Position numbers and translations under genes: made by a program. A model generated the notes under the pieces. The model did not search any database. It was not told where the DNA came from and worked only from the letters and a program-made list of their open reading frames with translations. Positions 1-36,358 of a stretch of 36,358 nt of DNA are shown here, piece after piece (the first letter of the stretch is position 1; each line of letters begins with the position of its first letter). The DNA is from a virus: positions 1-36,358 of IMG/VR virus record IMGVR_UViG_3300025664_000013. One strand, written 5' to 3'.

Positions 1-35
1 TTTGCCGACAAAAGAGGAAGGACTGTACCTGCCAT
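1..35 (-). CDS. 5' end of a gene running off the left edge (tail-protein position)
   Basis: An ATG at 35 is preceded by a strong AAGGAG ribosome site eight or so bases upstream, and reads MAGTVLPLLSA before the window ends. Only 11 codons are visible, so there is no domain evidence. Its place directly after the connector and neck/tail-terminator genes is where a major tail (tube) protein usually sits in HK97-like phages; that assignment is positional inference only. Confidence 0.5.
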   Translation of the reverse strand, partial: MAGTVLPLLSA

Positions 36-60
36 GATTTCTCCTTGTTCGTCAACCGAT

Positions 61-93
61 ACCGGCGACTGATTGTTCGGCGTAGTCGCCGGT
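61..93 (-). terminator. Hairpin between neck gene and next tail gene
   Basis: A perfect 9-bp inverted repeat (ACCGGCGAC at 61-69, GTCGCCGGT at 85-93) with a 15-nt loop lies in the only gap between the genes at 110-664 and 1-35. No T-run follows on the minus strand, so it is not a classical intrinsic terminator. It could instead stabilise or process the transcript just before a highly expressed tail gene. Confidence 0.35.
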
Positions 94-109
94 TAGTTAA
101 CGGATTGCT

Positions 110-664
110 TTAGGTAAAAATGTCTTCACACACATTCAAGTGGTAAAGACTTTGAAAAAGTACGGCCCCGCCGTCAATGGTCTTGGGTACGAAATGCTGG
201 GCCTGAATATCGACGCCACCATGAATGCCGCCCTCACCCCACTGGAAGATCGTTCCAGTCCCGTTACCGCCATACTCTGCGGCATCGGTTCCTGCGGTGC
301 GGTTGGCGCGAACTCTCGCAACAAACGCATCCTTGAACGCGTCATACGCGATCTGCCCGTCGATCACTGCAGGGCTGTCGCTCTTGAAGTAGATCAGGAA
401 AGCGAACGTGTACTCAACGAACTTGTGACCGCCGCCACCGTACGGAGGGGGTGGACCGCCTAGGGCCGTCCGGGTCTCCTTCTGGTCGGTCGCGAAGTAG
501 TAGATCGTCGCACCAACGCTAAGTCCGGGCGGCGTGAACTGAAAGAGGTCCGCTTCGTCAGCTACCTTCGGCAACGCCCGATACAGTGCGCCGAGGTTCG
601 GGATGTTGCTGGCGCTCGGTTCCATGTAGTCGTAGATCGCTTCACTAACTGCACTGAGCGACAT
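110..664 (-). CDS. Neck / tail-terminator-like protein
   Basis: 184 aa. The ATG at 664 has an AGGTCGCC-type ribosome site and lies just after the stop of the 27-aa gene. The N-terminus (SLSAVSEAIYDYM) suggests an amphipathic helix, followed by a beta-rich body, which is the general make-up of phage tail terminator or head-tail joining proteins. There is an unusual PPPPYGGGG turn near residue 75. The gene lies between the gp6-like connector and the presumed tail-tube gene, the normal place for a head-tail stopper or tail terminator. I recognise no diagnostic motif, so the call is positional plus fold impression. Confidence 0.5.
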   Translation of the reverse strand: MSLSAVSEAIYDYMEPSASNIPNLGALYRALPKVADEADLFQFTPPGLSVGATIYYFATDQKETRTALGGPPPPYGGGGHKFVEYTFAFLIYFKSDSPAVIDGQIAYDAFKDAFVARVRANRTAGTDAAEYGGNGTGTIFQWGEGGIHGGVDIQAQHFVPKTIDGGAVLFQSLYHLNVCEDIFT

Positions 665-670
665 GGCGAC

Positions 671-754
671 CTACTTCTTCGGCTTCTTGGCCTTGACCTT
701 TTTGGCGATCTTGGCGGCGTGTTGCTTGACCTTGGTTGCGTGTTTGGGTGTCAT
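671..754 (-). CDS. 27-aa lysine-rich micro-protein
   Basis: ATG at 754 overlaps the TGA of the connector gene by one base (TGATG), so it is probably read by re-initiation. The 27 residues include 11 lysines and two histidines and no acidic residue. The C-terminal half (KIAKKVKAKKPKK) resembles a histone H1 or HU-type basic tail. It could bind DNA or the acidic neck/portal channel, or be a cleavable assembly peptide; the function is unknown. It is too short for most gene callers, but the clean stop-start coupling and strongly biased composition support a real gene. Confidence 0.55.
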   Translation of the reverse strand: MTPKHATKVKQHAAKIAKKVKAKKPKK

Positions 755-1692
755 CAATATCCTACGTAGGCTTGCCTGAAGACATCGAGCAGAAGTTCCG
801 CCTCAGCCCAATCGCTCCCGCTGTTCTGCGAGAACCCAGATGACTGGTGAGTCACCGCACCCATGTCCTGCACAACCATGGCACCACTCCCGCGCTGCTT
901 GATGAATGCGGTAGTCGCAAGGATCGCCGCCTGTTTGACTGCGGGCGGTAGGTTCGTAACCATGACACCCGCCGCGTGCGTGTATGCGGTCGTACCCGCG
1001 AGTGGCACCGTTGCTGTACCGGGAACGTACGTCGATGCAATTTGGATTTGCTCGTCGTTCGGCAAATCGTAGAGCGTCAACGTAGATCCGGGATACATGC
1101 CGATCACGCTCTCTGGTGTGATGGAGTTTGCACCCGCCGCGACTGAGGCCGTCAGCGTGGACAGAGGGAATCCGTTCACGTACGACCAGGTGCAGTAATA
1201 CTCTTGGCACGGAGCAACGCCGATTCCGCCGAAACCGTTGAACGCTGTGTTAAATCCGAAGATGCCCCCAGCGTTGAGGTTGACCACGAACTCCTGCGGC
1301 TCTATCCAGATGTTGCCAGCTGGAGTGATTGACGCCGCGTTGCTGAAGCCATAACCACCCGTTGGGGCGTACGAGAATGAATCGACTTCAAGAATTGGCC
1401 AAAACCGCGGGTGGATCTTTAATGTCAGGTCACGCGAACTCCAGATGCGATACGACTCCGTATTCAGTGTCGCAGCAAGGGTGCCAGTTGATCCCATCAC
1501 GTACTGGTCCACCCAGGAGGATGCCCGAGCAATCGTCTCTACAAGTGCGGTAGAGTTTGCCTGCGACCCACCTGACACCAGATTTGCAACGTCCATTGCG
1601 GTCGGGGCCGAATTATATTCCTGTGGTGTCAAAAGAGGTACGCGGTTCGTGTACGATTGGTCGTAGTTGGCGTACGCGACTGTGCTGCTCAT
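754..1692 (-). CDS. Head-tail connector / adaptor (gp6-like) with inserted beta domain
   Basis: 312 aa from the ATG at 1692, which has GGAG seven bases upstream; a GTG two codons earlier is less likely. The N-terminal part (LLTPQEYNSAPTA, then ALVETIARASSWVDQYV) and the C-terminal helix (LPPAVKQAAILATTAFIKQRG region) match the helical core of gp6/HK97-type adaptors, which form a ring under the portal. The middle, roughly residues 75-245, is expanded with Gly/Ala/Thr-rich beta sequence, including a PESVIGMYPGSTLTL segment. At 312 aa it is much longer than the approximately 100-aa HK97 adaptor. It is followed by the lysine-rich peptide and neck gene. Confidence 0.65.
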   Translation of the reverse strand: MSSTVAYANYDQSYTNRVPLLTPQEYNSAPTAMDVANLVSGGSQANSTALVETIARASSWVDQYVMGSTGTLAATLNTESYRIWSSRDLTLKIHPRFWPILEVDSFSYAPTGGYGFSNAASITPAGNIWIEPQEFVVNLNAGGIFGFNTAFNGFGGIGVAPCQEYYCTWSYVNGFPLSTLTASVAAGANSITPESVIGMYPGSTLTLYDLPNDEQIQIASTYVPGTATVPLAGTTAYTHAAGVMVTNLPPAVKQAAILATTAFIKQRGSGAMVVQDMGAVTHQSSGFSQNSGSDWAEAELLLDVFRQAYVGY

Positions 1693-1858
1693 ACGCACGC
1701 TCCGTTACGTTTCTAAGGCCCCTAGAATCGCTCAGGAGGCTTGCAAATAGTGTGTACGGCGCCTTGTGCCAGACGCTAAAATCGGTCCTACAGCGCCAAA
1801 TACCGTGAGTGAATAGCCTTACTTTCCTTCACTACAAAACATGCAGGTCAGAGCGTTG
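1693..1858. other. 166-bp non-coding leader before the connector gene
   Basis: This is the largest gap in the window. It lies between the fibre/glycosidase block and the neck genes. On the minus strand it holds the connector ribosome site (GGAG) and a TAGCGT that fits a TANNNT -10, with TTGGCG about 15 bp upstream, a poor but possible promoter. A weak GGCGCT/AGCGTC hairpin overlaps it. The palindrome GTTAGCTAAC (1858-1867) covers the stop of the preceding gene. No convincing ORF is seen. A promoter here would let neck and tail genes be transcribed independently of the block upstream. Confidence 0.3.
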
Positions 1859-2203
1859 TTAGCTAACTGAAATGGGACCGCAGAAAATAACGGGTGCTTC
1901 GGGACTAGCGGTTACTTTTGCCAACATGAGATACGTCCCAGTCGTCAATGCCACAGTCCCCGCGGGTCCGACAAGGATCGTCGCTGTATAGCTGTTGGCC
2001 GTGTTCGTCACTGGCGACATACTCGGCCACGATCCCGTGTACCAAGTCGTGCTGCTCGTCGGTACCAGTTCGTTCGCCTGTGAGGAATTGGACACTCCAC
2101 CAAGGAAAGCGAACTGCACCGTGTCGCTCGTCGGGTTGATGCCCTCCGTGTTGCTGATATTCGTACTGACGTACTGCGTGGAGACTGCGTAGATGCTCAG
2201 CAT
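1859..2203 (-). CDS. Small beta-rich structural protein
   Basis: 114 aa; ATG at 2203 directly follows the TAA of the 51-aa gene (TAAATG). The sequence is rich in Ser/Thr/Val/Gly with alternating hydrophobics (VQFAFLGG, YTATILVGPAGT, GTYLMLAKVT), giving the look of an Ig-like or jelly-roll domain. It contains no catalytic motif. Being last in the fibre/glycosidase block, it may be a decoration, fibre-base or chaperone protein. I do not recognise the family. Confidence 0.6.
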   Translation of the reverse strand: MLSIYAVSTQYVSTNISNTEGINPTSDTVQFAFLGGVSNSSQANELVPTSSTTWYTGSWPSMSPVTNTANSYTATILVGPAGTVALTTGTYLMLAKVTASPEAPVIFCGPISVS

Positions 2204-2359
2204 TTACCCTCCACTTGCGGGACCACCGGACCAATTGGTTATTGCCGTGCCAGCCGTCCACTCCACAAAAGGCGAACCTGCCACGTACTGCACAAACACG
2301 GGCGTGGGCGGCGTACCGCCCTTGAAGAACAGTGACAGTAGTCCCTTGATGGTTGCCAT
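2204..2359 (-). CDS. 51-aa hypothetical protein
   Basis: ATG at 2359 lies two bases after the glycosidase stop codon, with a GGGGA ribosome site inside the end of that gene. It ends with TAA at 2204 immediately before the next ATG. The peptide starts MATIKGLLSLFFKGG, a short basic/hydrophobic amphipathic stretch, followed by PTPVFVQYVAGSPFVEW. Tight packing between two structural genes supports expression. No family recognised. Confidence 0.55.
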   Translation of the reverse strand: MATIKGLLSLFFKGGTPPTPVFVQYVAGSPFVEWTAGTAITNWSGGPASGG

Positions 2360-2362
2360 TGG

Positions 2363-4261
2363 CTAAGTCCCCACCAATGGACTCTGCCAGTTCCACTCCG
2401 TACCCTGCCCAGCACCCCACCCGAAGCCGCTCCAGTTCCCCGGTGTCGGGAGGTTCACCGTGTCGGGGTCCTGCATGATGGCCTTGAAGCCTGGCTGAAA
2501 GAGCATCGACTGGAACTCGTTGTTGGCCGTGGCGCCGTAGTTGAGCGGGTTGATGCAGAAGTGACAGCCGGTTGCCGTGGCGTCTTTGATGCCGGTGAGG
2601 AAGTTGGCACAGCCCGTGTTGGGTGAGACTGTGGCGGTGCCCACGGCCACGCCGTAGATGAACGGGTTGAACACGTTGACGGGACTCGGCAACATGCTGC
2701 CGGTAGGGACTCCGGTGGTCGTGACTCCGCTGAACGTGACCACCTTGTTCGGCGTCGTGCCGGTGCTGGAGAGGCTGGTGTAGGCCACCGACTGAACGCC
2801 CTGAGTGGTCGCTATCTGGATAGTCCCCGAAGCCGCGAACTGGCGCGAGGTGCTGTAGGTGGCGGCGGTCTTGAGCGTTGTTTTCCCAGCGAGGTCGCCG
2901 GTGGTGCTGGCATCCCATCCCCAGGTCGTGGGGTCGGCGTGCGTGGGGGTGTTGCCGTATGCCTCCATGAGGATCGGCGGGACGTTGGAGTACCCGGTGA
3001 CGCCGAGAGCCGTGGTGAATCCGGACTTGGGGTTGGTGGTGGCCCACGTGCCGGAGTACGTGTCCATCCCCACCAGGTCGGCGGTGAACCCGACCGTGGC
3101 CGTCGTGGGGAAGTCGGTCCCGACGGCCTCTAGTCCGGTCGGTGATGCCGAGTTGGTGGCAAAGATGATGTTGTGGACCGGCACCGCGGTCACCGGCTGT
3201 CCGGCGAACCCACCATTGCCGGTGAGGTAGCCCACGATGTAGCGGAACAGTTGCGGCCCCCAGCCCATGGCGCCCTGGTCGTACCAGAACGCAGCCGAGC
3301 CGCCGTTGTTCGATTCGGGCATCGGTCGCATGATGAGGGGGTAGGGACTCAGGGCCGCGGCCAGTACCGCGAAGCCGTCGAGCATGGCGTTGAGGTTCCC
3401 GTTGGCGTTGGCGGCTTGGGCGTCGGCCCAACCTCCTGCGGTGGCTCCGACGATTCCGCCGCCGGTGGGTTGACTCGCTGCCAGGGTGGTGTACGCGGAC
3501 GAGGACCAGTGCAGCGGCCACGCCTCAACGTAGCAGTTGGTGCCATTGACGTATCCCGCGGGGACCGTCGCCCCGGCGTTGCCGGTTTGGAGGAGGGCTG
3601 GGTAGACGGGGGCGTTGATGGTCACGGCAGCTGCAGACGACTGGGTGACGTTGCCGTTGGAGTTGGATGCCGGTTGGCTGGAGATCACCACGCCATTGAG
3701 ACTGGTGTTCGTGGTAAGTCCGGTGTAGGTGAACGGGTGCAACCCATCGGAGCACGGGATCACGCCGCTGCCGCCACCCGCGGAGAACGGGCCGGTAACG
3801 TTCATCGGCATGTAGCCGAGAGCGTTGATCGCGGCGACGGTGGTGGTGATGCCGGGGTACGCCGACCCAGCCGTGTAGAGCATCGGGGACCGCAACGCCG
3901 CCATCCCCTGCGCCGCGCCACCGTGCGACCCGACAGCTTGGAGCAGCGGGAGCATCCCGTCCCAGTTGTTGGCCAGCGTCATGGACGGGGCGCCGAAGAC
4001 ATTGACTGCTTCGCCGTTCGCTGCCCACACCACGCCACCGTTGAAGCACACCATCGCGGGGGTCTGCCCGGTGGTGAGCTTGGGGAGGTTCCATTCGGGC
4101 TGTCCCTGCGGCGCTTGAGCGAGTTCTGTTTGACCGATTGAGAGCCACGCGGCGGAGACGTGCTTGTTGTTCTGCCACAGCGACCACAGCTGGTTGTAGA
4201 AGGCGAGCGTCTGGGGTGTGATGCCTGAGTCGATGGGGATATTGGCTACGCTGGCTGCCAC
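2363..4261 (-). CDS. GH26-like glycoside hydrolase, virion-associated
   Basis: 632 aa, GTG start at 4261 sharing one base with the TAG of the preceding gene (TAGTG). Residues about 245-435 carry the order of motifs seen in clan GH-A/GH26 mannanase-type barrels: YPLIMRPMPESNNG (candidate acid/base Glu316), VHNIIFATNS, DLVGMDTYS, and PPILMEAYGN (candidate nucleophile Glu433). Residues about 472-525 form a Thr-rich Ig-like beta domain inserted near the end of the barrel. The first 100 residues (FYNQLWSLWQNNK) look like an attachment domain. No signal peptide is evident. It sits beside a fibre-like protein, so it probably degrades host surface glycan during adsorption. Exact substrate is unknown; GH5 or another GH-A family is the alternative. 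Confidence 0.6.
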   Translation of the reverse strand: MAASVANIPIDSGITPQTLAFYNQLWSLWQNNKHVSAAWLSIGQTELAQAPQGQPEWNLPKLTTGQTPAMVCFNGGVVWAANGEAVNVFGAPSMTLANNWDGMLPLLQAVGSHGGAAQGMAALRSPMLYTAGSAYPGITTTVAAINALGYMPMNVTGPFSAGGGSGVIPCSDGLHPFTYTGLTTNTSLNGVVISSQPASNSNGNVTQSSAAAVTINAPVYPALLQTGNAGATVPAGYVNGTNCYVEAWPLHWSSSAYTTLAASQPTGGGIVGATAGGWADAQAANANGNLNAMLDGFAVLAAALSPYPLIMRPMPESNNGGSAAFWYDQGAMGWGPQLFRYIVGYLTGNGGFAGQPVTAVPVHNIIFATNSASPTGLEAVGTDFPTTATVGFTADLVGMDTYSGTWATTNPKSGFTTALGVTGYSNVPPILMEAYGNTPTHADPTTWGWDASTTGDLAGKTTLKTAATYSTSRQFAASGTIQIATTQGVQSVAYTSLSSTGTTPNKVVTFSGVTTTGVPTGSMLPSPVNVFNPFIYGVAVGTATVSPNTGCANFLTGIKDATATGCHFCINPLNYGATANNEFQSMLFQPGFKAIMQDPDTVNLPTPGNWSGFGWGAGQGTEWNWQSPLVGT

Positions 4262-4578
4262 TAGACCCCCTGGATAATGAAGACTCCGGTGATGGCGGTG
4301 GCCGAAGTGGTGGGCAGTCGGAACGTGGTCTTAGATGCGGTTGGCACGAAGGTGGGGGGAACGTTGGGAGTTGCCATCCATCCTGGCGTATCGACGGTGA
4401 ACGCGGAGGAGAATGTGATCGTCTGGCCGGGGTCGTTCCATGCGTTGAGTTGGAGCACGTAGAGCTTGAGCGGCCCAACCTGAGAGCGCGTGATGGTGCC
4501 GGTGCCGGACACTGATGCGGCGAGTGTCTGCGTTGAACGGGCTAATCCGGGTGCGGGTGCGAACGGAGGAATCGGCAC
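4261..4578 (-). CDS. Small beta-rich fibre-associated protein
   Basis: 105 aa from the GTG at 4578, which shares its first base with the TAG of the fibre gene (TAGTG) and has GGAG nine bases upstream; the longer frame back to 4650 would overlap the fibre gene and is rejected. The protein begins with a Pro-rich stretch (PIPPFAPAPG) and continues with beta-type sequence (LKLYVLQLNAWNDPG, TAITGVFIIQ). It lies between the fibre-like protein and the glycosidase and may join them. No known family recognised. Confidence 0.6.
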   Translation of the reverse strand: MPIPPFAPAPGLARSTQTLAASVSGTGTITRSQVGPLKLYVLQLNAWNDPGQTITFSSAFTVDTPGWMATPNVPPTFVPTASKTTFRLPTTSATAITGVFIIQGV

Positions 4579-5633
4579 TAGAGGACGCTCCACCAAACGA
4601 TATCGGTATTGTTGCTGCCGACGATGTAAATTTGGTTGACGTTTCCGCACGTGAACGGGACGATTCCGCCGGGTTGGACTTCAACTCCCCCCGTTGCGCC
4701 AACAGATGCCACGCCGGACGCCCCCGCCCATACCGAATACACATTGCTAGATACGCCTCCAACAAGAATGCCGTTGATCGGAACTGATGACGTGGCAGTC
4801 ATTTGGATTGTCGTGACGCTGGCCGAGGATTGTCCGGTAACCGGACCGCTTGTCGTCCACGTTCCCACGTAGCCGATGTCGCTTGATGACGGGAGGAGTT
4901 GGACGGATGCCGATCCTGATTGGTTCAGGACGGACACACTGCCGGACACGGTTTGGTTGCCGCTCGGAAGAGCAGTGACGCTGCCGCTGACCGTGGTAAA
5001 CCACGTGCCCGTTTGAATGGCGGAGACCGAACCGCTGACGGTGGCGGTGCCAGACGTGACCCACGGGCTCGTTACCTGTGTGACGCCGACTTGACCTTCA
5101 ACGGACGCAGCCCACGGAACGGTTCCTTGCGTGACCGCCTGGCTTGCTGGGAAGTTGGAGATGGATGCTCCGTAGTTCCCCTGTTGCTGGGCGTTGACGG
5201 TCCACGCACCACCTTGTGTGGCGACAACTGTGCCGTCAACGGATGCGGCCCAGGCTCCGGATTGCGAGACTGGGACAACATTAGATATCGACGCGCCCCA
5301 GTTACCTTGCTGAAGGGCGTCCACGGTCCACGGCGCGCCACCCTGTGTCGCCACGACCGTTCCATCAACCGATGCGCTCCATGCGCCCGATTGTGAGACT
5401 GGCTGCACTGCTGGGAAGCTAACCACAACCGATGCAGCGGTTCCAGAGGGAATGACGTGGACGCTGGAAGCGCCATCGGCACCTATCGAAAGAAAGTTTT
5501 CGCCCTGAACGGCATCCCCAATCGCAACTCTCTGGCGATTCTGGCCAGCACCTTCGCCGGTGGTTACGACACTGGTGTCTACGAAAATTGAGCCGGTTCC
5601 GGCATCTACCTCGATCTGTCCGTCATTAGCCAT
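4578..5633 (-). CDS. Repeat-containing fibre-like protein
   Basis: 351 aa, ATG at 5633 right after the glycosyltransferase stop. Residues 1-75 form an N-terminal domain. Two near-identical units follow at residues 78-120 and 121-162 (SQSGAWxASVDGTVVATQGG ... QQQGNxGASISN). Degenerate VSGSVxA/LPSGNQTVSG repeats follow to about residue 240, then a globular C-terminal beta domain ending VWWSVL. Such SG/TQG beta repeats are common in trimeric phage fibres and adhesins. The position between capsid genes and glycosidase suggests a head- or tail-attached adhesin. Ser/Thr-rich repeats would also be good acceptors for the glycosyltransferase encoded just before it. Confidence 0.6.
   Translation of the reverse strand: MANDGQIEVDAGTGSIFVDTSVVTTGEGAGQNRQRVAIGDAVQGENFLSIGADGASSVHVIPSGTAASVVVSFPAVQPVSQSGAWSASVDGTVVATQGGAPWTVDALQQGNWGASISNVVPVSQSGAWAASVDGTVVATQGGAWTVNAQQQGNYGASISNFPASQAVTQGTVPWAASVEGQVGVTQVTSPWVTSGTATVSGSVSAIQTGTWFTTVSGSVTALPSGNQTVSGSVSVLNQSGSASVQLLPSSSDIGYVGTWTTSGPVTGQSSASVTTIQMTATSSVPINGILVGGVSSNVYSVWAGASGVASVGATGGVEVQPGGIVPFTCGNVNQIYIVGSNNTDIVWWSVL
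5148..5402 (-). repeat. Two tandem ~43-residue repeats in fibre gene
   Basis: Coding repeat of about 126-129 bp, units at 5274-5402 and 5148-5273. The protein units match at most positions while the DNA differs at many third positions, so the duplication looks old and kept for the protein structure. The pattern continues as shorter degenerate units toward 4900. Confidence 0.7.
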
Positions 5634-6269
5634 CTATGCCGCCCAAAGGTGTGATCGTGATTGAAGTGTTGCTAGTCCCTGTGGCATTGACGCCGATCCC
5701 GCTGCGTAAACAGCATCGTGATCGGCTTTGCCTGCGCCGTAATGTTGGTGTTCCACAACCGACTCACGGATGACGCCACCCCACCTACCGTGGAATTGGG
5801 CGGTTGCTCTTAATTCATCGTCCACAAAACTGTGGACATAGTCTTCACAACAGATAACACCGGGAGGTTGGTCAAGCACGCCACCGATAGTTTCAATGTA
5901 GGATTTTGAGAGACAGAAATGCACGCCCGCGGCGTTATATGTGTCATTAACGGCACATACGCCACCACCGTCGATAGCATCAAGCGCTCGTTGAATTGGC
6001 GGAAACCAGCCAGGATGAAAGAATAGATCGTCGGCAGCGGTCATCACGATGGATTCAGATGTCAACTTGTATCCAGCGTTAATACGTTGGCCCCACGAAC
6101 CGCCGGTATCTTCCAGCAATGTCACGGGTAAGTCTCTGGTGGCGTTGGCACATTCGCCCGTTGCTATCACTACAATGTGCGGCGAATCCGTGGTGGCGAT
6201 GATGCTTTCAACAACGGGCGCGATCCGATGGGCGCGCATAAGCGGGATCAGCACAGCAACCTCAGCCAC
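5634..6269 (-). CDS. GT-A fold glycosyltransferase (GT2-like)
   Basis: 211 aa, GTG start at 6269 with GGAGG just upstream. The N-terminus (VAVLIPLMRAHRIAPVVESI) matches the nucleotide-binding start of GT2 enzymes. AADDLFFHPGW near residue 80 stands at the DXD position, and GVICCEDYVHSFVDDEL provides the later acidic (ED) motif. It is therefore likely to transfer a sugar from an NDP donor, in the cytosol. It lies away from the main glycan block, immediately before the Ser/Thr-rich fibre gene, which makes that fibre a plausible acceptor (inference). Slightly shorter than many GT2 proteins but with both acidic motifs. Confidence 0.7.
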   Translation of the reverse strand: MAEVAVLIPLMRAHRIAPVVESIIATTDSPHIVVIATGECANATRDLPVTLLEDTGGSWGQRINAGYKLTSESIVMTAADDLFFHPGWFPPIQRALDAIDGGGVCAVNDTYNAAGVHFCLSKSYIETIGGVLDQPPGVICCEDYVHSFVDDELRATAQFHGRWGGVIRESVVEHQHYGAGKADHDAVYAAGSASMPQGLATLQSRSHLWAA

Positions 6270-6284
6270 AGCGCCTCCCTTTGT

Positions 6285-6404
6285 TCAGGCTCTAGCGATC
6301 TTTAGGTACTCGGCATATTCGCGTTGCAGGTAGATCCACCCCGCGACCGCCATGCATGCCATGACGGCGAGGGGCGCGAGGATCTTCAGGTCGAAGACGC
6401 TCAT
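6285..6404 (-). CDS. 39-aa single-span membrane protein
   Basis: ATG at 6404 shares a base with the TAA of the 22-aa gene (TAATG) and has no clear ribosome site, so translation probably depends on coupling. A hydrophobic stretch (ILAPLAVMACMAVAGWIYL) is flanked by MSVFDLK and a charged tail QREYAEYLKIARA, giving one membrane span. It is third in a chain of tiny membrane proteins next to the lysis genes, so it may be a pinholin, antiholin or spanin-like accessory. Function not proven. Confidence 0.6.
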   Translation of the reverse strand: MSVFDLKILAPLAVMACMAVAGWIYLQREYAEYLKIARA

Positions 6405-6472
6405 TAGATGATGGTCAGCACGACCACAACAACGATAATGATAACTACGATGGCACCTATCAGTCGCAGCAT
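6404..6472 (-). CDS. 22-aa hydrophobic micro-protein
   Basis: ATG at 6472 shares a base with the TAA of the 60-aa gene and has AGGA about eight bases upstream; its TAA at 6404 overlaps the next ATG. After MLRLIG the peptide is almost only Val/Ile (AIVVIIIVVVVVLTII), a single membrane helix with no soluble part. Size and composition resemble small hydrophobic regulators that insert into membranes and tune a holin or transporter. The double TAATG junction is the main argument that it is translated. Confidence 0.5.
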   Translation of the reverse strand: MLRLIGAIVVIIIVVVVVLTII

Positions 6473-6654
6473 TACGCGTTCCTGTGAGTCCAGGCCCAGA
6501 ACGTGTCGATGAGGACCACGACTGCGGCGATAATCGCAATCACGGCCACGGCCTTGATTGCGCTAGGCGTTGGGGCGGCAGCGAAGACGTTGGCGTAGAC
6601 CAACCCATAAATAATTAACCAAACGGATGCCACGACGGCGGATACTGGACCCAT
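6472..6654 (-). CDS. Putative holin, two membrane spans
   Basis: 60 aa, ATG at 6654 with a strong AAGGAG site. Two hydrophobic segments (about residues 4-26, VVASVWLIIYGLVYANVF, and 33-52, AVAVIAIIAAVVVLI) are separated by a short Pro-containing loop, ending with the charged tail WAWTHRNA. This is the usual form of a class II holin, which permeabilises the inner membrane to release the endolysin. It is followed by two coupled micro membrane proteins and preceded by a membrane/coiled-coil protein and the endolysin, supporting a lysis role. Confidence 0.6.
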   Translation of the reverse strand: MGPVSAVVASVWLIIYGLVYANVFAAAPTPSAIKAVAVIAIIAAVVVLIDTFWAWTHRNA

Positions 6655-6683
6655 GGGGTCTCCTTAATTAGGTGTTGCGATTG

Positions 6684-7454
6684 TCAAACTTCTGTGGTGG
6701 CGGGATCGTCCACCATTCGCTGCTTTATCAGCGAGGACTCATCACGCACACGGTCTCGCTCGTCTGCCTGCGCTTGGGCTTCAACGTGGGCAGCGGTAGA
6801 CTCAGCATCGAGCGCCCCCCTTACATCTGCGGCAGCACCCTGCAACTGTGTTCTTACAACGGCGGCTTGGTCCACCAGCTTTTCTCTTACGCTTATCGCG
6901 TCGGTTGCTGCGTCTGCTTTCACGATTGCGGCCTGGGCTTCGGCCGCTTCCTTCACGGCAACGGCAGCGGCTTCGGCCGCTTTCTTCACGACCACGGCAA
7001 CGTCAAGTGCCGTATGTGCGGCCAACTCCTGACCACCGGAGATCACCAAAAGCTTGTCGGTTAGTTCGTGCCAGATCGCTTCGTCCGCAACCATGTGCTG
7101 TTCCACCGTGATGGCGATATCGCTCGTCATCTTTTCGTTGCGGTTGATGCTGTCCCGCAATGAAGTCCCGCCGTTGGGGCGATATTCCTTTTCAATGGTT
7201 GCGAGTCGATCATCTTGGGTGATCAGGTGATCGTCTTGAGTGGTCAGGTGAGCGTCAACGGTATGGAACCTGTCGATCATCGACGGGATGGCGTCCACAC
7301 CCGGCTCTGCCGTTCTGCCAACGATGGCCTCATGGACAAGTCCCATGTGCCGCACCATCTTGTATAGGGCGCGAATCGCCGCAACAATGGCACCGATGAG
7401 GATTGTCACTCCACCGAGTTCGTAAAGAGTGGTTAGATGAACACTCGCCAACAT
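6684..7454 (-). CDS. Membrane-anchored coiled-coil protein (DUF2746-like)
   Basis: 256 aa, ATG at 7454 with GGAAG upstream. One N-terminal membrane span (VTILIGAIVAAIRALYKMV) is followed by a helical soluble region. The segment YRPNGGTSLRDSINRNE resembles the PNGGxSLRD motif of DUF2746 proteins, which often accompany actinophage lysis genes. From residue about 155 to the end there is a long Ala/Glu/Lys coiled coil. It lies between endolysin and holin genes and could be a second holin, a spanin-like factor or a membrane organiser of lysis. DUF2746 assignment is from memory of the motif. Confidence 0.6.
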   Translation of the reverse strand: MLASVHLTTLYELGGVTILIGAIVAAIRALYKMVRHMGLVHEAIVGRTAEPGVDAIPSMIDRFHTVDAHLTTQDDHLITQDDRLATIEKEYRPNGGTSLRDSINRNEKMTSDIAITVEQHMVADEAIWHELTDKLLVISGGQELAAHTALDVAVVVKKAAEAAAVAVKEAAEAQAAIVKADAATDAISVREKLVDQAAVVRTQLQGAAADVRGALDAESTAAHVEAQAQADERDRVRDESSLIKQRMVDDPATTEV

Positions 7455-7490
7455 TCACTTCCGCCTTGTGTTGAAGTAATAGGGTAATAT

Positions 7491-7697
7491 TCACACGAGG
7501 GCGCAGTCGGTGCGCATCTCGCGTAGGTGTTGTTCGCACAATCCGGCATCATTGACAGCCATCGCATGACAACGCAGGTCGCTATCGTCTGCGCTCTTCC
7601 AGCAGCGGGCGGCGTTCTGCTCAACGGCAATTCCGCCGCCGCCGTATGCGGGTGTGGCTATCGGCAGGTCGTTGTACCAGGGGATGGTGTCGGGCAC
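7491..7697 (-). CDS. 68-aa Cys/His-rich protein
   Basis: GTG at 7697 begins two bases beyond the TAG of the preceding small gene, with GGGGG eight bases upstream; TTG/ATG starts at 7727/7721 lie inside that gene and are less likely. The C-terminal half has the order CWKSADDSDLRCHAMAV, then GLCEQHLREM, giving three Cys and two His that could bind one zinc. Located inside the lysis block. No known family recognised. Confidence 0.5.
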   Translation of the reverse strand: MPDTIPWYNDLPIATPAYGGGGIAVEQNAARCWKSADDSDLRCHAMAVNDAGLCEQHLREMRTDCALV

Positions 7698-7698
7698 A

Positions 7699-7842
7699 CT
7701 ATTCGCCCCCGCCGAGAGCATCGTCAATGAGGTGAACGATGGCGTCTAGGTCAGATTTGAGTTTGTCGGTGTTGGCCCGCTTGGACTTCTTGGCGTCGGC
7801 CTCTTCGCGCAGTTGCTTGCGCGTTTTGCGTTCCTCGGTCAT
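7699..7842 (-). CDS. 47-aa charged helical protein
   Basis: ATG at 7842 to TAG at 7699. The sequence is highly charged and helical (EERKTRKQLREEADAKKSKR, then KLKSDLDAIVHLIDDAL), with no membrane span. Ribosome site is weak (GGTGCCGGT). It fills the gap between endolysin and the Cys/His-rich gene with coupled spacing, supporting translation. Role unknown. Confidence 0.5.
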   Translation of the reverse strand: MTEERKTRKQLREEADAKKSKRANTDKLKSDLDAIVHLIDDALGGGE

Positions 7843-7855
7843 ACGACCGGCACCG

Positions 7856-8503
7856 TTATGGCTGAACGGTGAACTGAGGGAACGCTGCCGTGATGTCGAT
7901 AATGCTCAGACCCTGAGTGGCAGCCTCGCCTTGATCGCCAGCCTTGCGCGTGATCTCAAGATAGTGGCCAGCAGGGGTGACTGCGTGGCTCACGATGTCA
8001 CCATTGGCGGCGGTGGTGCTGTCCATAATCTCGTACTCCTTGGGCGTGGGTGTTGGGGTCGGTTGTGGTGTGGGCTGCGGCTGAGGTTGTGGAGCAGCAC
8101 CGTCGTACTGCGTGAGGTTGTAGTGCTCAACGACATAGATCAGCTCGGAGCCGTTGCTGCCACCGGGTAGGCGATAGTGCGCCGAGGCCCACGGTGAGTT
8201 GCCGAGTGCGACGCACTGAGCGTCCCACGTTGTGGCGGCGCGGACCGCGTTGTAGTAGCCGAGCTTGATCGTCTGAACGTAGGCGGCTACACCTTGCGTC
8301 AGTGATGGGAACCTGTTGACCGGCTGGCCATCAAACGATCCCACATTTCCGGGATTGTTAAATGGTGGCTGCCAGTCTGCGCCGCCGTAGCCTGTTTCGA
8401 TAGCCCACTGTGACAGGATGACCGACGTGAGTACGCCGGTCTCTGCGTGTGCGATGCGCGCCCACGGTAGGGCTTCGGGCCAGAATGTGGACGGTGATCC
8501 CAT
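7856..8503 (-). CDS. Endolysin, glucosaminidase/lysozyme-like
   Basis: 215 aa, ATG at 8503 immediately after the TAA of the 32-aa gene. The first ~120 residues contain VILSQWAIETGYGG and NNPGNVG, the conserved Glu-containing helix and Asn-Pro-Gly-Asn stretch of phage peptidoglycan glycosidases of the GH73 or transglycosylase-like type. Glu37 is the likely catalytic acid. A Pro/Gln/Thr linker (PQPQPQPTPQPTPTPTP) joins it to a ~55-residue C-terminal domain that may bind cell wall. The modular plan fits lysins of Gram-positive phages. No signal peptide, so holin-dependent export is expected. Confidence 0.7.
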   Translation of the reverse strand: MGSPSTFWPEALPWARIAHAETGVLTSVILSQWAIETGYGGADWQPPFNNPGNVGSFDGQPVNRFPSLTQGVAAYVQTIKLGYYNAVRAATTWDAQCVALGNSPWASAHYRLPGGSNGSELIYVVEHYNLTQYDGAAPQPQPQPTPQPTPTPTPKEYEIMDSTTAANGDIVSHAVTPAGHYLEITRKAGDQGEAATQGLSIIDITAAFPQFTVQP

Positions 8504-8602
8504 TTAGACCGGGTTCGCCACAATCGTGAGTGCCGCGGATGGGACGCTGGCAGCATTGGCCTGCGCGACCTGCCACGAGAAGTAGTATCCGGTAGGAGCC
8601 AT
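8504..8602 (-). CDS. 32-aa small protein before endolysin
   Basis: ATG at 8602 with AAAGG seven bases upstream; TAA at 8504 is followed at once by the endolysin ATG. The peptide begins MAPTGYYFSWQVAQANAASV and ends VANPV, mildly hydrophobic with aromatic residues. It may serve mainly to couple endolysin translation to the gene before it. Too short for family assignment. Confidence 0.45.
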   Translation of the reverse strand: MAPTGYYFSWQVAQANAASVPSAALTIVANPV

Positions 8603-8614
8603 GGTGGCCTTTCG

Positions 8615-8950
8615 TTAAGAGGTGGCGTGGGCCGATTGAACCTCGACCGTGTAGGATGGGGTGCCGGTGGAGACGACTTGGACGACGGCGCCGTACTCTC
8701 CGGCAACACGTGCATTGGTGGAGATGCCAGCGCCGCCAGCGGTGACGTAGCAAGCCTCAACGCTGCCGCTCGTGGACGGAATCGCGCAGGTGCCGCCGGG
8801 GTGGCTCACGGTCCAGAAGAGTGGGGCAGAACCGCTGACGTTGGTGACCTTGACGGAGTGACCGGCGCCGGAGAGGACCACGACATCGGCACCAACGGAT
8901 GCGGCGGTTGCGACATAGACGACGTTCTTGCCGCTGTAAGTTCCTGCCAT
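8615..8950 (-). CDS. Candidate capsid decoration or head-fibre protein
   Basis: 111 aa, ATG at 8950 with AGGAG upstream. A beta-rich, Gly/Ser/Thr/Val sequence (VVYVATAASVGADVVVLSG, VKVTNVSGSAPLFWTV, SYTVEVQSA) without catalytic residues. It is the first minus-strand gene after the major capsid gene, interrupted only by the plus-strand nuclease, and capsid decoration proteins are usually found there. Alternative: a small fibre or lysis-associated protein. Confidence 0.5.
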   Translation of the reverse strand: MAGTYSGKNVVYVATAASVGADVVVLSGAGHSVKVTNVSGSAPLFWTVSHPGGTCAIPSTSGSVEACYVTAGGAGISTNARVAGEYGAVVQVVSTGTPSYTVEVQSAHATS

Positions 8951-8980
8951 GTGTGGCTCCTAAAGACGTAAACTGAATGG

Positions 8981-9009
8981 TTGACCGGGCACGTAATCTG
9001 TGCTATCCT
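8981..9009 (+). promoter_or_regulatory. Leaderless promoter for the plus-strand nuclease gene
   Basis: TTGACC (8981-8986) and TATCCT (9004-9009) are separated by exactly 17 bp. TATCCT fits the TANNNT -10 typical of actinobacterial vegetative sigma factors. The ATG at 9016 lies seven bases past the -10, where transcription would be expected to start, so the mRNA would begin at or next to the start codon. No Shine-Dalgarno site other than GGA is present, consistent with leaderless translation. Confidence 0.6.
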
Positions 9010-9015
9010 TTTGGA

Positions 9016-9573
9016 ATGGCAACAAATGCGCCGCATGGCGAAATAGCAAGGTACTCGGATGGATGTCGCTGCGATGAGTGTAAAGAGGCGAACAACGCCT
9101 ATATGCGGGACTACCGCAAGGGGATTCGTCGCAGCCGTAAGCGGTGGCGTGATGTCGCTGAGCACGGGACTGACGCTAGATATCAATCAGGATGTCGTTG
9201 TGATCCTTGCAAAACAGCCACAAGCCAGCGTCAACAATACTGGCGGCATGGCATGGAGTCTGAAGAATTTCAATTACTGCTTCAGACACAGGGTCACAAG
9301 TGCGCGCTATGTAGCGCCGAACAGGGACCGCAATCGTTTGACATTGACCACAGTCACACCTGTGAACATCCATCGGGCAGGTCGTGTGAGCGATGTTGGA
9401 GGGGTCTGCTCTGCCGGGAATGCAACAAGCAGCTGGAGCGAATGGTGGGCCACGCATATCTCAGAGAGATTGAGGGTTGTCCTACGGAGTTTGATGAGCG
9501 CGTGCTTCATTACGTTAGAAACCCACCAGCAGACATCTTACGTTCCCGCCGCCAGAATCGAACTGGCGAGTAA
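9016..9573 (+). CDS. EndoVII/HNH-type nuclease on the opposite strand
   Basis: 185 aa from ATG 9016. The N-terminal half has two repeats of H/G...YxxGCRCDxCK (YSDGCRCDECKEAN and YQSGCRCDPCKTAT), likely zinc-binding DNA-recognition modules. The C-terminal half has CALC, FDIDHSHTCEHPSG and CWRGLLCRECNKQLERM, the ββα-metal core of recombination endonuclease VII family. It lies plus-strand inside a minus-strand head operon, antisense to any capsid-downstream transcript, with its own leaderless promoter, so it is probably a mobile freestanding homing-type nuclease. Earlier in-frame start at 8977 lies in the promoter and is rejected. Confidence 0.75.
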   Translation: MATNAPHGEIARYSDGCRCDECKEANNAYMRDYRKGIRRSRKRWRDVAEHGTDARYQSGCRCDPCKTATSQRQQYWRHGMESEEFQLLLQTQGHKCALCSAEQGPQSFDIDHSHTCEHPSGRSCERCWRGLLCRECNKQLERMVGHAYLREIEGCPTEFDERVLHYVRNPPADILRSRRQNRTGE

Positions 9574-9586
9574 CCATTGCGGGAGC
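9542..9586 (-). other. tRNA T-arm/acceptor-like sequence, candidate att core or 3'-UTR structure
   Basis: On the minus strand GCCAG-TTCGATT-CTGGC (9551-9567) is a perfect 5-bp stem with a canonical 7-nt T-loop. It is followed by GGCGGGA, which can pair with TCCCGC (9579-9584) as an acceptor-like stem. No D arm, anticodon arm or 5' acceptor at tRNA distance was found, so this is not a tRNA gene. It overlaps the last codons of the plus-strand nuclease and lies downstream of the capsid gene. It may be a tRNA 3'-end match used as attP, a tRNA remnant carried with the nuclease, or an RNA 3' structure. Confidence 0.4.
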
Positions 9587-9618
9587 CAGAACTGAAATCA
9601 ATCAGCCCTTAGTTTGAA

Positions 9619-11403
9619 TTAGGAATCACCGAAGCTCGGAGGAACGGTTCCTATGCCTGTACCGCTGATGCCCTGAATGAGACCGTTCCACGCCGGGGCG
9701 TAGTGACAAAAAGTCCCAATCTCGAAAGTGCTCGCATCATAGGTGAATTGTACAACGGGCCACTGGACCGCCACATAATCCTGCGGAAGCACCATAACGC
9801 TCGTCTCCGCGACATTGCTGTCAGGGATCGGAAGGTTCTTCTGCCGAATGAGCGCGTTGCCCTGCGGGAACCACGGGTGAACGGTCAACGGGACCGAAGA
9901 CCCAGTGACCTCGTTGGTGATGGTCGAAACCACGGCACCGACGTTCACGCCGCTCATCTGATCCTGCTGCACGAACATCGTGTAAGACGAGTTCGCAGCG
10001 TTGTTCAGAAGCGCGTTGGAAAGCTGTTGACGGTCGAAACCGTTCAGCCAGACTTCCTCGGGGTCACCCTTCACCGACTCGTACAGACTGGCGAATGCCG
10101 TCTGGAACTCAACGCCGGGGTTGGTGGTGGACAGTGCAGCGTTCAGCCGGTTGACGTAACCACCAGAAGCGGCGACGTTGGTCAGCAGACCGTCGTAGTT
10201 GTTGGCCTGTGCCGAAGTGTCAGCACCACTAGATGCAACGGTCGGACCAGTCGAAGGCTGAGCCTTGATGTATCCAACGTTGTAACCAGTGCGACCAGCG
10301 TAGTAGAACGGACCAGCCGAGACGGAACCGACGTACAGGTTGTAACCAAGGGCGCCAGCCACATCGGAGCCAACGGTCACCTGAACAGCCTGGCCAGCAG
10401 CCACGTTGACCGAAGCTGCGGCGGTAGCCGGACCCTCGTGCATCGCAGTACCGTTGGTACCAAGCAGGTCACCAGCGTCAGCGGCCACAACGACCCAGAC
10501 GTTGGAAGCCAACGCCGGAGTGGTCGCACCAGAAGGCGCAATCGAAGCCGACACGGCAGCCAGAGTCACCGAAGCCGGGGTACCAAGAGCACCGGCGTAG
10601 CCGTTACCCGTAGTTCCACGACCGTAGATCATCAGACGCTCGTCAAGCAACATTGTAGAGTAGAGCAGAGCGGTATTGCTAAGCGAACGAATGTCCTCGA
10701 AGCCCTGTCCTTGATACTCCGCTTGCCAAGACACCGAGTCGCTGAGTGACGTGGTCACGTAGTTCAGCGTGGTGTCGATACCGGCGTAGTTGATGTATGG
10801 TCCACGAATGTAGCTAAGACCACCCGGACCAGCGTTGGTGCTGGTCTCACTGATACCGGGCTGCGTGGTCGTCTGACCACCCGTGCCAGTACCGGTGAAT
10901 CCGGTGATGGTCTTGAACCGACGAGCGCCACCCTGACCCTTAACACGCGGGATGCTGTTACGCAGTGGCGTGGGGCGGGGGGTAAGGAGCTTGGCGGGAG
11001 CCTCAAGGTCGAACGGAACCAGACCGGTCGAGATCGGGTTGGTCAATGACCATTCCTTCTCAAGATCGCCCCAGTTGGCAGTCCCTGCGGACTTGGCCAT
11101 CTCGTACTCGTCCATGGCCTTACGAACAGCCTCACGACGGGTGGGGTTGGTAGCAATGGGCATAACCGGACCACGGCCAGGGATATAACCCTGAGCAACC
11201 TGGTCGGGAGTCCCACGCACAAAGTCAGTATCGCCATTCAAACCGGCGATAGTGGCCTTGGTCATTTCCTCAAGGAACTCCTGACGGGCTTCCGTGACCT
11301 CTCGGTTCGACTTCACGTTCTTGCGCAAGGCGCCATTACGCTCAGACTGAGCAGAGGGATCAGAGTCACCGTCGAAGAGTTCCCTAGCGTTAGGGATCGA
11401 CAT
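9619..11403 (-). CDS. Major capsid protein, HK97 fold, with inserted Ig-like domain
   Basis: 594 aa, ATG at 11403. The charged, helical first ~115 residues (REVTEARQEFLEEMTKATI) look like a delta/N-arm region. The core includes RRFKTITGFTG, SWQAEYQGQGFEDIRSLSN and LLDERLMIYGRG, typical of the spine helix and E-loop, and the C-terminal part VMVLPQDYVAVQWP. Residues about 277-395 are a beta domain with FnIII/Ig-like rhythm (NVWVVVAADAGD..., GYNLYVGS) probably exposed on the capsid surface. The gene follows scaffold-like and protease genes in normal head order. An exposed Ser/Thr/Gly-rich domain is a candidate glycosylation target. Confidence 0.8.
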   Translation of the reverse strand: MSIPNARELFDGDSDPSAQSERNGALRKNVKSNREVTEARQEFLEEMTKATIAGLNGDTDFVRGTPDQVAQGYIPGRGPVMPIATNPTRREAVRKAMDEYEMAKSAGTANWGDLEKEWSLTNPISTGLVPFDLEAPAKLLTPRPTPLRNSIPRVKGQGGARRFKTITGFTGTGTGGQTTTQPGISETSTNAGPGGLSYIRGPYINYAGIDTTLNYVTTSLSDSVSWQAEYQGQGFEDIRSLSNTALLYSTMLLDERLMIYGRGTTGNGYAGALGTPASVTLAAVSASIAPSGATTPALASNVWVVVAADAGDLLGTNGTAMHEGPATAAASVNVAAGQAVQVTVGSDVAGALGYNLYVGSVSAGPFYYAGRTGYNVGYIKAQPSTGPTVASSGADTSAQANNYDGLLTNVAASGGYVNRLNAALSTTNPGVEFQTAFASLYESVKGDPEEVWLNGFDRQQLSNALLNNAANSSYTMFVQQDQMSGVNVGAVVSTITNEVTGSSVPLTVHPWFPQGNALIRQKNLPIPDSNVAETSVMVLPQDYVAVQWPVVQFTYDASTFEIGTFCHYAPAWNGLIQGISGTGIGTVPPSFGDS

Positions 11404-11415
11404 ATGTTTCTCTTT

Positions 11416-13389
11416 CTAGTTCTTGGGGGCAGTCATGTCGGCACGCAACTCTTTGATAATCTCACGGTTGCCTGCACGGACTGCGGGGTCTGAAGTTTCA
11501 CGCGCTTCACGCTCAAGGGTCGCAATACGCAACTCCTTCTCGTCACGCGCCTTCGCAACATTCTGTGCATCGGTCGGAGCCGTGCGCACGATGTTGCTGG
11601 GTGCCGCCATCTTTTCAACGGTGGCCAGTCGGTCATCCGTTGCCTGCTTTGCCGCAGCAAGTTCATCCTTCAGGCTGTCAACTGCCGCCGTGGCCTTTGC
11701 GACTGCCTCTTCAATTGCCTTTGCTGTGGCCGCATCCGCGGCGGTTTGCTCTGCGGCCTTCTTCAGTCGCTTGGCTTCCTTCTTAGCGGAAGCAGCGGCT
11801 TCGTTAGCCTCGATCTCTTCGGGCGTCAGCGCAGCCTTGGTGGCATCGTCAGCGGGTTCCGCAACGGTCTCACCATCGGCCTCAACCTCAGCCACAACTT
11901 CGGCGTCCTCGCCCTCAGCCTTAACGGCCTCGGCCGGAGCATCCTCCGTCTTGTCCTTCTTGGACTTCTTGGTATCGCCCTTGGGCGCACTCTTCAGTGC
12001 TTCGGCAAGGAGCCCGACGAGCTTTTCATCGCGCGCGTCGAGCACCTTCGTAAGCTCGTCAGTTGACATATTCTCTAACTCCTTGGACAAAGCGTCCATA
12101 TCGATTTCGTCAGCACTCTTGCTGGCGTTTTTCTTGGGGTCGTCGTCTCCGAGTACCCCACCAATGTGATCAGCCAAATCCTTGGCCTTGTCACGTGCCG
12201 CAGCGAGTGCTGCAACGGTCTTACCGGCCAAACGTCGGCCAGCCTTCTCAACGCTTTCGTCATCTGGCAACGACTTCGCTGCCTCAAGTCCTTCGTGGAA
12301 TGCGAGCTGGGCCATGACGCCAAGTGCAGCCTGAGCGGCACAGATGGCCTCGGACGCGGCGTAGGCGTCGAAGACATCGTTGCCTTCGCCCATCGCCACC
12401 TCAGTCGACTCACGCTGTGCGAACGTCCGCATCAACTCAACCGCAGTCATCAACGCCAGTGCGGCGTCTGTGGCGGTTTGGGCGTCAACCGCCTCCCACG
12501 CTGGCGAACCAGGCGTAGCGGGCGGTGACATCGGGCCAGAGCCGTCGTCCATGCTGTCGCTGCCACCAGTGTCAGGTGCCGGATCGCCAACAACCTGCGA
12601 AGCGGCAGCAGCTAGTGCCAGATTTGGCGCAGTGAACACATCGCCAGATGCCTTAGCGGCTTCGACCTTGACGCTTGGCGCACCCTTCAATTCAAAGCCG
12701 CACTGATCGCAGAACGACGCGTCAACGTCGTTCATCTTCTGGCACTTAGGACACTCAACGGTCTCGTCGGCATCTGCGTGATATGGCTCGGGCACGTAAC
12801 CGGCAGCCTTGCTGGCGTCGCTGACGTTCTGGTCTGCGGTGGACTGAGCCGCCTTATCAACGGCCTCGCGTCCGCCAGCACCTTCAGTCACACTTCCAGC
12901 GTCGGCGTTCACTGCATTCAGTTGACCAGCGGCCGGAGCGTCGGCATTTTTGCCAGTCCCCGCACACGCATCGCACACGCCCGTCTCGTCTTTGCCGGAA
13001 CCCTTGCAGGCTTCACACGTGTCATCAACGGGAACGGCGGCGCCGCTTGCGGCCACGCCAGACTCAGCCTTTTCAGCGAGAGTCTTGGTCGTGTCGCCAA
13101 CAGCGGGGGCCACTCCAGTCCCCTTGCACTTGGGGCACTTGACGTGTCCGTCTTTGATGGTCTTCTGCCCGTCACAGAGCGGACACGGATCTGGCTTGTC
13201 GCCAGAATCATCGTCGGCTTTCACAATCTCCGTGTCGGTGGCGTCAGCGATGATCTCAAGAACTTCGCGCACCTCTTCGCTCGCAGACTTGGCAAGCAGT
13301 GCCTTAAATCCGTTCGCACCGTTGCCGACAAGATGGAGTTCATCTGGGTCGATGTCTTCAAATTCAGTGATGGCCGTATCGGTCGTCAT
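11416..13389 (-). CDS. Scaffold-like protein with DnaJ-type zinc modules
   Basis: 657 aa, ATG at 13389. The N-terminus DPDELHLVGNGANGFKALLAK is the ELHLVxxxANG motif seen next to XkdF-like proteases. Residues 69-90 (CPLC, CPKCKGTG) and 125-146 (CEACKGSG, CDACAGTG) reproduce four CxxCxGxG-like repeats of the DnaJ cysteine-rich domain, split by a 34-residue linker. A zinc ribbon follows at 213-230 (CPKC/CDQC). Residues ~290-410 are helical. Residues ~440-657 are an acidic/basic Ala-rich coiled coil, as in capsid scaffolds. Likely cleaved by the adjacent protease. Chaperone-like role in capsid assembly is inference. Confidence 0.65.
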   Translation of the reverse strand: MTTDTAITEFEDIDPDELHLVGNGANGFKALLAKSASEEVREVLEIIADATDTEIVKADDDSGDKPDPCPLCDGQKTIKDGHVKCPKCKGTGVAPAVGDTTKTLAEKAESGVAASGAAVPVDDTCEACKGSGKDETGVCDACAGTGKNADAPAAGQLNAVNADAGSVTEGAGGREAVDKAAQSTADQNVSDASKAAGYVPEPYHADADETVECPKCQKMNDVDASFCDQCGFELKGAPSVKVEAAKASGDVFTAPNLALAAAASQVVGDPAPDTGGSDSMDDGSGPMSPPATPGSPAWEAVDAQTATDAALALMTAVELMRTFAQRESTEVAMGEGNDVFDAYAASEAICAAQAALGVMAQLAFHEGLEAAKSLPDDESVEKAGRRLAGKTVAALAAARDKAKDLADHIGGVLGDDDPKKNASKSADEIDMDALSKELENMSTDELTKVLDARDEKLVGLLAEALKSAPKGDTKKSKKDKTEDAPAEAVKAEGEDAEVVAEVEADGETVAEPADDATKAALTPEEIEANEAAASAKKEAKRLKKAAEQTAADAATAKAIEEAVAKATAAVDSLKDELAAAKQATDDRLATVEKMAAPSNIVRTAPTDAQNVAKARDEKELRIATLEREARETSDPAVRAGNREIIKELRADMTAPKN

Positions 13390-13393
13390 TTAT

Positions 13394-13897
13394 CTAGCTC
13401 CTGAGTTGAGCCAACGTGGCCGCGTCCGGAACGCGTCGCTTGGCTTTTCCTTGCGGGGATGCTCCACCGATAACGCCAGCCTTGTACATGGACCAGACTT
13501 CTGGTGTGAGTATCATTCCGGTCAACCAGTCGCCTGGCTCAATGACCTGTTCAGTCCCGTCGTCGCTCTTTGTTACCCACGTCGGTCCACGGTAGATGTA
13601 ATTCTCGACCACTTCGCCGCAGTCGCTATAACCATCTTTGTGCCACATGCCGAGCTTGCAGCCCTTGCGCATGAACGCGAAGCACGCCTTTTCAATGACT
13701 GCGGCCTGCCCGAAATCGCGAAATCCGTCCTGGGCCGTACCCGTGTCTGCCTTCATGGCGGGGTAGGCAACCATGAGCACGTAACGCTGCTCGGCGTCGG
13801 ACTTGATGACCGATCCACCGATGTCGCGCACAACAGGCGGTGCGTCAGGTTCGTCAGGCTCCACAGACACCTTTAGGCGAAAGTTTGCACTCGGCAT
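13394..13897 (-). CDS. XkdF-like prohead serine protease (S78_2)
   Basis: 167 aa, ATG at 13897. Features match the XkdF/Peptidase_S78_2 family: QRYVLMVAYPAMKADTGTAQ, a catalytic-type His in GMWHKDG, the strand sequence GDWLTGMILTPEVW, and GVIGGASPQG with the candidate nucleophile Ser. Such enzymes cleave scaffold and capsid N-arms within the prohead. It stands directly before the scaffold-like protein and capsid genes, as expected for a maturation protease. The short C-terminus ends AATLAQLRS. Confidence 0.75.
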   Translation of the reverse strand: MPSANFRLKVSVEPDEPDAPPVVRDIGGSVIKSDAEQRYVLMVAYPAMKADTGTAQDGFRDFGQAAVIEKACFAFMRKGCKLGMWHKDGYSDCGEVVENYIYRGPTWVTKSDDGTEQVIEPGDWLTGMILTPEVWSMYKAGVIGGASPQGKAKRRVPDAATLAQLRS

Positions 13898-13909
13898 AGG
13901 GGGGTTCCT

Positions 13910-14296
13910 TTACGCAATCCGCAACGGCACTACGCCGAAAGGATCAAGTTGATAGACCAAGCTGACGCGGTGATACCCGTCAGCGATGTCGGACTCGCCG
14001 TCATGAGTGACAACGAGCACCGGACTCATCGCTTCACCACGTGCGACCTTCAGCAAGTTATGCAACACGCCAGCATCGGTGATCGGCAATGGGTCGTGTC
14101 CACACGCACGCAGGATGTCGTTGGCACGACGCTCGGTGATCTTGGCGTTGCGTAGGTTGTGGACGAGTTGGTGAACAACATCGTCATCAAACCGCATGGA
14201 CAGATACGCTTCTGCAGCGTCGAAGTCATGATCGGCAACGTCGTCTAGCCAGTTAAAGACTGGACGGATTTCTGGTGCCCGCTTCTTCTTGCTCAT
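13910..14296 (-). CDS. ParB/sulfiredoxin-like small protein
   Basis: 128 aa from ATG 14296, sharing a base with the TAA of the HAD gene (TAATG). The C-terminal end SPVLVVTHDGESDIADGYHR has the G-x-HR signature of ParB-like nuclease/partition folds, followed by VSLVYQLDPFGVVPLRI. The N-terminal half is helical with an AKITERRANDILRACG segment. In head operons ParB-like proteins occur as accessory factors of unknown role. It may bind nucleotide or DNA. Function uncertain. Confidence 0.55.
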   Translation of the reverse strand: MSKKKRAPEIRPVFNWLDDVADHDFDAAEAYLSMRFDDDVVHQLVHNLRNAKITERRANDILRACGHDPLPITDAGVLHNLLKVARGEAMSPVLVVTHDGESDIADGYHRVSLVYQLDPFGVVPLRIA

Positions 14297-14673
14297 TAAC
14301 CACCATCCACGCGAGATGCCCACGGAACAAGCACAAGGGGTATGCCGATAGCAACCGCCGCTTTCGCGTTGGCCTTAGAATTATCGATTAGGCAATCGAC
14401 CGAGTTGTCCTTGCACCATTGCGCCTTGGCGTTAGCGATACCGCCATCATCGCCGTGAGCAATAACGGTCAAGTCGTCGTACGACTGACCCATGCCAATG
14501 CTGTTCAGATAGTTGGCCTTCTCGTCAAAGTCTTGCTGAGATGCCGTAGGGTTGGCAGTTCCCGTAACGATCGACACCCGATGTCCCGCCGCTTGGAGAG
14601 ACGAGCACAGTTCTTGAATCTGTTGTGGTGCCGCAGCGGCCGTCCCGTCAATGTCCACCGCGATATGCGCCAT
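14296..14673 (-). CDS. HAD-superfamily phosphatase-like protein
   Basis: 125 aa, ATG at 14673, with AGGAGC upstream. HAD motif I is HIAVDIDGT (nucleophile Asp7, second Asp9). Motif II is VSIVTGT. Motif III/IV are represented by the Lys/Trp region KAQWCKDN and CLIDNSKANAKAA with an acidic residue. The size fits small capless HAD phosphatases. It may act on nucleotides, sugar phosphates or nucleic-acid ends. The location among head-neck genes is unusual. A structured RNA element lies directly before it. Confidence 0.7.
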   Translation of the reverse strand: MAHIAVDIDGTAAAAPQQIQELCSSLQAAGHRVSIVTGTANPTASQQDFDEKANYLNSIGMGQSYDDLTVIAHGDDGGIANAKAQWCKDNSVDCLIDNSKANAKAAVAIGIPLVLVPWASRVDGG

Positions 14674-14691
14674 TCTGATGCTCCTAAAAGT

Positions 14692-14767
14692 TGCCCGGCG
14701 GTGGTACCGGCACCGTCGTTGCGGGAGGTCAACGCACGGCTGAACCGTTGACGCGAACCGCCGGGCA
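14692..14767 (-). terminator. Long structured element with U-tract before HAD gene
   Basis: Perfect 11-bp inverted repeat (TGCCCGGCGGT 14692-14702, ACCGCCGGGCA 14757-14767) encloses a second perfect 7-bp hairpin (14728-14734 with 14746-14752). On the minus strand the outer stem is followed by AACTTTTAGGAGC, a short T-run and then the ribosome site of the HAD gene. It could terminate or attenuate transcription after the gp10-like gene, or act as a structured leader controlling the HAD/ParB-like/protease genes. Confidence 0.5.
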
Positions 14768-14772
14768 GAAAG

Positions 14773-15183
14773 TTACGCTCGCATTGCCGCTTGCCAGGCT
14801 GCGCTGAAAACGCCCTGCAAAAGTGGGAGGCTTTTGTTCAGCCCCGTGGACAAGAACGGACGGCCACTTTGGTTGTAGTGTCGTCCCAAAGAATCTTGTC
14901 CGTGAAAACCGAGTTCCTGCCGCCGCCCGTAGATCACGGTCGGCGCTATGCGGGCTTGATAACTGCCAGCGCCCAGTGACGTGGTGTCAATGACATTGAT
15001 GCTTCTGCGCAGCGTCCCGGTCTGCACCTTTGGGCCAGGACCGTTCATGGACTGCTTGGCTTGCGCTTCAATCAGGTGTGCGCCCGACATGACGGCTAGG
15101 CGAGTAGCTTCCTGAACGCTGGCAATAAGGGCGTCTAGTCCGGCTTCAAATCCACCGACACCATCAATGGTTATGCCAGCCAT
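14773..15183 (-). CDS. HK97 gp10-like head-tail joining protein
   Basis: 136 aa from ATG 15183 sharing a base with the TAA of the 62-aa gene, GGAAG upstream; an earlier start at 15195 is inside that gene. The pattern AVMSGAHLIEAQAKQSM, PKVQTGTLRRSI, RIAPTVIYGRRQELG and RPFLSTGLNKS is typical of HK97-gp10 family proteins, which join tail to head. It lies before the HAD and ParB-like genes and far from the other neck genes near 1 kb, an unusual separation. Confidence 0.75.
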   Translation of the reverse strand: MAGITIDGVGGFEAGLDALIASVQEATRLAVMSGAHLIEAQAKQSMNGPGPKVQTGTLRRSINVIDTTSLGAGSYQARIAPTVIYGRRQELGFHGQDSLGRHYNQSGRPFLSTGLNKSLPLLQGVFSAAWQAAMRA

Positions 15184-15371
15184 TAGAACTTCCAACCGAC
15201 CTGTTCAAGCCCCCACGCCTGGACGATCATCTTGCGATCGTCGTCGTCCTTGGCGTCGAACGCGTCGCGGTCTTTCTTTTCCAGCGTCTTGCGGTAGCGC
15301 CATTCTGGATCGTTCGACGGATTCCAGGCCATTAATCCATTGCGATAACGGATGGTGTGCTTACCCATCAT
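15183..15371 (-). CDS. 62-aa hypothetical head-operon protein
   Basis: ATG pair at 15371/15368 overlaps the end of the MuF gene, GGGACCG upstream. The protein is highly charged (DPEWRYRKTLEKKDRDAFDA, then KDDDDRKMIVQAWGLEQVGW) and probably helical. No membrane span or Cys motif. Coupled to both neighbours, so made with head proteins; function unknown. Confidence 0.6.
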   Translation of the reverse strand: MMGKHTIRYRNGLMAWNPSNDPEWRYRKTLEKKDRDAFDAKDDDDRKMIVQAWGLEQVGWKF

Positions 15372-16353
15372 CGGTCCCTTCGTCGCTGCTGTCGTCCGCG
15401 TCCTCGTCGGTTGAATCGCCAGTGTCGGATTCGTCTGACGAGGTCTTTACGACGGGGATGTAGACGCATCGACAATTTGGGTGTGCTGGCACTGACGGAT
15501 CGGGATCATCTCCTACGTCGTAGGGACTGTTGTCCATGTTGTCTTCGCAGATCGGACACGCGTCGTCCTCTGCAAGCCATTCCCACTGGTCAATACCGTT
15601 GGCATTGTACGTGTCCATTGACGCTTGCGAAACGGCCATCGCTGTCTGCGTGTTAGCAATTGTCAACGCACGCGAATCGCTGCCAACCATGTCGGCAATG
15701 TTGTTACCGATGGTTTGTACGCTGTCGCCGCCTGTCAGGCCATCAGCAATCTGATTGCCGATGCGCTCAACGTTGGTGTCCGTAATGCCGTTGAGGGTGG
15801 CGCCGATCTGATCCAACACCGACTGAAGTCCGCCAGACAATGTGTCTGCGGCTGCGACGTTGCCCGGAGACCAAGATGACCAATCCACCGCATCATACAA
15901 TTCAGCCAGGTCATCGGGCACCCGTGTTCCAGGAATCTGCTGAATGGCACTATGAACACCGGCAAGAGCCGAGTCCGCCGTCATGCGAGCGAGTATCTGC
16001 TTGAGTTCCGCCTGCGATGTGCCGATGCCAGCCTGGGCGGCTTGGCGTGCCACCTGTTGGGCCAAAGTCCCTTCGGCCACCTCGTCGCCAGCGGCCTTCT
16101 TCGTCTTGGCTTGAGCGGCTGCGTACTTGTTCTGCGCCGACGTGATCGTGGCGCGCACGCCGGTTATGGCGTCCTTCAGTGCGGTGGCGATCAGTGGGGT
16201 GTAATACGCCACGATCTTGTCGTGGAGTTCATGATTGGGATGACTGGCCCATTTCGACGCCTTGATCAGCCGCTCAGTCTCCGCATTAACGCGTGCGATT
16301 TCCTTGCGGATTTCATCACGGGCAGCGTCAACGATGGCGTCGATGTCCGTCAC
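15361..16353 (-). CDS. MuF-like minor head protein
   Basis: 330 aa, GTG at 16353 two bases after the portal stop. Long helical N-terminal region (to ~residue 225), then the MuF core: SRALTIANTQTAMAVSQASM and WLAEDDACPICEDNM with C266/C269 and PAHPNCRCVYIPV (H291, C294, C296), the zinc-like C..C...H..C.C signature of the family. The last 25 residues are an Asp/Glu/Ser tail. MuF proteins attach to the portal, are packaged in the head, and may be injected. Immediately follows the portal gene as usual. Confidence 0.8.
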   Translation of the reverse strand: MTDIDAIVDAARDEIRKEIARVNAETERLIKASKWASHPNHELHDKIVAYYTPLIATALKDAITGVRATITSAQNKYAAAQAKTKKAAGDEVAEGTLAQQVARQAAQAGIGTSQAELKQILARMTADSALAGVHSAIQQIPGTRVPDDLAELYDAVDWSSWSPGNVAAADTLSGGLQSVLDQIGATLNGITDTNVERIGNQIADGLTGGDSVQTIGNNIADMVGSDSRALTIANTQTAMAVSQASMDTYNANGIDQWEWLAEDDACPICEDNMDNSPYDVGDDPDPSVPAHPNCRCVYIPVVKTSSDESDTGDSTDEDADDSSDEGTDDG

Positions 16354-16355
16354 GG

Positions 16356-18527
16356 CTAGACCTTCAGACTGCGTGCCTCGTCCAGCAATTCGTACGATTG
16401 CCTGAGTGCCGCCAGATCCTTAGATAGCCGATCTGCGACCTGGCTAGCGACATCGGATTCCGTAGCCTTAGGCGCAACCGTAGGGGTGTCTCGTGCCTCT
16501 GTGATGGCAGCCTTCACCAGTTCGGCGTCACCAGACCTTACGAGGTCGTTGAGGCGTCCGGCAGTGGCTCCATCTTGCCATCTAAAATCGAAGTCTCGGG
16601 CCGATTCTTTCCCCAGATGGGATCGGCCCCACTTGGCGAACGCAGCAAGTTCTTTTTCGGCGTCAGTCTCTGGCTGTCGGGGATCGTCTTTGGGAGCAAC
16701 ATCGGGCTTGGCGTCGGCCTTGACTGGGGCAACGCTTGCAGCAGATCCGACACTTGCGCTTGTACCGCCATGAGTGACGCTCGCAGATGTAGTAACTGGA
16801 TTGTGAGGTTGGCCGGTTGCGGGATCTGTGGCGACTGGGGTGGTTGAGCCATCAGGATTCGCAATCACGTGGACGGGTGGGGGCGGTGGTTGTGCTGCTA
16901 GTTCGGCTGCGGTCTGCTGTGCTTGCAGCAATCCGGGAAGGAAGGTCACGCCGGTCGGGGAAGTCACTCCGAGCGAATCCGCTTCGGGCGCAGGATCAAG
17001 CGGAATACCACGCTCGGCGCGGACTTCGTTGCGCGAGCGGATTCCCGTGTTCACGTCAACGGCATCCGCCTGGGCGCGGGTTAGATCGTCATCGTCATTG
17101 CCGCCGCCAGTGGCGGTCATCGTTAGTTCAGGACCGACCCCCATGAACCGGCGAGCCATGTCGTTGATGCAGTCGATGAGAAAGTTACGCAATGCGTCAG
17201 TAGCAAAGGCTTCGGCCTGATCCGACTGTTGCTTACCGGCAGCGCCGCCGCCGATGGACGAGTGCATCTGAATGCCGAGCATTGCTTGCGGGATGCCGAA
17301 CTTGGCGCCCATCTGCATGACGAGCCATGCGTCATAGTCACTTTTGTATGCTTCGTCAATGCCCTTGAGCTGTGTCGGCTTCATGCCGGGACGCCCAAGC
17401 ATGATCTGCTGACGACGTTGCGTTTGGCCTGACCACTGATCGTTCAATGTGCGTTCGTAGTAACCCAGTTGCTCGGGCGTCCAGTTCTCCGTGCCTTCGG
17501 TCTCAACGAACATCCGAGGCGTAACGCCATGCGAATACTCAGCATGCAGCCACGCCTGGCGCTCCATGTAAATCGTAGCGATGTTGATGCACTCTTCAAT
17601 CTGCGAAGTTCCATACATGGACCCTGGCTGCGGACGCCTCACGTAGTAGGCAAGATCGTCCGATGACTGACCGCCCGGAACTGTGCCATCTTGGTTCACG
17701 TTCTCGGCCGTGTATTCGCCGCGCGGAAAGCCATACAGGATCTGCTGATACGCGGGTGCGGGTGGCTGCGGAATGAAGCCCTGGTTGTCCAGCAGAATCT
17801 TGATCGTTGGTGTGTCGATCGTAGACAGGGATATCAGTTCGCCACCAAGATTGTATTGTGGCGACACGACAATGCCGTCGTAGACGAGGTGCGAGTAGAT
17901 CAGGTCAGTCAGCCATTGCGAGAAGTTGAACTGCATCCGCTTGTCGGGATACTGGAAGAACTCCTCAACGCGCTGCAATTCGTCGCCGTACTTTTCGCGT
18001 GCGATTGCCGAAGCTTTGGAGCTGTTGGTGATGTCCTGCTCCGTCATGATCTGGTTGATGATTCCCTGAGAGAATCCCCATGACCAATTCAGTCCAACCA
18101 AAGCATCCTGAACTATTTGCAGACAGCGAGACAAAACGTCAACATCATCTGCTAGTCCACGCAGCACGGACCATGGAATGCGCCGATCGACAATTTGGAT
18201 ATTTGCCGAAATCAGGTACTGCGCACGACGAGGGATCGTGCGTCCGTTTTCACCTAGCGGATCAATCGCATCAGGAAAGAGCGGGTAGCCCGGACCAAAT
18301 CCTGAATCAAACAGTCCGTCTGGACGCGGCAACGGAACAAAACCCTGCCCCGGTCCTACCTGATTGAACGGTGATGACGGGTTGTACGTTGCACCTGACG
18401 ACATCTGCGAATTCAGCGCAGCCTGTGCCAACGCGGGCATCATGGCCTTGTGGACACCTTCAGCCACTGCTGCATCGACGGCAGCTTGCTTGCGAGCTTT
18501 ACGTGCGCCCAGAATAGGAACGGCCAT
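16356..18527 (-). CDS. Portal protein
   Basis: 723 aa, ATG at 18527 with GGAGGGG upstream. The portal fold is suggested by DVDVLSRCLQIVQDALVGLNW, the wing/stem region LTDLIYSHLVYDGIVVSPQY, FPRGEYTAENV, YYVRRPQPGSMYGTSQIEE, AWLHAEYSHGVTPRMF, and the LGI/GIPQAMLGIQMHSS and DLTRAQADAVDVNTGIRSRN stretches. It forms the dodecameric ring through which TerL packages DNA. The C-terminal ~190 residues are a Pro/Ala/Ser/Asp-rich extension, longer than average, ending in a helical segment. Separated from TerL by the 13-kb glycan block instead of being adjacent. Confidence 0.8.
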   Translation of the reverse strand: MAVPILGARKARKQAAVDAAVAEGVHKAMMPALAQAALNSQMSSGATYNPSSPFNQVGPGQGFVPLPRPDGLFDSGFGPGYPLFPDAIDPLGENGRTIPRRAQYLISANIQIVDRRIPWSVLRGLADDVDVLSRCLQIVQDALVGLNWSWGFSQGIINQIMTEQDITNSSKASAIAREKYGDELQRVEEFFQYPDKRMQFNFSQWLTDLIYSHLVYDGIVVSPQYNLGGELISLSTIDTPTIKILLDNQGFIPQPPAPAYQQILYGFPRGEYTAENVNQDGTVPGGQSSDDLAYYVRRPQPGSMYGTSQIEECINIATIYMERQAWLHAEYSHGVTPRMFVETEGTENWTPEQLGYYERTLNDQWSGQTQRRQQIMLGRPGMKPTQLKGIDEAYKSDYDAWLVMQMGAKFGIPQAMLGIQMHSSIGGGAAGKQQSDQAEAFATDALRNFLIDCINDMARRFMGVGPELTMTATGGGNDDDDLTRAQADAVDVNTGIRSRNEVRAERGIPLDPAPEADSLGVTSPTGVTFLPGLLQAQQTAAELAAQPPPPPVHVIANPDGSTTPVATDPATGQPHNPVTTSASVTHGGTSASVGSAASVAPVKADAKPDVAPKDDPRQPETDAEKELAAFAKWGRSHLGKESARDFDFRWQDGATAGRLNDLVRSGDAELVKAAITEARDTPTVAPKATESDVASQVADRLSKDLAALRQSYELLDEARSLKV

Positions 18528-18549
18528 ACGTCAGTCCCCTCCGGGTGTG

Positions 18550-19314
18550 CTAGCCAAGGATAGAATTGGCGTACTGTTGCAGCGGGCAGTTGTCGCCAAA
18601 CAACGACTTGAACGTGTCGGGCTTGTTCTCGGACCAATAACGCAGACCGTCGCGAATGTTCTGCTGCCAGTCGGGACGCGGCCGGATTGACGATTTCTCA
18701 ATGCTGCCCGGCAGTTCTTTCAGCCATTCGGCAGAACCAGCAACGTCGGGGTAGCGGTATGGTTCAGTACCGATGCGGAGCGTTTGCTCCACGTGTTCCC
18801 AGGCGTTGTGGAGATTTTCGTCAAGCATGCCATCGTTCAGCAGTTGTTGGCGAGTGAACAGGCACCATGCGCCAATGGAGTGGAAGTAATACTCCACGTC
18901 ACCGTCAGCATCGACGGGTCCGCCGTAATTGGCCTCGCCGTGGTGAGCGAAACTCAGTCCGGTAATGCCGGTCTTGGCAATACGAACGTACTCCGTCACG
19001 GCCTTCGGTGACTGGATGATTATGTCGTCCTCCAGCGTGAACAGGTAGTCGCAGCCGCGGTCAAGCAGGAACTGGAGTCCGATGTTCTTGGCGGCGGCGA
19101 CGCCACCGTTGTGATCCATACCGATATACGTGCCATCCATTGACTGGACGGCTTTCTGGACTCGACGGTAGGAGCCACGATGCTTTTCGTCTGATCCGTC
19201 GTTGACGAATACAATGTGGTCAACTACGTCGGTCAGGTGCTTGCGGACGGACTTGACGCATTTTTCTGCGTACTCGGGGCGGTTGAATGAGCAAATCGTG
19301 ACGCCGATTGTCAC
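18550..19314 (-). CDS. GT2-family glycosyltransferase
   Basis: 254 aa, GTG at 19314 in a GTGA overlap with the integrase stop. TIGVTICSFNRPEYAEKCV opens the GT-A nucleotide-binding fold. FVNDGSDEK and FTLEDDIII give the acidic DXD-type site. The middle contains YYFHSIGAWCLFTRQQLLNDG and AWEHVEQTLR (acceptor-side acidic residue). The C-terminal segment is helical. Likely uses an NDP-sugar donor. Last gene of the glycan block before the portal. Confidence 0.7.
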   Translation of the reverse strand: MTIGVTICSFNRPEYAEKCVKSVRKHLTDVVDHIVFVNDGSDEKHRGSYRRVQKAVQSMDGTYIGMDHNGGVAAAKNIGLQFLLDRGCDYLFTLEDDIIIQSPKAVTEYVRIAKTGITGLSFAHHGEANYGGPVDADGDVEYYFHSIGAWCLFTRQQLLNDGMLDENLHNAWEHVEQTLRIGTEPYRYPDVAGSAEWLKELPGSIEKSSIRPRPDWQQNIRDGLRYWSENKPDTFKSLFGDNCPLQQYANSILG

Positions 19315-20207
19315 TCTGCGCGCTTCTCGTCAAGTCGTGCAACACTTTCACGAAACTTCGCCGGGTCAATGTTGAGCGCGTTAACGATAGCCGAAGACTT
19401 CGACATATCGGCTGCGGCATACCCAGCCGTCGTGCTAGGATCACTGTGACCCATGAGGTTTTGTGTGGCGATCAAATCTCGTGACGCTCTGTAAAAGTGT
19501 GTGCCAGCCCAGTGTCGAAAAGTGTGCATTGTGGACTTGATCCCGAGACTATGCAAAAAGCGGTTTCCTTTTCTGGAAATGCTTGCTGCCGTTTCGTTCC
19601 ACAACCGACCGCTTGCTGGCATCGGCAGCTCATTGAGCGCGACGAGCACATCGGGGTGCAATGGCACATAGCGAGATTTATCACCTTTGCCATGTGTAAT
19701 CAGAAGCGTGCCATTGTCCTCGTCAATGTCCGCGCGCTCAATGAACGCTATTTCTTGACAGCGACACCCGCAATATGCGCCTAGCAGGAACCAGCACTTC
19801 TTGACTGGATCAGCGTTAGCGATTGCTAGGTTAATGTCGTCGTCGGACATTGGTCGTGGACGACCTCCGTGCATGCGTGGCTTTTTGATGCCGCGCACCG
19901 GGTTGAAATGATCACCCTGCTTGCCGTCGTTCGTCTCAAGCCGAGGGAAAACGGGGTCGCCGTTGTCGCCCGTTTCGCAAAACGTGTACAGCGAGTTCAG
20001 CGTGCTTAGCCACATACTGCGCGTCTTCGGCGTAATGTCACGACCAAGCCACTGAATGACCTTCTGCTCAGTAGCCGCTCCGAAGCCAACCTCACGCGAA
20101 TACTTGCGAAGATACCTGCGCCTCACTGCGATTGTGTTTGGGAGCAATGCTCGGAACTTCATATCGGCCTCAAAGGCTTCCATGATTTCCTCGTCAGACA
20201 TGGTCAC
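19311..20207 (-). CDS. Tyrosine recombinase / integrase
   Basis: 298 aa from GTG 20207 (ATG at 20201 also possible), in a GTGA overlap with the EndoVII gene. The N-terminal SAM-like domain (RALLPNTIAVRRRYLRKYSREVG) is followed by the catalytic core: GCRCQEI (Arg149), HGKGDKSR (Lys174), HTFRHWAGTHF (His228, Arg231), LMGHSDPSTTAGY (His254, Tyr263). All catalytic residues are present, so it is likely active in site-specific integration or resolution. It is unusual to find it inside a glycan gene block, far from an obvious attP; the tRNA-like sequence near 9.55 kb is the only candidate. Confidence 0.85.
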   Translation of the reverse strand: MTMSDEEIMEAFEADMKFRALLPNTIAVRRRYLRKYSREVGFGAATEQKVIQWLGRDITPKTRSMWLSTLNSLYTFCETGDNGDPVFPRLETNDGKQGDHFNPVRGIKKPRMHGGRPRPMSDDDINLAIANADPVKKCWFLLGAYCGCRCQEIAFIERADIDEDNGTLLITHGKGDKSRYVPLHPDVLVALNELPMPASGRLWNETAASISRKGNRFLHSLGIKSTMHTFRHWAGTHFYRASRDLIATQNLMGHSDPSTTAGYAAADMSKSSAIVNALNIDPAKFRESVARLDEKRAE

Positions 20208-20809
20208 TTGTGCGACTCCAAATAGTATGCAGCAGCCACAAGCAGCATTCCCTCATCACCGAACTTACCGAGACCAACGTTGCACTGAAAGCACAACAAC
20301 CCACGAACGCACTTGCCGCACGTCGGTGTCTCGTCACAACAATCGTGATCGTGGTCAACGTGGAGATGTTTGCCACGACCCTGTTGTGTCGGTGGCTTCC
20401 CACAAATCGCACAACCATAGTCCTGAGATATCAGAATCTCTAGGTATCGTTCTGGCGTGAGCTTGTACGCTCGCCGCAGATGGTAAACCCACTGCTGATC
20501 AAGTAGTTCCTGACGGAACTCTTGATAGCGCTCCCGAAAGTATGCATTGATGGCGTCGCGGTTTTCCTCGCGATACCGTGTGTCAGCATCCCTCTTGCGT
20601 TCTGGATTATCTAACGCCCATTGTTTCGTGTACGCTCGCAGGTTGTCCTGATTGGCTTCGTAATAGCCAGTCTTCCACTCATGCTGGCATACCTTGCACC
20701 AAGCACGATAACCAGTCTTGCGGCTTGAGTCGCGATTGAACTGATCAATCGGACGCGTCTGCTTGCATTTTGTGCATTGCAATTCTGTCAACTCGATGGT
20801 ATCATCCAC
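20204..20809 (-). CDS. Recombination endonuclease VII-like nuclease
   Basis: 201 aa, GTG at 20809 with a strong GAGGAGG nine bases upstream. N-terminal zinc finger-like CTKCKQTRP...WCKVC. C-terminal core: CAIC (133-136), HLHVDHDHDCC (His/Asp at 151-155), TCGKCVRGLLCFQCNVGLG, typical of EndoVII, which cuts Holliday junctions and branched DNA. Coupled to the integrase. May be a homing-type nuclease or a packaging-linked resolvase. Confidence 0.75.
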   Translation of the reverse strand: MDDTIELTELQCTKCKQTRPIDQFNRDSSRKTGYRAWCKVCQHEWKTGYYEANQDNLRAYTKQWALDNPERKRDADTRYREENRDAINAYFRERYQEFRQELLDQQWVYHLRRAYKLTPERYLEILISQDYGCAICGKPPTQQGRGKHLHVDHDHDCCDETPTCGKCVRGLLCFQCNVGLGKFGDEGMLLVAAAYYLESHK

Positions 20810-22010
20810 CTGTCGGAACCTCCTCTAAGGTTTCGGCCGGTGCCGGGGCAGTTCCTGCTGCGCCCGGCACACTCATAAACTGAGAGTATACCTCATGCCA
20901 GTCGATCCACCTCTCGGTGATGTCGTGGCGTTCTGCGATGGTGCGATTAATCTTGCCTTCAGCGCGTCGCACATCAGGATCAAGCAACTCTTCCAGGTGA
21001 CCAATCCACGAAGACGGCTTGTCATTGCGAGCAACGCGCCCGGCGCTTCCTTCATCAATCAAGATTTGGTGTTCAGGAAAACCTGCGGACACGATGTAGG
21101 GAACTCCAGCACAACAGGCTTCCAGCGCCTTCAGGTATGACTTCGCTTCGTTAAAACGACACCGCTCTAACGGGATAAGCATTACTGCGACTGGACCCCA
21201 TAGGTTTGGATACTGCGCGATGTGAGTCAGCGGCGCAGCTGCAACCTGAACCTTTGTTGCATCAATTCCAGCGACGTCCCAAACCTTTTTCACTCCCGGC
21301 ACTTGGCTGTCGCCGCCGTGATAAAACGGCAATCCGTAATCCTCAAGGAACTGCGGCAAGCCAATGCTGCGAAGGACTGGGATGTCAGCAGCCCGCCATT
21401 GCAGACCACCGATCCAACTAATGTAGCCCACACCCGGATCGTTCTGCGGCCAGCGCTCCAACTGAATTGCGTTCCGCACCACAAAAGCGGGAACACCCAG
21501 TCTCTCCATCTCCCGTTTGAGAGGTTCAGTTGAAACGGTTACAAAATCACACTCAGCGAGCATGTTCCAATAATGGTCTCTGTTAAAGTCAATATTATTT
21601 TTTGGATCAGTGGTCGCGTGCGCCACGTTACTTTTCGGAAGAGCGTGAAAGGCATCATCCAAATCCGCCCCGACCACTTGACCCGCCGCACGAGCGCGCC
21701 GCACTTGTTCGACGCCATCGCGATGCATCCACCTTTGACTCAGCCAACAGTCTGGATCGTGCCAGTTGCCTTCCATGTCAAGCGTACGAATATGTCCATC
21801 CGGCGCAACCTCAAACCGCCACGACAAGTGATTGTCATAGCCGTGCTTGTTCAGTTCCATCGCTGGCATTGCGCCACGTTGCAGGAAAGTCCCCCCGAAC
21901 GACATGCGCTGTTGTCCAGGCACGAATACTTGCTTCTGCTGAATCTGTGACTGGTACTCATCAACCACGGGTTCCGTGGAAAAGTCCGTACTAAAAAAGC
22001 CGATTTCCAC
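20802..22010 (-). CDS. GT-B glycosyltransferase (GT4-like)
   Basis: 402 aa, GTG at 22010 with AAGGGG upstream. The middle reads ADLDDAFHALP and CDFVTVSTEPLKREMERLG, followed by FVVRNAIQLERWP (hinge region in GT4). The C-terminal domain has YISWIGGLQWR, LPFYHGGDSQ and FNEAKSYLKALEACCAGVPYIV, the E-x(7)-E-like donor-sugar loop. An N-terminal ~100 residues with a Gln-rich stretch precede it. Retaining transfer from an NDP-sugar is likely. Ends with an Ala/Pro/Glu tail. Confidence 0.7.
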   Translation of the reverse strand: MEIGFFSTDFSTEPVVDEYQSQIQQKQVFVPGQQRMSFGGTFLQRGAMPAMELNKHGYDNHLSWRFEVAPDGHIRTLDMEGNWHDPDCWLSQRWMHRDGVEQVRRARAAGQVVGADLDDAFHALPKSNVAHATTDPKNNIDFNRDHYWNMLAECDFVTVSTEPLKREMERLGVPAFVVRNAIQLERWPQNDPGVGYISWIGGLQWRAADIPVLRSIGLPQFLEDYGLPFYHGGDSQVPGVKKVWDVAGIDATKVQVAAAPLTHIAQYPNLWGPVAVMLIPLERCRFNEAKSYLKALEACCAGVPYIVSAGFPEHQILIDEGSAGRVARNDKPSSWIGHLEELLDPDVRRAEGKINRTIAERHDITERWIDWHEVYSQFMSVPGAAGTAPAPAETLEEVPTGG

Positions 22011-22045
22011 GCTGCCCCTTTTTGTTGGAACGTGTTTGTGTTGCG

Positions 22046-22306
22046 TTACTGAGTTGCTAGCGGAGTGACGACATCTTTCTCGTCCTCAACGGACTCATCG
22101 CGCTCATCAACGTCCGGCAGAACCGCCTCAACCTCGTCGGACACAACGGTCGCCAGGTGGCCGATAACGCCCTCGACCTTGCGAAGCGCCGAGTTGACTA
22201 ACGCTCGCGTCCTTGACAGATCGCCAGCGAGGTTGGCGGCAGATAGGTCGTCACGGATTGCGGCAACATCGGCCTTGATGCGGTCAATAACAGATTGCTC
22301 AGTCAT
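22046..22306 (-). CDS. 86-aa charged helical protein
   Basis: ATG at 22306 in an ATGA overlap with the preceding GT, GGAAG upstream. Sequence VIDRIKADVAAIRDDLSAAN and RALVNSALRKVEGVIGHLA predicts a helical hairpin or coiled coil. The C-terminus is acidic (DERDESVEDEKDV). Could be a small scaffold for glycosyltransferase association; no family recognised. Confidence 0.55.
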   Translation of the reverse strand: MTEQSVIDRIKADVAAIRDDLSAANLAGDLSRTRALVNSALRKVEGVIGHLATVVSDEVEAVLPDVDERDESVEDEKDVVTPLATQ

Positions 22307-23133
22307 CGCTTCCGCCCCTCGTCAACCAGCGCTTGCATCGCAACTGGGTTGCCGTTGGCCCGCGCGTATCGTCCGCCCAGCTCGTTGTTCACGCCTGGCT
22401 GCGTCTGTCCGTTCCACATCTTCACTTGCCATGAAGCGCCAACCTGGCTGCTGATAACGGACGGATGCCACAGGTGGAGGATGTCATTATCGGTGTACTG
22501 CACCGGACCCCACAGCGTGCAGAGGGCGTAGAAAGTGGAAACGTCTTCGCCGCCCCATCCGACGAACTGCTCGTCCATGCCGCCGATGGCTTCAAACGCC
22601 TCACGCGGCATGACCTGACACATCGCCCCATAGATGTTGATAGGCCCAGAGCCGTCCTTGCTGTCGATATCCCACGCCGGTGGCGGCGATGGAATCCACA
22701 ACGGATGACATGGATCGGATTCAAGCAAGCGCTCCGTTGTGGGACGGCGCAATCTATAGAGATGCTCGTACGGGACAAACCACGAACGCACGCCAGCATG
22801 ACGATCCCGACGCAACCTGGCCGCACAGAACTCAATCGTTTCAGCGGGCAGCAGAGCGTCCGCGTCGAGGATGACGATAATGTCGCCCTTCGACTTCTTG
22901 AACGCATTATTGACCGCTGCAGCCTTGGAGAACGGGCGACGCTTGCGGCACCAGCGACGCTCGCTGCCCCGGTCCCGACCCAGCACGATCTCGACATCTG
23001 GTAGCACGCATTCCCAGTGGGCCTTCAGCCACTCCCAATTCCGTCTGCGCGCAGGATCATCGCCACCCAATGGAACGAGGAGCGAAATAAGGTGTTCGCG
23101 ACGACGGTGCTTACCGCGACTGCGCAGGGGCAT
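22303..23133 (-). CDS. GT27/GT7-like glycosyltransferase
   Basis: 276 aa, ATG at 23133. LISLLVPLGGDDPARRRNW starts the GT-A fold. FSKAAAVNNAFKKSKGDIIV leads to LDADALLP (DXD metal site). IYGAMCQVMPREAF leads to the motif GGMDEQFVGWGGEDVS, the GWGGED signature of GT7C/GT27 C-terminal domains, with HLWHPSV further on. Such enzymes often transfer GalNAc or galactose, but donor is not deduced. Overlaps the preceding gene by 23 bp. Confidence 0.75.
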   Translation of the reverse strand: MPLRSRGKHRRREHLISLLVPLGGDDPARRRNWEWLKAHWECVLPDVEIVLGRDRGSERRWCRKRRPFSKAAAVNNAFKKSKGDIIVILDADALLPAETIEFCAARLRRDRHAGVRSWFVPYEHLYRLRRPTTERLLESDPCHPLWIPSPPPAWDIDSKDGSGPINIYGAMCQVMPREAFEAIGGMDEQFVGWGGEDVSTFYALCTLWGPVQYTDNDILHLWHPSVISSQVGASWQVKMWNGQTQPGVNNELGGRYARANGNPVAMQALVDEGRKR

Positions 23134-23887
23134 AGTGTTCTTTCACTTGTTGAAACATGGCGAGAAGATCGTGCTGCATAGACTTGATACGATCGGTCGG
23201 TGCGGCTTGCAGTTTGCCGAACGTGATGGGCTGACCGATGGAGCTAGCCCAGTCGTCCCATTTAAAGAACGCGCCTTCGTTCGGATTCGACCGCATGGCG
23301 GGAAAAACTTCCGCACGTCGTGGAATACCGAACGCGTCTGCGACGATTATCCCGTGCAACGCCGACGACACGATCTTGCGGCACGAGCCGATGGCGTTGA
23401 TGACCTCGCGGGGATCGCCGCCAATGTCGATGACCGTGGCCCGGTAGCCGTACTTCTCCGCTTTCGCTAGCTCCTTCGGAGCCAAGAGAAAGTCTGACCA
23501 GTGAGCGACGATGCCAACCTCATGCTTTTGATTGCACGACGGATGGAGCATCGGAGCCAATAGTCCGGGGTCGCCAATAACCGGCGTACCGGTTGACTTG
23601 ATGCGGTTGAGCGTCAGCGGGCCGCGCACACCGAGAACGGTTGCGTCGGTCAAGTCTGTGATCGTGGACTCTTGTAGCTGGCCTGATCCGGCGATGATGC
23701 CGGTCCAGCCAGAACGTGGCAGCGCGTCCAGCACCGAGCCACAGCACACTATGTCAGCATCTGCGGCGGATGACCACGTAACGTCAAGTCCTGCGAAACG
23801 CTGAAGCAGTAGGGGCGTTAGGAGATCGCCAAGGTTGGGGACGTATCCGAGTACGCCGCCACCTCTCCACCAGTACGCCGTTGGCAT
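23111..23887 (-). CDS. Polysaccharide pyruvyl transferase-like protein
   Basis: 258 aa from ATG 23887 sharing a base with the TAA of the HNH gene, GGAG upstream. YVPNLGDLLTPLLLQRFAG (the N-x-G-D loop), VLGVRGPLTLNRI, IGDPGLLAPML and SSALHGIIVADAFGIPRR follow the order of the pyruvyl-transferase family (PF04230), where H-G in the last motif belongs to the active site. It would put a pyruvate ketal on a sugar, giving it negative charge. It is slightly short for the family but all blocks are present. Confidence 0.7.
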   Translation of the reverse strand: MPTAYWWRGGGVLGYVPNLGDLLTPLLLQRFAGLDVTWSSAADADIVCCGSVLDALPRSGWTGIIAGSGQLQESTITDLTDATVLGVRGPLTLNRIKSTGTPVIGDPGLLAPMLHPSCNQKHEVGIVAHWSDFLLAPKELAKAEKYGYRATVIDIGGDPREVINAIGSCRKIVSSALHGIIVADAFGIPRRAEVFPAMRSNPNEGAFFKWDDWASSIGQPITFGKLQAAPTDRIKSMQHDLLAMFQQVKEHYAPAQSR

Positions 23888-24330
23888 TATTGCTCCGATA
23901 TGTCGTGTCCGTTCTTCAGCCACCTCTGCGCGACCCAAGCAGGATAAGTAATTGAGTGGATGCCGATGAGTCCATGTCTATGATGGTCAGAACACAGCAC
24001 GAGCATGTTGCCCTCACTGTCGAGAAATTCTCGTAACGCAGGGTCTGTGGCCTCTTTCATCACAGGAAAGTCGGCCAGGATTTTCGCCGGATCAATCCTA
24101 TTGACGAGCGCCCACTCAATGCGCCAGTGATGGGTCTCCATGTGCTCGCCTTCGGGTAAACCCGATTGACGCACACCGCAAATCCAGCACGCCTCATCCA
24201 GCTCGTAAACGAGGTGATGATGAACACGCTTGTACTCAGCAGACGCTTTGCGCGGATCGTGTGCTGGGTACCAAACCGATTCGGTCAGCGTGCGCGTTTG
24301 CGTGTGTCCCTCGACGCTCGCGCCGCTCAT
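23887..24330 (-). CDS. HNH-like nuclease
   Basis: 147 aa, ATG at 24330 in an ATGA overlap with the VIT-like gene. Motifs: CWICG, then HMETHHWRIEWA (paired catalytic-type His), and NMLVLCSDHHRHGLIGIHS, matching the Cys-His ββα-metal HNH fold. Length between His motif and LCSDHH is larger than in small HNH proteins. May be a homing nuclease or a packaging HNH; inserted among sugar genes without breaking the overlaps, so long established. Confidence 0.65.
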   Translation of the reverse strand: MSGASVEGHTQTRTLTESVWYPAHDPRKASAEYKRVHHHLVYELDEACWICGVRQSGLPEGEHMETHHWRIEWALVNRIDPAKILADFPVMKEATDPALREFLDSEGNMLVLCSDHHRHGLIGIHSITYPAWVAQRWLKNGHDISEQ

Positions 24331-24797
24331 GCCGACGCCGGAATCAGTGAGACCACGAGCAACGTAATGCCAGCAGCGGTCAGGAACGTGGCGAACGCGG
24401 TGGCATAACCTCGCCAGCCCTTACGCTTCTGCCAGCCGATCCAGGTTGCCACGGCCAGACATCCGATTAGCGATACGATCAACGCCACGGTTGTACCGAA
24501 CACGAAGAACGGCCAGACCGCAATCAGGCTGCCGCCGAGTGACGCTGCGAACATGACCAACGCCACGGGCAGGCTGGAACGCCAGTTGCCATCGTGTTTT
24601 TCGTATTCACCAAAGCCCATCGACACGCCAGCAGCGACAGCGCCGCCAAGACCGCCGATTGCGATTGCCGACTCTGGTGACTTATGCACCAGCAGTCCGA
24701 AGATAAAGCCGATGATGGACACGATGCCATCGAAAGCTCCGAACATGGCTTCTTGGCGCGCCTCTGTGCTCATGGTATGCTTTGGTTGATGGAACAT
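24327..24797 (-). CDS. VIT/CCC1-like membrane protein
   Basis: 156 aa; ATG at 24797, with a second ATG at 24773 just before the conserved part; ribosome site weak for both. FGAFDGIVSIIGFIFGLL, GLGGAVAAGVSMGFGEYE matches TM1-TM2 of VIT1/CCC1 iron/manganese transporters, including the SMGxGEY metal-binding motif. The large cytosolic metal-binding domain of plant/yeast homologues is absent; three further spans follow directly. About five spans in total. Might move Fe2+/Mn2+ (cofactor of GT-A enzymes) or has been repurposed. Presence in a phage is unusual. Confidence 0.65.
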   Translation of the reverse strand: MFHQPKHTMSTEARQEAMFGAFDGIVSIIGFIFGLLVHKSPESAIAIGGLGGAVAAGVSMGFGEYEKHDGNWRSSLPVALVMFAASLGGSLIAVWPFFVFGTTVALIVSLIGCLAVATWIGWQKRKGWRGYATAFATFLTAAGITLLVVSLIPASA

Positions 24798-24820
24798 TTG
24801 GACCAGACTCTCATTGATAA

Positions 24821-24848
24821 GACAGGAATTGGATTAGGTTTTCCTGTC
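24821..24848 (-). terminator. Inverted repeat after FkbM-type gene
   Basis: Perfect 8-bp repeat (GACAGGAA 24821-24828, TTCCTGTC 24841-24848) with a 12-nt loop, in the 74-bp gap between the FkbM-like and VIT-like genes. On the minus strand it is followed by TTATC, a poor U-tract. It could be a weak terminator or RNA-stabilising element separating two sub-operons. Confidence 0.4.
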
Positions 24849-24871
24849 AGTGGCAATGGAATGGGAATGAA

Positions 24872-25540
24872 CTACGGCAAGCAGGTTAAGGAATTGAACC
24901 ATCCAAAGTTACCCTGCACTTCCGAATAACAATCCAACCACTCGCGCAACACCGGCTGCGGCCACCACGGTTCGTGCATGCTGACGAATAGCGGGATCTC
25001 GTGAGACGCCAGGAACGGTGCGAGTTCTTCTAAGAACAACGCTTCCGCGCCCTCCACGTCAACCTTGACTAGACTGATCGTGTCTAGGTCAACGCCCATG
25101 CCGTGCAACAGGTCTGGCAACTTCCAGCAGGTGATCTCTCGACCCTCCGCCGCCAGCTGGGTCATCGTGCTGCCCCAACCGAACTCATGTGGCGCAATGT
25201 GCGTCGTACCGGTATGACCAGCGATTGCACCGTCCACGATGGTTATGCGGTCGTACATGCCGTTGGCGAGTACGTTGAGGTTCGCATAATCTAACGCAAC
25301 GGGATCGGGTTCAATGGCGATGACGTTGCAGTCATGTCGGGATGCTGCCCACATGGCGATCGGTGCGGCCCAGCACCCAACGTCGATAAATGTACTGCCG
25401 TCAGTGACAAAACGGTCAACAACATCCAACGTTTCTTGCTCCCAGATGGCAGCTTCAAACTCGTTCCAGAATGACCACTCAGAGTTTTTGGCCGGTTCGC
25501 TGACTTGCCATCGAATACCATCACGGCTGACCTGTCGCAT
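24872..25540 (-). CDS. FkbM-family methyltransferase
   Basis: 222 aa, ATG at 25540 sharing a base with the TAA of the preceding gene. SAM motifs: STFIDVGCWAAPIAMWAA (motif I, with unusual GCWA), NVIAIEPDPVALDYANLNV, TISLVKVDVEGAEALFLEEL, which is the FkbM KxDVEGxE signature. These enzymes O-methylate sugars or polyketides. Adjacent to another methyltransferase, so the product may be doubly methylated. Confidence 0.75.
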   Translation of the reverse strand: MRQVSRDGIRWQVSEPAKNSEWSFWNEFEAAIWEQETLDVVDRFVTDGSTFIDVGCWAAPIAMWAASRHDCNVIAIEPDPVALDYANLNVLANGMYDRITIVDGAIAGHTGTTHIAPHEFGWGSTMTQLAAEGREITCWKLPDLLHGMGVDLDTISLVKVDVEGAEALFLEELAPFLASHEIPLFVSMHEPWWPQPVLREWLDCYSEVQGNFGWFNSLTCLP

Positions 25541-26214
25541 TACTCGACGTTGACCATTCTGTGACCACGCACCATGTGCCCAGTGGCACCAGGTGTCGGG
25601 ATGTCAATTGGGTTTTCCCACGTGCCGTACATCTTCACAGTTTGAATCTGTGGGATCAGACCATCATTGGCCACAGCTTCCCAGACCGCCGCAGTAACGC
25701 CTGGCGTGTGTGGCGACAACAGGTCATCAAAGACCACGACGCCACCAGGCATCAGAAGATTCTTAGCGATGTTTAGATCGCCACGAACCTGATCATAATT
25801 ATGCGACCCATCGATGTGGATGTACCGAAACGTACGCTCCAGACCGCAAGCATTCAAAGTCCAGGACGGACCGTGAACGATTTCGGGCAGTTCAGCATGA
25901 AAGCGGCGCCAGTTGTCTTCAAACATTTGACGACCAAAGTTTGGTGTGTAGTACCGCGCCCGTTCAGCCAAGTCCTCGTCGGACTCAGTCATGCCGTCAA
26001 AAATGTCGCAGATGATCAGACGCTCATTCGGCTGGCGCATGTAGCCGAGCAGGATGGCGCTACAACCTTGATAGCAGCCGATCTCTAGCAGGTCGCCGGT
26101 TATGCCGAGTTCACGCTGTTTGGCGTCGATAACGTCAAAGAGAACCCTGTCTCTCGGCTGAAACCAACCAGCGACGGAGTTTGCGCCGGTGGTGATGTAC
26201 TCAGCGCGGTCCAC
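25540..26214 (-). CDS. Methyltransf_24-type SAM methyltransferase
   Basis: 224 aa, GTG at 26214 overlapping the acyltransferase by 14 bp. GDLLEIGCYQGCSAILLGYM (motif I), LIICDIFDGM, FRYIHIDGSHNYDQVRGDL, LLMPGGVVVFDDLL are standard for this class (TylF/MacF and Methyltransf_24). The HIDGSHNYDQV stretch provides a metal/catalytic site often found in sugar O-methyltransferases. Cytosolic. Confidence 0.75.
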   Translation of the reverse strand: MDRAEYITTGANSVAGWFQPRDRVLFDVIDAKQRELGITGDLLEIGCYQGCSAILLGYMRQPNERLIICDIFDGMTESDEDLAERARYYTPNFGRQMFEDNWRRFHAELPEIVHGPSWTLNACGLERTFRYIHIDGSHNYDQVRGDLNIAKNLLMPGGVVVFDDLLSPHTPGVTAAVWEAVANDGLIPQIQTVKMYGTWENPIDIPTPGATGHMVRGHRMVNVE

Positions 26215-26782
26215 TGTGACCCCAGACGCCCTTCACGACCGTACCTTCCGGCACAACCGAGTATGGAGTCACTACAGCACCCGCGCCGATAATGACGTTA
26301 TTGGCAATGCGGACCCGCTCACAGATCGTTGCGTTCGCCCCGATGTAGCACTCGGTGCCGATCGTTACGTTCCCACAGATCGTGGCTCCAGGAGACACCG
26401 TGCTGTAGGCGCCGATCTCAGCCCTCGTAATACTAACTAGGGTGTTGATGTGAACATGAGATTCTAATGCCACAGACGCAAGCAGGGAGGCCAATGGTGC
26501 TACCACAGACCCACGGTCAATAGCAATATCGCCGCCAAGGACAGCGGATGGGTCAATCAGTGGCGCTGCGGCCTTTAAATGACTCCATTTGTTGGCGATC
26601 TTACGCCGGAGGTGCGGGTCGTTAACGCCGATGAGAATTCGTCCAGTGAGATCTTTTGGCGGCTTGGGATATTCCGGCGAGTCGTCATCATAGACGGTGA
26701 GCGTTTTATCGCCACGTGCACGATGCCAAATCTCTTGGATGTCAATCGAATGGTTGCCCGCACCGATAATGGATACCGTCAC
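26201..26782 (-). CDS. PglD/NeuD-like acyltransferase, left-handed beta helix
   Basis: 193 aa, ATG at 26782 in an ATGA overlap. N-terminal Rossmann-like part (VSIIGAGNHSIDIQEIW, YDDDSPEYP, ILIGVNDPHLRRKIA). Then hexapeptide repeats (AEIGAYSTVSPGATICGNVT, IGTECYIGANATICERVRI, NNVIIGAGAVVTPYSVVPEG) building a left-handed beta helix. Homologues acetylate amino sugars or sialic acids. The His in ESHVHINTLVS near residue 110 may be the catalytic base. Acts on a nucleotide-activated or free sugar. Confidence 0.8.
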   Translation of the reverse strand: MTVSIIGAGNHSIDIQEIWHRARGDKTLTVYDDDSPEYPKPPKDLTGRILIGVNDPHLRRKIANKWSHLKAAAPLIDPSAVLGGDIAIDRGSVVAPLASLLASVALESHVHINTLVSITRAEIGAYSTVSPGATICGNVTIGTECYIGANATICERVRIANNVIIGAGAVVTPYSVVPEGTVVKGVWGHSGPR

Positions 26783-27456
26783 CAGCGATACCCGCTGCTA
26801 CGGACCAGTCCAGCGTGTGAGCACAGCGGCGGATCGTTCAGACCACCCCAGTAGCCGAACGTAAACGCTGCGGCCTTAAGTGGCTCGGTGACGCCTAGCT
26901 CTAGGAAGTTTGTGGCGCTGTCGAGAACGTACTGTGCGACATCGCGGGTAGCCAGAAATGGCTGGAAGCCAAAGTGGCGCTCATGCTCTACCCACGTATG
27001 AACGTCGTCCGTGCGTTCGATATAGTCATCCGGCGACATGGCGTACACGCCACCAGCTGCGATCTCTTCAGTGTTGAACGGCGGCCGCATCAGCATGAGC
27101 TGTGCCAGGTTGGATCTCGACTGCAACACTGCGGCCATGTCTGCCAGGTCAATCTCACCGATCAGGGGCGTGTCGTCCTCAACCGCAAACACGTAATCGC
27201 AACCACTGGCGACGAACGTTTCCAGCATCGACTGGAAACACCCGCCGAGACCGCTGCGTTCGGGGTGTGCCACGAGCGTCAACCATGGGAATGTCTCGCG
27301 GAGCCAGGACTGGAACTCGGGGTCACCGCTGTCGTCAATGATGTAACCAGCATCAAACTTGACGTTGTCACGAATGAAGCGTTCAACGGATGCCATTGTC
27401 TCTTCAATGTGCTGACGACGGCCATCTACTCTGATGGTGAAGCAGTAGGTGCTCAC
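26779..27456 (-). CDS. GT-A glycosyltransferase-like protein
   Basis: 225 aa from GTG 27456 in a GTGA overlap with the preceding GT. STYCFTIRVDGRRQHIEETM then AGYIIDDSGDPEF (IIDDSGD nucleotide-binding), and YVFAVEDDTPLIG (EDD metal site). The C-terminal half keeps FNTEEIAAGGVYAMSPDDY and HFGFQPFLATRDVA. It lacks a strong canonical GT2 ending, so the family is remote. Probably cytosolic. Confidence 0.65.
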   Translation of the reverse strand: MSTYCFTIRVDGRRQHIEETMASVERFIRDNVKFDAGYIIDDSGDPEFQSWLRETFPWLTLVAHPERSGLGGCFQSMLETFVASGCDYVFAVEDDTPLIGEIDLADMAAVLQSRSNLAQLMLMRPPFNTEEIAAGGVYAMSPDDYIERTDDVHTWVEHERHFGFQPFLATRDVAQYVLDSATNFLELGVTEPLKAAAFTFGYWGGLNDPPLCSHAGLVRSSGYRW

Positions 27457-28136
27457 CGCGATCCCCATTTCTGGTTCATCAGGGCGATGTAGCCATGAAC
27501 GTTTTCCCAACGCTCGGGTCCGGTGCTAACCGAGCCATGCGTCACGTTGCTCTGTGGTACGTAGGCGATCTTCCAGCCAGCCTCAAGGAACTGAAGTGAC
27601 AAATCCACGTCATCGTAAGTTCGCTGAAAAGCAATATCAATGGGACATTGCAATAGCGCAGTTCGCCGCACTGCCATCGCCGCGCCCGTAGCGCCGAGTT
27701 CTTCGGTGTTCGCTAAGTGTTCATCGCTGCGGTTCTCGCCGCCCGCGTGACCGATGCCATGCCACGTACGGATGCAAGCGGTTTGGATGCTACCGTCACG
27801 GTTCAGGATGCGAGGGCCAGCCATGCCAACGGTCTCGTCATCAAACACGTCTAGCAGCGGCGACAGCCATCCGTCATGCGGGTAGGCGTCGCAGTCCATG
27901 AAGATCACAATGTCAGTATCGGCATGTGACGCACCAAGCGCCTTGGCTGGAGCGCACCCAATATTCACTGACTGCGGGAACAGATCACAACGCGCACCAT
28001 CGGGCACAACGTATGAGTTCGTGTTATCCACGACAATCACGCGGGCTTCTGGAGACGTGCGTGTCAGTTCGGTCAGGCATTGATCGGTGAGCGCCGGGTC
28101 GCCCCAGATGGGCACGACCACCGAAGCGGTTCTCAC
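27453..28136 (-). CDS. GT2 glycosyltransferase, rhamnosyltransferase-like
   Basis: 227 aa from GTG 28136 in a GTGA overlap with the RmlD-like gene, AAGGA upstream; a longer frame overlaps that gene. VVVPIWGDPALTDQCL, VIVVDNTN, FMDCDAYPHDGWLSPLL (DXD), ELGATGAAMAVRRTAL, and TYDDVDLSLQFLEAGWKIAYVP (acidic catalytic motif) are a full GT2 set of the type common among rhamnosyltransferases. Coupling to the RmlD-like gene fits a deoxysugar, but the sugar is not proven. Confidence 0.8.
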   Translation of the reverse strand: MRTASVVVPIWGDPALTDQCLTELTRTSPEARVIVVDNTNSYVVPDGARCDLFPQSVNIGCAPAKALGASHADTDIVIFMDCDAYPHDGWLSPLLDVFDDETVGMAGPRILNRDGSIQTACIRTWHGIGHAGGENRSDEHLANTEELGATGAAMAVRRTALLQCPIDIAFQRTYDDVDLSLQFLEAGWKIAYVPQSNVTHGSVSTGPERWENVHGYIALMNQKWGSR

Positions 28137-28999
28137 GCCCAGTCCTTCAGGTACTCTTCCAATGCGTCCCGCCACGGCCGCATAGAATTTTGCCCCGTGA
28201 GTTCCAACACATAGTTCCGCATCGCCTCACTCGGAGGACGCGGCGCATGGAAGGTTGTCGCAAAGAACTGACTACTCGCAGGCTTCAGCGCAATATCGTC
28301 ACGGCCAAGGATCTCAAGGATTGCGCGTGCCACGTCATAGCGGGTGCATTGGCCTTCGCTGACCGTATGGTAAGTGCCGTAATCGTCTGACGTGATCAGT
28401 CGTTCAATGACGGCGGCGAAGTCGGGCGCATAGGTGGGGCTGCCCACCTTGTCAATGACGGCCACGATCGTGTCGCAGCCTTCGTTGATCTGGGTTAGTA
28501 CGTGGTGCACGAACTTGTGGTCGAGATGTGGACCGCCGCCCATCATCCATCCGGCCCTCATGATTATGTGCTGATCGACCCATTGCCGAACGTAGTGCTC
28601 GCCTTGCAGTTTGCTGGCACCGTAGACGTTGATCGGTGATGGGGTATCAAATTCCGTGTACGGTTCGTCGCTCTCGCCGTCGAAGATTCCGGCCGACGAG
28701 ATGTATCCCATCGGCACACCACGGCGCCGACACTCCAGCGCCACGTTCTTCGTCCCGATAGCGTTGGTCAACCAAGCGTGGTCAGGATCTTCCTCGCACT
28801 TCTCCAGCGACGTTTCCGCTGCGAGGTGCAGGACGATCTCTGGACGGGCAGCGTTGAATCCGCTAGCAACGTCTGCACAATCACGCACATCTAGTTCTGT
28901 GATGTCGGTTGGGATGACATCGTGGCCGCATTTCTGCAAGTACGGCACTACGGCGCTACCCAACATCCCGCGCGCTCCGGTCAGGAGTATGGTTGACAC
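28133..28999 (-). CDS. RmlD-like sugar reductase (SDR)
   Basis: 288 aa from GTG 28999 with AGGGAGC upstream; the longer frame to 29059 lies inside the previous gene. LLTGARGMLGSAVVPYL (NAD(P)-binding G-x-x-G-x-x-G), HLAAETSLEKCEEDPDHAW, SSAGIFDGE, YGASKLQGEHYV (YxxxK active site), the RmlD order for dTDP-4-dehydrorhamnose reductase or related enzymes. No RmlA, RmlB or RmlC is present. It may reduce a host-made NDP-4-keto sugar. Confidence 0.75.
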   Translation of the reverse strand: MSTILLTGARGMLGSAVVPYLQKCGHDVIPTDITELDVRDCADVASGFNAARPEIVLHLAAETSLEKCEEDPDHAWLTNAIGTKNVALECRRRGVPMGYISSAGIFDGESDEPYTEFDTPSPINVYGASKLQGEHYVRQWVDQHIIMRAGWMMGGGPHLDHKFVHHVLTQINEGCDTIVAVIDKVGSPTYAPDFAAVIERLITSDDYGTYHTVSEGQCTRYDVARAILEILGRDDIALKPASSQFFATTFHAPRPPSEAMRNYVLELTGQNSMRPWRDALEEYLKDWA

Positions 29000-29021
29000 G
29001 CTGCTCCCTTTTTGTGAGCGG

Positions 29022-29762
29022 TCAGAAGAAGTCTGGGTTGTTGCGGAGGTCGCCAGCAAAGGCTTTCTCTTGCGACCACATGTTGTTCAACTGCGCTTCG
29101 TCAATCAGGTGCTGAAAGCCACGCCCAGCAATCCGATCGTCGTTCGGAATCTGCTGTTGGATTGCGAGCTTGCGATCTCTCAATGGCTGGCACCACGGAG
29201 CAAACCCAAACCACTTGCACAGCAGCCCATCGGCGTAGACTTTCACATCGTTGTGGTAAGTCTCGTGACGCCCAGTGGCGTAGTTGCCGTCAGCGTGACG
29301 ATGGAGTAACCGACTCTTATAACCGATACTCGGTCCATCCGTGTAGCCGTACCAACACTGGTCGGTCAGCTCGGCATCGTGGTCAAGGTTGACACGCTCT
29401 TGCATGTCCACCATGGCGACGCCACGAACGACGGCAGCGGCGTAGCCCTGGGCGTCTAGCGTGTCGCACGCTTGGCGCGCGTCACCACAGACAAACTCGG
29501 TTGCGTTTAGTGCGATCTTCCAACCCGACACGCCACGCTCTATGTCCATGACCTCTTGGTCGCAGTCGGACGCCCGGAAACATGAATTGCGTGACTGGCG
29601 GATCTCCCAATCCGGCGCAAGCTCACGAACGATATCCATGCTGCGATCTGTGGATGCGTAGTCAATGACGATCGCATGGTCCACTAGCGGCAGATGGTGC
29701 CTGATAAAGAACGGTGTGAGGAGCTGCTCGTTCCACCAGTGGGTGATGAGCGTTACTGCCAT
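29022..29762 (-). CDS. Glycosyltransferase-like protein (Glyco_tranf_2_4-type)
   Basis: 246 aa, ATG at 29762 overlapping the C-methyltransferase by 10 bp, GAGAG upstream. TLITHWWNEQLLTPFFIRHH, AIVIDYASTDRSMDIVREL, and a WKIALNATEFVCG acidic stretch correspond to the domain with N-E-x(2)-L-x(2)-F and D-x-G/S-T-D-x-S of this group. Later LHRHADGNYATGRHE and FGFAPWCQPLRDRKL contain several His and Trp. Cytosolic, substrate unknown. Confidence 0.6.
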   Translation of the reverse strand: MAVTLITHWWNEQLLTPFFIRHHLPLVDHAIVIDYASTDRSMDIVRELAPDWEIRQSRNSCFRASDCDQEVMDIERGVSGWKIALNATEFVCGDARQACDTLDAQGYAAAVVRGVAMVDMQERVNLDHDAELTDQCWYGYTDGPSIGYKSRLLHRHADGNYATGRHETYHNDVKVYADGLLCKWFGFAPWCQPLRDRKLAIQQQIPNDDRIAGRGFQHLIDEAQLNNMWSQEKAFAGDLRNNPDFF

Positions 29763-30970
29763 ATCTCTCTATTAGGAAAATATCGCACGAAAACGTCATC
29801 GTCATTCTGACGCACCGCACGAATCCGCTGCACGATTTCCCGACTGAAGTTCCATGCCGTGATCACGATGCACAGCGGAGTCTTGATACGCTCCAGAAAA
29901 TCAACACCCACGATCGGAGTATTGCCGCCAGGGGTGAACGATCCCTGCTTCATAGGATTGTCGTCCACGATCCAGTCAAGGTTAACCTGGCTGAAGTTCA
30001 GCATGGTCATGGCCTTAGCCGCCGCCCCATACCCAACACACGAATAACCAGCGTCACGGTACTCATCGACTACCTGATACAACCACGTTGCGGTTGCTGC
30101 GGCTTTAGCACCAAAGTGAACGTAAGTGTCGGACTCATACAATCCGCAGTCGTTCTCGTAGTCCAAGAGTGCGTCAACGCTTGGATCGGGATTGCCATCG
30201 AGGCCGAGCTTCCACAGGTAGCTGCTCCCATGGATCGTAGGAATGTCAACCGACAGAACAGTAAGTCCCGATCTGGCAGCCAGCGTCAGAAACGACAGCG
30301 CCGAAAAATACGACGCGTGTTCCATATATGCACAATCAAACTCGCCGTTTTGTAACCATCGACACTGACTCGTCTGCACCCACAGACGCCCACCATCAGC
30401 CAGCGCATTTCGGCAGCCGATTAGAAATCCGTGAGGGTTACTGACGTGCCCGAGAACGTTCATCGCAATCAGCGCATCGTACTTCTTGCCGATGATGTTC
30501 GGCGTGTCAACCGTCCAGAATTCGCACAGCGTTGTCACGCCGTTCGCTTCAGAGATCGCCGTTAGATTCGCGGCCGGGTCAACATTGAGAACGTCATGCC
30601 CCTTCGCTCCGAACTTGCTCAGCAGACTGCCGTCGTTCCCCGCTATATCCATGACAGACAAGCAACGATACGGGAACTCGTCAATGACTTTCTGAACGAA
30701 GCCGTCGAAGTAATCTGACAGCGTTGCAGTCGTGCCGCTGACGTATGCGTAATCCTTGAACAGTAGCTCCGGCGCAACCGAATGCGTGAGCTGACTATGC
30801 CAACACACCTCACAGACGTTGATCGCAAGCGGGAACTCCGGCAGATCAACAGTGCCGTCATGATACGAATTAGCAAGCGGCTGCTCGCCCAAATCGCAAT
30901 ACGTGACAAGCCGTCCGCTACCGCACGCCAGACAGTGCCGCATCGGCTTGCACTGTTCGGTCTCCACCAT
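29753..30970 (-). CDS. Zinc-binding sugar C-methyltransferase
   Basis: 405 aa; ATG at 30970 with GGTGA six bases upstream. N-terminal zinc domain C-x2-C (CLACGSG) and C-x2-C (INVCEVCWHSQL), then LLFKDYAYVSGTT, SAM motif LSVMDIAGNDGSLLSKF, NVLGHVSNPHGFL (catalytic Tyr/His region), and a C-terminal Rossmann-like domain CVGYGAAAKAMTML, WIVDDNPMKQG. Same architecture as the TcaB9/NovU type, which adds a carbon methyl group to an NDP-keto sugar. This indicates a branched deoxy sugar. 53 bp overlap with the SDR gene. Confidence 0.8.
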   Translation of the reverse strand: MVETEQCKPMRHCLACGSGRLVTYCDLGEQPLANSYHDGTVDLPEFPLAINVCEVCWHSQLTHSVAPELLFKDYAYVSGTTATLSDYFDGFVQKVIDEFPYRCLSVMDIAGNDGSLLSKFGAKGHDVLNVDPAANLTAISEANGVTTLCEFWTVDTPNIIGKKYDALIAMNVLGHVSNPHGFLIGCRNALADGGRLWVQTSQCRWLQNGEFDCAYMEHASYFSALSFLTLAARSGLTVLSVDIPTIHGSSYLWKLGLDGNPDPSVDALLDYENDCGLYESDTYVHFGAKAAATATWLYQVVDEYRDAGYSCVGYGAAAKAMTMLNFSQVNLDWIVDDNPMKQGSFTPGGNTPIVGVDFLERIKTPLCIVITAWNFSREIVQRIRAVRQNDDDVFVRYFPNREIWQ

Positions 30971-31811
30971 ACGCACTCACCAACGATTCCGTTATCGACT
31001 CGGCTGTCTCAGAGAACGTGAAGTTGTACTCGTTCTCAAACTTGGCTGAAGAAATAGTGAAATCGTAACAAGGCGATGGTTCGCCCAGAATGAGCGGCAC
31101 GTCAAGTGCGGCTGCAACAACTGCGCCAAGGTGGTCGACGCGGTCGTTGAATGATGCGAGGTTGTAGATGCCAGGCTCGCCGTCACCATCGAGGATCGCA
31201 GTAATGGACCGACAGAGGTCGTTGAGTCCGAGGATCGGACGTTGAATTTTGGGGTTGGCGATTCGCACATATCCGTCGTTGATGGCAGTATCAACCATCT
31301 TCGGCAACATAATGTCCAGGCGTTGATTCGGCGACACGCCGCAAACGGTGCCAAACCGTAATCCGTACGTGCGCTTGCCGGACAGACTGGCGATCATGTC
31401 GTCCATCAGCTTGCTGGCGTCATACCAGTTCGATCCGACGTTCAGGTCTTCGCTCGCAGCCGTTGCGCCAACGCCGGAGTAGATGCTAGAGCTACTAGCG
31501 TAGATCAACCGTTGGCTTGGCCGCATATGGCGCAACAACCGTTCAAACGCCACCACGTTGTTGCGAAACGCTCTGACGGGATCGGCGGTAGCGGATTGGA
31601 CCGACGAGTGTGCCGCCAGCAGGATGATGTCGTCGTAAGCCTGGATCAGACCTTGTGACATATCGGCGTAGTCAATCGCCTGACTGCGAATGTTGCCAGG
31701 GTTACCACGAATGCCGATATCAATGACCTTCGCGTAATGGTCAGTGACTAGCAGATGGTGGACTAAGGCGCTACCGATGTAACCTGTGCCGCCGATAACG
31801 AGCGTACTCAT
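30918..31811 (-). CDS. NDP-sugar epimerase/reductase (extended SDR)
   Basis: 297 aa, ATG at 31811. Starts TLVIGGTGYIGSALVHHLLV (G-x-x-G-x-x-G NAD motif), LLAAHSSVQSATADP, YASSSSIYSG (Ser), and NWYDASKLMDD (YxxxK), then RFGTVCGVSP and PILGLNDLCRSI, the standard order of UDP-/dTDP-sugar epimerases. First gene of the glycan block after terminase. Could be an epimerase/dehydratase or 4-ketoreductase. Confidence 0.8.
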   Translation of the reverse strand: MSTLVIGGTGYIGSALVHHLLVTDHYAKVIDIGIRGNPGNIRSQAIDYADMSQGLIQAYDDIILLAAHSSVQSATADPVRAFRNNVVAFERLLRHMRPSQRLIYASSSSIYSGVGATAASEDLNVGSNWYDASKLMDDMIASLSGKRTYGLRFGTVCGVSPNQRLDIMLPKMVDTAINDGYVRIANPKIQRPILGLNDLCRSITAILDGDGEPGIYNLASFNDRVDHLGAVVAAALDVPLILGEPSPCYDFTISSAKFENEYNFTFSETAESITESLVSAYGGDRTVQADAALSGVR

Positions 31812-31814
31812 GTG

Positions 31815-32078
31815 TCACGCTTCGACTTTACGCAAGTTCTCCGAGTCGCAGTAGCGGCAGTGGTTGACGGTGGCTTCCCACGAGCAGTCATCGCAGACCC
31901 AGAACTTACTCATGCGCGGCATGCCGCCAGCGACGCTGAAGCCGTTTCGCTTGAAGAACGCCACGTCACGCGAATCTGTCACGTTAATCATGCCGCGTCT
32001 GTCTGCCGTGTAGTGATTGCCGGTCAGATCGCTCGTAGCGCCTTTGCAGTTTTCGGCACCAAACGTCATCTCGGTCAC
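31815..32078 (-). CDS. 87-aa zinc-ribbon protein
   Basis: GTG at 32078 with AAAGGAG eight bases upstream. Central GMINVTDSRDVAFFKRNGFS is a helix-capped motif shared by many small phage proteins. C-terminus FWVCDDCSWEATVNHCRYCD is a zinc ribbon (C-x2-C, C-x2-C). Position between TerL and the sugar genes. May bind nucleic acid or assemble with terminase. Confidence 0.6.
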   Translation of the reverse strand: MTEMTFGAENCKGATSDLTGNHYTADRRGMINVTDSRDVAFFKRNGFSVAGGMPRMSKFWVCDDCSWEATVNHCRYCDSENLRKVEA

Positions 32079-32091
32079 CGCTGAATCTCCT

Positions 32092-33942
32092 TTATCGTTG
32101 CCATGACTTGCGTGCGAAAGGATCGAAACCGCCAGAACCGGACGGGCCGTATTGTGCGATGGCGTCCGACACGGTTTTGTTGAAGCCAGTCAGTTCGTCG
32201 GGTGGCTTAGGTTTGGTCGGGTCATTTATACCGCTAGTCAGCGAGAACTCTTCAGGCTCAGCATCAACCGTCTCGTCAGGCTTCAGTTCCTCGCCGCACT
32301 TACTACAGCGCGTCGATCCCTTACTGTTCGGCTGGCCACAGTCATGGGTCGGCGCAAGCGACTCAAGCCAATCCTTCGCTCCGGAACCTTGCAAGTAAAA
32401 CCGATTGAGCGCCTGCGTCATGGCGTCGACTTGGTCGTCGTGCGCAGCGTTCGGGAACTGAGTCGTTTCCTCGATAAACGCTTCCACGTCATACAGCGCT
32501 ATCTCTGTTGACGGCAGGAACACGTTGTTGGACTCAATGAATGGCGACACAGCAGCAGCACGCGCGCTCTTAGAATCCTTGACCTGAACGGGAATGATGC
32601 CGCCGACCTCAGATCGTAGCGCATTGATCACCGCTGGACCGTTCGCCTTGTCCTCAATCAGCTTGACGATTGCTTGCGGCCAACGCTCAGACATGCGACG
32701 AATCGCGGCGACGGTATCGGTAAAGCTCAGTCGTGCATGCACCTGATCGAGCAGGTAGGTGTTCGCACCGCGTCGCGCCCAGACCTGGCCGACAACGTAG
32801 TCAGACGTGTTGTTATCTTTGAAAGCAAGATCCCAGCTCTGTATGATCTCAGTGCAATCATGCGCAGTAAACGTCTCGTCGGGATTCTGGTTCCAGATCG
32901 GCGTACCGAATCGCATCCACCAGTTACGGTGGAACACGTCCCCACTGTCAGGCGACGGCTTGCCCTGGTACAACGCCGACCACACGCGCGGGATCTGTGA
33001 TGCCTTGGTCGCTTCCCACTGCGCCCGTGTGCGACCACGAGCCGAGTCCATGAACTCGCCGGGCTGTCGGCCAAGCGGATCGGTCTGTGTCGCTGGGTCA
33101 AACTCGGCCTGAGCTGAGATGTTAATAACGCGCCAACGGTCGAAGTACTGCTGCTCTGACGCCTCGTCTTCGCGCTGCTTCTGGATCAACCGTCCGGCCA
33201 TGTCGGCTTCATGCCAACGAGTCAGGATCACGATGACCGGCGCGCCAGGTGCCAACCGCGCACGAGCGACCGACATCCACCACATCCACGCTTGGTCGGA
33301 TTGCAGTGAGCTGTCGGCAGCTTTGTAGTCTTTGACGGGGTCGTCCACGACCAATAAATCAACTGGCCTTCCCGTCAGGGCGCCACCGATACCAATGGCG
33401 TAAATCGAACCGCGCTCGCCTTCAAGCGACCACGATCCAACGGCACGGTTGCCACGTCGTAGCTCAATGCCGAGGTCGATGTTGCCCTCGGCGCCATCGA
33501 ACGTCAGCAGATCGTTACGGAGCTTTGACGACATGTTCTGTGCAATGCGTTCTTCGTAGGAAACGATCGCGCAGCGCATCTCGGGATGACGCCGCAGCAT
33601 CCACAGCACGCCATAGTGCGAGCACCGCTCGGACTTGCCCTCCTGCGGAGGCATCGACACGATCATGCGATCAGTGCCAATCGTCGGAACTTCGGCCTCA
33701 GCGGAATCGCGGGCCTCAAACTCGTTCATGCCAGCGTTGCGATACTTGGCAAACAGGCGTTGGCGTTTCAGTGTGGCGTCTAGCGCCTTCTCGACGTCGA
33801 CTAATGCGCCGTCGATGATGTCAAGCGCCGGAGTCTGAACCGTGGTCGGATCTAGCGCAAGTGCAAGTTCACCAGGAGTGGCGTAGTCGTCAGTTCTAAC
33901 CGATTGCGCCGACAGCTTGCTGGCGACCAGGTTGCTGACCAC
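32092..33942 (-). CDS. Terminase large subunit
   Basis: About 616 aa from GTG 33942. The frame extends to a TTG at 34011 without a good start signal; the exact start is not resolved. ATPase: Walker A SMPPQEGKSERCS, Walker B DLLVVDDPVKD, motif III VILTRWHEADMAG. Nuclease: IQSWDLAFKD (Asp), VKLIEDKANGPA (Glu), AAHDDQVDAM (Asp pair), the RuvC-like metal site. Packages DNA into proheads through the portal. A C-terminal extension carries HDCGQPNSKGSTRCSKCGEE, a zinc ribbon, then a Pro-rich tail. Next to the small subunit as expected. Confidence 0.85.
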   Translation of the reverse strand: MVSNLVASKLSAQSVRTDDYATPGELALALDPTTVQTPALDIIDGALVDVEKALDATLKRQRLFAKYRNAGMNEFEARDSAEAEVPTIGTDRMIVSMPPQEGKSERCSHYGVLWMLRRHPEMRCAIVSYEERIAQNMSSKLRNDLLTFDGAEGNIDLGIELRRGNRAVGSWSLEGERGSIYAIGIGGALTGRPVDLLVVDDPVKDYKAADSSLQSDQAWMWWMSVARARLAPGAPVIVILTRWHEADMAGRLIQKQREDEASEQQYFDRWRVINISAQAEFDPATQTDPLGRQPGEFMDSARGRTRAQWEATKASQIPRVWSALYQGKPSPDSGDVFHRNWWMRFGTPIWNQNPDETFTAHDCTEIIQSWDLAFKDNNTSDYVVGQVWARRGANTYLLDQVHARLSFTDTVAAIRRMSERWPQAIVKLIEDKANGPAVINALRSEVGGIIPVQVKDSKSARAAAVSPFIESNNVFLPSTEIALYDVEAFIEETTQFPNAAHDDQVDAMTQALNRFYLQGSGAKDWLESLAPTHDCGQPNSKGSTRCSKCGEELKPDETVDAEPEEFSLTSGINDPTKPKPPDELTGFNKTVSDAIAQYGPSGSGGFDPFARKSWQR

Positions 33943-34522
33943 CTGAAAGTCGGGTTCCAAAGTCAAGGATAATCGCCTCACGAACAGCGTCGGAAATGTC
34001 CACGCCTTCAAGCGATGCGGTCATGGCGCTAACGATCTGGTCGGCGGTGTCTGAGTCAATGCGGGCATGCAGCCGAGCGATGCGGTCCTCAAGATCCAGT
34101 CTCGCCATACCCATCAGGATGCGCTCGCAGCGATCAATCGACCGTTCGTACGCTTGAAACAGCACGTCGATCTGAGTGGCGACGTTCTTGCCACCAACGT
34201 CCTTCAGGTTGGTCAGTTCCTCGACCTTGTCCCGCAACACATTCTTGAGCTTCTTGACCTCACCAGCCAGCTCAGACAGTTCGGTGAACGGATCAACGAT
34301 CGGCTCAAAGCCTTCTATCGCCAACAACTTGCGGGCATCACGGTCTAAGATTTCCACCCGCGCCGCCTTGTTGTGCGATTCGGTAGATCCACCATGACGG
34401 TAGCACCTGCCGATTCCGAGGTGATCAGTACGTTCACCTGCGACGTTCTGGCAAACGACACCCTCCGGCTGGTTGGCACGCTGGGCGCCACATATGTCCT
34501 TATCGGGTCCGTGTCGTGCCAT
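33896..34522 (-). CDS. Terminase small subunit-like protein
   Basis: 208 aa, ATG at 34522. N-terminal CGAQRANQPEGVVCQNVAGE, then TDHLGIGRCYRHGGSTES, is the C..C...H-G-G pattern of actinophage terminase small subunits, probably zinc-binding. The middle (SELAGEVKKLKNVLRDKVEE) is a coiled coil for oligomerisation. Recognises the packaging site and hands DNA to TerL. A TTGAAA/TAGGCA pair places a weak promoter so that transcription would start about at this ATG. Confidence 0.7.
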   Translation of the reverse strand: MARHGPDKDICGAQRANQPEGVVCQNVAGERTDHLGIGRCYRHGGSTESHNKAARVEILDRDARKLLAIEGFEPIVDPFTELSELAGEVKKLKNVLRDKVEELTNLKDVGGKNVATQIDVLFQAYERSIDRCERILMGMARLDLEDRIARLHARIDSDTADQIVSAMTASLEGVDISDAVREAIILDFGTRLSGGQQPGRQQAVGAIG

Positions 34523-34528
34523 TCCTAG

Positions 34529-34555
34529 TGCCTAACGACATCGTTGTAGTTTCAA
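34529..34555 (-). promoter_or_regulatory. Possible leaderless promoter for terminase operon
   Basis: On the minus strand TTGAAA (34550-34555) and TAGGCA (34529-34534) are 15 bp apart and the TerS ATG (34522) lies seven bases past the -10. The same CTAGGA/TTTGGA-ATGGCA arrangement is seen at the plus-strand nuclease gene. The -10 lacks the final T and the spacer is short, so confidence is low. Confidence 0.3.
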
Positions 34556-34583
34556 CCAGGGAACAATAATCCTGCGTTTTTGG

Positions 34584-34610
34584 TTGACCCATTGACAGAG
34601 CAGGTAAAAT
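34584..34610 (+). promoter_or_regulatory. Promoter of winged-helix regulator gene
   Basis: TTGACC (34584-34589) and TAAAAT (34605-34610) are 15 bp apart (GTTGAC gives 16). A second TTGACA overlaps at 34592. It points rightward and lies in the 130-bp divergent gap with the terminase operon, 43 bp before the regulator ATG. Confidence 0.5.
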
Positions 34611-34618
34611 GTTCAGTC

Positions 34619-34639
34619 CAGATGGGAAACGCCCGTCTG
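34619..34639 (+). promoter_or_regulatory. 5'-leader hairpin, candidate operator
   Basis: CAGATGGG (34619-34626) pairs with CCCGTCTG (34632-34639), eight pairs including one T-G, with loop AAACG. If transcription starts near 34617 it would form the very 5' end of the mRNA, directly before the AAAGG ribosome site. The symmetry also suits a protein-binding operator. Confidence 0.5.
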
Positions 34640-34652
34640 AGAAAGGTAAGCA

Positions 34653-35030
34653 ATGGCAAAGCCCACAAAGACTTCTCCAACGACGATACTTCGCCAGTTG
34701 GATCGGTCGATCAACGCAACACGGAAGGAACTTGACGGCCTCGTAGCCGCCAGGGATGCCATCAGTGGCGTGATCCTGAGCAATGCCCGTCAGCCACGAG
34801 TCACGCAGATTCACGGCTCACGGACTCAGATGATCAAGACGATTCTCGACAACGCACCAGGACCGGTGACCGTTGACGACATCGCTGCCGAGATGGCCAA
34901 GCATGGGCGTCACGACGCAAGGGCCAACATCCAGAGTACGCTATCTGCCCTCAAGCGGACTTCGCACGCCAAAAATGTGGAGCGTGGCCAGTGGCAATCG
35001 GCAACGACACTGCAGCAAGTAGCTGCGTAA
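34653..35030 (+). CDS. Winged-helix DNA-binding regulator, plus strand
   Basis: 125 aa, ATG at 34653 with AAAGG upstream. N-terminal coiled coil (ILRQLDRSINATRKELDGLV) for dimerisation. C-terminal HTH: MIKTILDNAPGPVTVDDIAA, EMAKHGRHDARANIQSTLSA (recognition helix), then a wing (VERGQWQSA). Same general form as small phage winged-helix proteins. The only ordinary plus-strand gene, divergent from terminase and convergent with the 62-aa gene, so a likely regulator of the flanking operons. Confidence 0.7.
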   Translation: MAKPTKTSPTTILRQLDRSINATRKELDGLVAARDAISGVILSNARQPRVTQIHGSRTQMIKTILDNAPGPVTVDDIAAEMAKHGRHDARANIQSTLSALKRTSHAKNVERGQWQSATTLQQVAA

Positions 35031-35039
35031 ATCGAGTGC

Positions 35040-35075
35040 GGCGGTCGGGTCCGCTATCCAAGCACCCCGACCGCC
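35040..35075. terminator. Bidirectional hairpin terminator
   Basis: Perfect 10-bp stem GGCGGTCGGG (35040-35049) / CCCGACCGCC (35066-35075) with a 16-nt loop in the 52-bp gap between the convergent stops at 35030 and 35083. No U-tract, but strong GC stem and ideal location; could end both transcripts. Confidence 0.55.
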
Positions 35076-35082
35076 CCGCTCG

Positions 35083-35271
35083 TCAAACCAGCTGAAGTTC
35101 GCGCACTCCGTACGTCGCTTCGCTGGCATCGTCGTGGACCACTGACGCAATCGTCGGCGGGCGACCGCGCTTGCCGGGAGTCTTCTGCGGCGTCAAGTCA
35201 ATGACGGTGCCGAGAACTCCCGAACTCTTCACGCGGATCTTGCTGCCAGGGGCAACCTTGATGGTGCTCAT
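35083..35271 (-). CDS. 62-aa AT-hook/KOW-like basic protein
   Basis: ATG at 35271 with GGGAGAG upstream; the longer frame to 35349 is unlikely. VAPGSKIRVKSSGVLGTVID resembles a small SH3/KOW barrel, followed by TPGKRGRPPT containing the core R-G-R-P of an AT-hook (minor-groove DNA binding). It may bind AT-rich DNA or RNA. Function unknown. Confidence 0.5.
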   Translation of the reverse strand: MSTIKVAPGSKIRVKSSGVLGTVIDLTPQKTPGKRGRPPTIASVVHDDASEATYGVRELQLV

Positions 35272-35308
35272 ATTTTGCTCTCCCTTTATTTTGGAGCGGT
35301 TATTGTCT

Positions 35309-35842
35309 TCAGTTCGTAGCCATCTGTTTGCGTTCAAACATCCACACAAGCAGATCTTCTCTTTCGCGTTTGCTGGAGTTGCACGACTGACATGCGCCAG
35401 TCATATTCGACCAGTGGTGATCTCCACCCGAATTCACGGGGTCAATATGATCCATCGAACCACCATCACCGCCGCAGTAAGAGCAGGGGTCTCCCCTGAC
35501 GATCTCAATGTAATCCAGCGTGTCCTTGTCTGCGGGATCTAACCCACGCTTACGAGACTTATTAGCTTCTAGGCGGGACTGGCGTCTGGATGGGTTCGTT
35601 TGATATGCAAGCCGTTGCCACGTCGCCCTTTGCTCCCGAAAAACGGGATCACCTTCCCGGATCAATCGCCGAACCCTTTCATCGGCACGAGCGATTATTA
35701 TCTGACGATATTCCCTGTCAGTGGCGTAACGTTCTCGCTGTCGAATCTGACGAGCCTTAATCTGACATCTCTCAGCGCAATATCTATTGCGCGAATTCTT
35801 TGGTACGAACTCAGCGCCGCAGTATTCACACGGAATTGGCAC
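35309..35842 (-). CDS. HNH endonuclease
   Basis: 177 aa from GTG 35842 sharing a base with the TAG of the preceding gene (TAGTG), AGGTGG six bases upstream; the longer start at 35899 overlaps that gene. N-terminal zinc finger CEYCGAEFVPKNSRNRYC. Arg-rich helical middle. C-terminal HNH: CSYCGGDGGSMDHIDPVNSG (catalytic His), HHWSNMTGACQSCNSSKRER (Asn/His and zinc Cys). Likely a homing or freestanding HNH. Fourth such nuclease in the window. Confidence 0.75.
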   Translation of the reverse strand: MPIPCEYCGAEFVPKNSRNRYCAERCQIKARQIRQRERYATDREYRQIIIARADERVRRLIREGDPVFREQRATWQRLAYQTNPSRRQSRLEANKSRKRGLDPADKDTLDYIEIVRGDPCSYCGGDGGSMDHIDPVNSGGDHHWSNMTGACQSCNSSKREREDLLVWMFERKQMATN

Positions 35843-36084
35843 TACATCCCACCTGTGTAATATTTGACGCCGGTCAGAACCATGCCGCTGGCTTTCCACG
35901 AACTCATGCCAGCGGAGTACGCTGGGTGCAGGACGTGGGTGTCTTCGTCTTCAACGCTCACCACGTTGTCAGCCAAAACCAGCCAGTCAACAGTCACAAG
36001 GGTTCCGTACATGGATCTCATCAGATCCTGTATGGCGTCCTCGGCTGCGGCGCGCTTTCTCGCAATCAAGACATCGTCAGCCAT
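35842..36084 (-). CDS. 80-aa hypothetical protein
   Basis: ATG at 36084 overlaps the end of the 64-aa gene by eight bases; the longer frame to 36234 is a shadow. MADDVLIARKRAAAEDAIQD is helical, then LVTVDWLVLADNVVSVEDED and MVLTGVKYYTGGM look beta-type. No family recognised. Confidence 0.5.
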   Translation of the reverse strand: MADDVLIARKRAAAEDAIQDLMRSMYGTLVTVDWLVLADNVVSVEDEDTHVLHPAYSAGMSSWKASGMVLTGVKYYTGGM

Positions 36085-36271
36085 GTTTAACCCATCGTCC
36101 GACCTTGGTTGGATCTCCGTATCGTCGGCAACCGGTGCATCTGAGCCAGTGACATCCGTGGTACTCACAATGGTCTTGGGTCGCCGCATTGCAGACCGGG
36201 CAAGCAATAGCCACGCTCGACACCAGTTCAGCATTCCTCTTGCTCGCCGTGATCTGAAACCTCACGGTCAA
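36077..36271 (-). CDS. 64-aa zinc-finger-like protein
   Basis: Starts at TTG 36271 (or GTG 36265). VAIACPVCNAATQDHCEYHG, then RCTGCRRYG gives two C-x2-C pairs with a Cys/His between, a likely zinc-binding fold. Overlaps the preceding 39-aa frame. No family recognised. Confidence 0.45.
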   Translation of the reverse strand: MTVRFQITASKRNAELVSSVAIACPVCNAATQDHCEYHGCHWLRCTGCRRYGDPTKVGRWVKHG

Positions 36272-36347
36272 ACGCGTACTTGTCGGCTACCATGCGAACG
36301 GCTAGCCAAAGATCGACAGCCTGTTCCATGTCGACGGAATCCATCAT
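36228..36347 (-). CDS. 39-aa small acidic protein
   Basis: ATGATG at 36347 with GGTGGGG upstream. Helical acidic sequence (SVDMEQAVDLWLAVRMVADK, then HGEQEEC). Overlaps the 64-aa gene by 44 bp, so one of the two starts may be wrong. Low certainty. Confidence 0.4.
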   Translation of the reverse strand: MMDSVDMEQAVDLWLAVRMVADKYAFDREVSDHGEQEEC

Positions 36348-36358
36348 TTCCCCACCGC

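Follow-up and report, generated by a model that had tools for sequence, protein, structure and literature searches.

A putative virion-glycosylation locus with a conserved two-transferase core and exchangeable sugar-tailoring genes in an uncultured phage lineage

The glycosylation of phage virions has been documented in a few mycobacteriophages, each of which devotes a handful of genes to it. Chloroviruses, which infect eukaryotic algae, decorate their major capsid protein by means of virus-encoded soluble cytoplasmic machinery, methylation included, and the locus described here would be similar in this regard. Bacterial O-antigen and serotype loci combine constant flanks with exchangeable sugar-gene cassettes, an organization that our locus shares, although it contains no Wzx/Wzy-like gene or initiating transferase and sits in a phage head operon. 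Among the mycobacteriophages, the enzymes of cluster O phages were reported to modify the capsid and the tail tube (PMC11600133), and the virions of Che8 (cluster F) and Myrna (cluster C) were reported to be glycosylated (PMC12363180). In the cluster O phage Firecracker, an O-methyltransferase and three glycosyltransferases (GTs) are encoded between portal and protease (gp33-gp36).

Our locus lies in a window of 36,358 nucleotides, i.e., the whole stretch of DNA that was analyzed, which is a portion of a circular phage genome of ~86 kb. The original prediction had placed a glycan-building block with overlapping genes between terminase and portal: Indeed, 13,564 bp separate TerL from the portal gene, the 19 open reading frames (ORFs) in between are all located on the minus strand, and most of their junctions are overlaps of 1-14 bp. 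All sugar enzymes named in the prediction are present in this gap of 13.56 kb, namely six GTs and two SDRs, three methyltransferases, one of them a TylC3-like C-methyltransferase, as well as a pyruvyltransferase and a PglD-like hexapeptide protein. The prediction had overlooked two HNH/endonuclease VII genes as well as the genes for a tyrosine recombinase and a VIT1-like membrane protein, and the block further contains two small ORFs; a weak seventh GT-like gene (5634-6269) lies outside the block. RmlA/B/C-type genes were not detected in the block, and its SDR of the RmlD type and its C-methyltransferase of the mycarose type fit the earlier proposal that host NDP-sugars would be the feed. The features are as follows, with the supporting matches in brackets:

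5634-6269, minus: further GT2-like protein downstream of the capsid gene (PF00535 20.0 bits, below cut-off; phrog_22332 5.6e-5)
9619-11403, minus: major capsid protein (MCP), inferred from position and conservation (phrog_13692 2.8e-100, without annotated function there)
16356-18527, minus: portal (phrog_2662 8.6e-41)
18550-19314, minus: GT254, GT2 glycosyltransferase, core partner of GT402 (PF00535 5.3e-10; phrog_2456 1.1e-18; phrog_1579 4.2e-13)
19311-20207, minus: tyrosine recombinase (PF00589 6e-17)
20204-20809, minus: endonuclease VII-type HNH nuclease (PF02945 1.4e-19)
20802-22010, minus: GT402, GT-B/GT4-like glycosyltransferase, core gene of the phage family (AF2, Foldseek, relatives)
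22046-22306, minus: small ORF (kept in G002, 41% over 90 aa)
22303-23133, minus: GT2/galactosyltransferase-like protein (phrog_1721 6.3e-15)
23111-23938, minus: polysaccharide pyruvyl-transferase-like protein (PF04230 8.5e-10)
23887-24330, minus: HNH endonuclease (phrog_8048 1.5e-18)
24327-24797, minus: VIT1-like integral membrane protein (PF01988 2.1e-9)
24872-25540, minus: FkbM-type methyltransferase (PF05050 3e-7)
25540-26214, minus: TylF/Methyltransf_24 O-methyltransferase (PF13578, Methyltransf_24, 2.9e-16; TylF 1.3e-6)
26201-26782, minus: PglD/NeuD/VioB-like left-handed beta-helix protein (Hexapep 3.8e-18; VioB 7txp 1.9e-16)
26779-27510, minus: GT2-like glycosyltransferase (phrog_3047 1e-8)
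27453-28175, minus: GT2 glycosyltransferase (PF00535 1.3e-13)
28133-29059, minus: RmlD-type NDP-4-keto-sugar reductase, an SDR (PF04321 1.4e-68)
29022-29762, minus: GT2-like protein, weak (PF13704 2.3e-4, 22.0 bits, below cut-off 27.5)
29753-30976, minus: zinc-binding sugar 3-C-methyltransferase, TylC3/TcaB9 type (Methyltransf_13 1.1e-15; Methyltransf_14 2.8e-28)
30918-31811, minus: extended SDR, NDP-sugar epimerase/reductase type (Pfam Epimerase 8.5e-21)
31815-32078, minus: small cysteine-rich ORF (homologues in relatives)
32092-34011, minus: TerL (phrog_38 2.9e-90)

Like the cluster O phages (Corndogvirus), the window locus combines a methyltransferase and several GTs amid head genes, and phrog_1721 occurs in both: GT 22303-23133 belongs to this family together with Che8 gp109 and Firecracker gp35, and the latter is homologous to it (phmmer 2.5e-11). 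GT254 in turn has phrog_2456 and phrog_1579 in common with Myrna gp234. The cluster O locus, however, comprises four genes only, lacks SDRs, a C-methyltransferase, and pyruvyl- or acyl-like enzymes, and belongs to a different capsid lineage, whereas the GT genes of Che8 lie at the right genome end, where there are no head genes, and are not flanked by NDP-sugar tailoring genes. Moreover, cluster O phages have the transferase family phrog_854, which is reported to be essential (Che8 gp110 / Corndog gp38 group) and had no match among the block proteins scanned or in 5634-6269. With its homologous GTs and its head-operon sugar genes including a methyltransferase in the cluster O arrangement, the window locus would thus work like a mycobacteriophage-type virion glycosylation cassette, without being a strict member of this class.

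Relatives of the phage were defined through a survey of the MCP, and counts cover those distinct relatives in which the contig extends to the locus. GT402 occurs in 9/9 of these relatives and is adjoined by GT254 in most of them; the comparison with related phages that the original prediction had called for hence reveals that the block is no isolated insertion. The locus is situated between TerL and portal in the window, G002, G007, L076, and G012/G013, directly after the MCP gene in G005, G006, L067, L070, L072, and L073, and among head genes in every relative reaching it. Since the core transferases adjoin the capsid gene in those relatives in which TerL abuts the portal gene, the locus is characteristic of the family but varies in position, and its wedging between terminase and portal, although true for the window, is not the essential point. 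The recurrence of the same proteins in related phages at amino-acid identities of 47-81%, well above the third-position identities of 34-44% (for GT402, 81% against 43% in comparison with G002), argues that the block is more than chance and suggests selection on the protein.

The enzymes other than the core constitute a variable cassette whose content differs among relatives, while some groupings are kept: GT27453-GT26779-PglD in G007, GT26779-PglD and RmlD-GT27453 in L113. The variation is apparent in G012 and G013, whose sequences share 99.5% identity throughout the 9,550 bp that precede the start of GT402. Within GT402 identity drops to 71% over 432 bp, after which the sequences are unalignable until the 3' end of this gene; the next ~1.0 kb, comprising the end of GT402 and GT254, is 87% identical, followed by 3.5 against 5.7 kb of differing enzymes, after which identity returns at 98%. 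This difference is a serotype-like cassette swap, and in the swapped cassettes glycan genes are exchanged for other glycan genes rather than for unrelated cargo.

For GT402, the structure prediction proposed earlier for the transferases yielded a GT-B, GT4-like fold (AF2 pLDDT 87.5, pTM 0.83). Its Foldseek neighbours include PglA, PimA, MshA, SdgB, GtfA, and TarM; SdgB and GtfA are protein O-GlcNAc transferases, which appear alongside many other GT4s, and such fold matches cannot separate protein acceptors from other acceptors. Homologues of GT 27453-28175 are found in L113 (57%), G007 (36%), and L067 (42%), those of GT 26779-27510 in the same relatives at 38%, 35%, and 36%, and the GT2-like protein 5634-6269 is kept at 48-52% in G007, L070, and G012. 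GT 29022-29762 has NAT at the expected DXD position in an alignment with weak homologues and is possibly altered or inactive.

Among the tailoring enzymes, the C-methyltransferase matches the D-mycarose 3-C-methyltransferase 4rv9 (6.3e-51) and retains its YxEH active-site motif; a search for its donor returned matches of only 31-33% from three unrelated phyla and identified no donor. Alignment of the SDR 30918-31811 to the dTDP-glucose 4,6-dehydratase PDB 6bi4 shows that GxxGxxG and YxxxK are present, while the dehydratase Asp-Glu pair is missing (S-S-I for T-D-E). The RmlD-type reductase, the true start of which is probably inside the ORF, has a homologue in L113 (67% identity), as does the O-methyltransferase (64%); the FkbM-type methyltransferase has one in L067 (41%) and the pyruvyltransferase-like protein, which probably starts near 23887, one in G002 (57%). 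In the family alignment of window and relatives, the PglD-like protein carries Thr-Arg in place of the catalytic His of PglD/VioB, which renders a function as acyltransferase doubtful; the branched, acylated, and pyruvylated structure of the original prediction is a hypothetical one. We count the missing phrog_854 match and the perhaps altered catalysis of the PglD-like protein and GT 29022-29762 against a virion-glycosylation model, in which the VIT1-like protein (five spans predicted by hydropathy) likewise has no part.

Taken together, we read the block as a virion-glycosylation locus with a conserved core and exchangeable sugar-tailoring genes, to which we assign a probability of about 0.72. 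This reading is based on the presence of GT402 in 9/9 relatives with the locus always among head genes, on the G012/G013 cassette swap together with selection on the protein, on the complete genome, in which neither a flippase nor a polymerase, a membrane-bound transferase, or an initiating phosphoglycosyltransferase was seen, on the cluster O precedent with a homologous GT in Firecracker, and on SdgB and GtfA as structural neighbours of GT402. Late in infection, soluble cytoplasmic transferases would assemble an oligosaccharide on at least one structural protein: GT402 and GT254, the conserved pair, would add the initiating or inner sugars, and the remaining transferases would extend the chain with host NDP-sugars. 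The SDRs, the C-methyltransferase, the O-methyltransferases, and the pyruvyltransferase-like protein would tailor the product, the special sugar likely being a C-methylated 6-deoxyhexose from the host dTDP-4-keto-6-deoxyglucose pool. Recombination among related phages would trade the tailoring cassette, thereby placing different coats on near-identical phages. We infer that the acceptor would be a virion protein, and likewise which protein it may be and the presumable order and structure of the sugars; the C-terminal tail PPSFGDS of the MCP is a candidate.

The same enzyme types occur in surface-polysaccharide loci, PimA, TarM, and PglA are among the neighbours of GT402, and the tyrosine recombinase makes lysogeny possible; the enzymes might hence remodel the host envelope (teichoic acid, arabinogalactan, or another surface glycan), be it in the course of infection or in the lysogenic state, and block superinfection as gtr clusters do. 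The block, however, sits in the late head operon, none of its GTs has a transmembrane segment, and at least three membrane spans are predicted in the circular genome for the tape-measure and VIT1-like proteins only. GtrA (PF04138) is absent from G001, G002, G005, and G007 while matching 7/14 controls, and Bac_transf (PF02397) is absent although control matches were obtained. The features of gtr serotype conversion (GtrA flippase, membrane-anchored GtrB, multi-span GtrC) and of Wzx/Wzy-type systems (initiating phosphoglycosyltransferase PF02397, multi-span flippase/polymerase candidates) are thus lacking, and a Pfam scan of 43 ORFs, from the early region and elsewhere, recognized no repressor or excisionase. 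We consider host remodelling unlikely: Of the two roles originally proposed, virion glycosylation is favoured and remodelling of the host surface loses ground for want of recognizable export machinery.

Two further explanations appear less probable still. The accessory enzymes could be passing cargo, i.e., morons that arrived with HNH and recombinase genes and are functionless now, so that the GT pair alone matters; the two nucleases and the recombinase in the block, the differing accessory content of relatives, and the loss of canonical motifs in two enzymes would agree with this. Yet the accessory genes retain reading frames, overlaps, and pairings and show constraint, and the cassettes are exchanged glycan gene for glycan gene, which makes the cargo explanation improbable. 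Least probable, and in our view rather remote, is a glycosylation of hypermodified bases in the phage DNA, for which phage GTs are known according to a paper cited in PMC12619734. GT254 does show a weak TAGT match (PF20691, 19.8 bits; cut-off 27.5), but the complete genome G001 has no thymidylate synthase/hydroxymethylase family (PF00303) and no C5-cytosine methylase, and the locus moves with head genes rather than replication genes. TET/JBP (PF12851) gave no match in the phage and none in its own control either.

Beyond virion glycosylation as such, we tentatively propose, at somewhat less than even odds, a true serotype locus for a tailed-phage virion, in which a constant two-transferase core would initiate a protein-linked glycan and the NDP-sugar, methyl, pyruvyl, and GT genes of the cassette would be replaced wholesale among near-identical phages, yielding antigenically or receptor-wise distinct coats. 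If the virion-glycosylation reading is true, an elaborate coat would be a core trait of a whole uncultured phage lineage, altered by cassette exchange like bacterial O-antigens, and some agent would exert strong natural selection on the particle surface. The G012/G013 pair then offers a ready natural experiment on the purpose of the coat, and the locus is a source of soluble transferases and a C-methyltransferase as a test set for sugar chemistry. The TerL relatives (Arthrobacter, Glutamicibacter, Brevibacterium), a DUF5925/AAA protein, and the Rpf-type transglycosylase of G012 suggest a probable host among the Actinomycetota. The block DNA had no similarity match in isolated phages, and a capsid-protein search of 85,000 genomes for a prophage or host found no relative.

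In the alignment, L072 and L073 lack the MCP tail; a link of this tail to GT254 was considered and is not clean, as L073 lacks GT254 and L072 maybe has a partial one (44%). The predicted MCP structure (pLDDT 31) is too poor to judge the exposure of the candidate acceptor. Repeats flanking the block are just short imperfect matches as predicted by chance, and a promoter and terminator scan gave counts no higher than shuffles. The tyrosine recombinase, with its R/K/HxxR/H/Y set complete in the alignment, lies between GT402 and GT254 in the window, G002, G007, and L076, and in the window overlapping genes leave no room next to it for a normal attP. In G012 it is found at a different place in the late region, among the connector genes, even though the glycan locus remains between TerL and portal; the recombinase is therefore not tied to the glycan genes, which weakens the idea that it drives relocation of the locus. 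The small cysteine-rich ORF, with homologues in G002, G004, G005, G006, G007, G012, L070, and L076, travels with the locus in relatives, either on the MCP side or beside TerL.

The window, a virus record of 36,358 bp, is part of a larger phage genome: A second IMG/VR record of 86,323 bp (G001) matches it with zero mismatches and continues it across the ends of G001 itself, which overlap each other by 99 bp; the phage map is thus circular and comprises about 86.2 kb. TerL (32092-34011) and the portal gene (16356-18527) are separated by 13,564 bp of minus-strand genes, which overlap mostly by 1–14 bp. The original prediction had listed sugar SDRs, methyltransferases, a PglD/NeuD-like acyltransferase, a pyruvyltransferase-like protein and glycosyltransferases (GTs) in this block, and Pfam and PHROGs bore out this list. 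They also added two nuclease genes (one endonuclease VII-type, one HNH), a gene for a tyrosine recombinase and one for a VIT1-like membrane protein (24327-24797), the last of which is not accounted for by a glycosylation model.

Relatives were gathered via the portal and via the capsid protein (9619-11403), i.e., with no glycan gene as query. In this sample of few and partly overlapping metagenome contigs, TerL directly adjoins the portal gene in five portal loci (L005, L007, L008, L009, L012; gap 13–85 bp), so that an empty site exists, and the glycosyltransferase GT402 (20802-22010) occurs in all capsid loci that reach its position (15 loci minus L068 and L077, which stop short of it), corresponding to nine distinct lineages. 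On longer contigs of empty-site relatives (G005, G006) and of their relative G004, GT402 lies just 3' of the capsid gene; the second glycosyltransferase of the proposed core pair, GT254 (18550-19314), is also found just downstream of that gene wherever the contig extends far enough (in G006 it is cut off). GT254 adjoins GT402 in the window, G002, L076, G005, L067 and L070, is absent from L073, and has a partial match (44%) in L072. In G007, G012 and G013, relatives found via GT402, the pair is located between TerL and portal, and L076 shows the order TerL–GT402–recombinase–GT254–portal. The TerL–portal arrangements are not all grouped together in the capsid and portal trees, which points to relocation as well as mosaic exchange. 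The tyrosine recombinase, the sole PF00589 match in G001, itself varies in its site within the late structural operon (window 19311-20207; G012rc 52361-53206): In relatives it lies inside the GT block or between head–tail adaptor and tail terminator, and its flanks leave almost no intergenic room for an attachment site.

The accessory enzymes recur across relatives in differing sets and places. The order GT27453 (27453-28175)–GT26779 (26779-27510)–PglD-like hexapeptide protein (26201-26782) is common to the window and the post-capsid cluster of G007, which also contains a nucleotidyltransferase, while the sequence after the capsid gene in L067 is GT402–GT254–methyltransferase–GT26779–PglD–GT–GT27453–FkbM. 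L113 encodes relatives of the RmlD-type SDR (28133-29059; 67%), the methyltransferase MT25540 (25540-26214; 64%), GT27453 (57%) and GT26779 (38%) plus a PglD-like gene. G012, probably a complete genome because its ends overlap by 123 bp, and G013 share 99.5% identity across 9,550 bp on one flank of the differing region; on the other flank, identity is 98% just past it and about 89–97% farther out. Their GT254 genes share 87% identity; GT402 shares 71% over the first 432 bp and is then unalignable until its 3' end is reached. The enzymes after GT254 form unrelated sets: one comprises two SDRs, one GT and one protein without assignment, the other GT, PglD-like, FkbM, RmlD, GT and methyltransferase genes. 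This pattern, read from two metagenome assemblies, looks like a serotype exchange.

Motifs are intact in most block enzymes. The C-methyltransferase retains the YxEH motif and has D-mycarose 3-C-methyltransferase as its best PDB match (4rv9, 6.3e-51). The SDR at 30918-31811 resembles dTDP-glucose 4,6-dehydratases, but S-S-I replaces their T-D-E, so that its probable function is that of an epimerase or reductase. In the PglD-like protein, Thr-Arg is aligned with the catalytic His of PglD and VioB, as in its relatives from G007, L067 and L070, and the GT at 29022-29762 has, in a weak alignment, NAT where DXD is expected. GT402 has no Pfam match; its AlphaFold model (pLDDT 87.5, pTM 0.83) adopts a GT-B/GT4-like fold, and the structural neighbours include PglA, PimA, MshA, SdgB and GtfA.

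Where the glycan would be assembled is suggested by the predicted topology. All transferases of the locus are predicted to be soluble, at least three membrane spans are predicted in G001 for two proteins only (tape measure and VIT1-like), and the GtrA and Bac_transf families were not found, though control searches gave matches. This combination fits cytoplasmic assembly on a non-exported protein, a category to which phage structural proteins belong, and fits badly with envelope remodelling, the other role originally considered. The glycan would probably be built in the cytoplasm on a phage structural protein, and the late-operon position would have enzymes and capsid made simultaneously. Candidate acceptors are:

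9619-11403, capsid protein, C-terminal tail PPSFGDS, which aligns with PPSxxDS/A in most family members
8615-8950, small Ser/Thr-rich protein after the capsid gene
Tail tube

One paper (PMC12619734) assigns the glycans of mycobacteriophages to the C-terminal ends of the capsid and tail tube proteins. The RmlD-type reductase and the C-methyltransferase, together with the lack of RmlA/B/C in the block, suggest that sugars would be drawn from the host dTDP-4-keto-6-deoxyglucose pool. A Ser/Thr-rich repeat protein (VSQSGAWSASVDGTV units) at 4578-5633 is a possible head or tail fibre and a possible glycan acceptor; its G007 homologue is longer (L054:3390-5141) and lies near the portal, on the side away from the GT genes. 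A 632-aa protein (2363-4261) has no Pfam or PHROG match and may, given a GH26-like motif recognized by eye (RPMPESNN), be a virion-bound glycanase.

The nearest documented systems are those of the mycobacteriophages Che8, Corndog and Myrna; PMC12363180 reports that phage GTs glycosylate their virions. Firecracker (cluster O) carries an O-methyltransferase and three GTs between portal and protease. One of these GTs is homologous to the window GT at 22303-23133, and in cluster O phages the set is described as acting on the capsid and the tail tube (PMC11600133). As phrog_854, a transferase family reported essential, was not found in the window locus, we regard the latter as probably working like these cassettes rather than as a member of them. 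It differs from them in scale, with about a dozen enzymes acting on sugars, in its tailoring of NDP-sugars, and in the pattern of a constant core with a swapped cassette.

The head genes show peculiarities of their own. The window TerL matches those of G002, G007 and G012 only in its last ~105 residues (zinc ribbon and tail; about 40% identity to G002 and G007, 37% to G012); apparently, the ATPase/nuclease part was replaced while this C-terminal tail stayed conserved. Judged by eye, the G007 TerL (L054:13894-16647, 917 aa) appears to carry an insert resembling an intein in its Walker A region (ASGK|ALDTPIATSDGW ... FLAGESLIPTHN|S). The capsid gene, intact in the window, is split into pieces in G002 (L026), G007 (L058), L076 and G012, in some cases with endonuclease-like ORFs between them, as by self-splicing introns. 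Finally, one G001 ORF in the scanned set A7 (L022-L024) matches the ADP-ribosyltransferase domain PF03496 (6.8e-13).
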